A stretch of 64,000 bases of DNA from Mariprofundus sp. KV (GTDB lineage Bacteria; Pseudomonadota; Zetaproteobacteria; Mariprofundales; Mariprofundaceae). A model generated the notes under the pieces. It saw nothing but the letters and a program-made list of their open reading frames with translations. It was not told the DNA's origin and searched no databases. Positions 1 to 64,000 of the stretch are shown piece by piece. The translations under genes were made by a program, and so were the position numbers. The DNA lies in contig NZ_VWNB01000005.1 of the NCBI RefSeq assembly GCF_013387475.1, positions 62,001 to 126,000 on the forward strand, written 5' to 3'. Position 1 is the stretch's first letter. Every line of letters begins with the position of its first letter.

Positions 1-287
1 AACGGGCTGCCAAACTGCCCGAAGTCTCCATTGTTCGCAGTGAAACCCTGATCGCCCGCGACACCGCCACCAGCATGCAGGCCGGCAGCTACTGGGGCGC
101 TATCGAGAGCTATCGCGGCATTATCAGAAGATTGCGTGAACAACCCGGTTATGAGTCTGCGCCGATTGTCGCAACCGGTGGACTGACCGCCCTGCTCAAC
201 AGCGATCTGCCCGAGATTACCCACCATGAACCGTTCCTCACACTTGCCGGACTTCACCTGCTCGCCGATCGCCATTTTCAGCCATAA
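1..287 (+). CDS. coaX: Type III pantothenate kinase, C-terminal part (5' end outside window)
   Basis: The reading frame is open from base 3 to the TAA at 285-287, so only about the last 95 residues are present. CoaX phosphorylates pantothenate in the first step of coenzyme A synthesis in the cytosol. The visible part carries the family's C-terminal ASKHA-fold signatures: DTATSMQAGSYWG (the usual T-x-S-(I/M)-Q-x-G-x-xxG stretch), followed by IVATGGL and then the LTLAGLHLL end. The next gene starts on the last base of the stop codon (TAATG), so the two are probably co-transcribed. The ATP and substrate residues of the N-terminal half cannot be checked. Confidence 0.85.
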   Translation, partial: RAAKLPEVSIVRSETLIARDTATSMQAGSYWGAIESYRGIIRRLREQPGYESAPIVATGGLTALLNSDLPEITHHEPFLTLAGLHLLADRHFQP

Positions 288-1390
288 TGAGTGTAAAAAC
301 AGCCACTATAAATAGCTGTTTGGCAGCCCGCAGGGCAACGGCTATCGTTGCGCCCATGCCGCACGTTCTGCCATCGATAACAGCCCTGTTTTTTTCCACC
401 CTGCTTCTGCTTCCTGCTCCGCTACTGGCTTCAGAGGCCAATAGTGCAGAGAGCCCTTCGGCTATTGTTAATGAGTGCAAACGTATCGGCAACAAACTCG
501 GCAGTGTTTCAACCAGAGAGTGCCTGTCCCATCAACTTCAGGAGAGCGGTGGCACCTCGGTCACCGGTCAGGCGATCATGATCAAGGAGTACCCGCCGCT
601 GGCTGCAAGAGAACCCAAAGCCAGAATCCTGCTGATCGGTGGCACCCACGGTGATGAGTACTCCTCAGTGAGTATCATTTTCAAGTGGATGAAAACGCTC
701 GACATTCACCACTCCGGCCTGTTTCACTGGCATGTCTCACCACTGGTCAATCCCGATGGACTTCTGCAGCGCCCCTCACAGCGCCTGAACGCCAACGGTG
801 TTGATCTTAACCGTAATATGCCCACCCCAGACTGGTACAAGAGCACCAGCGCCTACTGGGAAAAGACCGGCTTTGATAAACGACGCTATCCCGGCACTGC
901 CCCCTTAAGTGAACCGGAATCACGCTGGCTCTATGAGGAGATCCGCACATTCAAACCGCACGCCATTGTCTCCGTACATGCTCCCTACGGCGTACTTGAT
1001 TTCGATGGCCCACCGGTTGGCCCTAATCAGCTGGGCCAGCTGCACCTGCATCTGATCGGCACCTACCCCGGATCCCTCGGCAACAGCGCCGGAGTTCAGC
1101 ATCAGATCCCGGTTATAACGGTTGAACTCCCCCATGCCGGCATCATGCCCTCAGAAGATGAGATCTCGCGCATGTGGATGGATCTGATCAGATGGTTGCG
1201 CCTGAATGTGCCAAAAGAGAAGACCACCAGAGCTTATGCCACCTTTGATGAAACATCGAAACAGCTGATGGCATCTCCTGCAGTCGACACGGGTCAACAG
1301 ACAAAAGCCCCTGCTGCAGCGGCAAAAGCAGCCGCAACAGAGGCAGAGAAGAGTTCAGATATTCACATGAACAGCAGGATCGATAATTGA
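287..1390 (+). CDS. M14-family zinc carboxypeptidase, murein peptide amidase A-like, exported
   Basis: Predicted zinc peptidase that trims peptides, most likely recycled murein peptides. Zinc-site motifs are in order: GGTHGDE (the HxxE pair, about residue 118), NPDG, DLNRN (substrate arginine), SVHAP (third zinc ligand) and VTVELP near 280 (catalytic Glu). A hydrophobic segment followed by LASEA at about residues 28-50 looks like a signal peptide. The better start may therefore be the internal ATG at 356, but neither start has a clear ribosome site. E. coli MpaA is cytoplasmic and shorter, so a periplasmic location would be a difference. The C-terminus is an Ala/Lys-rich tail. It overlaps the flanking genes on both sides, indicating one operon with coaX and the SPOR gene. 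Confidence 0.75.
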   Translation: MSVKTATINSCLAARRATAIVAPMPHVLPSITALFFSTLLLLPAPLLASEANSAESPSAIVNECKRIGNKLGSVSTRECLSHQLQESGGTSVTGQAIMIKEYPPLAAREPKARILLIGGTHGDEYSSVSIIFKWMKTLDIHHSGLFHWHVSPLVNPDGLLQRPSQRLNANGVDLNRNMPTPDWYKSTSAYWEKTGFDKRRYPGTAPLSEPESRWLYEEIRTFKPHAIVSVHAPYGVLDFDGPPVGPNQLGQLHLHLIGTYPGSLGNSAGVQHQIPVITVELPHAGIMPSEDEISRMWMDLIRWLRLNVPKEKTTRAYATFDETSKQLMASPAVDTGQQTKAPAAAAKAAATEAEKSSDIHMNSRIDN

Positions 1391-2628
1391 TGACCAGACC
1401 ATGGATGTTTAACCGTTACAAGGCTCTGGCGCTGGTGATGCTTATGGCTATGGCCACCCCTGTCGACTCGGCAGTCAGCGATCAGCAGCGCGAGAGAGCC
1501 TATCAGCTTCTTCAACAGGGTGAGCATCATGCCGTAACGGCGCTGGCCAGAGGTGATCGTGAGATTCTGCTGGGGCTACTTGCCCTTGAGCAGGGCAAAA
1601 CCAAAAAGGCCATTACTTTTCTCAGCAGCAGCAGTGTTCAGGGTGATCCGGTTGCGGCCATGATCCGGGCAGAGGCCTACCGCCGCCAATCGGTTCAGGC
1701 TGCCACGCGGGCGGGAAATTATGCCCATGCAGTCAATGCCGACATCAGCAGACTCAAAGAGGCAAAACTGAGCGCCGGACTTAATGAGGCAGAGCTTCGT
1801 CTTGAGAAATTTGTTGCAGCCATCGATAAGAAACCAGTTGCAGTCGCTGCAGTTGTCACCCCGGAACCTGTTGAGCAACAGCCCGTCACCACAACGGTCT
1901 GGGTCAACGACAATACCACCCCGCCGGTTTCTGAAGCTATAACGCTGCTGGAGAGCGTAAGTCAGGCGATTGAGAGCTGGCGCAACGACTGGCAATCGCG
2001 TGATGCTGATGCCTACCTGAACCACTATCATCCGGCTTTCTCTAACGACAAACACGATTATGCCTCATGGTCGCAATATAAACGCCGCATCAACCGGAAC
2101 AAAACCTTCATCGAGGTGGATATCTCCAACATCAGGATCGTCAAAGAGATTGCAGAGCGTTCCGATGCCCGTACTGTTATCGTCACCTTCAACCAGAAGT
2201 ATCGCTCAAACAACTTCTCAGCCAACGGCAGCAAACAGCTCTATCTGACCCGCACCAGTGCTGATCAGAACTGGCAGATCCTCTCTGAAGGCAATGTAGG
2301 CAGCAGCCCGCGCAAAGCAGCGGTAAGAGCGCAGGCAGTCACACCAGCATCCAAACCTGCTCAGAGTAGCAATTCAACGCAGTGGGCAATCAATATCGCC
2401 GCCTTTGACACCCGCAGCCATGCCGATGAGATGGCAGCTGGCATCCTCATTGATGGTGAGCAGCAGCCCTTTGTCTCTGCTGTTCCACTGGGAAGCAGAG
2501 AGGTTCACAGGGTGCGCATCGGCATGTTTGCCAGCAAAAGTGAGGCGGTTGATGCGATGATGCAGATCTGTCCACAGCTGGATGTCAGCGACTGTTGGCT
2601 TGAAAACCTGCCCGGCAACGGGAACTAA
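1387..2628 (+). CDS. Exported protein with NTF2/Cds6-like domain and C-terminal SPOR domain
   Basis: 413 aa with an N-terminal signal-like segment (ALALVMLMAMATPVDSA). A helical TPR/Sel1-like stretch follows (about 30-150), then a Pro/Val-rich linker. Next is a domain starting WRNDWQSRDADAYL (about 197-310) that matches the NTF2-like fold found at the C-terminus of some L,D-transpeptidases (Cds6 type). A SPOR domain (about 330-405: QWAINIAAF ... HRVRIGMF) closes the protein. SPOR domains bind denuded glycan strands at division sites, so a periplasmic cell-wall role is likely, in keeping with the upstream murein peptidase. The start overlaps the upstream stop (ATTGATGA). No catalytic residues are recognised. 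Confidence 0.65.
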   Translation: MMTRPWMFNRYKALALVMLMAMATPVDSAVSDQQRERAYQLLQQGEHHAVTALARGDREILLGLLALEQGKTKKAITFLSSSSVQGDPVAAMIRAEAYRRQSVQAATRAGNYAHAVNADISRLKEAKLSAGLNEAELRLEKFVAAIDKKPVAVAAVVTPEPVEQQPVTTTVWVNDNTTPPVSEAITLLESVSQAIESWRNDWQSRDADAYLNHYHPAFSNDKHDYASWSQYKRRINRNKTFIEVDISNIRIVKEIAERSDARTVIVTFNQKYRSNNFSANGSKQLYLTRTSADQNWQILSEGNVGSSPRKAAVRAQAVTPASKPAQSSNSTQWAINIAAFDTRSHADEMAAGILIDGEQQPFVSAVPLGSREVHRVRIGMFASKSEAVDAMMQICPQLDVSDCWLENLPGNGN

Positions 2629-2639
2629 AGTGCAACACC

Positions 2640-4028
2640 ATGGCTAAGTCGATATTTGTCTGTCAGGCCTGTGGTGCCGAACATCGTAAGTGGATTGGTC
2701 AGTGTCCCGACTGTGGTGACTGGAACAGCATCAGTGAGCAGGTGCTCGAAGCGACCAGCCAGCGCATCGGAAGCAAAGGCAAAGCGCTGGCCACCTCCCC
2801 TATTACCGAGATCAACAGTCAATCTTCACCACGCCGCTCTTCCCAAATTCAGGAGCTGGATCGGGTACTTGGTGGCGGCATCGTACCCGGCTCTGCCGTT
2901 CTGATTGGCGGCAATCCCGGCATCGGCAAATCAACCCTGCTGCTGCAGGCTGCAGCCAGGCTGGCTGCCAACAGTAGTAAACCGGTTCTCTATATTACCG
3001 GCGAGGAGTCGATTCAGCAGGTTCACCTGCGCGGTGAACGCATCGATGCAATTCACAAAAACCTGCTACTGGTCTCGGCATGTGAGCTGGAGTCGATGCT
3101 CGCTACGATTGATCAGATTAAACCGGAAACGGTGGTCGTGGACTCGATTCAAACCACCGTCAGCAACCGCCTGACCAGTGCGCCGGGAACGGTGTCGCAG
3201 GTACGCGATTGTGCTGCTGCACTAATCCAAAATGCCAAACGCATCGGTCACGCCCTGATTCTGGTTGGTCATGTCACCAAGGATGGTGCGCTGGCAGGTC
3301 CGCGTGTATTAGAACATATGGTGGATGCGGTCATCTATTTCGAAGGTGATCACGGTCATGCCCACCGCATCTTGCGCGCCGTGAAAAACCGCTTCGGTCC
3401 GGCCGGTGAGATCGGCGTTTTCGAGATGACCGATCGCGGCCTGATCGGAATCCGCGACGCCTCCCGTCTGTTTCTGGCTGAGCGCAGTGCCGATACACCG
3501 GGCTCTGTCGTACTGGCCTGTATGGAGGGAACGCGCCCGCTGCTGGTGGAGGTGCAGGCGCTGGTCGCCCCTACCGTCTATGCTACCCCGAAACGTTCGG
3601 CTGTCGGCCTTGATACAGGCCGTGTGGCCATGCTTACAGCTGTACTGGAGCGTCGAATAGGGCTGCCGCTCTCCCAGTATGATGTCTATATCAATATAGC
3701 CGGTGGCGCGCGCATTGCCGAGCCGGCTGCTGATCTGGCGGTCATGCTGGCGATGGTCTCAGCCTTTCAGGAGAGAGCCGTTGCTGCTGATGTGGCACTG
3801 TTTGGCGAAGTCGGTCTTACCGGTGAGGTACGACCGGTTGGACAGCCTGAATCACGCGTCAAAGAGGCGGTGAATCTGGGCTTTACCCATCTGGTACTGC
3901 CGAGAGAGAATCACCAGAGGGTGCAGAAGGCAAATATCATTGCTAACATACGCGACGAAAGTGCTTCACCACTGCATTTGACAGCTGTTAAACACCTGTC
4001 CGATGCCGTGCAGAAGTTATTGACCTGA
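2640..4028 (+). CDS. radA: DNA repair protein RadA/Sms
   Basis: RecA-like ATPase that promotes branch migration in recombination intermediates. The N-terminal C4 zinc finger (CQACG ... CPDCG, about residues 9-25) is intact. The Walker A is GGNPGIGKST (about 91), the family-specific KNRFG motif sits near 254, and the C-terminal Lon-protease-like domain lacks a protease active site, as in the family. The length of 462 aa is typical. Start ATG at 2640 lies 11 bp after the preceding stop. Followed by cvpA and purF in the same direction. Confidence 0.96.
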   Translation: MAKSIFVCQACGAEHRKWIGQCPDCGDWNSISEQVLEATSQRIGSKGKALATSPITEINSQSSPRRSSQIQELDRVLGGGIVPGSAVLIGGNPGIGKSTLLLQAAARLAANSSKPVLYITGEESIQQVHLRGERIDAIHKNLLLVSACELESMLATIDQIKPETVVVDSIQTTVSNRLTSAPGTVSQVRDCAAALIQNAKRIGHALILVGHVTKDGALAGPRVLEHMVDAVIYFEGDHGHAHRILRAVKNRFGPAGEIGVFEMTDRGLIGIRDASRLFLAERSADTPGSVVLACMEGTRPLLVEVQALVAPTVYATPKRSAVGLDTGRVAMLTAVLERRIGLPLSQYDVYINIAGGARIAEPAADLAVMLAMVSAFQERAVAADVALFGEVGLTGEVRPVGQPESRVKEAVNLGFTHLVLPRENHQRVQKANIIANIRDESASPLHLTAVKHLSDAVQKLLT

Positions 4029-4061
4029 AAGGATTCAGGTGCGGATTAACAGAGGCCAACA

Positions 4062-4655
4062 TTGAATTTTGTTGATTATATTCTGATTGCAATCGTCGGA
4101 CTCTCGATGGTCCTGTCGCTCTGGCGCGGTTTTGTGCGCGAAGTGATCTCCCTGATCGGACTGGTGCTGGCATTTCTGGCAGCCAGCCGCCTCTCCGGCA
4201 CTACCGGTGACTTCCTCGGTCAGTGGATCGGCAATGCCACCGTCGCCGATATCGCAGGTTTCGCACTTATTTTTATCATTGTCATGATCGTCGTCGGTCT
4301 GATCGGCGCGGTTATCCGCAAGCTGGTTGATATGGCTGCCCTGACGGCAACCGACCGCACACTGGGCATCTTCTTCGGTGCAGCCCGTGGTATGCTGCTG
4401 ATTGCACTGGCCTTTCTTGTCTACACCTCCTACGCCAAACCGGAATCACCCTGGTTGAAAAACAGCATGCTCACCCCCTATGCGATTGAGCTTGGTGATA
4501 TGCTCGGCGGTGTGATCCCTGAAGGTTACCCATTCTCCAGACAGGGCTCTGCAAAGAAACCCAGCCCGCAAAACAGCAGTGCCCGCATGAAAGATCTGAT
4601 TCCTGTGAAAGATAAACAGGCACTGAAAGCTATTCTTGAAAACAGTACAAAATGA
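4062..4655 (+). CDS. cvpA: CvpA family membrane protein
   Basis: Four predicted membrane helices (residues about 5-25, 28-48, 65-90, 103-125) and the family's N-terminal (N/D)xVDYxxxxIxxxSxxxxxxRGFVREV signature (residues 2-30) identify CvpA, required for colicin V production and envelope robustness in E. coli. Start is TTG with an AGAGG-like ribosome site just upstream. No in-frame ATG precedes the conserved N-terminus. It sits directly before purF, the same order as in E. coli. The soluble tail after about residue 150 is Ser/Lys-rich. Confidence 0.9.
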   Translation: MNFVDYILIAIVGLSMVLSLWRGFVREVISLIGLVLAFLAASRLSGTTGDFLGQWIGNATVADIAGFALIFIIVMIVVGLIGAVIRKLVDMAALTATDRTLGIFFGAARGMLLIALAFLVYTSYAKPESPWLKNSMLTPYAIELGDMLGGVIPEGYPFSRQGSAKKPSPQNSSARMKDLIPVKDKQALKAILENSTK

Positions 4656-4662
4656 GGCAGCA

Positions 4663-6096
4663 ATGAGCGTTGAACGCGATAAGAACGATCATTTTCACGA
4701 CGAATGCGGTGTATTTGGCGTATTCGATCACCCGGAAGCGGCCAACCTGACCTACCTGGGTCTCTATGCGCAGCAGCATCGTGGTCAGGAGTCTGCCGGT
4801 ATCGTCTGCACCGATGGCCACAGCTTTCACAGCCATCGCGGCATGGGGCTTGTCGCTGATATCTTCCATAAATCCGAGATCAAGGAGCTCACCGGCAGGC
4901 ACGGCATCGGCCATGTGCGTTACTCCACATCCGGTGATTCAGGACTACGCAACTGTCAGCCCTTCTCTTTTGAATACGCCCATGGCGGTATCGCCATGTG
5001 CCATAACGGCAACATCGTTAATGCGCCGGAGCTGCGTAAACAGCTTGAGGAGCAGGGTTCAATCTTTCAGTCCACATCCGATACTGAGGTGCTGATTCAT
5101 CTGGTTGCGCGCAGTAAAGCAGCAACCATGCCTGAGCGCCTCTCCGAAGCTGTCAGGCAGCTGGCCGGTGGTTTCTCGCTGCTTGTGCTGGTCGAGAAGC
5201 GTCTGGTTGGCGTACGCGACCGTGATGGCATCCGTCCGCTGGTGCTCGGCAAGCTCGATGATTCATGGATACTGGCTTCTGAGACCTGCGCCTTTGATCT
5301 GATCGGCGCCAAATATGTGCGCGATGTTGAACCGGGTGAGATGGTCGTCATCGAAGAGAATAGCCTGACCAGCTACAAACCACTGGGTAACGACTGCAAA
5401 CCCCACTTCTGTGTCTTCGAATATGTCTATTTCGCACGCCCTGACTCCACGCTGGAGGGGGTTAATGTCTACAAGGCGCGCTATCAGATTGGCGTGGAGC
5501 TGGCCAAAGAGTCACCGGCCGAGGCCGATCTGGTGATACCTGTGCCCGACTCCGGCGTGCCACCGGCGATGGGTTTTGCGGAAGCCTCCGGCATTCCGTT
5601 CCAGATGGGACTGATCCGTAACCACTATGTGGGACGCACCTTTATTGAGCCGAAACAGTCGATCCGTAACTTCGGCGTCAAACTGAAACTCAACCCCAAC
5701 CGTGAACTGATCAGGGGCAAACGCGTGGTACTGGTGGATGACTCCATTGTACGCGGCACCACCAGCCGCAAAATCGTTGAGATGGTTCGTGCTGCCGGCG
5801 CAGCCGAAATCCACATGCGCATATCAAGTCCGCCAACCAAACACTCCTGCTTCTACGGTGTGGATACACCCGATGCTGATGAGTTGATGGCCAACAAGAT
5901 GGATCTGGAAGAGATGCGCAAAGCGATCGGTGCCGACTCGCTCGCTTTTGTCAGCTTTGATGGCATGTACCGTGCAGTTGGCAAGCCAAGAGAGAGTCAT
6001 TGCGACGCCTGTTTCTCCGGTGTTTACCCCGTCGCCATTGAAGGGCCGCGTTCGCCACAGCTCTCACTACTGAAGATCCTTAACAAAAAACAATGA
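4663..6096 (+). CDS. purF: Amidophosphoribosyltransferase
   Basis: Catalyses the first committed step of purine synthesis (PRPP + glutamine to phosphoribosylamine). The ATG at 4663 is chosen because GAGGC sits just upstream and cvpA ends at 4655. An upstream in-frame ATG at 4636 would overlap cvpA. The catalytic Cys is in DECGVFG after a 14-residue propeptide, so N-terminal processing is expected. QQHRGQESAG, the GHVRYSTSG glutaminase motif and the PRPP-binding VVLVDDSIVRGTTS loop (about 350) are all present. The stop overlaps the next start by 4 bp. Confidence 0.97.
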   Translation: MSVERDKNDHFHDECGVFGVFDHPEAANLTYLGLYAQQHRGQESAGIVCTDGHSFHSHRGMGLVADIFHKSEIKELTGRHGIGHVRYSTSGDSGLRNCQPFSFEYAHGGIAMCHNGNIVNAPELRKQLEEQGSIFQSTSDTEVLIHLVARSKAATMPERLSEAVRQLAGGFSLLVLVEKRLVGVRDRDGIRPLVLGKLDDSWILASETCAFDLIGAKYVRDVEPGEMVVIEENSLTSYKPLGNDCKPHFCVFEYVYFARPDSTLEGVNVYKARYQIGVELAKESPAEADLVIPVPDSGVPPAMGFAEASGIPFQMGLIRNHYVGRTFIEPKQSIRNFGVKLKLNPNRELIRGKRVVLVDDSIVRGTTSRKIVEMVRAAGAAEIHMRISSPPTKHSCFYGVDTPDADELMANKMDLEEMRKAIGADSLAFVSFDGMYRAVGKPRESHCDACFSGVYPVAIEGPRSPQLSLLKILNKKQ

Positions 6097-6800
6097 GCCA
6101 GCGGCCGACGGTCGTTCTGATTCACGGCCTGTTTGGTTTCAGAAAACTGTTTTGGCTTGAATATTTCAAAAACGTCCGCCAGCTCTATGAGAGCATGGGA
6201 TTAAGGGTTATTGTACCCGGCCTGCCGTGGGCAGGCTCCCTTGAAATGCGTGCTTACGCCCTTGCCCGGCAACTTGAGCATGAACCCGGACCTCTGCATC
6301 TGCTTGGCCACTCCATGGGCGGCCTTGATGCCCGCTACTGGATCAATCATCTCGGCGGCGCAACAAAGGTGGCAAGCCTGACCACACTGGTCACTCCGCA
6401 CCGTGGCTCACCTGCTGCAGATCTGATCTGCAGCTCCTTCTCCCCGTTCCGCCTATTTGCCGGCGTTCGCTCCCTGACCACTGACAACATCAACCGCTTC
6501 AACGCCCGAACACCTGATCTGCCGCACATCATCTGCCGCAGCTATAGCGCAGCTCGCCCACTGCATGAGCTACCCTGGATTGTGCGTCGTTATGGCCGCT
6601 TTATTCAGCAGATCGAGGGGGATAATGACGCTCAGGTGTCAGTAAATTCGGCAACATGGGGGGAACACATCGCCACCCTTCCCTGTGACCACTATGAGAC
6701 GATCTTTCTTAATCTCTGGTTTAACCCCTTCAAGAGCAGAAATAAATTCGACCCTATGCCTGTCTACCGCCAAACCGCAGAGTGGGTTCTGGCACAGTAG
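6093..6800 (+). CDS. Alpha/beta-hydrolase, triacylglycerol lipase-like
   Basis: 235 aa. VVLIHGLFGF gives the oxyanion-hole HG motif (about residue 9), and GHSMGGLDAR (about 74) is the nucleophile elbow with catalytic Ser. A downstream Asp (EGDNDAQV, about 180) and His (CDHYET, about 198) complete a plausible triad. The pattern resembles bacterial lipases of the LipA/PHB-depolymerase group, but no signal peptide is seen, so it may act in the cytosol. It overlaps purF by 4 bp. Substrate unknown. Confidence 0.7.
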   Translation: MSQRPTVVLIHGLFGFRKLFWLEYFKNVRQLYESMGLRVIVPGLPWAGSLEMRAYALARQLEHEPGPLHLLGHSMGGLDARYWINHLGGATKVASLTTLVTPHRGSPAADLICSSFSPFRLFAGVRSLTTDNINRFNARTPDLPHIICRSYSAARPLHELPWIVRRYGRFIQQIEGDNDAQVSVNSATWGEHIATLPCDHYETIFLNLWFNPFKSRNKFDPMPVYRQTAEWVLAQ

Positions 6801-6817
6801 TGCCAGGCAGTAATAAT

Positions 6818-6845
6818 CTATAAGAGAATACCTATAAGAGAATAC
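6818..6845. repeat. Tandem 14-bp repeat, two copies
   Basis: CTATAAGAGAATAC occurs twice back to back between the convergent lipase and SH3 genes. It is probably a replication-slippage product, and no terminator T-run is attached to it. Confidence 0.6.
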
Positions 6846-6881
6846 CCTTATGCCAGTGAATGACGAAATCAGCTGCTGTTG

Positions 6882-7745
6882 CTACTCTTCTGAGACTACG
6901 GGTTTTGGCTCAACGAACAGACCTTCATAGGCCCAACCCTCTCTGCCGTCATGCAAACGGATCTGGTGCCAGCCCCACTTTGTATCAAGCTTGGTGACCA
7001 CATCCCCCTTGTTGACCGTGAACAGGACATCCCCTTTTGCGCTCGGCTTACTTCTGACGTTACCGACATAGTTCATCACGGTTAGCGTCTCGCCACCCTC
7101 TGCTGTGGGTGAAACAACTGCAGGATCAGGGGAAACGATCTTTTCCGCGACCGCTGTTTCAGCAACCAGGGTTTCAGTAACCGCAACTTTAACGACCTCT
7201 CTTTCCACAACAGGTGAAACGGTAGAGTTCTGCATAACAGGAAGCACTTCAGCCGCAGGCCAGGTGATCCAGAGAAGCAGCGCGGCAAGCGCCACACCGA
7301 TCAGACCCTGCCTGAGTATGTAGGATTTAGAGCTCTGATCTGCATGCTCCTTCACATTGAGTTCGCGGATCCTGTAGACCCCGAACTCCTCCTCAATCGA
7401 GCGTATCACTTCAGCAGCCTTCTCTTCGCCGATACTCTCCTCAAGATATAACACCTCTGAAGCAGGCAGCAGCTCTTCCACAAGCAATTCTCCACTTAGT
7501 GCCTCAGGCGCTCTGTGCAGATCATCAGCAAGATTTTGCTGCTGCTCTTTGGCAAAGGCCTCCACCCGTTCATGCAAGCGGTGCATAAAGTGATCCAGTC
7601 GGTACTGCAGCTCTACATCACCGTCTCGCCCCGAGAGGAGCTCCTTCTCACTGGAGATAAAATCATCAAGATGCGCCTTTAGCCGTTTTTTTCTATCCGC
7701 ATCGTTATGCAAGTGATGCGATCCATCCATTGTTACACTACTCAT
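6882..7745 (-). CDS. Single-pass membrane protein with C-terminal bacterial SH3 domain
   Basis: About 287 aa from the ATG at 7745, chosen because GAGGTGA lies 5 bp upstream. An in-frame ATG at 7799 has no such site. The N-terminal half is acidic, helical and likely cytoplasmic. One TM segment (LIGVALAALLLWITW, near residue 150) is followed by a Val/Glu-rich linker and an SH3b domain (about 220-280: NVRSKPSAKGDVLFTVNKGD ... GREGWAY). Such domains usually bind peptidoglycan or adaptor ligands, so the SH3 end probably lies in the periplasm. No enzymatic motif. Partner unknown. Confidence 0.6.
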   Translation of the reverse strand: MSSVTMDGSHHLHNDADRKKRLKAHLDDFISSEKELLSGRDGDVELQYRLDHFMHRLHERVEAFAKEQQQNLADDLHRAPEALSGELLVEELLPASEVLYLEESIGEEKAAEVIRSIEEEFGVYRIRELNVKEHADQSSKSYILRQGLIGVALAALLLWITWPAAEVLPVMQNSTVSPVVEREVVKVAVTETLVAETAVAEKIVSPDPAVVSPTAEGGETLTVMNYVGNVRSKPSAKGDVLFTVNKGDVVTKLDTKWGWHQIRLHDGREGWAYEGLFVEPKPVVSEE

Positions 7746-7868
7746 GCCGGTCACCTCGCTGCGGTGTTTAAGGAAACGCTTATTTTTCAGCGTACCCATA
7801 AGCTGAGAGATTAGGCGGCCGACCCTATTGAAGCTGTGACCTGCAGCATATTAGATAGACCTCTTTAT

Positions 7869-8438
7869 TTAATGATTTTTCCGATTCTGCTTCAGATATC
7901 GGGGTGACCATGTATAACTGTCACTGTTTATATCAATCCAATAGAGATCACCGGAGTAGCGCCAGCCATCGAGTACGATACCCGATGAAAACGGTGCCCC
8001 TTTGAAGGTGACTACCACCGATGAGTGTTCGCGAAGATCGCTGTTACGATGAGCCACGGCAGAGTGAAAATCGAAATACTCGGATTTCAGACTCTGCATC
8101 TTTTGTAGCAGATCATCAGTCCAGTGAAAGCAGAGGCCACGCTGCCTGATACCAAGATTGACCAGCAGGTTATGCTGACGTGGAGAGCCGGTTATCCTGT
8201 AAATTTTGGCCAGCTCGCTGCTATATTCAATAGCTGTCTCTGCGACCAGAGCGGCAGCGTCAGGGTTGATCGAGCTGTGCAGCTGCAGAAGGTCGTGACT
8301 TAGCAGCTCAACCTTCTGCTCTATCCGGTCACTGCTCAGCGGCTGAGGCGCCGCACACCCTGAGATGATAAGAAACAGCAGTGGTAACACTGATGCAAAC
8401 ACTCTGGTCAACCTGCCAATCCTCCCCCTGCTTAACAA
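7869..8438 (-). CDS. Putative lipoprotein of unknown function
   Basis: 189 aa with a basic N-terminus, a hydrophobic stretch and a lipobox-like LIISGC ending at about Cys28, so probably a lipid-anchored periplasmic protein. No domain recognised. A conserved-looking C-terminal part (VVVTFKGAPFSSGIVLDGWR) resembles a small beta domain. It shares orientation with the downstream SH3 protein and may form a two-gene envelope unit with it. Confidence 0.55.
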   Translation of the reverse strand: MLSRGRIGRLTRVFASVLPLLFLIISGCAAPQPLSSDRIEQKVELLSHDLLQLHSSINPDAAALVAETAIEYSSELAKIYRITGSPRQHNLLVNLGIRQRGLCFHWTDDLLQKMQSLKSEYFDFHSAVAHRNSDLREHSSVVVTFKGAPFSSGIVLDGWRYSGDLYWIDINSDSYTWSPRYLKQNRKNH

Positions 8439-8630
8439 TCGCGATGCGCCACACTAGCAGAATTCCCAGACAAGCTTACAGGTGGAGTCGAACCCATATT
8501 ATGGCTATGCTTCGCAGCGATTTGAATTTGAAACCGGATAATCCCGCAGATGCTGTTTTTTCATGCTGTGATTATCTTTTTTATATCACGCACTGGAAAA
8601 GTCCCATCTGCGTTGATGAGAGGCAAGAGA

Positions 8631-8909
8631 ATGGAAATTGATGTAAGAAAAGTGGCGATGCTCTCACGCATCCGCCTGACCGATGATGAGGCTGCAGAAC
8701 TTGGCCCTCAACTCTCCAGTATCCTTGGTTATGTTGAACAGCTGGGCAAGGTAGACACCGATGGTGTCCCGCCCACTGCTCACCCGCATGATGCCGCCAT
8801 GCCACTACGCGCCAATGTTGTGACCAATGGCAACCGTCGCGAAGAGCTGCAGGCTCCTGCCCCCAAAACAGAATCAGGCCTCTACGTTGTGCCGAAGGTG
8901 ATCGAATAA
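8631..8909 (+). CDS. gatC: Asp-tRNA(Asn)/Glu-tRNA(Gln) amidotransferase subunit C
   Basis: 92 aa from the ATG at 8631, preceded by GAGAGGCAAGAG. Upstream in-frame ATGs would add a non-conserved tail. Matches GatC: VRKVAMLSRIRLTDDE at the start and PKTESGLYVVPKVIE at the end. GatC wraps the A and B subunits together. First gene of gatC-gatA-gatB, all within 4 bp of each other. The presence of GatCAB implies that Gln-tRNA and/or Asn-tRNA is made by transamidation. Confidence 0.95.
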   Translation: MEIDVRKVAMLSRIRLTDDEAAELGPQLSSILGYVEQLGKVDTDGVPPTAHPHDAAMPLRANVVTNGNRREELQAPAPKTESGLYVVPKVIE

Positions 8910-8912
8910 ACC

Positions 8913-10382
8913 ATGCCATTTTCTTCATTATCAGAGATTCAGAACCGCTTAAGCAGCGGAGAAACCACAGCCGTTGAGGTTGCCCGGCTCTACCTTGATC
9001 GCATTGCCAGCTTTAACGATGAACTTAATGCCTTTGTGCATATCGATCCGGCCCATGTACTGGCTCAGGCTCAAGCATCGGACAAATACCGCAGCGAACA
9101 TGACGCACGCCCGCTGGAAGGACTGCCTATTGCCGTCAAAGACATCTTCTGCACGCAGGATGGGCCTACCCAGTGCTGCTCCAATATTCTTAAAGATTTC
9201 CATGCCCCTTATGACGCAGAGGTGATCACCAAATTGAAAGAGGCCGGTGCTGTACTGGTGGGTAAAACCAACATGGATGAGTTCGCCATGGGTTCATCGA
9301 CTGAAACCTCAGCCTTTGGTGTCTGTCGTAATCCCTGGGATACCGAGCGCATCCCCGGTGGCTCATCCGGTGGCTCCGCCGCTGCTGTTGCCGCAGCCCT
9401 TACACCTGCAGCGCTCGGCACCGATACCGGTGGTTCTATTCGCCAGCCTGCAGCGGTAACCGGTATTACCGGCCTGAAACCGACCTATGGTCGCGTATCG
9501 CGCCGCGGCATTATCGCTTTTGCCTCATCCCTTGATCAGGCAGGCCCGATGACTCGCACAGTCAAAGACTGCGCCATGATCACTGGCGCCATTGTAGGCC
9601 ATGACCCTCGCGATGCCACATCTGTTGCCGATGCACCTGCCATCGACTGGCTTGCTGCCTGCGAATCACGCGATATGAAAGGGCTGAAAATCGGCAAGCC
9701 AAAAGAGTACTTTGTCGACGGTATGGATGCAGAGGTTCGCGCATCTGTTGAAGCGGCACTGAAGAAGTGTGAAGAGCTGGGCGCTGAGATCATCGATATC
9801 AGCCTGCCCAATACCGAACATGCTGTTGCCGCCTATTATGTGATTGCCCCCTCTGAGGCATCAGCCAACCTGTCGCGCTACGATGGCGTACGTTTCGGCC
9901 ATCGCTGTGACAACCCGGAAGATCTTCTCGACATGTACACCCGCTCACGTGATGAAGGTTTCGGTTCAGAGGTCAAACGCCGTATTCTCACCGGTGCCTT
10001 TGCTCTCTCCTCCGGTTATTACGACGCCTATTACCTCAAGGCACAGCAGGTGCGCACACTCGTCCAGCAGGATTTCACTGCTGCCTTTGAACAGGTTGAT
10101 GTGATTGCCACCCCAACCTCGCCGATCACCGCCTTCAAACTCGGTGAGAAAACAGATGATCCCCTGACCATGTATCTCTCGGATATCTTTACCATCGCGG
10201 TGAATCTGGCCGGTCTGCCCGGTCTCTCGCAGCCATGTGGTTTTGCCAACAACCTGCCGGTTGGCCTGCAGTGGATTGGCCCTGCCTGGCGTGAAGACAG
10301 CGTGCTTTCTGCAGCAGCAGCTTATGAGGCTGCGACAGAGTGGACAACCCGATCGCCTGCAGCATTTGGAGGTGAGTCATGA
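8913..10382 (+). CDS. gatA: Asp-tRNA(Asn)/Glu-tRNA(Gln) amidotransferase subunit A (amidase)
   Basis: 489 aa, amidase-signature family. It releases ammonia from glutamine for the B subunit. The catalytic Lys is in [10 protein letters not shown] (about residue 76). The glycine/serine-rich block [13 protein letters not shown] and [11 protein letters not shown] (about 150-180) hold the cis-Ser and nucleophile Ser. Full length. The stop overlaps the gatB ATG (ATGA). Confidence 0.97.
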
Positions 10383-11812
10383 GTTGGGAAGTAGTTATCG
10401 GACTGGAAGTACACTGCCAGATTAACACCGACACCAAAGCCTTCTGCGGCTGCTCCACCGAGTTCGGTGCAGAGCCCAACACCCAGACCTGCCCGGTCTG
10501 CCTCGGTATGCCCGGCCAGCTGCCCGTTCTCAATACCGTTGCCGTTGATAAAACCATTCTCACCGGCCTGGCCATTAATGCCCACATCAATCTGGAATCG
10601 AAGTTCGATCGCAAGAACTACTTCTATCCGGATCTGCCCAAGGGCTATCAGATCTCCCAGTTTGCCGTGCCGCTGGTTGTCGGTGGTTATATCGATATCC
10701 CGACCAAGGACGGCGGTGAAAAACGCCTCGGCATCACCCGCATTCACATGGAAGAGGATGCCGGAAAATCGATGCATGAGGGGCTGGATGCGGTATCACA
10801 TATCGACCTGAACCGCTCCGGTGTGCCATTGATGGAGATCGTTTCCGAACCGGATATGCGCTCTGCCGATGAGGCTATCGCCTACCTGAAGCAGCTGCAC
10901 CAGCTGATCCGCTTCCTCGGTGTGTCCGGTGCTGACATGGAGAAGGGGCAGTTCCGTTGTGATGCCAACATCTCGGTTCGTCGTCCGGGTGAACCGTTCG
11001 GAACCCGCACAGAGATGAAGAACATGAACTCGTTCCGCTTTATCAAGCAGGCGATTGAGTTTGAAGTACTGCGCCAGATCGAGATCATCGAGGATGGTGG
11101 TGAAGTGGTTCAGGAGTCACGCCTGTGGGATTCAGTTAAATGTGAATCACGCTCGATGCGTAGCAAAGAGGAGGCGCACGACTACCGCTACTTCCCTGAA
11201 CCTGATCTGCCACCACTGCGTGTATCTCAGCAGGAGGTTGATGCCATCAAAGCCGGTATGCCTGAGCTGCCGGGCCAGCTACGCAAACGTTTTGAAACCG
11301 AATATGGTCTCTCCTCTTACGATGCCGATGTGCTGACCCAGACGCTTGAGTCAGCGGCATGGTATGAATCACTGGTTGCAGCACATCCGGCTGACCCCAA
11401 ACGCTGTGCCAACTGGATGGCCAATGAACTTCTCGGCAGACTTAATGATGCAGGCAAAGATCTATCCGAATCACCTGTTTCAGCGGCCCGACTGGCAGAG
11501 TTACTCAACCGTATTGGTGATAACACCATCTCGGGCAAAGCAGCCAAAGATGTGTTCGATGCCATGATGGAATCAACAGATAGCGTCGATGCCATCATTG
11601 AGGCCAAGGGGCTGAAACAGGTCAGTGACTCTGGCGCGATTGACGCGATCATCCTTGAGGTGATGGCTGCCAACCCGGCTCAGGTAGAGGGTTATCGTGG
11701 CGGTAAAGATAAGCTGATGGGCTTCTTTGTCGGCCAGGTGATGAAAGCATCTCGCGGCACAGCCAATCCCGGCATGGTCAACCAGCGCCTGCTGGAACTG
11801 CTCAAGGGTTGA
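10379..11812 (+). CDS. gatB: Asp-tRNA(Asn)/Glu-tRNA(Gln) amidotransferase subunit B
   Basis: 477 aa. The N-terminus [12 protein letters not shown], zinc-type cysteines (CGC ... CPVCLG) and the [14 protein letters not shown] motif identify the kinase/transamidation subunit. The C-terminal YqeY/tail domain (about 330-475) binds the tRNA elbow. Full length, in operon with gatC and gatA. Confidence 0.97.
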
Positions 11813-11819
11813 GTCTTAA

Positions 11820-14438
11820 ATGAGCATGAAAGTGCGTCGGCTGGCTGTTGCTGGCGCACTTCTGCTTGCCCTTGTGGTAACACTGCTGGTCAGGCTTGAT
11901 ATCAAAAGCCTGAACAGCCATGTACTGCAGGAGCTGCAGGGTTTCACACAGGTCGGACTGGAGGCGAAAGAGAGTTCCTTCTCATTCATGCACGGTATCG
12001 GCCTGCGCCTGGATGGAGTGACGTTGAAACAGCAGCACTACCGGGTAGATGCCGGCCATATGGATGTCGGCATCAGGCTGCTGCCGCTTCTGCTCGGTAA
12101 GCTGGAGATCAACAACCTCGACATCCACGATGCCATTATCAAAGTGCGTCCGGAAGCAGTTGCCCCCACCTCCTCTGCCATCTCATCACTGCCTGTAGAA
12201 CGGATTCAGCTTATCCGCTGCAAAATTCAGACCTTCGAAGGTGCCGACCTGCTCAACAACCTTCATCTGGATCTGCGTAATATCGGCAGCAATCGTGAAA
12301 CACTGTGGGAGCTGAAGGCCCAACAGCAGGATCACTCACTCAGTGGCCATGGTCGTCTTAATTTTTACAACGGTGAGGTTTCAGCCGGCTTTGGTAAGTT
12401 CAAACTTGATCGCGTGCCTCTGGCCCGCCTTCGAGCAGTTACCCCTGCTTCAATATTTGCATGGTTTGAAGCGTCAGAGGGAAGTATCAGTGGCTCGCTG
12501 ACACTGGATATCACCCACAACCAGACATGGGCTGTATTCGGTGAACTGAGCCTGAAGGGTGACGGTGATGAGCCGCCTCTAAGGCTGCGCGGCAAGCTGG
12601 AGCATCCCCAGACAGGCCTGCTCACATGGCACGACAGCTTTATCCATTTTGATAACAACTCGGTCATCGCCATTGATGGCGAATGCAGAAACCAGCAGTG
12701 TGAAACAGGGCTTGATGCCATCAACATTGATCTGAAAACGTGGCTGCCGTTACTTCCTGAAACAGTATCATTTCATAAGCAGATCAGTGGTGTAACAGAC
12801 CTTAATGCACACATTCTATGGAGTGATAAGAGCTGGGAAAGTAGTGCCGCATTCAAACTCAAACATGGTTCTTACCGCTATCGTGAGAGAGAATATCCTC
12901 TGCCTGCGCTAGATATACAGAGTGAAGAGCTGCGCGGCGACAAGAAGAGCTGGTTTGCCAAAGCCATTCTTACCTCGCCTGATGCAACAGGCGAGATGGC
13001 CATCACCAGCAGCCAGAAACGCTCCGGCAGTAAGGATATGCAGATCATAGCCTCTCAGGTGGATGCGCCGCTCTGGCAGCCACTGGCCAACCTGCTGCTC
13101 AGTTCGCTGCAGATCGATCCGAAGCTGGACGGTGACGGCAGTTTGACCGGAGTGATTCAGCTGCAGCAGCATAAAAAAGGTAAAACCCTCAAACTCGATC
13201 TTGATGGCAAAAAAGCGGCCATCTCCTATGCCGGGCTGTTCAAAAAGCCGGAATCCATTATCGCCAGCGGTAAAGCCAAAATAAGCTGGACTAACGGCGA
13301 TAACATGCCAACTGCTATCGCATTGGAGGGGTGTCAGCTGGATAACTCGACACTGGTTAAAGCGTCGTGGAAAGGTAGTGACAAGCAGCAACAGATCGAC
13401 ATAAAGGAGCTCAGCCTGCATTTTGATCAACTCCAGCATCATGGCGTACTGCTTCCTTATGATTTGCGTGAGTTGCGCGGGCTGATCGAGGGAAGTGGCG
13501 CAAGCAAATGGGACAGCTCGAGTACAAATACTGCAAACTGGGCCGACCAGATGAGTGGCACTTGGCGTCTGCAGAACTTTGGGGATACCACATGGCACAG
13601 CAACGGCACCATCACTGCAAAACATGGTCTTTTCGAATCGCCAAGGCTCCTTGTTGAAGGAGCCTATGGCAAAGCAGAGCTCAAAGGTGGTATCAATTTT
13701 AACAAAGCCACGGGTGATGTGGATATGCTTGCCGCAACTTTAATATCTGAAGGCTACCCTGCTCTACCTGAGGCTCTGAGCGGATTGAATATCCGAGGCC
13801 GCATCCATCAGGCCCAACTCACACTGCTGGGTAATCAACTGCAGGGCGTTCACGGCTACTACCGCATCAACAGAGGCCAGTTAAGCCTTGAGAACATTCA
13901 GGTCTCAGTCGCAGATGGTCAGCTTATCTCAAAAAAACTGACGATCACCCCCGAAGCGGGAAGTTATGGCATAGCTGGCAAAGTGCGCCTGAAAAACATG
14001 CAACTGCAGCAGATCAACGGTTTAAGTTCACTTCTGCAGTCAGAGTTGAAAGGTAAGCTGCATGCCAATATTGAATTGCAGGGTAAAATCCCCCATCTCA
14101 ATCAAGAGAGCTGGAACCTGAGTAATGGCGATATTCTGATCTATAGTGGCGAGTCGATCAGGCAGGGTGAAGCCAGATCGCTATCAGAACATCTTGGTAT
14201 CAAAGATACTGCGTTGATCTCGTATGGCTTTCGTGAACTGAGTTTTCGTTTTCGCATCCGTGAGGAGCAGAGTGATATCAGTCAGATCAGGCTGAATCTG
14301 GGAGGGTCACTGTTTCAGGGCAAAGCAGAGATCTCCACTGATGGTGCCATACAGGGTACGCTACAGAGCAAAGACCTGAGCCAGCTCTACTCCATCACTG
14401 GTGAGTGGCCCGTCCCCTCCTGGCAACTTCTGCAATAA
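11820..14438 (+). CDS. AsmA/TamB-like envelope protein
   Basis: 872 aa with an N-terminal membrane anchor (LAVAGALLLALVVTLLVRL) followed by repeated beta-strand units typical of AsmA-like proteins. These include the paired LPLLLGKLEINNLDI pattern near residue 85 and a C-terminal AsmA-like region. Family members form periplasmic beta-taco bridges linked to phospholipid transport or outer-membrane assembly. The start is 7 bp after gatB, so it may be co-transcribed, though the function is unrelated. Which AsmA-clan subgroup it belongs to cannot be decided by eye. Confidence 0.65.
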   Translation: MSMKVRRLAVAGALLLALVVTLLVRLDIKSLNSHVLQELQGFTQVGLEAKESSFSFMHGIGLRLDGVTLKQQHYRVDAGHMDVGIRLLPLLLGKLEINNLDIHDAIIKVRPEAVAPTSSAISSLPVERIQLIRCKIQTFEGADLLNNLHLDLRNIGSNRETLWELKAQQQDHSLSGHGRLNFYNGEVSAGFGKFKLDRVPLARLRAVTPASIFAWFEASEGSISGSLTLDITHNQTWAVFGELSLKGDGDEPPLRLRGKLEHPQTGLLTWHDSFIHFDNNSVIAIDGECRNQQCETGLDAINIDLKTWLPLLPETVSFHKQISGVTDLNAHILWSDKSWESSAAFKLKHGSYRYREREYPLPALDIQSEELRGDKKSWFAKAILTSPDATGEMAITSSQKRSGSKDMQIIASQVDAPLWQPLANLLLSSLQIDPKLDGDGSLTGVIQLQQHKKGKTLKLDLDGKKAAISYAGLFKKPESIIASGKAKISWTNGDNMPTAIALEGCQLDNSTLVKASWKGSDKQQQIDIKELSLHFDQLQHHGVLLPYDLRELRGLIEGSGASKWDSSSTNTANWADQMSGTWRLQNFGDTTWHSNGTITAKHGLFESPRLLVEGAYGKAELKGGINFNKATGDVDMLAATLISEGYPALPEALSGLNIRGRIHQAQLTLLGNQLQGVHGYYRINRGQLSLENIQVSVADGQLISKKLTITPEAGSYGIAGKVRLKNMQLQQINGLSSLLQSELKGKLHANIELQGKIPHLNQESWNLSNGDILIYSGESIRQGEARSLSEHLGIKDTALISYGFRELSFRFRIREEQSDISQIRLNLGGSLFQGKAEISTDGAIQGTLQSKDLSQLYSITGEWPVPSWQLLQ

Positions 14439-14484
14439 TACAAAAGCCGCTTGAGCATTCACATTTCTATGGCATCATTAAGGG

Positions 14485-15687
14485 ATGAATCGACTATCTA
14501 TCCGCGTCCAACAGGTTAAACCATCCGCCACTCTGGCGATTACTGCAAAAGCTGCTGAAATGAGAGCTGCCGGAAAAAGTGTTATCTCACTCTCCGTCGG
14601 TGAACCCGATTTTGAAACGCCTAAAGCTGCTCGTGATGCGGGCATTGCGGCGATCAATGACGGCTTCACCCGCTACACTGCAGTAGCTGGCATACCGGAG
14701 CTGCGCAAAGCGATTGCTGAAAAGTTTAAGCGGGATAACGACCTCGACTACTCCCCTGATGAGATCCTTGTCTCAACCGGTGGCAAGCAGTGCATCTTCA
14801 ACCTGTTGATGGCGGTGATGAATCCGGGTGAACGGGCGATTATTCCGGCTCCGTACTGGGTCTCCTATCCGGATATGGTCAAACTGACCGAGGGAACACC
14901 GGTGATTGTCAACACCAGCGCAGAGAGTGGTTTCAAAATCACTGCAGAGCAGCTGGAAGAGGTGCTCTGCCACCACTGTAAAGTGCTCTTCCTCAACTCC
15001 CCCTCCAATCCCACCGGCATGGCATATACAGCTGATGAGCTGGCCGCTATCGGTGAGGTGGTACGCAAGCATCCTGACCTGCTCGTCGCCACGGATGATA
15101 TGTATGAGAAAATTCTTTTCGATGGCAAAACCTTCGCCACCTTTGCACAGGTCAATCCCGATCTGAAAGAGCAGACGATTACCCTTAACGGCGTATCCAA
15201 AGCCTACTGCATGACCGGCTGGCGTATCGGCTTCTGTGCCGGCCCTCTCACCATCATCAAGGCGATGGGCAAGATTCAGGGGCAGAGCACCTCCAACCCC
15301 AACTCTATTGCCCAGAAGGCTGCTCTGGCGGCGCTGACAGGGCCTACCGATGAGCTCGATGAGATGGTTCGCACCTATGAGGTTCGCCGCAACTGGCTTG
15401 TCGAGGCGCTTAACGCCATTCCCGGCATGCAGGCCATCGTTCCCGATGGTGCTTTCTACGTCTTCCCGTCAATCGCTGGCTGGATCGGTAAAACAACGCC
15501 CTCGGGCATGACACTAAGCGATGATGTCGTAACCTGTGAATGGCTGCTTGAAGAGGCTGGTGTTGCACTGGTACCCGGAACCGAGTTCGGCTCTCCCGGC
15601 CACCTTCGCTTCTCCTATGCGGTCAGTCAGGATACGCTGGAAGATGCGGTAGATCGCATCGCAAAAGCTGCTGCCTCACTTAAATAA
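14485..15687 (+). CDS. aspC: Class I aspartate aminotransferase (PLP-dependent)
   Basis: 400 aa, fold-type I aminotransferase, bacterial Ib subgroup. Substrate-side SVGEPDF (about 32) is present. The PLP-lysine motif is GVSKAYCMTGWRIGF (Lys about 236). NSPSNPTG (about 172) and the C-terminal HLRFSYA arginine (about 375) are all present. Transfers the amino group of aspartate to 2-oxoglutarate; some homologues also use prephenate. Followed by a strong terminator, so it ends the transcription unit. Confidence 0.9.
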   Translation: MNRLSIRVQQVKPSATLAITAKAAEMRAAGKSVISLSVGEPDFETPKAARDAGIAAINDGFTRYTAVAGIPELRKAIAEKFKRDNDLDYSPDEILVSTGGKQCIFNLLMAVMNPGERAIIPAPYWVSYPDMVKLTEGTPVIVNTSAESGFKITAEQLEEVLCHHCKVLFLNSPSNPTGMAYTADELAAIGEVVRKHPDLLVATDDMYEKILFDGKTFATFAQVNPDLKEQTITLNGVSKAYCMTGWRIGFCAGPLTIIKAMGKIQGQSTSNPNSIAQKAALAALTGPTDELDEMVRTYEVRRNWLVEALNAIPGMQAIVPDGAFYVFPSIAGWIGKTTPSGMTLSDDVVTCEWLLEEAGVALVPGTEFGSPGHLRFSYAVSQDTLEDAVDRIAKAAASLK

Positions 15688-15704
15688 CACGCTTCTTCTA
15701 TACA

Positions 15705-15736
15705 TAAAAAAGGGGCGCTAATAGCGCCCCTTTTTT
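15705..15736 (+). terminator. Rho-independent terminator after aspC
   Basis: The arm AGGGGCGCTA is followed, after one base, by its reverse complement and a run of T. The flanking A-run can pair with the T-run, so it may also work for transcripts arriving from the opposite strand. Confidence 0.9.
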
Positions 15737-15789
15737 ATCTTCAAACCTTGATGCGGCAGTGTGTTAGCACCACCGCATCCGAATCGAGA

Positions 15790-16299
15790 CTACCTGCCTG
15801 AGTGTGCGTAGTGCTCCACTCTTCTGTTGTTCGCCTGAATCAGACGATTTCTGTATTGGTTCGAATCGTTAGCTCGAGCCTGTGGAGGCTGAAGATGCCT
15901 GCTATGGTCACGATGATGCTCGCGGTACTCGTGACGTTCATGTGCCTGCTTCTGGTAGCGATGGTGACCGCGATCATGCCGCACATAACGCCCCCTGTAT
16001 TCAGATCGATGGGCGTGTCTGTCACCGTAGTAGGGCTTGCGCGGCTGTACATGAACGGGCCTTTGGCTTGTATAGTGGACGGGAGCAGAACGTGCATCAG
16101 TGAGGATAGCACCGGCAATGGCACCGAACATCGCACCGATTATTGCCCCTTGAGCTGTCTCATTACTCTGTGAACCGATTACTGCTCCGGCTGTAGCTCC
16201 AACAGCTGCACCGGTGACCATACCACGCTCCTGCGGGCCGGCATAAGCTGTTGCGGATGAGAATGTTACAACTACCATAGCTATTAATATCTTTTTCAT
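15790..16299 (-). CDS. Secreted glycine-zipper, His-rich protein
   Basis: 169 aa. Signal peptide MKKILIAMVVVTFSSATAYA, then a glycine-zipper segment (about 25-67: GAAVGATAGAVIG and AIIGAMFGAIAGAIL) of the YMGG/OmpA-linker type that inserts in membranes. The C-terminal half is rich in His, Arg and Tyr and could bind metal. Ribosome site AAGGAGG sits just before the ATG. A TTGACA-like -35 lies upstream near 16360. Single-gene unit. Role unknown, probably outer-membrane associated. Confidence 0.65.
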   Translation of the reverse strand: MKKILIAMVVVTFSSATAYAGPQERGMVTGAAVGATAGAVIGSQSNETAQGAIIGAMFGAIAGAILTDARSAPVHYTSQRPVHVQPRKPYYGDRHAHRSEYRGRYVRHDRGHHRYQKQAHERHEYREHHRDHSRHLQPPQARANDSNQYRNRLIQANNRRVEHYAHSGR

Positions 16300-16542
16300 T
16301 GTCGCCTCCTTGTCATTGGCTATGGAGAAAGCATGAAGAAAATCATACGTTGGATAAAGTGGACTATGTCAACTATTCAGGGGGAATTTCGCACGTGATG
16401 AAAATCACACTGGCATTCACTAACAGCCAGTCCCCTTGTGAAGCAACCATAGTTATCTATGTACAGATGATATCGTTTTACTGATTAACCGGGGGGGTGA
16501 GCAGTTCACGAGAGAAGTTGAGGGGAGCGCGCATTACCACCT

Positions 16543-17244
16543 CTATTTCTCGGAAGGATCGACCTCAACTGCTGCATCCGCCTTCACCGCAACCTTTTTA
16601 GCGGTTTCTGCTGCAAGGATTTTTTTGCCGTAGTTCTCCAGGAACACGGTCAGATTGGCCACCACAAGAGAGTAGACGATGACGCCAAAGATCATCGTCA
16701 TCACTGCCACCACACGACCGGCCGGAGTCTGCGGCACAATGTCACCATAACCAACGGTGGTCAGCGTAACAAAAGCCCACCAGAGACCATCCTGGAAATC
16801 TCCGAACTGTGGATTGCTACCGTGCTCTAGCGAGAAGGTGACCGTGCCGAAGATAAATACGAGTCCGAACAGTGTTGCCATCGCGGCGGGAAGGCTATCG
16901 CCTGAGAGCACCAGCAACCGCAGCAGCCGGTCTTTGTTGGCGCGAATGAGCACGCCGAGCCTGAGGGCAGGAAGCAGATGCACGATACGCAGTGCCATCA
17001 GCATACGCAGGATCGGAGATGAGAGCAGCACCACCAGCACCAGATCAAACCAGTTGGACTTCATCCAGGCTTTGCGGTTCTCGGCAATCCACCAGCGACC
17101 AAAAAACATCACCACAAAGGTGACAAGCACCGCCATAATACTCCACTCAGGGAGCTCCTTGATAAACGAAGTAGCGACCGCTGCGAGGGTAGTTACAAAC
17201 AGGGATACATCGAGGATGCGCTGATAGAGAAGCCTGCGTGTCAC
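16543..17244 (-). CDS. Voltage-gated-type potassium channel (6TM)
   Basis: 233 aa with about six membrane segments. The arginine-spaced fourth helix (LRIVHLLPALRLGVLIR) resembles a voltage sensor. The pore carries the selectivity filter TLTTVGYGDIVPQT (about residue 163). The N-terminal LLYQRILDVSL and the long final helix fit Kch/KvAP-like ion transporters. The C-terminal tail is short, Lys/Ala-rich, with no RCK domain. It starts 6 bp after the upstream yqhA-like gene ends, so the two are probably an operon. Confidence 0.85.
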   Translation of the reverse strand: MTRRLLYQRILDVSLFVTTLAAVATSFIKELPEWSIMAVLVTFVVMFFGRWWIAENRKAWMKSNWFDLVLVVLLSSPILRMLMALRIVHLLPALRLGVLIRANKDRLLRLLVLSGDSLPAAMATLFGLVFIFGTVTFSLEHGSNPQFGDFQDGLWWAFVTLTTVGYGDIVPQTPAGRVVAVMTMIFGVIVYSLVVANLTVFLENYGKKILAAETAKKVAVKADAAVEVDPSEK

Positions 17245-17250
17245 GCTAAG

Positions 17251-17784
17251 CTACTTCTCCGCTACTTTAGTAACCGCCTTGTGACCCGCCTTGTGACCAA
17301 AATAGAGCGCCAGAGAGACGAGGAAGATACCGCCACCCATGTAGAGAATATTCAGTGGATCATCAAATTTCACATGCAGTACATTCTTGAAAAATGCCAC
17401 GACAAGAATCATCAGGATCACTTTTCCCAAACGGTCTTTGAGGTCATCAAGACTCTCGATCTTCAGCAGCTTGCCCGCTGCAGGATTATCACGGGCACAA
17501 TCGATCTTATCAATATGCAGCTCATAGACGCCAAGACCGAAGATCAGCAGCACCATCGCCAGCAGGAAATCATCCACTGCGGTAATAACATGGCTCACGA
17601 CCTGAGTATGAAAATCAGGGACATCGTGCCCAAAGGCATAAACATCAATAAATTCCAGGAGCAGTCTGCCCATATCAAGGGCAGAGAGGACAAACAGCAG
17701 CGTCATGCCGATAATACAGGACCAGACCGCCAGCAGCGTCATATAACGTGAACCCCACAGAACTTTTTCAAAAAACGATTTCAT
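17251..17784 (-). CDS. YqhA family (UPF0114) membrane protein
   Basis: 177 aa with about four TM helices. The family hallmark region FGLGVYELHIDKID (about 92-106) and the ESLDDLKDRLGKVI stretch identify it. Function unknown; homologues are inner-membrane proteins. First gene of a pair with the K+ channel. Confidence 0.8.
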   Translation of the reverse strand: MKSFFEKVLWGSRYMTLLAVWSCIIGMTLLFVLSALDMGRLLLEFIDVYAFGHDVPDFHTQVVSHVITAVDDFLLAMVLLIFGLGVYELHIDKIDCARDNPAAGKLLKIESLDDLKDRLGKVILMILVVAFFKNVLHVKFDDPLNILYMGGGIFLVSLALYFGHKAGHKAVTKVAEK

Positions 17785-17869
17785 AACTTCCCTCTCAGAT
17801 AATTATTGCATGAATCTAATTAATTATTTCAAAATAACCAGCAGGATTGATGCCAAAAGCAGCACTCTG

Positions 17870-18487
17870 TCAAACAGGCCATTCCCCTGCCCCCGACCTG
17901 CGTAACTCCGGTTCACCTTCACAGATATCAATCACTGTAGTTGGAACCATGCCGCCCCAACCTGCATCCATCACGGCACAGGAGAGATGTTTCAGCCTCG
18001 GTACAAACTCATCCGGGTCATATTCAGGCTCATTTTGTCCCGGCAGTTGCAACGTTGTAGCCAGAAGCAGTTCACCGATCTCCTCCAGTAACATCTGGCA
18101 AATCAGGTTATCTGGAATACGAATTCCGACATCCCGTCGTTTACCGAAAATGCGTTTGGGCAATGATGAGTTGGCAGGCAGAATGAATGTATAGGCACCG
18201 GGCAGGCAGCGCTTAAGAATGCGATGGGCCTGATTATCCATGCGTACACAGGCTGCAGCCTGCGACAGGTCAGCACAAACTACCGACCACATATGCGTAT
18301 CATCCAGCTGTCTGAGTTTTCGGATATCCGCAATCGCATCACCTGACTGAGGCAAACACAACAGTACATAGGTAGTATCGGTCGGCACGGCAACAAACAG
18401 TCCCTGTCGCAGCAGATCAGCAGCGCGCCGAATCTGGCGAATCTGGGGCCGCTCCGGATGTAACCGGAGGTGTTCAAACAGATGCAT
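17870..18487 (-). CDS. Sua5/YciO/YrdC-fold protein, YciO-like
   Basis: 205 aa. The N-terminal PTDTTYVLLC motif (about 39-48), the LPGAYTFILPA strand and IGIRIPDN-type stretch fit the YrdC fold that binds ATP and RNA. It lacks the HypF context and the C-terminal Sua5 domain, so it is more like YciO than the threonylcarbamoyl-AMP synthase TsaC. Activity uncertain. Confidence 0.7.
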   Translation of the reverse strand: MHLFEHLRLHPERPQIRQIRRAADLLRQGLFVAVPTDTTYVLLCLPQSGDAIADIRKLRQLDDTHMWSVVCADLSQAAACVRMDNQAHRILKRCLPGAYTFILPANSSLPKRIFGKRRDVGIRIPDNLICQMLLEEIGELLLATTLQLPGQNEPEYDPDEFVPRLKHLSCAVMDAGWGGMVPTTVIDICEGEPELRRSGAGEWPV

Positions 18488-18550
18488 TTTCTCCTCTCCC
18501 TTCAGCCATCGGCAGGTGGCCCTCTCTCACTCACTCAATAATGATCCGGT

Positions 18551-20845
18551 TTAAAACCCGAATGCGCCACCCAGCCCTTTGAGCAACTTCTTCTCAGGTG
18601 ATTCAGACGGCGGTGCAGCCTGATCAGCTGGCGCAGACGGGCTTGCCGGTGCATCGCCTCCACCGAGAATCTTGCCGAGCGTACCGCCCACCTTGCCCTT
18701 GTTCAGCAGTGCCGGTGCATTGTCGATAAGCGTCGATGCACTGATCTCCGGTTTCACACTCGGCGCCGCAAATGGCCCGGTGATATGCAGCGGCACAGTC
18801 AGACCGCGACGCACAGGTGATGTATCGCCCTGCCCTACCAGCGAGCCTACGACGCGCGGTTTAACATGGTAATCAAGCAGCTTCTGAACCAGATCCACCG
18901 TACCACTGCCTGTTACACGCAACAGTGGCGAAGCCATAAACAGATCCTGATTATCAGCCACGCCATCATTCACGGTAAAACTACCAGAGAGTTGTGAAAA
19001 GTCGGTCTCCCTGGCTCCGGTTTGTGCCACTGGATTGGTGAATTTGCGAATCGCACCGGCAATATCAAAGCCTTTGATCTTGCCGTCACGCATCAGCACA
19101 TTACCGCGACCATTGAGCGTCTTAACACCGGCCTGTGTCAGACCTGTGGCTTTCAGACTGGTATCCATCGACAGGCTACCTTCAAGCATATCCATATCAG
19201 CCAGTGCTTTAAGCAGAGGCCCGACTTTTACATCGGTAATATGTACCGACTCCTTCCAGCTGGCCGGGAACGTGGCCGCATTCAGGCTTGCTGTTTCAGT
19301 CACTGTGCCGCCAGAGAGATTAAAGCGCAGCGGGTTAAGATTAAAAAGGCCATTGGAACCGTTGATGCTTACATTGAAGTTTTTCATCTCCATGCCACGC
19401 AGATAGAGATTGTCGGCCTGCATCTTGGCAGTCACACGCCACGGCGTAAGGAAACGCAGGTCCGGCTCTACCGGCGCCTTCTCAGCAGCGGCAGCAGAGC
19501 CACCCTCTTTTATCTGGCTGGCAGAAGCTTTTGACTCCTGTCTGGGCTGTGGCAGCCACGGATCCATATGCAGATCACGTGTGGCAATACGCAAACGGAT
19601 GTCGGGAATGGCATAGACTACGGCACCAGAGATCTGCACAAGCTCCTGATCCAGCATCAGCTGCATATCGCGAATCTCAACCTGTTTAGCATCACCAGCG
19701 AGAAGCGTGCTGAACTTCACCTCTTTCCAGGGCGAGGGATGGCCGGCATAGAGCGTGTTCAGATCAGGTGCGAAGGCCGCTAACCAGCTGCGCTGAAGAG
19801 GATGTCCGTCCAGACGCAGTTGAAACGAAGGGGTCGTAGTCAGTTGTTTTACACTGCCTTTCACCTCCAGAATGTCCTTGCCATTGATGGCAAGGGCAGC
19901 TCGGCGCACCTCCAGCCGCTCGGCTTTGGCCATATCGACCTTCCAGCCGAGCTTGACATTGAGCAGTGAATTAAGAACCAGCTCACCCTCGCCCAGACGC
20001 AGACCGTCAGGGCGCTGTTCAATATTGGCTGAAAAACCAAGCGAGGCGTTATCAATAGAACCCAGCTCTGCAGGCCAGCCACTGATCAGAGATTTGAAGC
20101 CTTTCAACTCCACCCTTTCGGCTACAACCTCTCCCTGCACAGGCAGCTTTAGCGGATCAATATTATTCAGGTCACCCAATGGCCCGACGGTGGCATCCAT
20201 AGCAAAGGCATTACCGGAGAGTTTGCCCGAGAGTTTTACCGCAACAGGTCGATCCAGCTGCACATCGGTCAGGGCAACATTCAATTCGGAGAGAACGATT
20301 GGTGCAGCATCACCATCCACCCAGATCAGTTCACCGCCGCTTAGAATAAGTGATTCAGCCTGCAGCGCGGCCAGTGCGACAGGCGCAGCAGATACTTCAG
20401 ATGATGGTGCGCTTGCAGCGCTGCTTTCAGGCTCTACAGCTCCGGGGGCAACCAGATCTCCCCAGTTACTCTCTCCATCGGCATGACGCTCCAGATAAAT
20501 TTTTGGTGTCGCTACTTCGAAATCCTTGATCTCGATGTTTTTGCTCAACAGCGGCAGCAGCGCCAGCTTCACATTCAACCTCTGCACACTGATAAAATCA
20601 CGCTTGGTAAAACCTTCACGGTTGGCCAGATGCACATCATCGAGCTCCACTCCGATCCACGGGAAGAGCGATGCACTTACCTTGCCGATCGTAAGCTTGC
20701 GTCCGGTTGCATCCTCCACGCTCTGCTCAATCTGGGTTTTATAGCTATTTACATCGATAAAGAACGGCACAACAAGGAGCGTAACAATCAGCAACCCTAT
20801 AACGATAAGCGAATAACGGACGGTTTTGGCAACAGCTGATGTCAT
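18551..20845 (-). CDS. AsmA family protein
   Basis: 764 aa. An N-terminal TM anchor (SLIVIGLLIVTLLVVPFFIDVNSY) and the classic AsmA start pattern (YKTQIEQSVEDATGRKLTIGKVSASLFPWIGVELDDV) lead into a long periplasmic beta region. A proline/serine-rich tail follows. AsmA proteins influence outer-membrane protein assembly and phospholipid traffic. The ribosome site AAAGGAG precedes the ATG. It is the second AsmA-clan gene in this window besides the one after gatB. Confidence 0.8.
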   Translation of the reverse strand: MTSAVAKTVRYSLIVIGLLIVTLLVVPFFIDVNSYKTQIEQSVEDATGRKLTIGKVSASLFPWIGVELDDVHLANREGFTKRDFISVQRLNVKLALLPLLSKNIEIKDFEVATPKIYLERHADGESNWGDLVAPGAVEPESSAASAPSSEVSAAPVALAALQAESLILSGGELIWVDGDAAPIVLSELNVALTDVQLDRPVAVKLSGKLSGNAFAMDATVGPLGDLNNIDPLKLPVQGEVVAERVELKGFKSLISGWPAELGSIDNASLGFSANIEQRPDGLRLGEGELVLNSLLNVKLGWKVDMAKAERLEVRRAALAINGKDILEVKGSVKQLTTTPSFQLRLDGHPLQRSWLAAFAPDLNTLYAGHPSPWKEVKFSTLLAGDAKQVEIRDMQLMLDQELVQISGAVVYAIPDIRLRIATRDLHMDPWLPQPRQESKASASQIKEGGSAAAAEKAPVEPDLRFLTPWRVTAKMQADNLYLRGMEMKNFNVSINGSNGLFNLNPLRFNLSGGTVTETASLNAATFPASWKESVHITDVKVGPLLKALADMDMLEGSLSMDTSLKATGLTQAGVKTLNGRGNVLMRDGKIKGFDIAGAIRKFTNPVAQTGARETDFSQLSGSFTVNDGVADNQDLFMASPLLRVTGSGTVDLVQKLLDYHVKPRVVGSLVGQGDTSPVRRGLTVPLHITGPFAAPSVKPEISASTLIDNAPALLNKGKVGGTLGKILGGGDAPASPSAPADQAAPPSESPEKKLLKGLGGAFGF

Positions 20846-20935
20846 ATGTAAACTCCTTTGATCAAATGTGCACTCGAACTGCTTCAGCGCAGGCTAACAC
20901 GGATTGTAAGAGGTATGGTGTGAAATTTATTCACC

Positions 20936-21619
20936 TCATGCAAGAGGTGGAAAATGATCCAGCAGGGTGACAAACTCATCCACCACAACCCTGGCCCCTG
21001 CCTGCAGCAGCTGATCGCGATCGCCGACACCAAAGGATACGCCGATACAAGGCACCCCCGCCGCCACTGCCATCTGCACATCAAACAGCGCATCACCGAC
21101 TACAACCGTTCTCACTGCTCCCACACCCATCTCGACCATACACTCATTAACCATCGCCGGGTGCGGCTTGGAGTGGGTGCAATCGGCTGTGCGCAGTACA
21201 TAGAAGTGATCAGCCAGTGCAAAGGTATCAAGCACCCGATGCAGGCCAGACAACGATTTTCCGGTTACTACACCCAGCCAGTAACCTCGCTGGCGCAGCT
21301 CCGCCAGCACCTCATGCACATTAGCGTAGAGAGTGATATGCTGCTCAGCAGTGCGATAACTCTCACGGTAAGCCTGCATAATAGCCTCAAACAGGACACT
21401 CTGCTGATCAAGTTCAGGAACAAGCCTGCGCACCGCCTCATGCAGGGAGAGTCCGATCACGGCATTGACCGCATCCGCATCAGGTTGCTGCAGGCCATTT
21501 TGGAGAAATGCCTGTTGCATCGCTTCTACAATAGCACCGTGCGAATCGGTCAGTGTGCCGTCGCAATCAAATAGAATCAGTGAAGGTTGGGAGTTAATGG
21601 TAGTTATCCTTGCCAGCAA
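20936..21619 (-). CDS. HAD-superfamily hydrolase, phosphoglycolate phosphatase-like
   Basis: 227 aa. Motif I FDCDGTLTDS (nucleophile Asp about 19), motif II VVTGKS, motif III Lys in THSKPHP and motif IV VVVGDALFDVQMA are all present. The helical cap (residues about 30-100) is of the Gph/PpaX type. Likely dephosphorylates 2-phosphoglycolate or pyrophosphate; the exact substrate is not readable from sequence. Last leftward backbone gene before the initiator tRNA. Confidence 0.8.
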   Translation of the reverse strand: MLARITTINSQPSLILFDCDGTLTDSHGAIVEAMQQAFLQNGLQQPDADAVNAVIGLSLHEAVRRLVPELDQQSVLFEAIMQAYRESYRTAEQHITLYANVHEVLAELRQRGYWLGVVTGKSLSGLHRVLDTFALADHFYVLRTADCTHSKPHPAMVNECMVEMGVGAVRTVVVGDALFDVQMAVAAGVPCIGVSFGVGDRDQLLQAGARVVVDEFVTLLDHFPPLA

Positions 21620-21709
21620 TTAATGCACTGCTATGGGCTGCAATCTGTCGCAATTTTATAGCCCGCAAGCATCCGGTCAACCAGACACAGCCGACATGCT
21701 TTTAGATGG

Positions 21710-21737
21710 TTGACAGCACAAGTTCCGCCCCTATAGT
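21710..21737 (+). promoter_or_regulatory. Promoter of initiator tRNA
   Basis: TTGACA, 16-bp spacer, TATAGT, then a pyrimidine-rich discriminator (GCCTCCC) just upstream of the tRNA. Matches a strong sigma-70-type stable-RNA promoter. Confidence 0.75.
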
Positions 21738-21750
21738 TCGGCCTCCCTAA

Positions 21751-21830
<80 letters not shown>

Positions 21831-21831
<1 letters not shown>

Positions 21832-21869
21832 AGGCCCTGAAAACATTGAGTTTTTCAGGGCCTTTTTTC
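21831..21869 (+). terminator. Rho-independent terminator behind the tRNA (island-supplied)
   Basis: AGGCCCTGAAAA / TTTTCAGGGCCT stem with a 7-8 base loop and T-run. It differs in sequence from the terminator after attR (50001-50036), so the island brings its own terminator for the tRNA transcript. Confidence 0.85.
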
Positions 21870-21882
21870 TTGCCTGAAATCC

Positions 21883-21990
21883 TGTGCCCAAGCCTCTGTG
21901 CCCAAATCGTGCCCATCCTGTGCCCACGCAATTTGGCCTGTATGAATTACTTGCGACAAATCGACCAATTACAAAATCAATCTGTGCCCA
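21883..21990 (+). repeat. Iterons (T)GTGCCCA, five direct copies at island left end
   Basis: GTGCCCA occurs at about 21884, 21898, 21909, 21920 and 21984. All except the third are preceded by T, and the first four are spaced 11-14 bp. Close, same-face spacing in a non-coding end between attL and the recombinase genes suggests arm-type binding sites for a recombinase or accessory protein. Confidence 0.55.
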
Positions 21991-22016
21991 TCCAAGTTCG
22001 TGATTTGGTCATATTT

Positions 22017-22086
22017 TGCCCGATGGTCACCCTATTTTTAGAGTCTATAACGATCTGAGAAAAATGTTAGAAATGACCATCGGGCA
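22017..22086. repeat. 13-bp perfect inverted repeat at island left end
   Basis: TGCCCGATGGTCA at 22017-22029 and its reverse complement at 22074-22086 are separated by 44 bp, directly beyond the last recombinase stop codon. The inner CCCGATGGTC differs by one base from CCCGAAGGTC inside both att repeats and at 49871-49880, so these are candidate recombinase core-type sites rather than a terminator (no T-run, long loop). Confidence 0.6.
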
Positions 22087-22089
22087 TTT

Positions 22090-24309
22090 TCAACATCCAG
22101 TTATATGATGCTCTCGCCGTCTCAGATAGTAGCGGGAAATCCACCCAAGCGTGTTGGTATAGTTTTCCAATGATGTAAATCGGCTGGCATGCCCCAACAA
22201 CTTGGAGATTAGAATCATGTCAGTAGCATTGCCATAACAGTGACCATCCTCTTCATATGAGTGCCTCCACGAAGCTCCACCCATAACCTCGGCAAACTGA
22301 GCCAGCATCTGATCCTCAAACCACGGGTGCCTACCATCAAGATCAATGCTCAAGCGGCCGACTCTGGTATCCTTTCGAAACTGTTTATCGACCAGCATGT
22401 AATAACGCACCAATTGCCATGATGCAAAACCATGCCGAAGCCCATGCATTTTCTGAACTCGGGCATCCTTAGACTTAAGTAACCTCCCAACCTGCTTACT
22501 AAGCTTCCAGGTCGGAATGGGTTCATCCTCCTCCCCAATGAGCAACCATGTTGCATCATCACTTAATCGTTGTTGAATATAACTCTTAAGAAAATCTAGG
22601 TGTTCTTCTGGAACAAACAACCCATATGGAAATGTTCTTCGGCTACTGAACAGTTTGCTTCGGCCAACAAGAAGCCTGTATTCATCTAACGCGCCCTTCA
22701 CTGTCAAATAACAAACCTCTTCACACCTCAACCCACAATAGAACGCAAAAATAAGAGCGATCTTAATGTTCTCATTATCAGCGGGATTTATAACCTCATC
22801 AACTTCATGCGGGTATATCACTGCGCACTTAGCAGTTGTTCTCGATACCCGGAATGAATAATCTGTAAAATCTATTTTCGGAGCTATCCCCTGCTCATGA
22901 AGATATTCATTCAACACCTTCATATGAGAGATGGCCGTGCGCCTGCTTGAAGGCATATAATCTTCATTGGATGCCAGGTCACGAATAGCAGCCTTCCATT
23001 CATTCGCATTCATTTTCACTATGGATTTACCATCTGGAAGCGGTAGCACCCGGTTAATAACTGCCGAGATGTACCCTCGAAAAGTAGATAGCCTCATGTT
23101 TTGGAATCGCTTCTGTTTCATCATCCAGATTAGCCATCTGCCAAGGACCTTCTCATCCTTAACACATCTTCCATTTGACTCTCCATCAATCAACGATTTT
23201 TCAAATTCCTTTCGCAACGTTCCCGCGTCTCCAAGTGTTACTTTTCCCCCAGTAGACGAAACATCCGATTTCCTGACTAGGACATGAAGCGTCTTCAACC
23301 ACGTATACTCATGCTCATTATCCAACGAAATGTCTGAGGCAGCCTGTGAAGCTACATTGCTCACTTCTTCTTCATCTGCTAATAATTGTTCAAGGGGAAT
23401 TTGGGCCCCGCGAATACGGTTTCTATGGTCGGCCAAGCAGACAAATGGGACGCCATTTAGAACCATGCTCAATCTTGATGACCTAATCCAAAATTCGACA
23501 TCCAGATAATCTGGCACCGGCCGATCTGGAAATACTGATCTCCATAAAGATTGCAGAAACGCCTCCAGATATATTCGTCGCGGACGCTTTTTCTTATGAT
23601 CGCGAGTCATCTGCCAACCTTCAGGAAAGATTGAACCATCCTTTTTTGCTCTTTGATATAAAACCTTCATACACCCAAGTGAATAATCGCCCAGATAATA
23701 GTGCTTCAACTGACGGTTTTTTTTGCGATTCATCGGTAACTCAATCAATGGCATATCGCAGTTCAAATGAATCATATTTTTTTCAAGATCGACGATTCGT
23801 CCATCTGCATTTTCAACGACCACACCATCAAGTGCGATCAATGAAAAAATCAGCCTTGCAAAAGCGTCTTTATGATTATGGCCATTATTAACTGACTTTT
23901 TCGTCAGTTCACGAATAAGTTTATGGAATTCGAAAAGACGATCGAAATCCAGATGGTCATACTCAATTGCAAGATACTGGCGCGCCCTCAGATGAACTTC
24001 TGGCCAATGAGATATTCTTAAACCTGAACTTGTTTGAAGGCCATGGAGAATCCAGCTAAGCGTTACATTACAAAAAAACTGTTCTTCTTCATTGCATAAC
24101 GCATACCTCTTTTCATCCATGATTCCCATTTGAGTATAAAAAAAATAAGTCGACTTCTTATTCCACGTCCCTGTGAAACCTGAATCCCGTAGGACAAGCA
24201 ACGCCGTTCTCGCAACCTTCAAATTATGTGTTCTTCTTGGGATATCTGCATGCAGGCGAATTTTGTGAATTATTTCAACCGTGCAACTCTTATAATGCCG
24301 CTTATGCAT
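22090..24309 (-). CDS. Large tyrosine recombinase, catalytically complete
   Basis: 739 aa, about twice the usual integrase length. A long unrecognised N-terminal region is followed by a C-terminal DNA-breaking-rejoining domain. Catalytic residues appear intact: Arg in FYCGLRCEEV (about 524), Lys in GRSKLF (about 551), HGLRHGF (about 623), GH in LLGHAS (about 703) and Tyr in SLENYTN (about 714). Third gene of the operon reading from 27384. The start overlaps the upstream gene by 8 bp, suggesting translational coupling and a complex. The arrangement recalls the multi-recombinase modules of GInt-type islands and Tn554-like elements; assignment to either needs alignment. It likely performs strand exchange at the tRNA site. 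Confidence 0.75.
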   Translation of the reverse strand: MHKRHYKSCTVEIIHKIRLHADIPRRTHNLKVARTALLVLRDSGFTGTWNKKSTYFFYTQMGIMDEKRYALCNEEEQFFCNVTLSWILHGLQTSSGLRISHWPEVHLRARQYLAIEYDHLDFDRLFEFHKLIRELTKKSVNNGHNHKDAFARLIFSLIALDGVVVENADGRIVDLEKNMIHLNCDMPLIELPMNRKKNRQLKHYYLGDYSLGCMKVLYQRAKKDGSIFPEGWQMTRDHKKKRPRRIYLEAFLQSLWRSVFPDRPVPDYLDVEFWIRSSRLSMVLNGVPFVCLADHRNRIRGAQIPLEQLLADEEEVSNVASQAASDISLDNEHEYTWLKTLHVLVRKSDVSSTGGKVTLGDAGTLRKEFEKSLIDGESNGRCVKDEKVLGRWLIWMMKQKRFQNMRLSTFRGYISAVINRVLPLPDGKSIVKMNANEWKAAIRDLASNEDYMPSSRRTAISHMKVLNEYLHEQGIAPKIDFTDYSFRVSRTTAKCAVIYPHEVDEVINPADNENIKIALIFAFYCGLRCEEVCYLTVKGALDEYRLLVGRSKLFSSRRTFPYGLFVPEEHLDFLKSYIQQRLSDDATWLLIGEEDEPIPTWKLSKQVGRLLKSKDARVQKMHGLRHGFASWQLVRYYMLVDKQFRKDTRVGRLSIDLDGRHPWFEDQMLAQFAEVMGGASWRHSYEEDGHCYGNATDMILISKLLGHASRFTSLENYTNTLGWISRYYLRRREHHITGC

Positions 24310-26707
24310 TGGTGAATGGAACCTTTAGACCAAGGTATTGTACGATCTCTCTTTCAATTGTATCGCTCAACCACTGGGCACTGATAGACCAACTAAGCAG
24401 TGATGTAGACATTTCCGGCTCTCTAGCAACATGTCTATGGCCTGAAATTAGATCTATCGCCTCCTGTGGTATACCCACGTTATGCAGGCGCGTCAGCAAG
24501 AAATGACGACATCCATTTCCAAGTCCCTCAAAACATCCTTGTTCAGTGGTCAAATGTGTAAGGCGATCAAGATTACTAGGTGTTACTTCAACAAGAGCTT
24601 TTGAGCTCTCATCAACGAGAAAAATCTGATTCACTGGAACATCAGATGAATATCCTTCCCTCTTCCAACGCATAAACTGTTTGTTATGAATTTGCAGATG
24701 ATTCTTCATTGCCTGAAGCAGCGTCGGGCAAAGCGGCACTACACGTGATTCTTTAAATTTCCTGTTCCATTTGTCATCGATATACAAGTTGCCGGCCACT
24801 AGATCAAAATCGGAGAACAAAGGAAACGGATCTCTCTGTGGGCGACGCCCGGTGCAACTTGCCAGAAGAAGATACAAATATGAAACATAGGCATTCCACT
24901 GCGCTGCAGATGCAATCAGCAATTTCCCCTGCGAATTTGGAATAGTCGACAGAAGTAACTTTGAGTGCCTTTTCAAAGCTTTAGGATCAGGGGTTTTGGC
25001 TGCTCCAATAAACTCTAAGCCATCAACAACTTCAGAAACCGCGCGAAATTTCATCTTCTTTAACAACTCAGAAATACTAGTTTTAGGTGTTCGCAAAAAA
25101 GCACCTACCATACGACTCCATTCACAAACGGCGTAAGACCATGGAATCGAAACATAAAAATGCTGGCTTGTAAGGTGATTGCGACGTCTTTCTTGCAGAT
25201 GATCTGCTAATAGTTCGGGCATACCTGCACCATGAACAAACAGAGCTTCAAATGTAATTTGTAACCGCCTCAATGAAGGAACACTAAGGCCATCTTCCCC
25301 CAGTCTCTTAAGGAAGGTTTTAGCTTTTGTGAAATCATTCTTAGTAAAAACTAAGCCCTGCTGTTCCCCATCTGCAGGCAAGTGACGCGTAATGGTTCGC
25401 GGTAAATCTAGACGCACAATCAAGGGTACATTCAAATAGCCATCAACATTCTCTGCGCCCCGAAAATTCAACCACCAGAGCTGCCTTTTCTCCGGAATGT
25501 AGAATCGCCCCCTCTGTAACAACTTTTCTGTCAGCTCCCCACAGGGATCACCATCTTTAGTCAACATCCCGGTTCTGATCTTTTTCATACCCTTTTCACC
25601 ACTTCCGGTTAGCAATCCCATCCCAAGTATCGCTCGCCATGGTTCGGCCTGACGTACAAGACATTGGGCCAGAACTGACCGAATTGTCATCATCGACAGA
25701 CATTTGAGATCCCAAGGTAAGATTCGCTCACTGGCGAGCATCGCCTCCTGCTTTCCGCGCATCTTCCGCTTTGCAGTCCAGGGGTCAGAAAACCAGCTGG
25801 CGGGAAGTGTTAATTCATGGTCGTGAACATAGTCAACATCATCCTCGCCACCAGATTCCAGTAGTTTTTTGTCTGCATCTGGATGAAGAAAACTCTCTCT
25901 TTCCAGCTTGCCTTTGTTATCAGGGGAAAAGCAATCGCTGTCACTTTCAAGCTCCTGAAAATCACAGCCCAAATCACCGTTGTTTATCAGTGCAGGGCCA
26001 CAACCTCGCTCATATAGCAGCCACCTCGACTGACGTTTACCACTATGCCCCCCTCCACCCTTCCTCAGTTTTTTTCTATCCCGGAAAAGAAGGTCTGATA
26101 TATAAGTCCACTCTGGTGCCGAAGTTATCTCTACAGTATTATTGATCTTTTCCTGCATCGCACTGGTAGCCAGAAATAACTTGAACTCGTATTGCCAATT
26201 AAACTTGGGGCTCAATTGTAGCCGAGGAGCACCAATGACAAGCTTTCTGGCAGCCATCGACAATGAATATAAATAGGAGTCTGTAGCCCCCTCAACCTGA
26301 TTATAGCACTGCCGAACACGACGAAATAGAAATGGAATCAAAGCTGTATATTGTGGCGAAATCTGAAGTTCCCCATATAAAAGCATGGGATGCATTAATA
26401 ATGTAAAAACAGGATTCTTTTCTCGAACACCCCATATCGATGGGGGATCAGAACTGACCGAAACATTATCATATAGAGAATTAATATCTTCCCAGTTGAA
26501 CCTCATCCCAAGTTCGTCTTCCCATGCTTTAATTAAGCAACAAACCACTGGTTTGGTTTCTGAAAAAAGCCTCCCATCATTAGGTAAATCAATGAGGTTT
26601 GCCATAACTCCAAACAAAGGGCTAAGGTGAGCAGGTACATTCAAGGCTTGCTCTGCAGGGTGGCCACTGCCTAAACAAAAATAAAACTTGGCGAATTCAT
26701 CCATCAT
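24302..26707 (-). CDS. Large tyrosine-recombinase-like protein lacking the nucleophile
   Basis: 801 aa. The C-terminal region aligns by eye with the recombinase fold: Arg in CTGRRPQRDP (about 618), basic K/R in WNRKFKESRVVPL (about 650), GNGCRHFLLTRL (about 732) and ISGHRHV (about 757). Two catalytic positions look lost. The first His of HxxR is Asn. No Tyr lies in the usual window after GH, where MSTSLLSWS is found. It is therefore probably a structural or regulatory partner of the 739-aa protein. The N-terminal 550 residues match nothing I recognise. Overlaps the genes on both sides (8 and 4 bp). Confidence 0.6.
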   Translation of the reverse strand: MMDEFAKFYFCLGSGHPAEQALNVPAHLSPLFGVMANLIDLPNDGRLFSETKPVVCCLIKAWEDELGMRFNWEDINSLYDNVSVSSDPPSIWGVREKNPVFTLLMHPMLLYGELQISPQYTALIPFLFRRVRQCYNQVEGATDSYLYSLSMAARKLVIGAPRLQLSPKFNWQYEFKLFLATSAMQEKINNTVEITSAPEWTYISDLLFRDRKKLRKGGGGHSGKRQSRWLLYERGCGPALINNGDLGCDFQELESDSDCFSPDNKGKLERESFLHPDADKKLLESGGEDDVDYVHDHELTLPASWFSDPWTAKRKMRGKQEAMLASERILPWDLKCLSMMTIRSVLAQCLVRQAEPWRAILGMGLLTGSGEKGMKKIRTGMLTKDGDPCGELTEKLLQRGRFYIPEKRQLWWLNFRGAENVDGYLNVPLIVRLDLPRTITRHLPADGEQQGLVFTKNDFTKAKTFLKRLGEDGLSVPSLRRLQITFEALFVHGAGMPELLADHLQERRRNHLTSQHFYVSIPWSYAVCEWSRMVGAFLRTPKTSISELLKKMKFRAVSEVVDGLEFIGAAKTPDPKALKRHSKLLLSTIPNSQGKLLIASAAQWNAYVSYLYLLLASCTGRRPQRDPFPLFSDFDLVAGNLYIDDKWNRKFKESRVVPLCPTLLQAMKNHLQIHNKQFMRWKREGYSSDVPVNQIFLVDESSKALVEVTPSNLDRLTHLTTEQGCFEGLGNGCRHFLLTRLHNVGIPQEAIDLISGHRHVAREPEMSTSLLSWSISAQWLSDTIEREIVQYLGLKVPFTNA

Positions 26708-27384
26708 TTTATTTCTCCTTCAAGTTCAACATTTTTCTCAGTGTCACTCGATTTGGCATTTGACTTTTTTAAGTCGAGCTTCTCGGTAATCGAACTCAGA
26801 ATTGTGTTTGGAACATCTTTTTTTCCAGTCATCTTAAATGACTTGGGAACATAACCTGTTAGTGATTTAAAAAGATCAGCAGGACTTTTTTTAAGGTACC
26901 TTGACGAGAAATAGCTTCCTGACACGCATTTGGCACCTTCTCCCATACTCATAACGTCTTGTATTATAGCGGCTTTAGCAGCATTAAAGACTGGGCCACA
27001 CTTAACGGCAGACAACCCAAGGTATAAATCATCGTGAAATGACTGAATATCATTACAATTTGATCCTAAATTCAAATCACATGTGATGTCTTTATCCCAA
27101 GCGGTTTTCATCAGTACCAGATAAGAAATATAGCCTCCAACAACAATATAAGATTTATTCGTTCGCATCTTAGGCTTTGGAATTACGTGTATGCGCCGAT
27201 TTGCAGCTGTGGTTAAAACTGATGCTGAAAAATCTTCAAAGATAATCCATTCTAAGAGTTCAAGAGGAACCTGTTGAGACAAACCTTCAGGCCATGCCAA
27301 CTGATGTAGTTGCACAGAAACAACTTGCTCTAAAGATTGATTTTCGTCTAATTCTGGTATAATTTTTTCTTCGCATTCTGACAT
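26704..27384 (-). CDS. Recombinase-operon protein of unknown function
   Basis: 226 aa, first gene of the recombinase operon. No domain recognised. The middle is mixed alpha/beta and the C-terminus is Lys/Glu-rich and likely disordered. Good ribosome site AAGGAG before the ATG, with a TATAAT at 27416-27421 upstream. The 4-bp overlap with the 801-aa gene argues for a shared complex. By position it could be the small accessory subunit that such multi-recombinase modules usually have. Confidence 0.5.
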   Translation of the reverse strand: MSECEEKIIPELDENQSLEQVVSVQLHQLAWPEGLSQQVPLELLEWIIFEDFSASVLTTAANRRIHVIPKPKMRTNKSYIVVGGYISYLVLMKTAWDKDITCDLNLGSNCNDIQSFHDDLYLGLSAVKCGPVFNAAKAAIIQDVMSMGEGAKCVSGSYFSSRYLKKSPADLFKSLTGYVPKSFKMTGKKDVPNTILSSITEKLDLKKSNAKSSDTEKNVELEGEIK

Positions 27385-27580
27385 AAAAACTCCTTCAAAT
27401 AAGATTGAGGGCGCTATTATATCAATTCATGCAATCCCATGTGCCGCGTGTCCGTGGACGTAAAGTCTAGTGAAACAACCAACATCACCATTGAGAAAAA
27501 GAGTATCGTTTTAAAGGTATTATTAGATTATAGGATGTAAAAAGTCGACTCATTCAAAATCAGAAAATCAATACAGGCCA

Positions 27581-27820
27581 CTATGCCTCTGTATCCGGTT
27601 GATCTGGAAGATGTTCCATGAGCTTCTCTATCGGGCATTTAAAAAAGACGCAGAGCTTATCAATGTTATCAGTTGTCATATTATAGCCCCGTTGACTCGA
27701 TATTTTAGAAAGTGTTGTTCGGTGAATCCCTGTTGCAGCAGATATTTCATCCAAAGTAACTCGCCTTCCTAATTTGAACTCCATGTCTGAAATTAGTTCT
27801 TTCAACCTAAATCGAATCAC
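27581..27820 (-). CDS. Small XRE-family HTH regulator
   Basis: 79 aa from a GTG start (27820) preceded by AGGTGGGG. The helix-turn-helix (VTLDEISAATGIHRTTLSKIS, about residues 21-41) and the following helices (TTDNIDKLCVFFKCPIEKLM) are a typical Cro/CI domain with no extra module. It stands alone, between the recombinase operon and the AlpA-integrase promoter region, so it may control either. The protein is one candidate for recognising the island dyad operator, but nothing in the sequence proves this. Confidence 0.8.
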   Translation of the reverse strand: MIRFRLKELISDMEFKLGRRVTLDEISAATGIHRTTLSKISSQRGYNMTTDNIDKLCVFFKCPIEKLMEHLPDQPDTEA

Positions 27821-27880
27821 TTATCCCCACCTCTATTACATCATAAGCAGATTATAACCATGCCTCCATGAACCGTACAA

Positions 27881-27965
27881 GCATCATTTGTAGCGTGTAC
27901 GCATCATTCGTGCTTGACAAGCACCCTTTACGCATCATATGATGCGTACACGCTACAAATGATGC
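27881..27965. repeat. 27-bp perfect inverted repeat around the alpA-int promoter
   Basis: Arms 27881-27907 and 27939-27965 are perfect reverse complements separated by 31 bp. GCATCAT units recur inside and between the arms (27881, 27901, 27932, and inverted from 27939). The -35 of the promoter lies in the spacer and the -10 overlaps the right arm. This is likely an operator or integrase/excisionase binding array. Confidence 0.8.
27914..27943 (+). promoter_or_regulatory. Promoter for the AlpA-like/integrase genes
   Basis: TTGACA (27914-27919), 18-bp spacer, TATGAT (27938-27943), about 30 bp before the ribosome site of the downstream gene. It is embedded in the 27-bp inverted repeat, so it is probably repressible. 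Confidence 0.7.
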
Positions 27966-27979
27966 GTGAAGGTGACATT

Positions 27980-28219
27980 ATGGATAGACAAACTTATTTA
28001 ACTACGGATCAGCTTTCAGAAAGGATTCATTACGATCCAAGATATATCAGGGAACAACTGAAAGACTCGGTATTCATTGAGGGGGTTCACTACATCCGCC
28101 CCTTTGGCCGCAGAAAAATCCTGTTTGTCTGGGAGGCCATTGAGAAAGAGATGATGAAGTCGATGTATCCAACCAGTCAGGTTATTCCTCTTGCCGCAGG
28201 CGGCTCGGTCCGTGGGTAG
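27980..28219 (+). CDS. AlpA/excisionase-like small DNA-binding protein
   Basis: 79 aa from the ATG at 27980 (AAGGTGA upstream). The N-terminal TTDQLSERIHYDPRYIREQL is a MerR/AlpA-type winged helix, and the middle (HYIRPFGRRKILFVWEAIEK) is the typical wing and second helix of prophage excisionase/AlpA proteins. The integrase start overlaps its 3' end. Likely a recombination directionality factor or activator for the integrase. Confidence 0.65.
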   Translation: MDRQTYLTTDQLSERIHYDPRYIREQLKDSVFIEGVHYIRPFGRRKILFVWEAIEKEMMKSMYPTSQVIPLAAGGSVRG

Positions 28220-29399
28220 TGTTCGCCCTCGCGCCGAAACCGGAAAACTGTTCATCGACTTTCGCTATCAAGGACAGCGATGCCGGGAACAGACGCTGTT
28301 GGATAATTCCCCTGCAAACCAGCGCCGACTGGAGCTACTGCTGGAGAAAATCGAACAAGACATTTCTGTCGGAATTTTCGATTACGCCGCAACATTTCCG
28401 AATAGTCCTCGCGCAAAAAAGTTTGCACGCGACTCCGAGCAACTGAATGGTGCTCCACTATTCCCGGAATTTGTCGAAGAGTGGTGGCAGGAAAATGCCT
28501 TTCGCTGGAAACGTAGCGGCATTAAGAACATGCAGAGCACACTCGATAAACACCTGCTGCCGATATTTGGTGGAATGGCAGTAAGCCTGATTAGCAAAGG
28601 GGACATTCTGAAATTCAGGGCACATCTGGCTGAACTGCCCGGACGCAGCAACAATAAACTTTCGAACAAGCGCATCAACAACATCATGCAGCCACTGAAA
28701 AGCATTCTGGATGAGGCGGCAGAGCGTTACGGATTTACTTCTCCATTTCGATCCATCAAGCGTCTGCCGATTAACAAACCTGACGTGAACCCGTTCTCTC
28801 TGGCGGAACTGATGAGATTTCTCGATGAGGTACGTCTGGATTTCCACAACTATTACACCACGCGATTTTTTACCGGTTTGCGTACCGGAGAGGTTGATGG
28901 CCTACGCTGGAAGAATGTCGACTTCGAACTCGGACTCATCTATGTGCGTGAGTCCTTTACCTATGGAGAAATGGATACGACCAAAACACCTGGTTCTGAG
29001 CGTGATGTACAAATGTCCACTCTGGTACGCAACGCATTACTTGAGCAGAGGAAGCTCACCATCGGTATCAGCGAGTTTGTATTCTGCAATCGTGATGGCA
29101 GGCAGCTGGATCAGGCCAATGTTACCAAACGAATATGGTATCCCACACTGGCGCGTCTTGGACTGGAAAAACGCCGTCCCTATCAGACCCGGCATACCGC
29201 CGCGACTTTATGGCTGGCAGCAGGAGAAAACCCCGAATGGGTAGCACGCCAGCTTGGTCATTCATCTTCACAGATGCTGTTCCAGACCTATGCCCGTTAC
29301 ATCCCCAATGCGACGCGCCAGGACGGTTCAGCAATCGAATCTCTTATCCAGAAAATAATTCTCTCGGAGGACAATCATGAAGGAACAGATGAAAAGTGA
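28212..29399 (+). CDS. Phage-type site-specific integrase (tyrosine recombinase)
   Basis: About 395 aa. The GTG at 28212 overlaps the AlpA-like stop and gives the expected GSVRPRAETGKLFIDFRY start of the DUF3596 arm-binding domain. A TTG at 28191 is the alternative. The core-binding domain is at about 85-185. The catalytic domain shows FFTGLRTGEVDGLRW (Arg), RHTAATLW, LGHSSSQML and Tyr in QTYARY. Full length. It lies 6.4 kb inside the island, not beside attL, so it may belong to a second, nested or fused element. Confidence 0.88.
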   Translation: MGSVRPRAETGKLFIDFRYQGQRCREQTLLDNSPANQRRLELLLEKIEQDISVGIFDYAATFPNSPRAKKFARDSEQLNGAPLFPEFVEEWWQENAFRWKRSGIKNMQSTLDKHLLPIFGGMAVSLISKGDILKFRAHLAELPGRSNNKLSNKRINNIMQPLKSILDEAAERYGFTSPFRSIKRLPINKPDVNPFSLAELMRFLDEVRLDFHNYYTTRFFTGLRTGEVDGLRWKNVDFELGLIYVRESFTYGEMDTTKTPGSERDVQMSTLVRNALLEQRKLTIGISEFVFCNRDGRQLDQANVTKRIWYPTLARLGLEKRRPYQTRHTAATLWLAAGENPEWVARQLGHSSSQMLFQTYARYIPNATRQDGSAIESLIQKIILSEDNHEGTDEK

Positions 29400-29721
29400 A
29401 ACCTGTCCAACTTGTGGGCATAGAAACATTATCAAGCCAAGCAATGGAATTGTAGAGCAGCGACGCAAGGCAGCCTCATCACTAGCCAACCATCTGGCCT
29501 TCTCACTCAACATCCCAAGAACCAAACAGCTTGTGTTTATTCTCGGCAAAGGAACTGAGCGCGATAACCATGCGGCGGTAGCCCATTGGATAATGGAGAA
29601 GATCGGATACGTTAATAGCTGGCCCTTACCTGCAGACGAAGTCCATGCCCTGATCTCGGATTTGGAGCGTGATTTAAGCGGAATTCTTTCTGACCTGGAC
29701 CATGGAAAGTTTTATGTGTGA
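29377..29721 (+). CDS. Small CxxC protein of unknown function
   Basis: 114 aa. Start ATG has GGAGGA upstream and overlaps the integrase end. The N-terminus carries one CPTCGHRN zinc-knuckle half-site; the rest is helical with no recognised domain. Co-transcribed with integrase and the HD protein by position. Confidence 0.5.
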   Translation: MKEQMKSETCPTCGHRNIIKPSNGIVEQRRKAASSLANHLAFSLNIPRTKQLVFILGKGTERDNHAAVAHWIMEKIGYVNSWPLPADEVHALISDLERDLSGILSDLDHGKFYV

Positions 29722-30373
29722 TAAAGGTATCTGGATCAAAGATATCCATCCGAATTTGTTGTTTCAGGGCTTCTTTCACATGAAGCATGATCACTCCCAA
29801 ATCCTGCTCGCCGATGCAAGCGGAAGCATTCATGCTGACCTTGAAGATCATCGCTATCTTCAAGGGTTATCCGGCAACATCATCTGGGTTTCCGGCCGAG
29901 CCACTACAAGCATAGATGGAGATTCAATTAATATTCTATCCCTCCTTCCAACAGAACGCTGGACAGGAAATCCATTTGCCCTGACTGACCCCAAACTTCC
30001 GGGTTTCAAGCATTCATCCGCGCTCTACCATCACGTTCAGTCAATTCAAGATCAGGATCTGCGCCGACTAGTCGATATATTATTTGCAGATACAGGATTA
30101 ATGCGTGGCTTCATGTCTGCCCCTGCCAGCCTGAAACACCATCACGCATTCCCAGGAGGCTTAGCCAAACATACTCTCGAAACACTGGATATGGCGTCAC
30201 AAATCTGTGCGACTCTCTCTAAAGAAGAACATGCGTTGGTAATTTCCGCCTGTCTTCTTCACGATGCTGGTAAGGCATTCGAATACAGCTGTAATCAGAA
30301 ATATCTCTCACAAAGAGGATACCTTCTGGGTCATGAAATCACCCTTCTGGAATGGCTTTCTATTTCGAACTGA
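29702..30373 (+). CDS. OB-fold plus HD-domain protein, YhaM-like
   Basis: 223 aa. The N-terminal half (about 15-90) looks like a small beta-barrel. The second half has the HD pattern: HHHAFPGGLAKHTLE (about 142) and LLHDAGK (about 185), the metal-binding HD pair. YhaM-type enzymes are 3'-5' exonucleases with the same order of OB and HD, but those are about 310 aa, so this copy lacks part of the C-terminus. The start overlaps the preceding gene by 20 bp; ATG 29714 is an alternative. A nuclease or phosphohydrolase role on the island is inferred. Confidence 0.55.
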   Translation: MESFMCDKGIWIKDIHPNLLFQGFFHMKHDHSQILLADASGSIHADLEDHRYLQGLSGNIIWVSGRATTSIDGDSINILSLLPTERWTGNPFALTDPKLPGFKHSSALYHHVQSIQDQDLRRLVDILFADTGLMRGFMSAPASLKHHHAFPGGLAKHTLETLDMASQICATLSKEEHALVISACLLHDAGKAFEYSCNQKYLSQRGYLLGHEITLLEWLSISN

Positions 30374-30398
30374 ATAAACGAATGAAGTAGGAGTATTC

Positions 30399-30605
30399 AT
30401 GCCAAACAACATCAATATCATCGTTGAAGAAGATGAGGCCCAGCGAATTCTTTGTGCTCTTGAACATTATCGCAGTAAATGTGTTGATCTTTCACTGTCT
30501 CATTCAGACAAAAAATCAAGGGTATGGTTTCGCAAGGAGAGTAAGGTCTTAAACGAACTTTTGACTAAGGTTCAAGCTTTCAGTGGTGGCTTGGACACCC
30601 TTTGA
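30399..30605 (+). CDS. Small hypothetical protein
   Basis: 68 aa, acidic start then helical, with no recognised domain. It follows the HD gene by 25 bp with AGTAGGAG upstream of the ATG. Directly after its stop is a 14-bp hairpin (30607-30634, one mismatch) without T-run. Confidence 0.4.
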   Translation: MPNNINIIVEEDEAQRILCALEHYRSKCVDLSLSHSDKKSRVWFRKESKVLNELLTKVQAFSGGLDTL

Positions 30606-30671
30606 TTCAAAATGCGAAGTACTTCACATTTTGAAACGATGTTTTGAAGGTTAGGTTCAAGGCTAGGCTCG

Positions 30672-30797
30672 TTAGCGTGCATTCTTGATCAATGCGGCTC
30701 CCTCATCTCTGTCATACTTTCCACCATTATGAAACACCTCTAGACATGCCACTGCCATCACGAACGATACCCCCAGTGTGATTAGTAACGTTCTCAT
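30672..30797 (-). CDS. 41-aa single-TM protein, copy 1 of a paralogous pair
   Basis: Starts MRTLLITLGVSFVMAVACLE, one membrane helix, then a short polar tail with GGKYD. Perfect AGGAGGTG ribosome site. About 70% identical by eye to the 40-aa protein at 49340-49462, and the two genes also share upstream sequence including the promoter dyad. Role unknown; size and topology resemble small membrane toxins or regulators of a larger membrane complex. Confidence 0.6.
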   Translation of the reverse strand: MRTLLITLGVSFVMAVACLEVFHNGGKYDRDEGAALIKNAR

Positions 30798-30822
30798 TTT
30801 TTCACCTCCTCGAAACTCAATA

Positions 30823-30851
30823 ATTATATGAGTAAGAAGGACAGAAAGGGT
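30823..30851 (-). promoter_or_regulatory. Dyad-type promoter upstream of the 41-aa TM gene
   Basis: Plus strand GGACAGAAAGGGT (30839-30851); on the gene's strand it is followed after exactly 10 bp by TATAAT (30823-30828). Same layout as at 49488-49516. Confidence 0.6.
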
Positions 30852-30966
30852 CTGGGCCTCGCTCCCCGAGATTGTCGATAAGCTTCACATCGATCTGGTC
30901 AAAGGCTAGTGAGCTGGTTAAATATTTTGCAAACGATCAAGGGTATAATATGAATCAGGAGTCGCC

Positions 30967-31269
30967 ATGATTGAGAAGTTGTTCATCTTTATCGCTATAG
31001 CTACCAGTATCATTGCTTCTGGATTGATTTGGAATGGAACTTTGGATGAACGAGAAGCGGGGTTAGCTACAATTTCAATTGTGATGAACTTTATATTGAT
31101 TGGGGTAGTTCTGTACAAATGGTCTGTTGAAGAGGCAAAAACCTATAGACTAAAATCCTCAGCAGACGAAACTGAAGAGGCGATCGAAGATGCAAGAATG
31201 GGTAATGTTGAGTCATTCTCTAGTATCGCAGACCTGATGAATGATCTTGATTCGAAAAAAGGTTATTGA
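30967..31269 (+). CDS. Small two-TM protein of unknown function
   Basis: 100 aa. Two hydrophobic helices (IFIAIATSIIASGLIW and IVMNFILIGVVLY), then a Lys/Glu-rich cytoplasmic tail. CAGGAG ribosome site. The next gene starts 16 bp after its stop, so a two-gene unit is likely. Confidence 0.5.
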   Translation: MIEKLFIFIAIATSIIASGLIWNGTLDEREAGLATISIVMNFILIGVVLYKWSVEEAKTYRLKSSADETEEAIEDARMGNVESFSSIADLMNDLDSKKGY

Positions 31270-31285
31270 TATTGAGGAGGGATAT

Positions 31286-31456
31286 ATGGAAATAAACCAA
31301 GGAACTGTTGCTCTTGTGATTCTAGCAGTAGTAATGATCTCATTTAAGATTTTTGGTGAGAAACAATACATCAACTCACACAAAGTATGCAGTCAATGTG
31401 ATGAATCAATTAAGATTAAAGCTAATATTTGTAAGCATTGTGGATCTCAGCAATGA
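31286..31456 (+). CDS. Small membrane-anchored zinc-ribbon protein
   Basis: 56 aa from the ATG at 31286 (GAGGAGG upstream). One TM helix (VALVILAVVMISFKIF) and a C-terminal zinc ribbon CSQCDESIKI ... CKHCG. Partner of the two-TM protein by position. Function unknown. Confidence 0.55.
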   Translation: MEINQGTVALVILAVVMISFKIFGEKQYINSHKVCSQCDESIKIKANICKHCGSQQ

Positions 31457-31549
31457 CTGAAAATGTATAAAAATCTCGACTTAGCTTGATAGAGTGCAGA
31501 TTGATTTGTTGGCCAATGAATCGCTATCGTTTCTCTATACACCCCTGAG

Positions 31550-32410
31550 CTAACTGTCCGCATCCGCTCCGGCCTCAAGCAAGAGCCTCTGGCACTCTGT
31601 TCGCTTAAACGCTGTAGCCCATTTTAAGGCAGTGCCGCCCTTATGGCTGACATTTACGTCCGCACCTGCCTCAATCAGCAGTTTAAGACACTCTGCATGC
31701 CCCGCTTCTGCGGACCTCATCAACGGTGTCGCGCCACCGAATGCGTTACTATCGAAATAATTCACATCGGCTCCGGCCTCAATCAGAAGCTTCATACACT
31801 CTACATGGCCATTGATTGCGGCAATCATCACCGCAGGATAAGAAGAGCCGGCGGTAGCATCTACGTCCACGCCACCATCAAGCAATAGCTTCAAGCGCCC
31901 TGCATCGCCATAGCTTACCGTCAGATTCAAGGCCACTGACTTTGCATCCTGGGTGACATTCAGATCTGCACCAGCCTTAATCAGCTCCCACAGACATCCG
32001 CTATGGTTTCTATCTGCAGCGTAGGCAAACGCTGTTCTGCCATCCTTACCCTTGGCATTCACATCGGCTCCAGATTCAATCAGCAATTTAAGGCACTCTG
32101 TATGTCCGTTTCCTGCAGCAACCATCAATGATGTCTTGCCACGCCTGTCGGTAGCATTCACATCTGCACCGGCCTCAATCAACACCCTCAATCGTACTGG
32201 GTCCTCATAATAGAAGTTCACATTACTGCTAGTGCTCAATATTAATGCTGTCTTGCCATCCTCATCTCTGGCATTCGCATCCGCTCCGGCCTTCAGTAAA
32301 CTTTGCATAGCGTCTAGATCGCCGCGTCCAGCCGCTGACAATAAATCCTTGTTCAGCTCTTTTGGCTTTTGATTCCCCATCCCATGATCCTCATTTGAAA
32401 CCTCGGACAT
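31550..32410 (-). CDS. Ankyrin-repeat protein
   Basis: 286 aa made of about eight 33-residue ankyrin repeats (GADVNAxDxxGKTxLxxAAxxGHxECLKLLIEA pattern, split over the chain) from about residue 20 to the end. No signal peptide or TM, so cytosolic; ankyrin repeats bind other proteins. A weak version of the island dyad lies at 32468-32480. Single gene between small hypothetical genes. Confidence 0.85.
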   Translation of the reverse strand: MSEVSNEDHGMGNQKPKELNKDLLSAAGRGDLDAMQSLLKAGADANARDEDGKTALILSTSSNVNFYYEDPVRLRVLIEAGADVNATDRRGKTSLMVAAGNGHTECLKLLIESGADVNAKGKDGRTAFAYAADRNHSGCLWELIKAGADLNVTQDAKSVALNLTVSYGDAGRLKLLLDGGVDVDATAGSSYPAVMIAAINGHVECMKLLIEAGADVNYFDSNAFGGATPLMRSAEAGHAECLKLLIEAGADVNVSHKGGTALKWATAFKRTECQRLLLEAGADADS

Positions 32411-32639
32411 ACACCCCTCTCTCGTTTCTCAACTCCGCCCAGTCTGAAAGAGAACATCCATTAAGATGGACAAAATCTGACTGCAGATGCCTGACACATT
32501 ATCAAAGCCCCATCTAACAGAACGTTCTAAAGGGCAACGCTCCCTTTACCCGCAGGATTCCTGAACCAAAGAACTGAATACACTCCGTCATTAAGTTCAC
32601 TTTCTACCGCCGTTCCATGCCAGAAAAATGAACAGTGGC

Positions 32640-32930
32640 TCAATCATGGGAACTACCACCCCTATAAAATGCCACTACTTCTGGATCGCTTCCCCAGCAT
32701 TCTTTTTCCTTCGCAGTAAGGCAAGACTCATCAACTTTTTGCTTACGAGTAGCCGCCTGCTCTTGCAGTTTATAGTATTCTTTTTCTGCAGATCTCCACG
32801 AAGCAGTACCATCCTTCACATCAGGGTATTGCCCCCGAATCCAATCGGCCGCAGCTTCCTTTCCCTCCCGTCTACATCTTTCTTCCACTTCTTTTCCCGC
32901 TTCAATAGCCAACTTTTTAGATACACCCAT
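32640..32930 (-). CDS. Small hypothetical protein, charged and helical
   Basis: 96 aa, rich in Lys and Glu, with two cysteines late in the chain (SCLTAKEKECWG). No signal peptide or domain recognised. GGGAG ribosome site before the ATG. Confidence 0.45.
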   Translation of the reverse strand: MGVSKKLAIEAGKEVEERCRREGKEAAADWIRGQYPDVKDGTASWRSAEKEYYKLQEQAATRKQKVDESCLTAKEKECWGSDPEVVAFYRGGSSHD

Positions 32931-33157
32931 TACTATCTCCCATCAAATTGAAAATAATCACATCATTTTAAGAAACTGGTGCTGCAGTTTCTAAATGCGG
33001 CATTGACTCAGTATTAATCTTAGATGGCCTATTTCACCTTCGAAAATAGCCTTCTAAGCTCTAATATTACCTGCTTCTAGAGTATTCACTCAACCACTTG
33101 CCTTGGTCCGACCCAGAATTCATGTCCGCAGAATTCAATTCCTATAGCTTGTTAGCA

Positions 33158-36100
33158 TTATCCCGCTGACAGGATCGGACCGAGCAAGATCAGCAACAAC
33201 ACCAGTATCGCCGGAATAAACCTTATATTTAAACGTATCATCCGCTCAAGTGGAACCAACCACCACAAGACGCCAGCACGTATCAACGTGATAAAAAAGA
33301 GTATGATAATGACGGCTATTCTCACAGGAAAAGACTTCTCATCCGCGAGCTTTCTCAGCATCGACAGCGTTTTAAGGTTCATCGCTTCCGCTTCTCTATG
33401 CTTGTTTTGAGCATGAAGCACACGAACCAAAGCAGCCTGATTGCGCACCACATCCTCATGCTTGTCACCTAGAAGCTCACTACTCATAGCCAGCGCTTCT
33501 CGATGAAGCGATTCCGCTTCACTATGCTTGTCCTGAGCATGAAGTGCTAAAGCCAGCCCGGTCAGACTACGCGCCACATCCACATGCTTCTCACCCAGAA
33601 GCTCCCTTAATATCGCCAGCGCTTCTCGATGAAGCGATTCCGCTTCGCTATGCTTGCCCTGAGCATGAAGTACTAAAGCCAGCCCGGTCAGATTAGCCGC
33701 CACATCCACATGCTTCTCACTCAGAAACTCCCTTAATATCGCCAGCGCTTCTCGATGAAGCACTTCCGCTTCGGTATGCTTGCCCTGAACAAGAAGCGTA
33801 TCAGCCAAGGCTCCTAGGCTGCTCGCCACATCCACATGCTTCTCACCCGGCAGCTCCCTAAATATCGCCAGTACTTCTCGATGAAGCACTTCCGCTTCGG
33901 TATGCTTGCCTCGAGCACGAAGTACTAAAGCCAAATTGTGTAGGATGGATGCCACATCCTCATCCTTCTCACCCAGAAGCTCTCTCCGTATTGCCAGAGC
34001 TTCACGATGAAGGCTTTCAGCCTCCCGATAGAATCCGCAAAAGTTGTAGAAATCACCCAATGTACTTCTTAAGTGGCCATCATCATCTTTAAACTGTGTC
34101 TGATAACGCGCCAGCATCTTATGCTGATTACAACCAGCCGCATTCCAGTAACCGAAGAGTTCGATATCTCCATTGTTTCGTTTCTCGAAGAGCAAGAAAA
34201 CATCCAGCTTAGCTAGATAGCCTTGCAATTGCATCTTGCTATCCAGATGGACTAATTGCCATGGTAATTCATCAACCTGACGCTGTGTTGGCTCATCAAG
34301 CTTCTGGAAGTATGCGACTATCTCTTTTCGAGCAGTGTTGAGTTCGATCGATAAAGTTCCTTCTTTATCGGCAAGCGCATATTTCTTCTCCACCGCCTGC
34401 CTGAGCGCATCATGCATAAAACCATAGAGCCCTTCCCGGCCGGCAAGATAGCCGCCCATGCCGAATACGAGGCTTGCCAGATAGATCTGCGGCACATGAT
34501 GACCGGATTCCTCATGGCAGATATCGAGAAGCTCAGCCTCACTCAACCCATAGCGCGCTGCATAGATAAGCGTGAGCACTTCTTTCACATGCGATTTCGT
34601 ATATGTGCTCTCACAACGCTTTAGAACCTTTCCAAACAAATTGACCAGATTCTGTGAGCTGAGATAGTCATCCAGCATTGGCTTGAGCGTATCGTGATTA
34701 GCATCGAGCCTTAGCTCATCAAGAATCACTCTCAGGAAGAGTGGATTGGATGCATGCTTGTGCGAAATTAATGTATCGAGCAGATCCCCCAACCCTTTGT
34801 CTTTCTTGTAGCGTGCCAGATACCCCTCAGCCAAACGCCTGCGATCTACTTCATTCAACGGCTCCACATTCTCAACCGCGCACTTACGTTCTCTGGCTGC
34901 ATCCAAGGTTTCACCGGGTAGCATTGCCATAAGTAGATGACCATGAGTCGGGAATGAATGGATGAATCGCTTTAACTCCCCATCCTTGCCCCTGAGCTGG
35001 TTTACACCATCCAGAGCAACTAGATATGGCGCATCCTTCGGAATTCGCAGCATCCATTCTGCAAACTTGCTATAAATCTCGTTGGTATCCTTTGGAAGAT
35101 CATCTTCGATCTTGAAGTATTCTTTGATCTCACTCATCACGCGTAGCAGAACACCCTCGGCATCCGACTCACCACCAGTGCCTGCGTAATGTTCGATCAC
35201 GAATCCTTCAGGGTTGGATGAACGCCAGCGAGTAACATAATTGGAAACTAGTGCACTCTTTCCTGAGCCCGTATCGCCAGTGATAACTAATGGTATCGGA
35301 TACTCTGCTGAGAAGTGGCTATTAATCTTCTCGAAGATTTTTTCATCAGGGATATAGGCTTCCAGTCGGCTGCTAGCAAATGCAGCATGGAATTTACGCT
35401 CTTTCTCCAGAGCAGAATACTCTTCTCCTTCTGGGAATCGTTCATTGATTACCTTCAGTAGATCATCGCGAATCTGATTACCCAACTCCTCCACTGAGGA
35501 GTAGGTATCAATAGCACCAGCATCATTTTTATGCTCATAGACGTGCCAGTCACCATCTTTCCTACGGATGCGTTCTTTTAGTTCATAGAGCTTCTTGCGC
35601 TTAATTGAATCCTCTTCCTCAAAAAAAACTTCCATCTTTACTGCCGAGTCTTCTGCACTGGCTACATCAAAGAGTTCCTGCGTGAATGCCTTATCGCGGA
35701 AATAAAAGTAGGAGAATTCCTGTTGCTTTTCATTCTCAAGCACACCGTGCATGATCTCCATTGCGGTGACGCTCTCCTGAGCCTCATTCCATTTAGCAAC
35801 CTTAGGTTTTAGATTATCATTACTAATACGAATATGGCAGTCTGTTTCCTGCTCTTCGTCCTTGCGCACAGTTAGTCCATCATCACTCGGACTCCAGCCA
35901 TAACGCTCACCCAGCATGCCGATAAAATAAGGATGGCAGCGATTTATCTCTTCAAGGCATATCTCTACAGCCGCACCTTGTTTTGAATCTTCCTCGTTGA
36001 TCCCCCATTGCAAGTCCACCTCAGTAAAAACGGCTCCACGCTTCTCGCAAAGCTGGCGCAACTCAGGAAAAACATGCGCGTTGAGATATTTTCTCTCTTC

Positions 36101-36184
36101 ACGCATATCCGAGAAAGTTGATGATATGAATACTCGAATCTCACGACTCTCATGCTGACCTTTCCCTTGGTTGTTTTCTGCCAT
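33158..36184 (-). CDS. DUF4062 - NACHT/STAND NTPase - TPR - TM protein, candidate immune sensor
   Basis: 1008 aa. A DUF4062 (TIR-like Rossmann) domain sits at about 14-110 (IRVFISSTFSDM ... GMLGERYGW). It is followed by a linker and an NTPase with Walker A GDTGSGKSA (about 300) and Walker B LVALDGV (about 390). A winged-helix/helical region comes next, then kinesin-light-chain-type TPRs of 42 residues (about 720-930) and two C-terminal TM helices (about 950-1005). This order is that of nephrocystin-3-like/STAND signal NTPases. Bacterial relatives include phage sensors in which the repeat region recognises a trigger, the NTPase oligomerises and the N-terminal domain acts. Third gene of an operon with the PGDYG-like and SLOG-like genes (16 bp gap). 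Terminal TM segments suggest membrane tethering. Function inferred. Confidence 0.75.
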   Translation of the reverse strand: MAENNQGKGQHESREIRVFISSTFSDMREERKYLNAHVFPELRQLCEKRGAVFTEVDLQWGINEEDSKQGAAVEICLEEINRCHPYFIGMLGERYGWSPSDDGLTVRKDEEQETDCHIRISNDNLKPKVAKWNEAQESVTAMEIMHGVLENEKQQEFSYFYFRDKAFTQELFDVASAEDSAVKMEVFFEEEDSIKRKKLYELKERIRRKDGDWHVYEHKNDAGAIDTYSSVEELGNQIRDDLLKVINERFPEGEEYSALEKERKFHAAFASSRLEAYIPDEKIFEKINSHFSAEYPIPLVITGDTGSGKSALVSNYVTRWRSSNPEGFVIEHYAGTGGESDAEGVLLRVMSEIKEYFKIEDDLPKDTNEIYSKFAEWMLRIPKDAPYLVALDGVNQLRGKDGELKRFIHSFPTHGHLLMAMLPGETLDAARERKCAVENVEPLNEVDRRRLAEGYLARYKKDKGLGDLLDTLISHKHASNPLFLRVILDELRLDANHDTLKPMLDDYLSSQNLVNLFGKVLKRCESTYTKSHVKEVLTLIYAARYGLSEAELLDICHEESGHHVPQIYLASLVFGMGGYLAGREGLYGFMHDALRQAVEKKYALADKEGTLSIELNTARKEIVAYFQKLDEPTQRQVDELPWQLVHLDSKMQLQGYLAKLDVFLLFEKRNNGDIELFGYWNAAGCNQHKMLARYQTQFKDDDGHLRSTLGDFYNFCGFYREAESLHREALAIRRELLGEKDEDVASILHNLALVLRARGKHTEAEVLHREVLAIFRELPGEKHVDVASSLGALADTLLVQGKHTEAEVLHREALAILREFLSEKHVDVAANLTGLALVLHAQGKHSEAESLHREALAILRELLGEKHVDVARSLTGLALALHAQDKHSEAESLHREALAMSSELLGDKHEDVVRNQAALVRVLHAQNKHREAEAMNLKTLSMLRKLADEKSFPVRIAVIIILFFITLIRAGVLWWLVPLERMIRLNIRFIPAILVLLLILLGPILSAG
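33390..34025 (-). repeat. 126-bp tandem repeats coding the TPR array
   Basis: Five full 42-codon units and one partial. Units around 33480-33750 are nearly identical at DNA level, showing recent expansion or gene-conversion. Copy number is probably variable between strains. Confidence 0.85.
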
Positions 36185-36200
36185 GATTTTCCCCTAAAGC

Positions 36201-36635
36201 TTATTCGATTATCTGATATGTTTTTTCAAAGATAGATTGGCTGACGATGCCATAATCATCTTTGCCATACTGTAATAGCCAGTCGCCCTGTTTTCCCTCA
36301 AGACGACCTGAACCCCAGTTCACATCCACATAGAACGGCTCCTGCATCTGCAGGGCGTGAACCACGATCGGCTTCTTGGTGTAAGTGCCATTTTCCCCCG
36401 CCCTGATGGGCAATATGGGAGTATAGGTCTCATTGAATCGAGCGCGCTTAATCGGCCAGCGTTCCCCTTCAACGCCGGTCAGAATGGCATCGCCCGCATG
36501 ATAGGAAACATCTCCCTCAAGGGTATTGCAGACCCCATCTTCCGTCGCGAATACAACTCTGACTCCCACAGGCTTTTTCATCACCCTAATCGACCATTCA
36601 GCGTTAATGAGGTCTATCTCATTTCCACACAGCAT
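36201..36635 (-). CDS. PGDYG-like protein in the SLOG/STAND operon
   Basis: 144 aa from the ATG at 36635, one base after the SLOG-like gene's stop (TAAATG), chosen over an upstream start that would overlap it by 71 bp. The C-terminus GDWLLQYGKDDYGIVSQSIFEKTY fits the PGDYG family pattern (DYG then Phe-x-x-T-Tyr) often found next to nucleotide-signalling genes. The N-terminal half has repeated VxxxxGD and RWPIKRARF strands, a small beta domain. No signal or TM. Likely a sensor or adaptor between the two large proteins. Confidence 0.55.
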   Translation of the reverse strand: MLCGNEIDLINAEWSIRVMKKPVGVRVVFATEDGVCNTLEGDVSYHAGDAILTGVEGERWPIKRARFNETYTPILPIRAGENGTYTKKPIVVHALQMQEPFYVDVNWGSGRLEGKQGDWLLQYGKDDYGIVSQSIFEKTYQIIE

Positions 36636-36636
36636 T

Positions 36637-38346
36637 TTAATCTTTACTCTCGACAGATTCGAACAGATCCATCTGCTTATGCATGTCGACCCAAGCGGCT
36701 TGTTCATGCAATATAGCCCTTCCTAGTCGAAGAGAGACTGCCGAGGCCATCTCCCTGTCTCCAGCCAAATCTCCACTATAGTTCTCAAGCTGCATATTCG
36801 CACGACTATAAAACCCAAGGGATGATTCATACCAATCTGCCTCTGCCTCAATTTGTATAGCACTAGCATATCTCGAAACAACCAGTGAAACCGCTATCGG
36901 GATTACGATGAATAGACCAAGAAGCCAATCAGGAACACATGCTAACTGCCAAGTTTCAAGGGGCATAAATTGCAAAAGCATATCCTTCAATTGTTGTATG
37001 AATTCAGGTGGATGGTCAACTTCCATTTTGGTAAGCCCTAAATAGGTAGCTAATCCAACACCCACTCTTAAAGGCCATTTGCCAAGAAACTGACTCCAAA
37101 AAACCATATTTTTATAGCTTTTAAATTGCTGCTTATAGCTGGTCTCACTTCCCTGAATTTTCCCCTCTAAATATTTCTTCTGATCTAGTAGCCAGCCATG
37201 CCTAATAAAGTCGATACGTGATTTAGAGAATGGTGTTTTCTGGCGATTATATGGTAAAATGGCATGTATCCCCCGCATAGCCTCAATAATCCATCCTAAC
37301 TCTTGCTTTTGCTTGGCAGGGTAATAATCAATCACTGAGGACTGAAGCCCCACCATGAACCACGCAGCCTGGATACGAATCCCTTCTGCAAGTGAACGAT
37401 ATTGCAAATGAAGAAGGTGATGTTTTTTCCGCCCAAAAAACCAAGATAACAGCCACGCAAACATGGCAAAAAGAACAAAACCAAGATTCCAGTGCCATGA
37501 GGCATCCTCAACACGGTCAAAATATACAAAGCACACCATAGCGATAGCGGCAATTACTGACAGAATTGTGAAATTCCGAAATGAATGTTCTTGAGTGCTA
37601 TTAGCTAAGGTGTTGGCTGAAGCATAAATATCAGCCAGTAACTCTACACCTTCTTGTTCCGATGACTCCAAAGCCGGACGGCTTGTCAGCAGTACTTCCA
37701 CATTATCATCATTCTTTTCTTTAATCTCATTCTGAGCGAATAAAAACCATTTACGACCATCGCTCCACACCTTGGATGTCATTTCTAATTGAGATTTTTC
37801 ATTAAAGTCATTAATTGCCCTCAGGCTTCGTATAGCATTCTTATAAAAACCATCTTCATCTGACCCAGTATCAGAATCAGGTTTCGATGCAGCTTCCCAC
37901 TCTCTCGCCCAATCAAACTCTGCCACTTCTTCCAAGTTCCAGAGAATCAGGGAATTCTTTTCCTGCAATACAGGCACTTCTGGAATCAACGAGTCTTCAA
38001 CACTTGCGCCTGTATAAAGGTGCCCCAGTTCACTGTTAAGCATACGATTCTGAAGCTTTTCACTATCCACTGGGTTAGAGCCAGTGAGCAACACATGTGC
38101 ATGCCTTAAGATATAGGCTGAGATCAATTCGCCTTTGATTGCTTCTTCCTGATTTTGGAAAAGCACATCTACGGATGCCACATGTATCTGGTCTGGCAAT
38201 GCTAACGCCTTCTTATCAGCATCAGAAATTAACAGATAGATTGAGGAATAAGCACATGTTTTCTCTATCTTTTCAAGCGCATCGCCTAACACACTTGGGG
38301 CTATATCCCCAATAACCCCAACAACAATTGGAATATTCCGAACCAT
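36637..38346 (-). CDS. SLOG-like nucleotide-binding domain fused to four TM helices (SLATT/S-4TM-like)
   Basis: 569 aa, first gene of the operon. The N-terminal Rossmann-like domain begins VVGVIGDIAPSVLGDAL and continues through AYILRHAHVLLTG and a late NSLILWNLEE strand. This is the order of SLOG-family nucleotide-sensing domains. After a linker, TM pairs lie at about 258-300 (FTILSVIAAIAMVCFVYF, WNLGFVLFAMFAWLLSWFF) and 416-486, with a soluble helical part between, as in SLATT/S-4TM pore-type effectors of the nucleotide-centred conflict systems. It would be the membrane effector, triggered by a nucleotide or by the STAND partner. Remote similarity judged by eye only. Confidence 0.6.
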   Translation of the reverse strand: MVRNIPIVVGVIGDIAPSVLGDALEKIEKTCAYSSIYLLISDADKKALALPDQIHVASVDVLFQNQEEAIKGELISAYILRHAHVLLTGSNPVDSEKLQNRMLNSELGHLYTGASVEDSLIPEVPVLQEKNSLILWNLEEVAEFDWAREWEAASKPDSDTGSDEDGFYKNAIRSLRAINDFNEKSQLEMTSKVWSDGRKWFLFAQNEIKEKNDDNVEVLLTSRPALESSEQEGVELLADIYASANTLANSTQEHSFRNFTILSVIAAIAMVCFVYFDRVEDASWHWNLGFVLFAMFAWLLSWFFGRKKHHLLHLQYRSLAEGIRIQAAWFMVGLQSSVIDYYPAKQKQELGWIIEAMRGIHAILPYNRQKTPFSKSRIDFIRHGWLLDQKKYLEGKIQGSETSYKQQFKSYKNMVFWSQFLGKWPLRVGVGLATYLGLTKMEVDHPPEFIQQLKDMLLQFMPLETWQLACVPDWLLGLFIVIPIAVSLVVSRYASAIQIEAEADWYESSLGFYSRANMQLENYSGDLAGDREMASAVSLRLGRAILHEQAAWVDMHKQMDLFESVESKD

Positions 38347-38508
38347 CCCCCCCCCTTTTTATGAATCCACTGAATGTCACCTATTAGTAGCAGTAGTGTA
38401 TAGCACCCAGCTTGCCAAAGGCGACTTTGCCTAAGTCTGGATGAATTTGAAAGTTGGATTATCGAGAGCTTTTTTCGTCAACCTATACATTCCATTAGTG
38501 AATTATTT

Positions 38509-38744
38509 CTACTCCTTAAGAAGCACTGCATGCATAGCATCCGCAATGCGTGGATTTCCCATCAGGGTGTTAAGCAAACCTGTCTCCGGCTTCGGGGTTT
38601 CATTGATCTTCGACAAGGTGTGAGCAAAGGTCTCCCCCAACAAAAAGGCCATGGAGAGGTGCTGATAGTCATCCCCGATGTAATCAGGGTGATATCCCTG
38701 ATCTCCTCCTCTTTATTTTTTGTCTCTGCGATAGTGATTTCCAT
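38509..38744 (-). pseudogene. Small gene apparently split by a frameshift
   Basis: The ATG at 38744 has AAGGAG upstream and opens MEITIAETKNKEEEIRDI, a plausible protein start. That frame then becomes Trp/Cys/Arg-rich and non-globular. One frame over, an open stretch reads YIGDDYQHLSMAFLLGETF, then ETGLLNTLMGNPRIADAM, and ends LLKE at 38509, protein-like and hydrophobic-patterned. Joining the two frames near 38690 gives one coherent protein of about 75 aa, so an indel is likely. A programmed shift or sequencing error cannot be excluded. Confidence 0.45.
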
Positions 38745-38765
38745 GCACTTCTCCTTCCATTGATG

Positions 38766-38900
38766 TCAGCCTTGAAAAGAGACACCCATCGCCATCACCG
38801 AAGCAATCAGGAAAAGAAAAACAAACAGTGCCGGTGTCAGGTGAAGCCAGGTGACTGAGCATCCATTCTCAGCTTCAGGGTTTGAATCGTGATTGACCAT
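38766..38900 (-). CDS. 44-aa single-TM protein
   Basis: Starts MVNHDSNPEAENGCSVTW, one TM helix (LTPALFVFLFLIASVMAMG). GGAGG ribosome site 5 bp upstream. 21 bp before the frameshifted small gene, so both may form one unit. No known family. Confidence 0.5.
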   Translation of the reverse strand: MVNHDSNPEAENGCSVTWLHLTPALFVFLFLIASVMAMGVSFQG

Positions 38901-38935
38901 CTCATCCTCCTTTTGATCACCAACCAATTAAGGTG

Positions 38936-39505
38936 CTATTTACCCAATATGGCATTTCTAAAATTCCAAGCTGCAAACAGTTCACACAGATGCATGGTGT
39001 TAGAGATATGAACCACCCCATCTTCCGGAGACAAATCATCGGCAATCTTGCTCACTAGATATGTCTGATAGCTGTTTGAGAAACCACCCTTGTCTTTAAT
39101 CCACCCATGCGTTTGATCGTTTTCCATGAAAAATTCAAACCACCTAGACATAGAGACTTCGCCATCCATTCTCCCAGCCTCATTTATCACATAGTTAACA
39201 ACTTCCAGGTTTTGTGGACTGGTTCTATAGCTACCGGCACTGTTTTTGGCTGAGCCATAAAATTCAACATCTTGTTCAAAGATCTCAGGTATAATTTCAG
39301 CGCACTGCTGAGATATCGTTTTTGCTCTTTCAGGCATGTTAAATACCTCTTTCCCTCTGCCATCCCAGGCAGAACATAAAGAGTGATACTCTTCTGGAAG
39401 CTGATCACACGCCTGCTGTATGCTCATGCTCTCTTCTGCTCCAGATGTCATCGGAATAAGCAGCAAAAAAAGGAGGGTATTCAGCCCTTTAAATAACATT
39501 TTCAT
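38936..39505 (-). CDS. Secreted protein of unknown function
   Basis: 189 aa from the ATG at 39505 (AAAGGAG upstream; an in-frame start at 39565 lacks one). Signal peptide MKMLFKGLNTLLFLLLIPMT followed by SGAEES. Four to five cysteines in the mature part could form disulphides. Ends in a helical segment. Mature part resembles nothing I recognise. Shares orientation with the neighbouring lipoprotein gene. Confidence 0.5.
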   Translation of the reverse strand: MKMLFKGLNTLLFLLLIPMTSGAEESMSIQQACDQLPEEYHSLCSAWDGRGKEVFNMPERAKTISQQCAEIIPEIFEQDVEFYGSAKNSAGSYRTSPQNLEVVNYVINEAGRMDGEVSMSRWFEFFMENDQTHGWIKDKGGFSNSYQTYLVSKIADDLSPEDGVVHISNTMHLCELFAAWNFRNAILGK

Positions 39506-39623
39506 ATGAGACTCCTTTATTGTCAGGTGATGAAAAATCCAGGGATCAAGAGTGTTGATCACCATTTCCGAAGACGCCCCCTCCAGCTACACGACTGCAA
39601 CCGGAGAGGGCATTTATCAGAAA

Positions 39624-41312
39624 TCAGATAGCTCCATTCTTTTTCAAAAAGGCGGCGAAATCATTTTCGCCCATTCGATAAACAGTCTCCAGCAGAGCCT
39701 GTCCTTTCACGGATACACCTTTTTCCACAAGCTTCTTTACAATGTCCAATCGTTTGTAACGGATCAATTCCTCAATTGTGTACTCTCCAATATTAAGTAG
39801 AGAGTTTTTCACACCCGCATTAAGCAGGTAGTCGACCATTTCCTCAGAGCCAAGCTTGCAGTACCCATCTCTCCTGAAAACCTTCTCATAACTCAATGCC
39901 TCCAGCGCATAATAGAGTGGATCGTCGATCCAGCTATGTGTACGCTCTTCAATTCGCTTATAACGATGAGTCGTAGTTGTATGATGATGTGTCCGTGTGT
40001 CCAGAGTCGCCCCGTGAGCAACAAGGTATTTAACCGCTTCCAACTTCCCTGAAGCCACTGCAGTAGAAATGGCGCTTCTGGGACCATAAAAATCTGGTTT
40101 TACAACATTAACCTTCAACTCTTCCACGAGAAACTTTGTCCAGTCACTGATTTCATCTTTACCACACGACACCGAGGTGATGAGCTGCCTTCTTAAGTCC
40201 TCTTGCGAAACAAACTTCTCAGCATCTTTCCCAAGATAGCCCCTTAGAAAACGCATCATGTCAGATGATTTCTTATTAAAAGCATTACTATATAAACTTC
40301 CAAGAACCTTTTTATCAGGATTGAAGCTCTTGATTTCCTTCTCAAGCAGATCAATCCAGCCCAGCTCTGCAAGGGGTTCAAGAACATCTACTTTGTGAAA
40401 TGAGCCTTTTTCAATAAGGAGTGCGACCTTTTTACGATTGAGGCCCTCCTTTTCGCTTCCTTTTTCAACATAAATTAGGCTTCCGATCGGGTCACGTTTA
40501 TGCAACAGACCTGGATATGTATCCAGCAAAAGCTCAAACGTCTCTAATGAGGCATTGTGTAAATCTACAATCGAGGATAATTCCTTGATCGCGTTCTCCA
40601 ATAATTCAGGATGTTTTAGCAGCCAGCGAAGCTTCTCATCTGACAACTGCATAAAACGATAATCACGATTATGAGCGTTTCTATGGAAACTTTTGTATTC
40701 GAAATCCGGATTGCCACCAGCCTCCAACAATGCATCCAGAGACTCAACAGGGGCCTCAGCAACAATCATGGTCCAGTCACCATCGCTCAATTCTGTCGTG
40801 TTCTGAATAACCCATTTCACCTTATCCTCGGATAGGTCCTTCGGATACATAGGAAGCGTCTTGAAGTCAGGTAGCTTTTTGGCTGCATCCCAGCTTTGCA
40901 GTTTTGCTAATGGGAAGTTTTTGATCAGCCCCCACAGATCCGCCTCAGAAACTGTAGCGCCACTGTCGATAAGAGCCGGAACAAATGTATGCATATTCTT
41001 CTTGTTTACAGCTTCTAAGATCAAACCTTGTGGCACATTAATTCCATTTGCGAGCATGTAATCCATACATGCCCCTTTTTGATCAACCGCAGCAACTGCA
41101 TTAAAGTAGTTCCGGGACTCCAGTTTCACTTGCTTTTCATTTTGGATATATTCAACCACATCCATTTTTCCGGACGTACAGGCAGCTGCAATAACACGCT
41201 GCGGAGAAGCCCCCTCCTCCAAAGCTTTCTTGGCATTTTCAACATCCTCTGAGGCTGAGCACCCCGTCAGCAGTGCCATAGCGACTGAAGCAATGATAAA
41301 TCTTTTTTTCAT
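39624..41312 (-). CDS. Ankyrin-like repeat lipoprotein
   Basis: 562 aa from the ATG at 41312 (AAGGAG 7 bp upstream). Lipobox LLTGCS at Cys17, so lipid-anchored and periplasmic-facing. The chain has degenerate ankyrin-like repeats from start to end (ACTSGKMDVVEYI, ASGKLEAVKYLVAHGATL and others). Possible envelope interaction protein. A second ankyrin gene of the island lies at 31550-32410 but is cytosolic. Confidence 0.6.
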   Translation of the reverse strand: MKKRFIIASVAMALLTGCSASEDVENAKKALEEGASPQRVIAAACTSGKMDVVEYIQNEKQVKLESRNYFNAVAAVDQKGACMDYMLANGINVPQGLILEAVNKKNMHTFVPALIDSGATVSEADLWGLIKNFPLAKLQSWDAAKKLPDFKTLPMYPKDLSEDKVKWVIQNTTELSDGDWTMIVAEAPVESLDALLEAGGNPDFEYKSFHRNAHNRDYRFMQLSDEKLRWLLKHPELLENAIKELSSIVDLHNASLETFELLLDTYPGLLHKRDPIGSLIYVEKGSEKEGLNRKKVALLIEKGSFHKVDVLEPLAELGWIDLLEKEIKSFNPDKKVLGSLYSNAFNKKSSDMMRFLRGYLGKDAEKFVSQEDLRRQLITSVSCGKDEISDWTKFLVEELKVNVVKPDFYGPRSAISTAVASGKLEAVKYLVAHGATLDTRTHHHTTTTHRYKRIEERTHSWIDDPLYYALEALSYEKVFRRDGYCKLGSEEMVDYLLNAGVKNSLLNIGEYTIEELIRYKRLDIVKKLVEKGVSVKGQALLETVYRMGENDFAAFLKKNGAI

Positions 41313-41385
41313 GCAAAAACTCCTTTTCATTATATTGATTGATGATTTTTAGACATATTTGGCTGGTATAGCCTTGTTCAATGGA

Positions 41386-42015
41386 TCACTCGTATACTTG
41401 TAACTGCTGCAACTGAGATTCCCGCCATTCACGGTGTCTTTTCCTGAATTCGGGGCCAACGAAATATTCAAATGCGATTACCATCATTGTACTTCTGGCA
41501 AGGTTTGGACGAAACTCCGAAACCCTTTCAGTTCCATTCCAGTGCTTATATGTTTCCGAAATGGTAGTGGTATAATAAATGGGTATATCTCGTCCACGGA
41601 TTATCCCGGATTTGTGTATGTACTCGAACATATATCGGTTATTAACCCTCTCTTCGGGAGACAGGCTGGTGAGATCCGTCAGTGGCTCACTTGAAGCCCC
41701 CGGAAATGTACTTTCAAAAAAGCTGTCCGGATCATTAAAATACTTCTTTGGTTGTTGTAGAGGTGCTAGGCAGCCTTTTCTAATCAACTGAGTCAGATCT
41801 GGAACCTCTTTTCCCACATCCTCCCTCTTTACAGATGTGACCAAATAAGCCCTGATGGAATTACAGCTCTCAACGAGATCGGACACATCAAATGGATGTT
41901 CAGCCACCTCTTCGGCAACCGCATTTCCATTTGTAATCAGACATACCGCTATTGCGAGAAGACATGTCGCTATAGCAAGGCATTTGAATCGTTTAATCAC
42001 TGCACGATTACTCAT
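41386..42015 (-). CDS. Secreted or membrane-anchored protein of unknown function
   Basis: 209 aa from the ATG at 42015, preceded by AAGGCGAG and overlapping the stop of a small upstream ORF. An alternative TTG start at 42081 would lack a ribosome site. N-terminal basic residues plus CLAIATCLLAIAVCLITNGNA make a signal peptide or anchor; the rest is soluble with no recognised domain. It has one of the island's dyad promoters (42169-42197). Confidence 0.5.
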   Translation of the reverse strand: MSNRAVIKRFKCLAIATCLLAIAVCLITNGNAVAEEVAEHPFDVSDLVESCNSIRAYLVTSVKREDVGKEVPDLTQLIRKGCLAPLQQPKKYFNDPDSFFESTFPGASSEPLTDLTSLSPEERVNNRYMFEYIHKSGIIRGRDIPIYYTTTISETYKHWNGTERVSEFRPNLARSTMMVIAFEYFVGPEFRKRHREWRESQLQQLQVYE

Positions 42016-42088
42016 ACTCGCCTTCTTTAATCCTTCTTTCGGTACGTGCGCGCCCACTTTCCGGACCAATGATAATTTCAATCCTCAT
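42008..42088 (-). CDS. Putative 26-aa leader ORF coupled to the secreted protein gene
   Basis: ATG at 42088 follows AGGAGGGGGAGT, a near-ideal ribosome site. The ORF (MRIEIIIGPESGRARTERR...) ends with TAA inside ATGAGTAA, overlapping the next gene's ATG at 42015. This is a translation-coupling layout. Whether the peptide has a role is unknown. Confidence 0.4.
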   Translation of the reverse strand: MRIEIIIGPESGRARTERRIKEGEYE

Positions 42089-42168
42089 ACTCCCCCTCCT
42101 GAATTAATTTCCCGCTAAACAGCGCCTAAACTTCAATCAGGAGCCATTTAACTAACGGGTTATAAGGA

Positions 42169-42197
42169 ATGTTATTTAGATCATGGACAAAAACTGT
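42169..42197 (-). promoter_or_regulatory. Dyad-type promoter before the leader/secreted-protein genes
   Basis: Plus strand GGACAAAAACTGT (42185-42197), then 10 bp to TAACAT (42169-42174) on the gene's strand. Lies just past the dnaB-like stop codon. Confidence 0.6.
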
Positions 42198-42201
42198 ATG
42201 G

Positions 42202-43581
42202 CTACTGCTGCGAATCAAAACGGAGGTATTTACGTGCAAAATTCAACGTCACTCTGCCAACCGGTCCATTGCGCTGCTTTGCAATAACAACCTCGGCTTT
42301 AGCCTGCTCTTCACCTTCATTGTCAGAGCATACAAACATCAACACGTCAGCATTCCGCTCTACAGCGCTGTGTTCCTTGATCTTAGACATCACTCTTCGA
42401 CAATCCAATGGTGTTGGTCTATCCAGATCATAGTTAAAGCGGGAAAGAACGATGACAGGTACATTTAGCTCTTTTGCCAACTTCTTTAGTGATTTCATAA
42501 TACGGGAGATTTCCTGTTCATCCTCCGCTGAACCTTCCTGGGCTATCATAAGCTGAAGGTCATCGATCAGTATCAGATCGAGTCCCCTGTTTTCGCGCTT
42601 GAGACGACGGCATTTGGAACGTATTTCCATAACGGAGATGGCCGTATTATCGCCTATATGTATTTTTGACTCAGCCAAAGAACCACTGGCGGCTGCAAGC
42701 GCGCGCCAGTCATCGGGGGTAAAACGTCCGGTTTTGAGAGACTGCATATCCACGCGGGCCTCTCTAGCCAGCATACGCATGGCGATCTCCTGGCTAGAAT
42801 TGTCCAGTGAGAATGACGCAACCACGCCGGAGTCATCACCCTTGGCGCGAAGAGCGGCATTGGCAGCCAGATTCATCAGGAGGCTGCTTCTGCCCATGCC
42901 TGGCTGGCCGGCAATAATAATCAGCTCGCCGCGCTGTAAACCCGAGGTCATCTCATCCAGCTCCTCGAAACCTGTAGTAATACCTGTAACGACCTCCTTG
43001 GAGGCGAAACGATCCTCCAGCTCTTTGTAGCTCTGCAGCATCAGGTCGGACATTTTGGCAAAGAAAGGGCGTGAGCGGTTAAACTTTTCGGCAATGGCCA
43101 GAATATTACTCTCTGCCATATCGAGATGTTCATTCACATCTCGGTCTGTCTCTTCGTAAGCATCGCGGAAGACGCCACTACAGACAGAGAGCAGGTCACG
43201 CATGGCTGAGCGCTCGCGAACAAGATCAGCGTAATATTTTACATTGATGGAACTAGGAGCAGAAGTGACGAGATCAGCCAGATAGGCTTCGCCACCGATT
43301 GAGGCTAGTTCGTCACGTTGTTCGAGATGATCTTTGATCGTAAACGCATCAACCGGTTGGCCGCGCGCAGCCAGCTCCTGAATGACATGGAATATCTGGG
43401 CATTGGGCTCTACATAGAAGTGTTCAGGCTGCAGTGAGCCCTCCAGTCGTTCCAGTGCCTCGGCATCAAGCATGATTCTCCCGAGCACCGCCCGCTCAGC
43501 ATCAAATGAACTAAAGTACACTAGACTCCCTAGAGCATATCCATTATCGGCATGCTGCTTCACTTGCTTGTTGTTGGTCAT
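42202..43581 (-). CDS. DnaB-like helicase with degraded ATPase motifs
   Basis: 459 aa with DnaB architecture. The N-terminal domain (about 25-135) binds primase in DnaB. The C-terminal RecA-like domain (about 190-455) shows altered key positions. Walker A is GQPGMGRSS (Lys replaced by Arg) and the usual SLEM Glu is Asp (FSLDNS). DYLQLM is DDLQLM and LSQLNR is LSRFNY. KQRNGP near the end is kept. A working helicase is therefore doubtful. It may be a specialised or dominant-negative paralogue that joins host DnaB rings, or a helicase for the island. It has its own dyad promoter. Confidence 0.85.
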   Translation of the reverse strand: MTNNKQVKQHADNGYALGSLVYFSSFDAERAVLGRIMLDAEALERLEGSLQPEHFYVEPNAQIFHVIQELAARGQPVDAFTIKDHLEQRDELASIGGEAYLADLVTSAPSSINVKYYADLVRERSAMRDLLSVCSGVFRDAYEETDRDVNEHLDMAESNILAIAEKFNRSRPFFAKMSDLMLQSYKELEDRFASKEVVTGITTGFEELDEMTSGLQRGELIIIAGQPGMGRSSLLMNLAANAALRAKGDDSGVVASFSLDNSSQEIAMRMLAREARVDMQSLKTGRFTPDDWRALAAASGSLAESKIHIGDNTAISVMEIRSKCRRLKRENRGLDLILIDDLQLMIAQEGSAEDEQEISRIMKSLKKLAKELNVPVIVLSRFNYDLDRPTPLDCRRVMSKIKEHSAVERNADVLMFVCSDNEGEEQAKAEVVIAKQRNGPVGRVTLNFARKYLRFDSQQ

Positions 43582-43637
43582 TGCCCCCCCCCGGCACTCC
43601 CCCTCTGATTTCCTCAGGGATTATTTTCATGCCGATC

Positions 43638-43668
43638 AGGATAAATCACGCCTGGACAAAAACTGTCC
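43638..43668 (-). promoter_or_regulatory. Dyad-type promoter of the dnaB-like gene (best operator copy)
   Basis: GGACAAAAACTGTCC at 43654-43668 is a perfect GGACA-N5-TGTCC palindrome. On the gene strand it is followed after 10 bp by TATCCT (43638-43643). Confidence 0.65.
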
Positions 43669-43681
43669 TGCAGAGGTTTTT

Positions 43682-44599
43682 TCATTGATATAAGCGCGTC
43701 AGGATTTCACCTGCACCATCAGCCAAAAGCTGATCGGCCAGCTGCCGCCCAAGGCTCTCAGCTTCACTTATTGGGCTACGAATCTCTTTTCGGATAATGC
43801 GTGATCCATCCAGTTCACCGACCAGCCCATCAAGATGCAGCTCATCGCCATTCACTGTTGCGAACGCGGCAATCGGCACTTGGCATCCACCCTCAAGGCG
43901 GGCAAGAAAGGTTCGCTCTGCAACTGTTCGCACCATCGTTTCATGATCGTTCAGACGATCGACCAGCGTATTGAGTTCATCGTCTCTATCGCATGTTTGG
44001 ATACCTAGGGTTCCTTGAGCCACAGCCGGTAATAGTGTCGCAGTGTCCACAAAGTCATGCATCTGTTGTTCCATGCCCATACGGCGAACACCGGCTGCTG
44101 CCAAGATCACAGCATCCACGCTATCACCAAGCTTGGAGAGTCTTTTCTGGATAGTTCCCCGGATAGGCACATATTCGAAATGCGGATAGTGATGTTTAAG
44201 CTGAGTTATACGCCTGAGTGCTGATGTACCAATACGTGCCCCTTCTGGCATTGTATCCAGTCCTCCGCCAGTCACGGTTGCCACGGCATCACGCGGATCC
44301 TCACGTTTTGGAAAAGCTCGAATCGAGGTGCCCGCTGGAAGCTCGACAGGGACATCCTTCATCGAATGTACAGCGATATCAGCATCACCATTGAGAAGTG
44401 CAAGGTCGATCTCTTTGGTAAATAAGCCCTTGCCCCCAATTCGTGCAAGAGGAACATCGGTAAAGATATCCCCGCTGGTCTTGATCTTGATCAGCTCGGT
44501 AGTGATCTCGCTATCAAGCTTCTTCAGCTCTGCAGCAACATACTCTGCTTGCCACAGGGCCAGCGGTGATCTCCGTGTTGCGATTCTGATATGAGTCAT
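43682..44599 (-). CDS. hemC: Porphobilinogen deaminase (hydroxymethylbilane synthase), island copy
   Basis: 305 aa, full length. Joins four porphobilinogens into hydroxymethylbilane for haem and sirohaem. Active-site features are kept: HSMKDVP (catalytic Asp), RIGTSALRR, RLEGGCQVPI with the cofactor-binding Cys. The conserved RGNxxTRL is RGTIQKRL here, and PAVGQG is PAVAQG. hemC is normally a backbone gene, so its place inside the repeats is unusual; it may be a second copy or the only one. Own dyad promoter. Confidence 0.92.
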   Translation of the reverse strand: MTHIRIATRRSPLALWQAEYVAAELKKLDSEITTELIKIKTSGDIFTDVPLARIGGKGLFTKEIDLALLNGDADIAVHSMKDVPVELPAGTSIRAFPKREDPRDAVATVTGGGLDTMPEGARIGTSALRRITQLKHHYPHFEYVPIRGTIQKRLSKLGDSVDAVILAAAGVRRMGMEQQMHDFVDTATLLPAVAQGTLGIQTCDRDDELNTLVDRLNDHETMVRTVAERTFLARLEGGCQVPIAAFATVNGDELHLDGLVGELDGSRIIRKEIRSPISEAESLGRQLADQLLADGAGEILTRLYQ

Positions 44600-44641
44600 G
44601 GGTTTCTCCGTTACTTTTCTCCCCGTAGGGGCAATATGGAG

Positions 44642-44670
44642 ATTTTGCAGAGGTTCAGGACAAAAATGGT
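44642..44670 (-). promoter_or_regulatory. Dyad-type promoter of island hemC
   Basis: GGACAAAAATGGT (44658-44670), 10 bp, CAAAAT (44642-44647) on the gene strand. About 45 bp before the hemC ATG. Confidence 0.6.
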
Positions 44671-44710
44671 TTATGGCAGAGGGTATCTGGCTTCATCACA
44701 ACAGTTCGAA

Positions 44711-45451
44711 TTAAAGTTCCACAACCATCGCTGGGTTAAACATACGGTTCTCCCAGCCTCCAAGAGAGTTCGGATTCCCTCTCGGATTACAGACCACCCT
44801 TGTGTTGCCAATATGATAATCGAAGCAGTTATGGGTATGCCCGTGTACCCATAGATCAATACCCGGCATCAACGCTTCCATATCTGTAATGAAGCACGGG
44901 GTCCAGGGATTATTCATGTATTGCGGGTGCAGGCTTTTTAAGCTTGGCGCATGATGGGTTACAACCACTGTCTTTCCATCAAACGGCCGCTGTAGTGCTG
45001 AACGCAGCCACGCACGATTTTTCTCAAAATATTGCTGTTGATGCTCAACCGAAAAGTGAGTCGGCGCGCTACCCGGTGAATACTCGACAATGATGTAGTC
45101 ATGATCGCAGTAGAGCACGGAGCCAAAGTTGCTCAAATCAGTCCACATCGTCGAAGCCAGAAAGCGTACACCTCCTATCACGGTCTCCTCATTATCCAAC
45201 ACAATGACATTTGATCCCGATGCCGCATCTTTTATAGCATCTAAATGTTCGATCATTGTAGAATCAGAATCGTGAAATTCGTGGTTGCCGCACACATAGA
45301 CCACCGGCACCTGAAATTTATCGATTGCCCAGGTTACGCCTGCAACACCTTCCGCAATATCGCCGGCCAGGAGAACTACGTCAGCATCCGTTTGCGGGGC
45401 TTGGAATGGTGCATTCTCAAGGTGGATATCGGACAGAATATGTAACTTCAT
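44711..45451 (-). CDS. Calcineurin-type metallophosphoesterase
   Basis: 246 aa. Metal-site motifs in order: SDIHLE (residue 7), AGDIAEG, CGNHEFHD (about 55), VVTHHAPS (about 165) and WVHGHTHNC (about 202). All five family blocks are present, so two metal ions and phosphoesterase activity are expected. Substrate (nucleotide, cyclic nucleotide, protein) unknown. No dyad promoter upstream. If the SLOG operon uses a nucleotide signal, this could be its off-switch, though the genes are 6 kb apart. Confidence 0.85.
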   Translation of the reverse strand: MKLHILSDIHLENAPFQAPQTDADVVLLAGDIAEGVAGVTWAIDKFQVPVVYVCGNHEFHDSDSTMIEHLDAIKDAASGSNVIVLDNEETVIGGVRFLASTMWTDLSNFGSVLYCDHDYIIVEYSPGSAPTHFSVEHQQQYFEKNRAWLRSALQRPFDGKTVVVTHHAPSLKSLHPQYMNNPWTPCFITDMEALMPGIDLWVHGHTHNCFDYHIGNTRVVCNPRGNPNSLGGWENRMFNPAMVVEL

Positions 45452-45636
45452 GGAAAACTCCGCTTCAATGGAAAGTGAAAAGCCCTCCCCCTCTATGAGA
45501 CCTCAATGGGTGGAGTGTTGAACTTGACGCACAGGAAACGAATCAAACCATCCAGATAGCAGGGAGAGTGGAGTTTTTTCTAACAGTGCATCAGCTTCGA
45601 TTCACTGCCCATAGAAGCTCCACCCTCCCCCTAGTA

Positions 45637-45757
45637 TTAACCTACTGGCTGAGCCTGCCTATAGCGCATGACACCTTTGATGAGTCGATAGACGTACCAG
45701 ATTGAGACCGCGACCATTGCAACCTGCAGCACCACCAGTATCCCTCTGCTAGAAAAT
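45637..45757 (-). pseudogene. C-terminal fragment of a DUF4870-like membrane protein
   Basis: Between a stop codon at 45755-45757 and the TAA at 45637 the frame reads MVAVSIWYVYRLIKGVMRYR, very similar to the C-terminus of the intact 122-aa protein at 46838-47206 (VAASVWYIYRIAKGWMRFSD). No start or N-terminal two-thirds is present. A decayed duplicate. Confidence 0.6.
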
Positions 45758-45802
45758 TAGTGTGAACAGACCTATAACCCTGTCATCATCGCAGGTGGCT
45801 GG

Positions 45803-46654
45803 TTAACTTCCGTGAAACTCCAGATTCAAGCCGCGAAAATCGCCCGTTGAAAAAGCAGCCAACACTCGTAATAGGGGCATATCGCTGGATGATTCAATCG
45901 AAACGCCGAACTCATGCCCCCCATCCACAAAATCCCGGAATGCTGTCGCCGCTTTTTTCTCGTTCCCCTGAGGAGCTCGCTGAACCTTCCTGTTTAGTTC
46001 TGATAAGATCTGGTCACGATCCTTATGATCCTGTCTTTCATACATCGCAAAACCGCTTTCAACCAAGCCATCATTCTCAAATTTCAGACCGGCTGACAGT
46101 AGCTTAGCCCTCTCCAGCGACGCCACCAGCTGCCTCGGATTCTTCAAAAAGTCGAGAGAGGCCTTCAAAGATAGCTTGCCTGAAACCTTGCCCAGTTCAT
46201 CCATGGCGATGCTCACATCCTGAATATTCAGGATCTTGTCGGCAGGGGAGTATTTATAGGTAACATTCAAGTCCCCCTGAATGTCTCGGTAGCCCATTTG
46301 ATACAATAGCGAGAAGTCTTTTTTCATCCTATCTTCTGTCATCGCCAGTTCATAGCCATTGAAAGAGACGGAGCCATAGGTCGGCAACTCCCCTTTCTTT
46401 AGCGCTTCACGATCAACAGAACTAACCACAACTTTATCAAAGGTGATATCACCTGCAGAACCAATCACAACATGATCAAAAGTCACACCTCCAAACAAAC
46501 CGACGCTAACATCATCGTAACGCACCTGCTGACTCACACCCTGGCTTTCCAGTGCTGCACGCACCTGCTTATCCACAACCTGATCGGCGTACACCTTGTA
46601 ACCAATTAATGCTGCACAAACGATGCCGGCACCAACCCATACCATTTTCTTCAT
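45803..46654 (-). CDS. Exported protein, DUF945/AsmA-like
   Basis: 283 aa. An N-terminal anchor or signal (MVWVGAGIVCAALIGYKVYA) leads into a periplasmic part with beta-strand pattern FDHVVIGSAGDITFDKVVV, like DUF945 or a mini AsmA fold. Own dyad promoter (46714-46728), although the -10 fit is poor there. Confidence 0.5.
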   Translation of the reverse strand: MKKMVWVGAGIVCAALIGYKVYADQVVDKQVRAALESQGVSQQVRYDDVSVGLFGGVTFDHVVIGSAGDITFDKVVVSSVDREALKKGELPTYGSVSFNGYELAMTEDRMKKDFSLLYQMGYRDIQGDLNVTYKYSPADKILNIQDVSIAMDELGKVSGKLSLKASLDFLKNPRQLVASLERAKLLSAGLKFENDGLVESGFAMYERQDHKDRDQILSELNRKVQRAPQGNEKKAATAFRDFVDGGHEFGVSIESSSDMPLLRVLAAFSTGDFRGLNLEFHGS

Positions 46655-46697
46655 ATACCCTCTCCTATTTTGAATTGAGCAATTAGCTCTTAATTTA

Positions 46698-46728
46698 AAA
46701 CTCTCACCCTCGAAAACAAAAACTGTTT
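46698..46728 (-). promoter_or_regulatory. Dyad element upstream of the DUF945-like gene
   Basis: AAACAAAAACTGTTT (46714-46728) is a palindrome (AAACA-N5-TGTTT). The hexamer at the -10 position (GAGTTT, 46698-46703) is weak, so the actual start may use TTTAAAT nearby. Confidence 0.4.
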
Positions 46729-46837
46729 GATAAGGGACCTGTTTATTTATTTTATCGGATCAACCGACATTTCATTCGGTCATGACGATCAGTGAAACCA
46801 CACTCATCGGCATCCTTATTGCAGTCAGATGAGGCGC

Positions 46838-47206
46838 TCATGCATACATCTCTTTTCCATCTGAAAAGCGCATCCAACCCTTGGCAATGCGGTAGATATA
46901 CCAAACCGAGGCCGCTACGAGCACAACCATCCCAACCACAATAAACAGAGTGGCGAAACCAATGACAGTCCAAAGAAGATAAAACCAGAAGGTCCTTATT
47001 TGCCAACGGAAGTGTGATTCCAGCCAGGTTCCCTGCACGTCATCCTTTCTCATATAATTGACAATGACCGCAGCTATTATCGGTACTAGCAGGAGTACTC
47101 CTGCCGCCTGCAGAGCATATACGATCATTGTGATTTTCTTGTTTGATTTAGCTTCCGCGTCCTCAAGCTGTTGCGCTTGATCAACTGAAATAACTTCTTC
47201 ACTCAT
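46838..47206 (-). CDS. DUF4870-like small membrane protein
   Basis: 122 aa with three TM helices (about 27-50, 68-95, 95-112). The characteristic HFRWQIRTFWFYLLW (about 64-80) matches the DUF4870/Tic20-like family. Function unknown. A decayed second copy is at 45637-45757. Dyad promoter at 47275-47303. Confidence 0.65.
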   Translation of the reverse strand: MSEEVISVDQAQQLEDAEAKSNKKITMIVYALQAAGVLLLVPIIAAVIVNYMRKDDVQGTWLESHFRWQIRTFWFYLLWTVIGFATLFIVVGMVVLVAASVWYIYRIAKGWMRFSDGKEMYA

Positions 47207-47274
47207 TATTTTCTCTCCTTGAATAAGTCTTAATTACCTTCATCTGAATAGATTGCGATGTCGGAATAAGTGGA

Positions 47275-47303
47275 AAGTTATTGAGGAGTCGGACAAATAT
47301 GGT
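47275..47303 (-). promoter_or_regulatory. Dyad-type promoter of the DUF4870-like gene
   Basis: GGACAAATATGGT (47291-47303), 10 bp, TAACTT (47275-47280) on the gene strand. Confidence 0.55.
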
Positions 47304-47361
47304 ACATGTGATCTGACTAACACCCCTCTGATGAAGTGCTATGAGTTGGCCTGAAAACAGG

Positions 47362-47392
47362 AAACTGTTTTTGTCCGTTCATATGCAAAGAT
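47362..47392 (+). promoter_or_regulatory. Dyad-type promoter, rightward, before the 86-aa gene
   Basis: Reads AAACTGTTTTTGTCC on the plus strand (47362-47376), 10 bp, then AAAGAT (47387-47392). It has the same orientation relative to its gene as the minus-strand copies. The -10 match is modest. Confidence 0.5.
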
Positions 47393-47434
47393 TCCACGAT
47401 TACACAGCACGCTAACGACAACAGGGAGACTTAG

Positions 47435-47695
47435 ATGAGTGAGTTTGCACATCCTCCGATACACGCTGGTGATGGTTATCGTTATGTCCGATTATCGGAG
47501 ATGCACCAGGAAGAACGTATCTATGTTGAGGCCTTCATGTATGGAGGAGCCCATCCTGTGCCTGATGACTCTATAATGGATGCAATTTACCTATGGGATT
47601 ACCAGAACTGGCTCGGCTGGAAAGAAGCAAATGGGAGAGAATGGCGTACAAATGCAAAGCAAAGGTGGCGATCTCGATTAAGGAACTTGACCTAA
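47435..47695 (+). CDS. Small hypothetical protein
   Basis: 86 aa with GGGAG ribosome site. Rich in Trp, Tyr and Arg (DAIYLWDYQNWLGWKEANGR), soluble, with no recognised domain. Preceded by the rightward copy of the dyad promoter. Confidence 0.5.
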   Translation: MSEFAHPPIHAGDGYRYVRLSEMHQEERIYVEAFMYGGAHPVPDDSIMDAIYLWDYQNWLGWKEANGREWRTNAKQRWRSRLRNLT

Positions 47696-47824
47696 CCATG
47701 TAGAGATTAAATCATCGGGCTATCCTGCATTGCATGCATCAACATTAAATACAGTAATTGTCTTATGACATGAAAGTATCGGCGGCAATTTGATTGAACA
47801 AACAGACAAGGAGCATAAGCCAAA

Positions 47825-48772
47825 TTGAAAAGTGAATATTCCCGCAATGTACTGCTGATAGCCCTTGCCGTTCGCTTGCAGCGGTTGGTCAAAAACCTGC
47901 CGAACAACCATATTTCAGCAGAACGCATATCGGTGAAAAGTCTTGCTGAGTTCTATCTCTCGGAAGAGGTATCCAAGAGCTCAGAAGCCGCCAGAAAAAA
48001 AGCCAGTCGGTACATGCAGGAGATGGACAGGGTCTTCGGTCTATCCGGTTCCGAGAAGAGTGGCTATGTCATGGCCAAAAAGTTTCATACATTCAGAGAG
48101 ATGTTCCAATTCTGGCTTGATGCAATCAACCCTCCCGGCAAAGACGACAAACGACTGCATGTCATGCTCAATGGTCTACTCCATGCGATAGATAATGCTT
48201 TCACGGAAGATCCCGTTGTGATTCCGAATCTGGCAAAAAAACTGAAAGAGAAATATGGCAATAAGAATATTCGGGATACCAAAGAACCCTTAACCGAGAT
48301 GTTTGACAACACCTATATCGGAAGCTGGCTTCAGCTCGTTGAGATGGATGAAGACTCGCTGGCTATTGACCCCGCAATGGATCCTTTGCTCCTGCGTCGT
48401 CACTCATATGCAGATGTTGGTGGAAACCCCGATATTTCTATCAAGCTCGCAAGGCCAGGACGCATTCATGTGATCTTTGAGAAGACGGTATCTGATCTCG
48501 ATAAAAGTTTTGTCGAAGTTTGCAGAAAAGCAGCCACTGCAGTCCATGATTCGGAAATATTGATTATCGATGGAGAGGCATTGCTGCCCTATATCCTCTA
48601 TCGGGAAGGTTCAACCGGGGAGGTTATGCTTACCCTCAGGAACCTGAAACAAGATCATTTCGAGGACAAAGTACTAAACCAACTTACAGGGCAATTCCAA
48701 TCGGGAAGACAATACATCCCGTACAGCCTGGATAAATGCACCTGGACCGCATTCCAGCGACTTCTCAATTGA
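47825..48772 (+). CDS. Hypothetical protein paired with an M48 peptidase
   Basis: 315 aa from a TTG start with AAGGAG upstream. Helical N-terminal half (about 1-150) and an alpha/beta C-terminal half (SILIKLARPGRIHVIFE-like stretch near 205 and EILIIDGEALLPYILY near 245). No signal peptide. WYL or nuclease motifs looked for and not found. The stop overlaps the peptidase gene by one base (TGATG), so the proteins are co-translated and probably interact. Confidence 0.45.
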   Translation: MKSEYSRNVLLIALAVRLQRLVKNLPNNHISAERISVKSLAEFYLSEEVSKSSEAARKKASRYMQEMDRVFGLSGSEKSGYVMAKKFHTFREMFQFWLDAINPPGKDDKRLHVMLNGLLHAIDNAFTEDPVVIPNLAKKLKEKYGNKNIRDTKEPLTEMFDNTYIGSWLQLVEMDEDSLAIDPAMDPLLLRRHSYADVGGNPDISIKLARPGRIHVIFEKTVSDLDKSFVEVCRKAATAVHDSEILIIDGEALLPYILYREGSTGEVMLTLRNLKQDHFEDKVLNQLTGQFQSGRQYIPYSLDKCTWTAFQRLLN

Positions 48773-49299
48773 TGGCGATCATCTTCTATTTCACATTGAT
48801 CATCGCAGCAGCCTTCATGTTAATTGTAACCCAGCTTGTCTGGGCATGGAGGAGACTGAAAAGGCATCCACATGTCGAAATAGTAGAGCTTGCCAAACCT
48901 GAAATTTCCGCTGAGTTAAATACGCTGGTTGAAGTGGTTGCGAACACTGCAGGGGTTGCTCCTCCTCAACTCTATGTTCGCCGCGCATCACTGCCAAACG
49001 CCTTTATGATTGCTGCAATCATCCGACCTGAGCTCTACCTGACAGATGAACTGCTAGAGCATTGCGACTCCAGAGACGATGGGTTGAATCATTTAACCCA
49101 AACTATTTGCCACGAAATAGCACATATAAAACGTGGTGATGCAATCAGACTCGGTTTTCTAACCTGGGTGATGCATACGGCATCATCCCTTTCCATACAC
49201 TCAGTAGCTAAGTCAGTTCTGCTAAAGATCGATTCGATAGAGGTTGCCGCAGACAATGAGGCATCATTTCTGTATGCCCGATTAAACGAAAAAGGCTGA
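48772..49299 (+). CDS. M48-family membrane metallopeptidase, short
   Basis: 175 aa. N-terminal TM helix (IIFYFTLIIAAAFMLIVTQLVWAW), then an M48 domain with the zinc motif HEIAH (about 114) and a likely third ligand in the SIEVAADNEA helix (about 160). HtpX and Ste24 are longer with four or more TMs, so this is a minimal form. It would cut membrane or nearby substrates; a co-expressed target or regulator is the upstream 315-aa protein. Confidence 0.7.
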   Translation: MAIIFYFTLIIAAAFMLIVTQLVWAWRRLKRHPHVEIVELAKPEISAELNTLVEVVANTAGVAPPQLYVRRASLPNAFMIAAIIRPELYLTDELLEHCDSRDDGLNHLTQTICHEIAHIKRGDAIRLGFLTWVMHTASSLSIHSVAKSVLLKIDSIEVAADNEASFLYARLNEKG

Positions 49300-49339
49300 C
49301 GATCACAACCTCATATTTCACTCTCGTGATGACGATTGA

Positions 49340-49462
49340 TCAAACACGTTCGATTGCAGAGTGCTCTGCTACAGAGTCATACTTTCCACCAACATGAAAC
49401 ACCTCTAAGTATGCCACTGCCATCACGAACAATACTCCCAGTGTAATTAGCAATATTCTCAT
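49340..49462 (-). CDS. 40-aa single-TM protein, copy 2 of a paralogous pair
   Basis: MRILLITLGVLFVMAVAYLE then a short tail with GGKYD; AGGAGGTG ribosome site. Pairs with 30672-30797. The two loci also share promoter and spacer sequence, so the duplication included the control region. Confidence 0.6.
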   Translation of the reverse strand: MRILLITLGVLFVMAVAYLEVFHVGGKYDSVAEHSAIERV

Positions 49463-49487
49463 TTACTCACCTCCTTGAAACTCAATG

Positions 49488-49516
49488 ATTATAAGAGTCA
49501 GAGGGACAAAAATGGT
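49488..49516 (-). promoter_or_regulatory. Dyad-type promoter upstream of the 40-aa TM gene
   Basis: GGACAAAAATGGT (49504-49516), 10 bp, perfect TATAAT (49488-49493). The cleanest -10 of the set. Confidence 0.65.
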
Positions 49517-49946
49517 TTATATGGTGATGCTGTATCCAGTTTTAAACGGTGAGGGATGCCACCACATAAAGACAAAAAGGGATGTCCTAATCATTGCCAA
49601 CAGGCAATGTACGGTGGCGTTTCAAGGACTCGAATCCCAGACACTCGGATCATAAGACTAAACGACCACGATTAAGCCAATCGACGTGATTGAAAGCATT
49701 CAACTATTGACGTTCCTTTTGAAATTCTTTCGAATCCGACTATTGATGGTTTGGCATATTATTGGAATAACATTGGCAACAAATTGACTTTACATTAGCA
49801 CAAAATGCCACCTTTACGTTCGTGGACTAAAATGGGCTAGGATGTGCTTATCGGGAGGCTATTACAGATGCCCGAAGGTCAGAAAAAGCCCATATAAAAC
49901 AAGCTCTAATTGCATAACACCATTTAACAACATAGCATTCGCACGA
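49517..49946. other. Non-coding right end of the island
   Basis: No gene seen. It contains a 7-bp hairpin (CATTGCC/GGCAATG, 49592-49609) and TGCCCGAAGGTCA at 49869-49881, which repeats the core of the att site and of the left-end inverted repeat. Probably recombinase binding sites. Confidence 0.5.
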
Positions 49947-49998
49947 GCTCATAACCCGAAGGTCGTCGGTTCAAATCCGGCCCCCGCAACCAAACATA
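49947..49998 (+). repeat. attR: 52-bp direct repeat (tRNA 3' remnant)
   Basis: Same 52 bp as 21780-21831. It contains the 3' 46 bases of the initiator tRNA without promoter, D arm or 5' acceptor strand, so it is not a functional tRNA. Confidence 0.95.
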
Positions 49999-50000
49999 CA

Positions 50001-50036
50001 AAGGGCTCGCAGTTGATCACTGCGGGCCCTTTTTTA
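50001..50036 (+). terminator. Original terminator of the tRNA, displaced by the island
   Basis: AGGGCTCGCAGT / ACTGCGGGCCCT stem, GATC-containing loop and T-run, directly after attR. It would terminate the tRNA transcript in the un-inserted chromosome. Confidence 0.85.
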
Positions 50037-50065
50037 TTGAAAATATGCTTGTTGAATAATTAAGT

Positions 50066-50215
50066 TTATGTCCCCGAAACTTCATGCTGATCTTCAATGA
50101 TTTCCCGCCAATCAACCCCATGCTCAATCAACAACGTCTTAAGTTGGTCATTCTCTCGCCGCAATTGCAGGGCTTCTTCCCGAAGTCGGCTTATCTCGTG
50201 ATTCAATTCAAGCAC
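50066..50215 (-). CDS. 49-aa coiled-coil protein or gene remnant
   Basis: GTG at 50215 preceded by GAGG. The chain is a leucine-rich coiled coil (LREEALQLRRENDQLKTLL) ending HGVDWREI, a pattern common at the N-terminus of larger proteins. It begins 16 bp after the ATPase stop, in the same direction. Either a small adaptor or a leftover of a longer gene. Confidence 0.45.
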   Translation of the reverse strand: MLELNHEISRLREEALQLRRENDQLKTLLIEHGVDWREIIEDQHEVSGT

Positions 50216-50231
50216 TTGCCTCTAGGAGGGG

Positions 50232-51422
50232 TTATGGCAACCACTGATTTACGTCCATCGACAAAAACAGTTCCACTTCCAGACCATCGCCTCCAATCAA
50301 CATGATTTTATCCGGGTGAAATGCATTCACAAAAGCATCCATGCCGGGCAATGCGGTTTGTCGTTTATGGCTCTTGACCTCGATTGCCAGCAAACGCCCC
50401 TGGTGGCGGACAATAAAATCGACTTCCCGCCCTCTGTCGCGCCAGTAAAACAACTCAAACCCATATTCGATTGAACTGTTTACCAGATGAGCACCAACCA
50501 CTGATTCAATCCATCGCCCCCACAGTTCAGGGTCACTTCGAACCGACGTAAAACCCTGCCTGGATAACGCAGACATTAGCGCCATATCTATAACTTGCAG
50601 TTTAGGACTGGAGCCTCGCTGCCTGACTTGCTGGCCGGCGTATTTAGATATTCCGCACAACATGCCTGCTCCCGCGAGCAGCTCCAAATAATGCGCCAGC
50701 GTCGTCGTATTGCCTGCATCCTGCATCTGCCCCACCATCTTCTGATAAGAGAGAATCTGACCGGAATACTGGCATCCCAGATAGAATAACTGCCTGAGCA
50801 GCGCCGGCTTATTCACCTGAGTCATGAGCAATATGTCGCGGGAAATCGTCGTCTCAATCAGCGAGTCGACAATATAGTTTTTCCAACGACCTTCATCCTT
50901 CCGGAGATCTGCTGCGCCTGGATAACCGCCAAAATAGACATACTCATCCAGCGACACATCAAAGGCATCCTGCATCTCTTTGAATGACCAGTGCCGAACC
51001 GGAATGATCTCAAAACGACCCGCCAGACTTTCTGTGAGCCCCCGTTGAACCAGAAGGGGTGATGAGCCAAGAATCATGACTTTCAGAGGAAGTCCATTGT
51101 TGGTGTCTTCATCCCACAGGGACTTTATCACTTCCGACCAGTCGGGAACTTTCTGAATCTCGTCCAGAATCAGCAGCCCTTCTTTGGATTCACTTTGACT
51201 TAACTTGAAGCGTGCTATCTCCCATTGTTGACGTATCCACTGCCGGTCTTCTGCAGCCAGAGCATCTGCTGAAGCAAAATGCACCGCGTGATGAGATGCT
51301 GCTATCAACTGCCTTGCCAGCGTTGTTTTTCCAACCTGTCTCGGGCCAGCCAGCACTTGTATGAAACGCCTTGATTCGGCTATTCTTTTTTCGATCTTTT
51401 GAAATATTGGTCGATTATACAT
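50232..51422 (-). CDS. AAA ATPase with DUF4143 nuclease-like domain
   Basis: 396 aa from the ATG at 51422; an in-frame ATG at 51449 adds nine residues. Walker A GPRQVGKTTL (about 26), Walker B LLILDEIQK (about 86), sensor LGSSPLL (about 120) form the AAA_14 domain. The C-terminal DUF4143 part has WRDRGREVDFIV and LAIEVKSHKR, a PD-(D/E)xK-like nuclease pattern. Widespread family of unclear role, often in selfish or defence settings. First backbone gene after the island. Confidence 0.85.
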   Translation of the reverse strand: MYNRPIFQKIEKRIAESRRFIQVLAGPRQVGKTTLARQLIAASHHAVHFASADALAAEDRQWIRQQWEIARFKLSQSESKEGLLILDEIQKVPDWSEVIKSLWDEDTNNGLPLKVMILGSSPLLVQRGLTESLAGRFEIIPVRHWSFKEMQDAFDVSLDEYVYFGGYPGAADLRKDEGRWKNYIVDSLIETTISRDILLMTQVNKPALLRQLFYLGCQYSGQILSYQKMVGQMQDAGNTTTLAHYLELLAGAGMLCGISKYAGQQVRQRGSSPKLQVIDMALMSALSRQGFTSVRSDPELWGRWIESVVGAHLVNSSIEYGFELFYWRDRGREVDFIVRHQGRLLAIEVKSHKRQTALPGMDAFVNAFHPDKIMLIGGDGLEVELFLSMDVNQWLP

Positions 51423-51449
51423 GCTGTCATTGTAATGCAAATTACTCAA

Positions 51450-51784
51450 TAGTAAAGGTAATTTTACTCAAAAGACAACCCATAAAGCTTGAATAGTTTA
51501 CTCCAGAATTCACCCTTCAAGTGAAATAACAGCTATCGCCAATGGCGACAAATTCTGGGACACTCAACCAGCTTTGAGCTACATAGACCTGCACACCCAT
51601 GCAGCTAACTGCTTGCTATTAAAAAGTCTGTGACTACTCTTGCCGCCGCGACGGGTTCCGGGTTGGATTTATCAAAGCCTGCATAGCAAACAAACATTAA
51701 AAGCCCGGCATGCGATAAGCTTCCGGGCCTTTTTACATTCAGACCTCTTATGAAGTCATTCGACCCGGAAAACAGGAGATAAAC
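51450..51784. other. Intergenic region without a gene
   Basis: Between the divergent ATPase and slyD genes. Holds the terminator-like hairpin at 51700-51735 and the slyD ribosome site (CAGGAGATAAAC). No protein-like ORF with start signal seen. Confidence 0.5.
51700..51735 (+). terminator. Terminator-like hairpin upstream of slyD
   Basis: AAGCCCGG ... CCGGGCCT stem with 12-base loop and T-run. No gene on the plus strand ends just before it, so it may serve an unseen RNA or be an attenuator. Confidence 0.55.
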
Positions 51785-52294
51785 ATGCAGATCACCAACC
51801 ATAAAGTTGTTTCATTCCACTACACCCTGACCAATGATCAGGGCACCATCATCGACACATCAGCCGGTGGTGAGCCGATGCCTTATCTGCATGGCGAAGA
51901 GAATATCGTTCCTGGCCTGGAGCTGGCGCTGGAGGGCAAGAGCGTTGGTGATAAGCTGAAAGTCTCTCTTGAAGCTGCCGACGCCTATGGAGAGTTTGAT
52001 CCGGCTATGGTTGAGATTGTTTCAGCTGAACTGTTTGATGGCGTTGATAACATTGAGGTAGGCATGGAGTTCCAGGCTGAGCTGCCTGATGGCGAAGGCG
52101 TTCAGATCGTACGTATTACAGACGTTGATGGTGACAACATCACTGTTGATGGCAACCACCCTCTGGCTGGCCAGAACCTCCATTTTGACGTTGAGATCAC
52201 CGATATTCGTGATGCCACTGCAGAAGAGCTGGAGCATGGTCACGTTCATGGCAGTGATGACGGTTGCTGTGGTGAAGGCTGCGATTGCGACTAA
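51785..52294 (+). CDS. slyD: SlyD-type FKBP peptidyl-prolyl isomerase, nickel chaperone
   Basis: 169 aa. FKBP domain (FHYTLTNDQGTIIDTS at about 11, the IF insert about 65-125). The C-terminal HGHVHG and CCGEGCDCD tail binds nickel. SlyD helps HypA/HypB load nickel into [NiFe] hydrogenase; its place beside hypABCDE fits. CAGGAG ribosome site. Full length. Confidence 0.92.
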   Translation: MQITNHKVVSFHYTLTNDQGTIIDTSAGGEPMPYLHGEENIVPGLELALEGKSVGDKLKVSLEAADAYGEFDPAMVEIVSAELFDGVDNIEVGMEFQAELPDGEGVQIVRITDVDGDNITVDGNHPLAGQNLHFDVEITDIRDATAEELEHGHVHGSDDGCCGEGCDCD

Positions 52295-52320
52295 CTGTTA
52301 CGCAAGTACATTAACCTTTT

Positions 52321-52356
52321 AAAAAGGCCTGCAGTTTATAGCTGTGGGCTTTTTTT
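52321..52356. terminator. Bidirectional terminator between slyD and hypF
   Basis: AAAAAGGCCTGCAG / CTGTGGGCTTTTTTT stem with runs of A and T on both sides, overlapping the last codons of hypF. Serves both converging units. Confidence 0.75.
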
Positions 52357-53511
52357 ATGTGCCTGCACAGAAGCGACCACCGCTTGCCCAAGTGAGAGAC
52401 CACCATCATGAGCTGGTACCTGCTTATGCTGCAGCACCTCGAACCCTTGTGCGGCAAGTGCCTTGGGCAACCAGTTGGAGAGCAGTCGATTCTGAAACAC
52501 ACCACCGGAGAGTGCGATGCGATCAAAGCCGTGTTGCCCTCTCAACTGCGTAGCTACAAGGGTCAATGCATGAATCAATGTGTGGTGAAAACGCGATGCA
52601 ATATGGGCTGCTTCAACGCCGTTCTGAAGATCCGATAAAATCTCCAACCACATCGGTTGCCAGTTCAGTATCAGGCAATCCCCCTCATCCAGCTGCATGG
52701 CATAGGGCTGACTTACATCCTCAAAGCAGCTGGTGGCAAGCTGTTCAAGATTGATGGCAGCCTGCGCCTCGAACTCCACCCGCTCACGATAGACCCCCAG
52801 AGCAGCGGCCACCGCATCAAACAGGCGCCCACAGGATGAGGCCGGAGGTGAATTGAGACCGCTTTCGATCATGTTTTTCAGCACTGAAACCGGCTTACCT
52901 TGTAGAAATTGCACAATATCCACATCAATGAATTGATCAGAAACCTGATGCCATAGCGGCATGAGATGCGCCATAGTATTACGCCACGGTTCATGAATCG
53001 CTGCAGCACCCCCAAGCATGGCAACCGGTTGAAAACAGGCCAACCGCTGAAATCCATGATAATCGGCCAGCAGGATCTCACCACCCCAGATGGTGCCATC
53101 ATCGCCAAAACCGAGACCATCCAAGGCAAAGCCCAGAACCGGTTTTGTATCGATGGGTCGTGCATTATCTGCCATGACAGCCGCAATGTGGGCATGGTGG
53201 TGTTGTATGGCGGTCAGTTCTATTCCATGTTGCCGGGCCAGCTTTTCGCCCCATTGTGATGATAGGTAATCCGGGTGTCTGTCGATGACAAGCCGAACGG
53301 GTAAAATCCCTTCAAACTGACTCTCGACCTGCCTGATGAAATGGCGATAGATATCTTCCTGCTCCAGATCACCGATCGCCTCAGTGAGCTGTGCGCGGCC
53401 ATCACGAATCAGACAGAGACTGCTCTTTAACTCACCACCGAGCGCCAGAGTAGCGCCTGCACCTTCAAAACCACCGGGCAGATCAATCTGGATGGTGAAT
53501 GGGCCACTCAT
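52336..53511 (-). CDS. hypF: Short HypF: Kae1-like carbamoyltransferase domain only
   Basis: 391 aa against about 750 in full HypF. Present: the Kae1/TsaD-like C-terminal part with HHHAHIAAVM (metal His pair), ALDGLGFGDDGTIWGGE and the LSGGVFQN and HDGGLSLGQ motifs. Missing: acylphosphatase, zinc fingers and YrdC-like domain at the N-terminus. There is no room for them upstream, since hypE ends 2 bp before. Short HypF proteins are known in some hydrogenase gene sets (Ralstonia HypF1). Carbamoyl-AMP must be made elsewhere if it works alone. Last gene of the hyp operon. Confidence 0.85.
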   Translation of the reverse strand: MSGPFTIQIDLPGGFEGAGATLALGGELKSSLCLIRDGRAQLTEAIGDLEQEDIYRHFIRQVESQFEGILPVRLVIDRHPDYLSSQWGEKLARQHGIELTAIQHHHAHIAAVMADNARPIDTKPVLGFALDGLGFGDDGTIWGGEILLADYHGFQRLACFQPVAMLGGAAAIHEPWRNTMAHLMPLWHQVSDQFIDVDIVQFLQGKPVSVLKNMIESGLNSPPASSCGRLFDAVAAALGVYRERVEFEAQAAINLEQLATSCFEDVSQPYAMQLDEGDCLILNWQPMWLEILSDLQNGVEAAHIASRFHHTLIHALTLVATQLRGQHGFDRIALSGGVFQNRLLSNWLPKALAAQGFEVLQHKQVPAHDGGLSLGQAVVASVQAHKKSPQL

Positions 53512-53513
53512 CT

Positions 53514-54539
53514 TCAGCAGATACGCGGTAACTGTTCACCAGCCAACCAGTCTACAACGCGTTGACCACCGAAGCGTGTCTTCATGGTAACCAGATGAGC
53601 GTTATCGCTAACCACCTCCCCAATGATGGCGGCATCGCTACCTAACGGATAATTTTGCATCACATTCAGGAGTGCTTCTGCAGATTGAGCCGGACAGATG
53701 CAGACCAGCTTGCCTTCATTAGCGATATACAGTGGATCAAGTCCGAGCAGCTCACAGGCACCTCTCACCTCGGCACGCACAGGAATATCCGCCTCCCGGA
53801 TCTGCATACCGACTGCCGACTGTCTGCTCAGCTCATTGAGTGTGGTGGCCAGGCCACCGCGAGTGGGATCACGCAGACAGTGGATCTCGGGTGCTGCTTC
53901 AACCATCGCAGCAACCAGACCATGCAGCGCTGCTGAATCCGACACAATGGTTGTGGCGAACTCCAGTCCCTCGCGGCTGGAGAGAATGGCTGTACCATGA
54001 TCACCGATATAACCACTGATAAGAATCAGATCACCTGCCTCTGCCCTGTCACCTGAGATCTGAACGTTATCAGGCACAACACCAATACCAGTGGTACTGA
54101 TAAATACCCCGTCACCTTTGCCGCGTTCCACCACCTTGGTATCACCGGTAATAACCGGCACCCCGGCCTCTCTGCTGGCCGCTGCCATAGAGATTACGAT
54201 GCTCTCCAGTTCTGCCAGCGCAAAACCCTCTTCGAGAATAAAACTGGCAGAGAGGTAGAGTGGTTTAGCGCCACTCATGGCCACATCATTGATAGTTCCA
54301 TGCACAGAGAGCGAACCGATATCACCACCGGGGAAAAACAGTGGCGATACCACATGGGCATCGGTGCTCATCACCATGCGCCCTGCCGGAGCTTCAAACT
54401 GCGCGCTGTCGTTGCCCTGCTTTAACAGCGCATTATCGAAATGGCGAATAAACAGCTCATCAATTAACGTTGCCGAGACCCTGCCACCACTGCCGTGCGC
54501 CATCTCTACTACACCATGTTGGATATCCAGCCGACTCAT
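53514..54539 (-). CDS. hypE: Hydrogenase maturation protein HypE
   Basis: 341 aa. Dehydrates the HypF-made thiocarboxamide on its own C-terminal Cys to thiocyanate. Ends LPRIC with the required terminal Cys. N-terminal MAHGSGGRVS and PurM-like ATP-binding blocks (VITGDTKVVERGKGDG about 130) are present. Overlaps hypD by 4 bp. Confidence 0.95.
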   Translation of the reverse strand: MSRLDIQHGVVEMAHGSGGRVSATLIDELFIRHFDNALLKQGNDSAQFEAPAGRMVMSTDAHVVSPLFFPGGDIGSLSVHGTINDVAMSGAKPLYLSASFILEEGFALAELESIVISMAAASREAGVPVITGDTKVVERGKGDGVFISTTGIGVVPDNVQISGDRAEAGDLILISGYIGDHGTAILSSREGLEFATTIVSDSAALHGLVAAMVEAAPEIHCLRDPTRGGLATTLNELSRQSAVGMQIREADIPVRAEVRGACELLGLDPLYIANEGKLVCICPAQSAEALLNVMQNYPLGSDAAIIGEVVSDNAHLVTMKTRFGGQRVVDWLAGEQLPRIC

Positions 54540-55651
54540 GCGCCTGTCTCACTTTTAAAGCGGCCATAGCTGTAGTGCGCGGCACATGCACCCTCTGATG
54601 AGACCATGCATGCCCCCTTCGGCTCTTCAGGCGTACAGGCTGTAGCAAACAACTTGCACTCGTCAGGATCATTTAGTCCCCTGAGTACCGCCGGGCAGAT
54701 ACAGCCTTTGATATCTGCGGTTGCAATATCGGTGATAGCGAATCGTTTTTCGGCATCAAAATCTGCATACTCTGATCTGATCTGAATGGCACTATCGGGC
54801 AGGGCACCCAGCCCTCGCCACTCAAACAGCGGCCGCTGTTCAAACACATTCGCCATCAACGCCTGTGCTTTGCGGTTACCATCGGGAGTTACCGCTCGAC
54901 TATACTGATTCTCCACCTCGCAACGCCCCGCATTGATCTGACGCACCAGCAACAGTGTTGATTGCATCACATCCAGTGGTTCAAAGCCTGCAATCACGAT
55001 CGGGATATGGTGGTTATTACAGCAGTCGGCATAAGCGTCACTACCGATAATGGTGCTGACATGTGAAGGGCCGAGGATTCCGTTGATAGAGACCTCACCA
55101 CTGGCCAGCAGGTGCGACATCGCAGGCGGTGTCTGCACATGATTGCAGTATACTAAAAAATTCTTTAGTCCCTCGGCCTGAGCAATTTGAATAGCCACCG
55201 CCGTAGGTGGAGTGGTGGTCTCAAAACCGATGGCAAAGAAAACCACCTGCTGCTCAGGATTGTTGCGCGCAATCGCCAGCGCATCGTTAACAGAGTAGAC
55301 CATGCGAATATCTGCACCACGCGCCTTTGCCCTGTGCAGAGAGTCCCGCTTACCTGCCGGTACCCGCATCAGATCGGCATAGGTGCAGAGAATAAGCTTC
55401 TCAGCCTCGACCAGTTGAATTGCAGCCTCAATACGACCGGCGGGCAACACACAGACCGGGCAACCCGGCCCATGCACATATTTCAGATTCGAAGGCATCA
55501 ACGCATGCAGACCGAAGCGGAAGATTGCATGTGTATGACCACCACAGAACTCCATCAGACGGTAGTCACGATCCGCCTCAACCTCCTGCTCAATCAGCGC
55601 AGCTATTCGGCGCGCCTTCTCGCCATCACGAAACTCATCGACATACTTCAT
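54536..55651 (-). CDS. hypD: Hydrogenase maturation protein HypD
   Basis: 371 aa. Iron-sulphur scaffold for Fe(CN)2CO assembly. Motifs MEFCGGHTHAI (Cys about 39), GPGCPVC (about 67) and the C-terminal CICPAVLRGL and CTPEEPKGACMVSSEGAC [4Fe-4S] cysteines are kept. Full length, overlaps hypC and hypE. Confidence 0.96.
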   Translation of the reverse strand: MKYVDEFRDGEKARRIAALIEQEVEADRDYRLMEFCGGHTHAIFRFGLHALMPSNLKYVHGPGCPVCVLPAGRIEAAIQLVEAEKLILCTYADLMRVPAGKRDSLHRAKARGADIRMVYSVNDALAIARNNPEQQVVFFAIGFETTTPPTAVAIQIAQAEGLKNFLVYCNHVQTPPAMSHLLASGEVSINGILGPSHVSTIIGSDAYADCCNNHHIPIVIAGFEPLDVMQSTLLLVRQINAGRCEVENQYSRAVTPDGNRKAQALMANVFEQRPLFEWRGLGALPDSAIQIRSEYADFDAEKRFAITDIATADIKGCICPAVLRGLNDPDECKLFATACTPEEPKGACMVSSEGACAAHYSYGRFKSETGA

Positions 55652-55875
55652 GGCTCAATGGCCTTAAGCTCATCAAACAGCAGCAGGGTCTTCTCCGCCT
55701 CATCCGGATCAATGCGCTCCAGTGCATATCCGACATGGACCAGTACATAATCGCCGATCGCGACCTCATCAAGCAGCTGTGTGGAGATCGCTTTGCGGAT
55801 GCCATCCAGATTGACGATAGCAGAAGAGGCAGCAGCATCCAGAGACTCAACCCGGGCGGGGACAGCAAGACACAT
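55648..55875 (-). CDS. hypC: Hydrogenase maturation chaperone HypC
   Basis: 75 aa beginning MCLAVPARV with the essential Cys2. Carries the iron group between HypD and the hydrogenase large subunit. Single beta-barrel, full length. Overlaps hypB and hypD. Confidence 0.96.
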   Translation of the reverse strand: MCLAVPARVESLDAAASSAIVNLDGIRKAISTQLLDEVAIGDYVLVHVGYALERIDPDEAEKTLLLFDELKAIEP

Positions 55876-56732
55876 TAGCTGTTTTCACCCGGCACGTTGA
55901 CTCCAGTTTTTGCAATTTCAAGATGTGCTCTGATCCAGCCTAACCACGTCTCCATCCCCTCGCCTGTCGTGGCGGAGAGCTGAATGATCCTGATGCCGGG
56001 ATTGATACGGCGGGCATAGTCACAGCAGGCAGCAACATCAAAATCGACATAGGGAAGCAGATCGATTTTATTGAGTATCATCAGGCTTGCAGCATGAAAC
56101 ATGTCGGGATATTTCAACGGTTTATCAGCCCCTTCAGTCACCGAGAGGATCACCACCTTGGCCGCTTCACCGAGATCAAATGCTGCCGGACAGACAAGAT
56201 TGCCAACATTTTCGATAAACAGTGCACTGCCATGCTGCAGCTTCAAATCCTGGACAGCATGTCCAACCATATGGGCGTCCAGATGACACCCTTTGCCGGT
56301 ATTGATCTGCACAGCTCTGGCACCTGATTTGCGGATACGATCTGCATCCAGAGCTGTTTGCTGGTCACCCTCAATGACGGCAACAGGTGTCTGATCAAGC
56401 AGCGCCAAAACCGTTGCGGTCAATAGTGTTGTTTTACCCGAACCCGGGCTGGAAACCAGATTCAGGGACAAGATGCCATGTTCACTGAAATAGCGACGAT
56501 TGGCATCGGCGTACTGGTTATTTTTACTAAGGATATCCTGCTCAATCTGCACCATACGCGTCTGGCTCAAACCCGGAGCATGTGCACGGGCAGCGCCCTG
56601 CCCATAATCATGGTTGTGATCACCATGGCCATCTGCATGGGAGTGGCTGTGCCCCTCTTCATGATGATGGTGGTGATGTTCGTGACCTTCAATGGTTGCT
56701 TCGCCTTCACCACAACCGCAAACCGTACACAT
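55875..56732 (-). CDS. hypB: Hydrogenase nickel-incorporation GTPase HypB
   Basis: 285 aa. N-terminal CxxCGC metal motif (MCTVCGCG), then a histidine-rich nickel store ([16 protein letters not shown]), then the SIMIBI GTPase with P-loop [11 protein letters not shown] (about 105), switch [10 protein letters not shown] and NKIDLLPY. Works with HypA and SlyD to insert nickel. Confidence 0.97.
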
Positions 56733-57073
56733 CAGACCACCTCCAGCTCTTTTATTCGCATCTCTTCACCACCGGAAATCTGCAACCTGTAATCGCCACA
56801 GCTTGGGCAGGCATCATAACGCTGTTGAATCTCTACATCTTTTAAACATTTGCTGCACCAGACTCTGGCAGGCAGCTCAAGCAACTCAAGTCTGGCGCCA
56901 TCAGCCAGCGTGCCCTTCATCACCACATCAAAACTGAAACGCATCGCATCAGGCTCCACACAGGAGAACCTGCCCAGCTCCAGCCATACCGTTTTCACCT
57001 GAGAAAAATTCTGTTGTGAGGCGCTATCTTCAATAACCTTCAATAAACTCTCACAGAGAGAGATTTCGTGCAT
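56732..57073 (-). CDS. hypA: Hydrogenase nickel chaperone HypA
   Basis: 113 aa, starts [11 protein letters not shown] (nickel-binding His2). The zinc site CSKC ... CPSC sits at about 74-93. First gene of the hyp operon; the ATG of hypB overlaps its stop. The catalytic hydrogenase genes are not in this window. Confidence 0.96.
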
Positions 57074-57248
57074 AGCCGTCTACCTCAAATGATGCCGTTG
57101 CAAAATTATAGTGCCACAGGCACATCCCGCACAACCCTCCTGTCCATCAAACCTGCCGACAGCATCTCCATGGCAGATGCACATTGTCCGATAACCACGC
57201 CAAACAGAGCACTTGAACTAATTTCAAGCGAAGAGGATATTGCGTTAT

Positions 57249-57737
57249 ATGAACCGCATTGATCTGATTACAAAAGCAGTCGCCATCATCGTTATCCTGA
57301 CAACTGCAGGCTGCGTGTCGCTGGGGTCGAAGTTTCAACCCGTTGCGATCGGCGATCAGAGCAAGGCTGTGGTCATCTTTTACCGGCCCGCTGACCTCTG
57401 CAATATCACCGACCCGTTCTATATCAGTGCCAACAAAAAAAATGTCGCAGCCCTTGGTAATGATGCCTATACCTCGGTCACCGCTGAACCCGGCAACTAC
57501 ACGATCACCATTACCAATATTGTGACCCGCTTTACCAACTATCATCAGGGCAGAGAGACCTTCGACTTTGAAGCGGGAAAGATCTACTACATCAAATACC
57601 ATCGCATCTGCAAACTGTTCGCTCCGGACATCAACTTTGTAGATGCGATTGAAGAGAATACAGCTCACAAGGAGCTGGTTCAGATGGGCTACACCAAACC
57701 GATGATAGAGAGCCTCTCAAACCCGAATCGATATTGA
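57249..57737 (+). CDS. Putative lipoprotein, DUF2846-like
   Basis: 162 aa from the ATG at 57249 (AAGAGGA upstream; a TTG at 57240 is too close to that site). Lipobox ILTTAGC at about Cys22. The remainder has the DUF2846-like beta pattern AVVIFYRP, NKKNVAALGNDAY, EPGNYTITI and AGKIYYIKY. Divergent from hypA. Function unknown. Confidence 0.6.
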   Translation: MNRIDLITKAVAIIVILTTAGCVSLGSKFQPVAIGDQSKAVVIFYRPADLCNITDPFYISANKKNVAALGNDAYTSVTAEPGNYTITITNIVTRFTNYHQGRETFDFEAGKIYYIKYHRICKLFAPDINFVDAIEENTAHKELVQMGYTKPMIESLSNPNRY

Positions 57738-57978
57738 GGCTGATCAAACAGCAGGCATCAACTGCTTACACTTTCAGCATATCTCCCAGCCACAACTGCA
57801 GATTCACACTGTTGAGGCCGATCAACATATTGGCATGTAATATGCTGAATAGGAGGATAGAAAGAAGTGCTTCTTCCTGATATCCCCTTTGAAGCACTGG
57901 CCGGGCACCTTTCACTCCCCTCTCCCCTTAAGAGAGGTGCCCGGTTCTCTCTCTGCCCCCCATCTTTTTTCATCGCCA

Positions 57979-58014
57979 TAAAAAAAAGCGACCCATGTTG
58001 CCATGGATCGCTTT
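57979..58014 (-). terminator. Terminator of the cytochrome gene
   Basis: AAGCGATCCATG / CATGGGTCGCTT stem (one G-T pair) and a T-run on the minus strand just after the cytochrome stop. Confidence 0.75.
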
Positions 58015-58032
58015 CAATCAGTTGAAACTGAA

Positions 58033-58401
58033 TTACAGCGCTTTCATCTCAGCAACAGCAGCTTTCGCTTTGTCGCCACATACTTTCTGGTTAGGCATTT
58101 TAGACTTGCCGTGTGCAGCTTTGGCAACGTCTTTAGAGGCACAAACCCATGCTTCCAGAGCTGCGTCGTCCCATACTGCGCCAGCAGCCTTCTGAGCCTG
58201 CAGGTAAGAGCCGTACTTGAAGCCGTCAACGCCACCCTGGGTGCGACCAGCAACAGTCTTCAGACCTGGGCCAACTTTTTTGGCATCAGAGTCCAGGTGG
58301 TGACAAGCTTTACACTTGCCCAGTGCGCTGGCATCAGCAGTAGCTGCCATGCCGCCCATTACGAATGCAGCTGCGGCTGCAACAAATAGTGCTTTTTTCA
58401 T
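58033..58401 (-). CDS. Periplasmic monohaem cytochrome c
   Basis: 122 aa. Signal peptide (MKKALFVAAAAAFVMGGM ... ADA), then CKACH haem site (about 30) and a candidate axial Met in KSKMPNQ (about 101). Class I size and order. Two further Cys (WVCAS and QKVCGD) may form a disulphide. Own terminator; likely single gene. Probable periplasmic electron carrier. Confidence 0.85.
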   Translation of the reverse strand: MKKALFVAAAAAFVMGGMAATADASALGKCKACHHLDSDAKKVGPGLKTVAGRTQGGVDGFKYGSYLQAQKAAGAVWDDAALEAWVCASKDVAKAAHGKSKMPNQKVCGDKAKAAVAEMKAL

Positions 58402-58525
58402 AAATAAATCCTCCTCTCGAATTTGGAGATGACTTGCTACGCACGCCGCCTCATGGTGTCAACCCTAAGCTTGACAAAAATAAGAGGCAGTGGAAAAGAA
58501 TCCCCCATAGGGGGGAACTGACCTT

Positions 58526-61144
58526 CTACGGCTGCAATTCCCCCTGCAAACTGCATTTAAAACTCAACAGATCATCAGCCACATCCACGGTAATGGTGCC
58601 ACCGGGCATCACTTCAGCACCGATCAGCATGCGCGCCACGGGTGTCTCCAGCTGCTGCTGGATAAAGCGTTTTAACGGGCGGGCACCGTAAACCGGATCA
58701 TACCCTTCACTACACAGCCAGGCTGTTGCAGCGGCAGTGACATCCAGACCAATCTGCTGTTCATGCAGTCGCAGCCGTAACTCGTTAAGGAAGAGTGCCA
58801 CCACCTCAGCAATCACCGCTTCACTCAGTGGCTGGAAGAGTACGGTGTCATCCACCCTGTTGAGAAACTCAGGACGGAAGTGGCCGCGCAGTGCCGCCAT
58901 CACCTGAGTTCGTGCCGACTCGCCAATCACGCCATGACTATCGATACCATCAAGCAGATACTGAGAACCGATATTGCTGGTCATGATAATGATGGTATTC
59001 TGAAAATTGACAGTGCGACCATGACTGTCTGTCAGACGACCGTCATCGAGAAGCTGCAGCAGGATATTAAACACATCCGGATGCGCCTTCTCCACCTCAT
59101 CAAGCAGCAGTACACAGTAGGGTTTACGCCGTACTGCTTCAGTAAGCTGCCCCCCCTCCTCAAATCCGACATAACCCGGAGGTGCTCCGACCAGTCGGGA
59201 TACTGTATGCCGCTCCATATATTCGGACATATCAATACGCACCATATTATCTTCGGAGTCAAACAGGGATCTGGCCAGTGTACGTGCCAGCTCGGTTTTA
59301 CCGACACCGGTAGGGCCAAGGAAGAGAAATGAGCCGATCGGACGATGGCGATCACGGATACCGGCGCGTGCACGCAGCACTGCATCGGCGACCGCTTTCA
59401 CAGCTTCATCCTGCCCGATCACCCGTTCATGCAGGAGCGACTCAAGCTTGAGCAGCTTTTCGCGCTCACCTTCGAGCAGTCTGGTCACAGGAATGCCTGT
59501 CCAGCGAGCCACAACCTGAGCAATCTCCTCCTCACTCACCTCTTCGCGCAGCAGTCCATGCGATTGGTGACTACTGGCCTCCAGTGTAGCCAGCTCTTTC
59601 TCAAGCTCTGGCAGCGTGCCATAACGCAGTGATGCCACCTTCTCCAGCTCATACTTGCGCTCGGCCGCCTCAATCTCAAAGCGGGTCTGCTCAATCTTCT
59701 CACGCAGCTTCTGTACCAGCGTGATCGCCCCCTTCTCCTTCTGCCACTGCGAACGCATCACATCCCGTCGCTCCTGCAGATCAGCCAGCTCCCTGCGCAG
59801 CCCTTTCAGCCGCTCGGCACTGGCCGCATCCTTCTCCTTCTTCAGTGCAGTCTCCTCAATCTCCAGGCGCATTGCCCTGCGGCTGATCTCATCAAGTTCA
59901 GCAGGCATCGAATCCATCTCTGTGCGGATCGAAGCACACGCCTCATCGACCAGATCAATCGCTTTGTCGGGCAGAAAGCGATCAGAGATATAACGATCGG
60001 AGAGGGTTGCCGCAGCCACCAGCGAGGCATCGGCGATACGCACTCCGTGATGCAGCTCAAACCGCTCACGCAGACCACGCAGGATCGAAATGGTATCCTC
60101 CACATTGGGCGCATCGACAATAATCGGCTGAAAACGGCGCTCCAGCGCAGCATCCTTCTCAATATAACGGCGATACTCATCCAGTGTGGTGGCACCGATA
60201 CAGTGCAGTTCACCACGCGCCAGCATCGGCTTGAGCATATTGCCCGCATCACTACTACCTTCTGTTTTACCGGCACCGACAATGGTATGCAGCTCATCAA
60301 TAAACAGCAGCGTGCGCCCGTCGGACTCCTTGATCTCTTTGAGTACCGCTTTCAGGCGCTCCTCGAACTCACCTCTATATTTGGCTCCGGCCATCAGGGC
60401 GGCCATATCCAGTGAGAAGAGTTTGCGATCCTTCAAGCCCTCAGGCACATCGCCGGAGACGATACGTTGCGCCAGCCCTTCGGCAATGGCTGTTTTACCC
60501 ACACCCGGCTCACCGATAAGCACCGGATTATTCTTGGTTTTGCGCGAGAGAATGCGTACCACTGAACGAATCTCGGTATCGCGGCCGATGACCGGATCGA
60601 GTTTTCCGTTTCTGGCCATCTCAACCAGATCGACACCATATTTACTCAGTGCGTCATACTGGGACTCTGGCGAATCGCTGGTGACCCGTTGATGACCACG
60701 CACCTTCTCAAGTGCCTGCATGAACTTATCACGTGAAATACCAAATTCTTTAAAGGCCCTGCCCGCATCACTTTTTTCCTGTTCACTGATAAAACCAAGC
60801 AGCAGATGTTCAACAGAGATGTACTCATCTTTAAGTTTTTTTGCCTCATCCTCGGCCTGAACAAAAAGTTGCTGCAGGCGTTGCGTGACATAGAGGGTAT
60901 TGGCCTGCGAAGGGCCGAGTGCCACTTTTGGACGCTTGGAGAGTGAGGCCTGAACCTTGCCTTTAAGAAGATCGATGGCAACGCCACACTGGTCGATCAG
61001 GCGGGGAGCTAAACCATCCTTCTGCGCCAACAGCTCAGCCAGCAGATGCTCTCCATCCACCTCCTGATGTGACAGGCGTGTCGCCAGCGACTGCGCCGAT
61101 GCAATCGCCTCACTCACTTTCCGGGTCATTCTGTTCATATCCAT
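58526..61144 (-). CDS. clpB: Disaggregase ClpB
   Basis: 872 aa. N domain (1-145), NBD1 with [13 protein letters not shown] (about 205), a long M domain coiled coil (about 400-530) and NBD2 with [12 protein letters not shown] (about 610). The M domain separates it from ClpA/ClpC, and no ClpP-binding loop is seen. Refolds aggregates together with DnaK. Full length. Confidence 0.97.
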
Positions 61145-61219
61145 GATTCAACTCCTGCACTGCAACGGAGAACCGTTCGATATTGACCCTATAGGGTTTT
61201 AGAGGAGCAAATCCAAGGG

Positions 61220-63922
61220 TTAGAGAGCGCTTCCATTAACATCGGCCTCACTCACCGCCTGCAGCAATGCTTTGCGAGTGTAGGGTTTTCGCACAAATCC
61301 GGCCAAGCCGTGTGCAAACAGACGCTCCGCCGCTTCACATTCGGAAAAACCGCTGCTCAGAAGGATCGGAATCTCCGGATATCTGGCATGCATCATATGG
61401 AACGCCTGCTCCCCATCCAGCCTGGGCATGGTCAGATCAAGAATCACCAGGGAGATCTCATCACTGTGCTTCTGCAACAGGTTCAAGCCCATCTCCCCAT
61501 CATCTGCTGTGATCACCTTCAACCCCTCGCGGTGCAGAATGCGGCTGGCCACCTCCCGCACCGCCGGCTCATCATCAACCAGCAGCACTGTGCCACGCAG
61601 CGCCACAGGCAACTCATACTGACCTGTCTGCTCTGCGAGAGACTCTACAACTCCACCTTTCAGTGCCGGGAAATAGATCTTGAAACAGGAGCCTCGCCCC
61701 GGCTCACTATACAGTGAGAGAGCCCCCGCATGGCTACGTACAATGCCAAGCAGTGCTGCCAGACCGAGACCACTGCCCATCTCCTTGGTGGTAAAAAAGG
61801 GATCGAAAATGCGCTGCTGAGTATCCTTATCCATGCCACAACCGCTATCACAAGCCTCAATGAAGACAAACTCCCCCTCAGCAAGCTTCTCTTTCATGTA
61901 CATGCGCGAAAAATCACTGCTGCGCAGATAGACGCTACCGGTTCGCAATGTAATGGTACCCGGTTTGCCCTGCATCGCCTCAGAGGCATTGGTCATCAGA
62001 TTCATCAACATCTGGGTCAGCTGACTCTTGTCGCCGTGCAGATTTGCAAGCCCCTCCTGCAGCTCCAGCTGCAGCTCCACCCGTTTGCCGATCACCGTGC
62101 CGAGCAGTTCCGAGACATCGGTAATAAGTGTATTCAGGTTCTGCTCACCCATCGTAAAGCGCCCCTTTCCCGAATAGGCCAACATCTGGCGCACCAGATC
62201 AGCCCCCTTTCTCGAAGCCTTGAAAACCTGCTGCAGATAATAACGGATTTCCCCTTCAGCAGGTGCATCAAGCAGCGCCAGTTCTGCATTGCCCATCACC
62301 CCGACCAGCAGGTTGTTAAAATCATGGGCGATACCGCCAGCCAGCACACCGACACTCTCCATCTTCTGCGCCTGCTGCAGCTGACTGGTCAACTCTTCCC
62401 GCTCCTGCTCGGCCAGCTTGCGTGCATTGATATCACGAAGGTTCCCCTCCACCCCCACAACATTGCCATCTTCATCATAACAGTAGTGCGAATTGGATTC
62501 AGCCCAGAAGCGGGAGCCATCCCGGTGTTTCAGGCAAAGTTCATAATGTTCTATGTTACCACCACTATCTGACAACGCCTGAAGATGCTTCTCTCGCCCA
62601 TCCTCTTCATAATAGAGTTCAGGCGTACGTTTGCCGATCAGGCTGTCGCGATCATAACCCAGGCGTTTGATCGAGGCGGAGACCCAGATCAGCTCTCCCT
62701 CCAAATTGACGCGATAGTAGGTATCCTGCATCTGATCAAGGATCTCTTTGTACTCACTGGAGAGCTTCTCCAGCTCACCTGTTCGCCTGAGTATGCCCTG
62801 GCGCAGCTGCCGATTGAAGGTGTAGAGAATCAGAATCAAGACAACCAAAAAAGCGATGCCAATCCAGAATCGATGGGGGTAGAGATGATTATTGAGAAGG
62901 TGCGTCATTGTTGGTTTGGGCTGGTAGAGAAACCGCTCCCACTCAAGCTTTCCATCTCCAATCGGATAACCCAGAACTTCAAATTCGTCAGCGATTCGTT
63001 GCCAGCGTTTGGGGTTTGATAGGCCAACAGGAATCACACTGGCATTCATCAGCGTGATGATCTCCTCTGCCTCAAAGCGAAGGTAGTCACGTGACTTCTG
63101 CTGGGAATCATATTTCGCTTTGATCAGTTCTATCACCTCATCAACATGACTTAAGGCATACTCCCAGCCCTTGATCGTGGCGCGATGAAAACCGTCGGCT
63201 CGCCCTGCATGCTCCTCCAGCTCCTGCTCAGTGGTCAGTAACGTATCGCCATAGATATCCAGACCGTAATCCTGAGGCCTGAACATGCGATAGTGCACAC
63301 CCTGCTGATCAAACAGATACGCCTCATTGCTGCTGTAACCGGGCCATGCATCAATCTTGCCGGAGACAAGATCCTCTGCGCGACCGGATGGCAGGTGAAT
63401 AAAATCCCCTCTGTTGATGGCAAACTTTTTCAGCAGGGCAAACGCCTCTACCTCACGCCGCCCATCCTGCAGCATCACAATCTGCTTACCGCGCAACGCT
63501 GCCGGAGAGTTGATATCCGGACGTGTATAGATCACCTGCGCTGTATGTTGAAAAACAGAGGCCAGAACAACGATGGGACTGCCTTCAGCCCTGTCCAGAA
63601 GCGCACTGGCATTGCCAACGGCATATTGTGCATGCCCCTCCAGCAACGCCCTGACCGGATTTTTACCCGGGCCTCCCTCAATGAGTTCAACATTCAGCCC
63701 CTCATCAGCAAAATACCCCTTTTCAATAGCCATATAGTAACCGGCAAACTGGAACTGATGCTTCCATTTCAGGTGCAAGCCGACAGTTTCAAGACCGCCG
63801 TCATGAGCAGAGGCAGGCGCTGCCCAAAGCAATGGCATCATCGACAGAACAATAAGAAGTAACCTCATGGCAAGCAGGTTAGAGGCTGCGAACAGAGACA
63901 GCAACGACAACACAACGACCAT
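61220..63922 (-). CDS. Hybrid sensor histidine kinase with periplasmic NMT1/THI5-like domain
   Basis: 900 aa. A signal-type N-terminus precedes an NMT1/THI5-SsuA-like substrate-binding domain (about 40-290: HLKWKHQFQFAGYYMA, AIEKGYFADEGL). One TM follows (about 351-368). PAS domain (about 385-505), HisKA with GGIAHDFNNLL (His about 532), HATPase (NLMTNASEAM, GCGMD, GSGLGLA) and a REC domain (VVDDEPAVREV, Asp in LVILDLTMP about 830). Relatives sense small thiamine-precursor- or sulphonate-like ligands. No partner regulator lies in the window. Internal ATG at 63868 is an alternative start. A weak dyad-like promoter is at 63957-63969. Confidence 0.8.
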   Translation of the reverse strand: MVVVLSLLSLFAASNLLAMRLLLIVLSMMPLLWAAPASAHDGGLETVGLHLKWKHQFQFAGYYMAIEKGYFADEGLNVELIEGGPGKNPVRALLEGHAQYAVGNASALLDRAEGSPIVVLASVFQHTAQVIYTRPDINSPAALRGKQIVMLQDGRREVEAFALLKKFAINRGDFIHLPSGRAEDLVSGKIDAWPGYSSNEAYLFDQQGVHYRMFRPQDYGLDIYGDTLLTTEQELEEHAGRADGFHRATIKGWEYALSHVDEVIELIKAKYDSQQKSRDYLRFEAEEIITLMNASVIPVGLSNPKRWQRIADEFEVLGYPIGDGKLEWERFLYQPKPTMTHLLNNHLYPHRFWIGIAFLVVLILILYTFNRQLRQGILRRTGELEKLSSEYKEILDQMQDTYYRVNLEGELIWVSASIKRLGYDRDSLIGKRTPELYYEEDGREKHLQALSDSGGNIEHYELCLKHRDGSRFWAESNSHYCYDEDGNVVGVEGNLRDINARKLAEQEREELTSQLQQAQKMESVGVLAGGIAHDFNNLLVGVMGNAELALLDAPAEGEIRYYLQQVFKASRKGADLVRQMLAYSGKGRFTMGEQNLNTLITDVSELLGTVIGKRVELQLELQEGLANLHGDKSQLTQMLMNLMTNASEAMQGKPGTITLRTGSVYLRSSDFSRMYMKEKLAEGEFVFIEACDSGCGMDKDTQQRIFDPFFTTKEMGSGLGLAALLGIVRSHAGALSLYSEPGRGSCFKIYFPALKGGVVESLAEQTGQYELPVALRGTVLLVDDEPAVREVASRILHREGLKVITADDGEMGLNLLQKHSDEISLVILDLTMPRLDGEQAFHMMHARYPEIPILLSSGFSECEAAERLFAHGLAGFVRKPYTRKALLQAVSEADVNGSAL

Positions 63923-64000
63923 GACTTCATAGCCACTTAACGATTAGGAAGTTCCACAACAAAAACTGCGACCTTGGCAACCGTTGCAGGATTGGAATTG

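Follow-up and report, generated by a model that had tools for sequence, protein, structure and literature searches.

A gene that we call dnaB2, located at positions 42202 to 43581 on the minus strand of the window (the whole 64-kb stretch of DNA analyzed here), encodes a 459-residue paralogue of the replicative helicase DnaB. Judging from its sequence, we estimate a probability of 0.85 to 0.9 that this product is a DnaB protein with a defective motor that is maintained by selection.

The open reading frame, its Pfam domains, and its alignment to the backbone dnaB of the same genome together define the gene. An N-terminal domain (NTD, residues 25–169; E value 1.4e-31) and a RecA-like C-terminal domain (CTD, residues 199–457; DnaB_C, 1.6e-75) are both complete and are joined by a linker (residues 170–198). 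The replicative DnaB model TIGR00665 gives a score of 402.9, which lies above the curated cut-off of 385.25 and places the protein in this full-length family. The source genome (G000; 2.53 Mb, 28 contigs) holds exactly one other good match to dnaB2. This is the backbone dnaB, which lies on the same contig (C24:14117-15421) beside rplI, is 68% identical to dnaB2, and has intact motifs. The backbone gene is the replicative helicase, and dnaB2 is therefore a paralogue. The initial annotation had also called dnaB2 a paralogue, a view that depended on another dnaB being present in the genome, and the intact copy adjoining rplI provides it. In each of the 22 congeneric genomes compared, the top-scoring match is a dnaB of the backbone type; any further match is either a fragment or a DnaB-like gene that matches much more weakly. 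So far, dnaB2 itself is known from one genome only.

Altered and retained motifs

Alignment with the backbone copy bears out the motif changes that had been noticed on first reading. In the following, “Gst” numbers refer to Geobacillus DnaB, as assigned from its alignment to dnaB2, and all coordinates are on the minus strand. The Walker A segment GRPSMGKTA reads GQPGMGRSS (residues 226–233, QPGMGRSS, at 42883..42906; Gst R211Q, S213G, K216R, T217S), and the GxxxxGK[ST] pattern is thus broken by the change of Lys to Arg in GQPGMGRS. The segment FSLEMS reads FSLDNS, wherein the catalytic Glu is replaced by Asp at residue 260 (42802..42804; Gst E241D, E. coli E262) and the adjacent Met by Asn (M242N). 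In the Walker B region, IDYIQLM becomes IDDLQLM (residues 340–345, DDLQLM, at 42547..42564), with Gst D320 kept and the following Tyr changed to Asp (Y321D). Further along, LSQLNR becomes LSRFNY, such that residues 380–387 (42421..42444) read SRFNYDLD in place of SQLNRSLE (Q362R, R365Y).

The loop that contacts DNA (residues 399–410, 42352..42387) carries six changes: D379K, R381K, S383H, G384S, Q388R, and D389N. Contacts to DNA are made by Gst R381, E382, and G384 (PMC6391071), and dnaB2 has K402, E403, and S405 at these positions, so that the Glu alone is kept. In contrast to these losses, the trans-acting K-Q-R finger (residues 435–437, 42271..42279; Gst K418, Q419, R420), whose Lys and Arg complete the ATP site of the neighboring subunit (PMC6391071), is retained as K435 and R437. 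The surrounding KQR-GP motif is likewise kept; the backbone copy reads KQRQGP and most orthologues read KQRNGP.

The altered Gst positions K216, E241, Q362, R365, R381, and G384 are invariant among 30 relatives and six actinobacterial DnaB proteins. The motif changes are therefore not sequence noise. In an alignment of 30 orthologues, dnaB2 departs from the consensus at 53 of the 209 columns that are invariant among its relatives, mostly in the motor, whereas the other rows depart at 0 to 4 such columns and a single row at 10. By domain, 47 of 148 invariant sites are changed in the CTD compared to 7 of 69 in the NTD and linker (Fisher p 0.0006). Changes in the CTD concentrate in the P-loop and the block 385–424 (27 of 46, versus 20 of 102 elsewhere in the domain), although these blocks were chosen post hoc. 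About two thirds of the invariant CTD sites are kept, and retention of the three finger residues is not by itself statistically striking. An AlphaFold2 prediction made with six relatives yielded a poor model (mean pLDDT 49.5, pTM 0.36).

An island at tRNA-Met and the origin of dnaB2

The gene lies within a DNA interval of about 28.2 kb (21777..49998) that is bounded by a 55-nt direct repeat (21777–21831 and 49944–49998). The downstream copy corresponds to the 3′ part of tRNA-Met (21751–21825) and is 98% identical. GC content is about 0.40–0.50 between the repeats compared to about 0.54 outside. In the nearest relative (G001), slyD directly follows the same tRNA-Met, as expected for an empty site. 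Therefore, the interval is an integrated island. In another genome (G012; L082 1081-7143), two intact tRNA-Met copies at this site enclose a different set of genes spanning about 6 kb, which suggests that the site is an integration hotspot. The tRNA was the sole Rfam match.

Island genes encode tyrosine-recombinase-like proteins, an integrase, an HD-domain protein, ankyrin proteins, a metallophosphoesterase, and others. Two large tyrosine-recombinase-like open reading frames and a third, small one form one overlapping block at 22090–27384. We considered a gamma-mobile-trio (GMT-type) island and rejected it: NCBIfam returned only generic XerA/XerC matches and no gmt model. A 141-nt direct repeat (30711–30851 and 49376–49516, 86%) carries a minus-strand open reading frame of about 40 codons in each copy. 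A DUF4062-NTPase-TPR protein (DUF4062-STAND-TPR; 33158..36184, minus strand) is a probable defense gene based on family matches and on the literature, in which DUF4062 proteins are reported as antiphage NADases (PMC13174449). The product of 36637..38346 (minus strand) gives a weak, sub-cutoff SLATT match. Scanned against PADLOC models, dnaB2 has no strong match; the best is mad8 (34 bits), located in the P-loop region and reflecting the shared ATPase fold. None of the island proteins scanned was recognized as a member of a replication initiator, primase, or SSB family, and so the suggestion that dnaB2 is an island replication factor finds little support. We regard dnaB2 as probable island cargo carried beside defense genes.

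The neighboring gene, hemC2 (43682..44599, minus strand), encodes a second hydroxymethylbilane synthase in addition to the backbone hemC (G000:C7:24033-24944). It is about 67–71% identical to hemC genes of the genus, is under purifying selection, and retains what we take to be the catalytic residues of HemC. Its dS is saturated against every hemC gene of the genus in the comparison, and its acquisition was therefore probably a separate event from that of dnaB2.

Phylogenetic analyses indicate that dnaB2 is derived largely from the replicative dnaB of a close relative. In the NTD tree it groups with G000, G001, and G012 (support 94/95) on a short branch of 0.21, whereas in the whole-gene tree its terminal branch is 0.86 long compared to a median of 0.034. 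Because its dS of 1.5 is well above the value of 0.39 between the dnaB genes of G000 and G001, dnaB2 predates the split of these two genomes, although G001 lacks the island. The simplest reading is that the gene was captured in a close lineage and then arrived with the island. We rejected the idea that the CTD came from a distant DnaB, as residues 262–340 are about 80% identical to the G000 and G012 copies while plasmid and phage matches reach about 40%. However, dnaB2 shares clade-specific states up to residue 306 and shows ancestral ones from residue 336 on, and the gene may therefore be a mosaic with an older or recombinant C-terminal third. Synonymous identity also drops along the gene (p 0.03).

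Upstream of dnaB2 lies the perfect dyad GGACAAAAACTGTCC / GGACAGTTTTTGTCC (43654..43668, minus strand; 73 nt before the start codon), the window's single perfect GGACA-N5-TGTCC. This agrees with the original description of it as the best copy of an island dyad, and the shared upstream element is indeed common to several island genes. Specifically, seven island genes, dnaB2 and hemC2 among them, have the element ACNRTTTTTGTCC (up to two mismatches) 58–104 nt upstream in gene orientation. The element is recorded at positions 32468, 42185, 43654, 44658, 46714, 47291, 47364, and 49504, mostly at this spacing from an island gene. The island has five exact copies and the flanking core (34 kb) has none. 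When up to two mismatches are allowed, the island count is 13, versus 4.5 expected (maximum of 10 in 40 shuffles). A second exact copy, ACAGTTTTTGTCC (42185..42197, minus strand), lies downstream of dnaB2, where it precedes the gene at 41386–42081. A sigma-70 scan found no promoter at the dnaB2 element, where the match is poor and no matching –10 is evident.

A G9 homopolymer (43584..43592, minus strand) precedes the dnaB2 start codon by 2 nt and is a candidate slippage site. Another G9 tract (38347–38355) abuts the start codon of the gene with the SLATT match, and these two tracts are the only G/C homopolymers of at least 8 nt in the window. Slippage at these tracts could vary translation and possibly cause phase variation.

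Selection and possible action on host replication

The two halves of dnaB2 have evolved at different rates. Compared to the host copy, the NTD has 81% identity and a dN of 0.10 (dN/dS 0.105), which is near the value of 0.067 between the host orthologues of G000 and G012. In contrast, the CTD has a dN of 0.315 versus 0.017 for the same orthologue pair. Its dN/dS of about 0.13–0.18 is rough because dS is close to saturation (NTD dS is about 1). No stop or frameshift was seen in the reading frame. Three pairwise NTD values put the dnaB2 branch at an estimated 0.7 or so synonymous changes per site, and neutral simulations at K of 0.5–0.8 produced means of 10.7–14.1 stops, with at least one stop in every run. 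Therefore, dnaB2 has been maintained while its motor half was changed. Conservation, rate, and tree analyses thus agree with the initial annotation that the ATPase motifs are altered and the N-terminal domain is kept.

Given these characteristics, we tentatively favor a role for dnaB2 as a dominant-negative or regulatory subunit that acts on the host replisome, and we place dominant-negative action on replication slightly short of even odds. At the level of sequence, selection has kept the half of the protein that forms the N-terminal ring and binds partners, while the motor half has lost the residues needed to hydrolyze ATP and to grip DNA. The product presumably still adopts the DnaB fold and may still bind nucleotide. 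E. coli DnaB R231C, altered at the position of dnaB2 R226Q, reportedly forms hexamers and binds nucleotide without hydrolysis. DnaB2 could join rings of host DnaB or occupy DnaB partners such as the primase or the loader, which in this host is of the DciA type. Co-assembly followed by stalling would be the most likely action, because the ring-forming parts and the trans-acting finger are kept: DnaB2 would offer its Lys/Arg finger to the neighboring subunit, but its own site would not fire, and so rings containing it would be expected to stall. Expression would then lower or block DnaB-dependent replication.

Such a protein would most likely serve as a conditional brake on phages and other elements that depend on borrowed host DnaB. 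Its gene would be held silent or adjusted through the shared upstream element, to which the G9 tract may add a further control. A more specific version, wherein dnaB2 is a natural dominant-negative helicase and the island uses this disarmed, possibly G9-phase-variable copy to halt DnaB-dependent replication under attack by a phage or rival element, is somewhat unlikely. More generally, a DnaB kept by selection with its motor disabled would point to helicase poisoning as a means by which islands control replication.

Replacement of the Walker Lys by Ala (K234A) abolishes the ATPase activity of Caulobacter DnaB (PMC9825169). In E. coli DnaB, K236A and E262A were combined to silence the ATPase, and K236A alone leaves high residual activity (PMC8213410). 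Because of this residual activity, and because Arg and Asp are milder replacements than Ala, some hydrolysis by DnaB2 may remain.

The dominant-negative role must be weighed against the possibility that DnaB2 has become a scaffold with a new task, such as priming or island maintenance. Its own rings or NTD assemblies would then bind an island protein, primase, or the DciA loader, leaving host DnaB unpoisoned. The near-normal rate and high identity of the NTD, the presence of a DciA-type loader in the host, and the conservation of block 262–340 are consistent with this idea. However, replication or priming genes were not recognized in the island, and a protein of this kind would not need to lose DNA-loop residues so specifically. 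Thus, we regard it as unlikely.

Still less probable is that dnaB2 is a captured duplicate that has decayed under relaxed selection and is now functionless. Its occurrence in a single genome, its long branch, its many changes at otherwise invariant sites, and the poor sigma-70 match are all expected of such a gene. Yet the absence of stops and frameshifts where neutral drift predicts about 11–14 stops, the low dN/dS values in both domains (with dS near saturation), and the clustering of changes in the motor domain speak against decay. Least probable is an active NTPase of altered specificity or rate whose changed loops bind another polymer: the K-to-R, T-to-S, and E-to-D changes are conservative, the Walker B Asp and the finger are kept, and E. 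coli K236A retains activity, but Q362, R365, R381, G384, and others were lost together, and Caulobacter K234A is without ATPase activity.

Comparison with known DnaB proteins

Compared to replicative DnaB (TIGR00665), dnaB2 is alike in its homology over the whole length, its NTD-linker-CTD layout, its Walker B Asp, and its K-Q-R finger. It differs in the Walker A Lys, the catalytic Glu, the Gln and Arg of LSQLNR, and the Arg and Gly of the DNA loop, and in being an island-borne second copy. The DnaB of SPI-7-type islands (NF040583) is likewise encoded on an island, but dnaB2 scores 328 with this model, half the curated cut-off of 655. Similarly, its score with the phage DnaB model (TIGR03600) is 342.7, below the curated cut-off of 498.65.

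Partial searches of phage, plasmid, viral, and genome collections revealed no close relative of dnaB2 and no second dead DnaB, and so no independent recurrence in the collections covered. The other extra DnaB-like genes of relatives, where readable, have the Walker A Lys. In a viral scan, the Arg form of Walker A (CGN codons only) matched two contigs, neither in a DnaB frame, whereas the Lys form matched at least 120 stretches.

DnaB copies borne by mobile elements are known to substitute functionally for the host protein. For example, P1 Ban has helicase activity and can both replace host DnaB and mix with it. Like dnaB2, P1 Ban and other phage or plasmid homologues are mobile-element DnaB proteins that exist alongside a host dnaB. 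However, they are about 40% identical to dnaB2, which is closest to the DnaB of its own host and has broken motor motifs. The same two positions altered in dnaB2 were changed to create the ATPase-dead DnaB proteins used in the laboratory (E. coli K236A/E262A, Caulobacter K234A; PMC8213410, PMC9825169). Those carry engineered Ala residues, whereas dnaB2 has natural Arg and Asp plus many more changes, and a motor-disabled DnaB maintained by selection would be the natural counterpart of these reagents.
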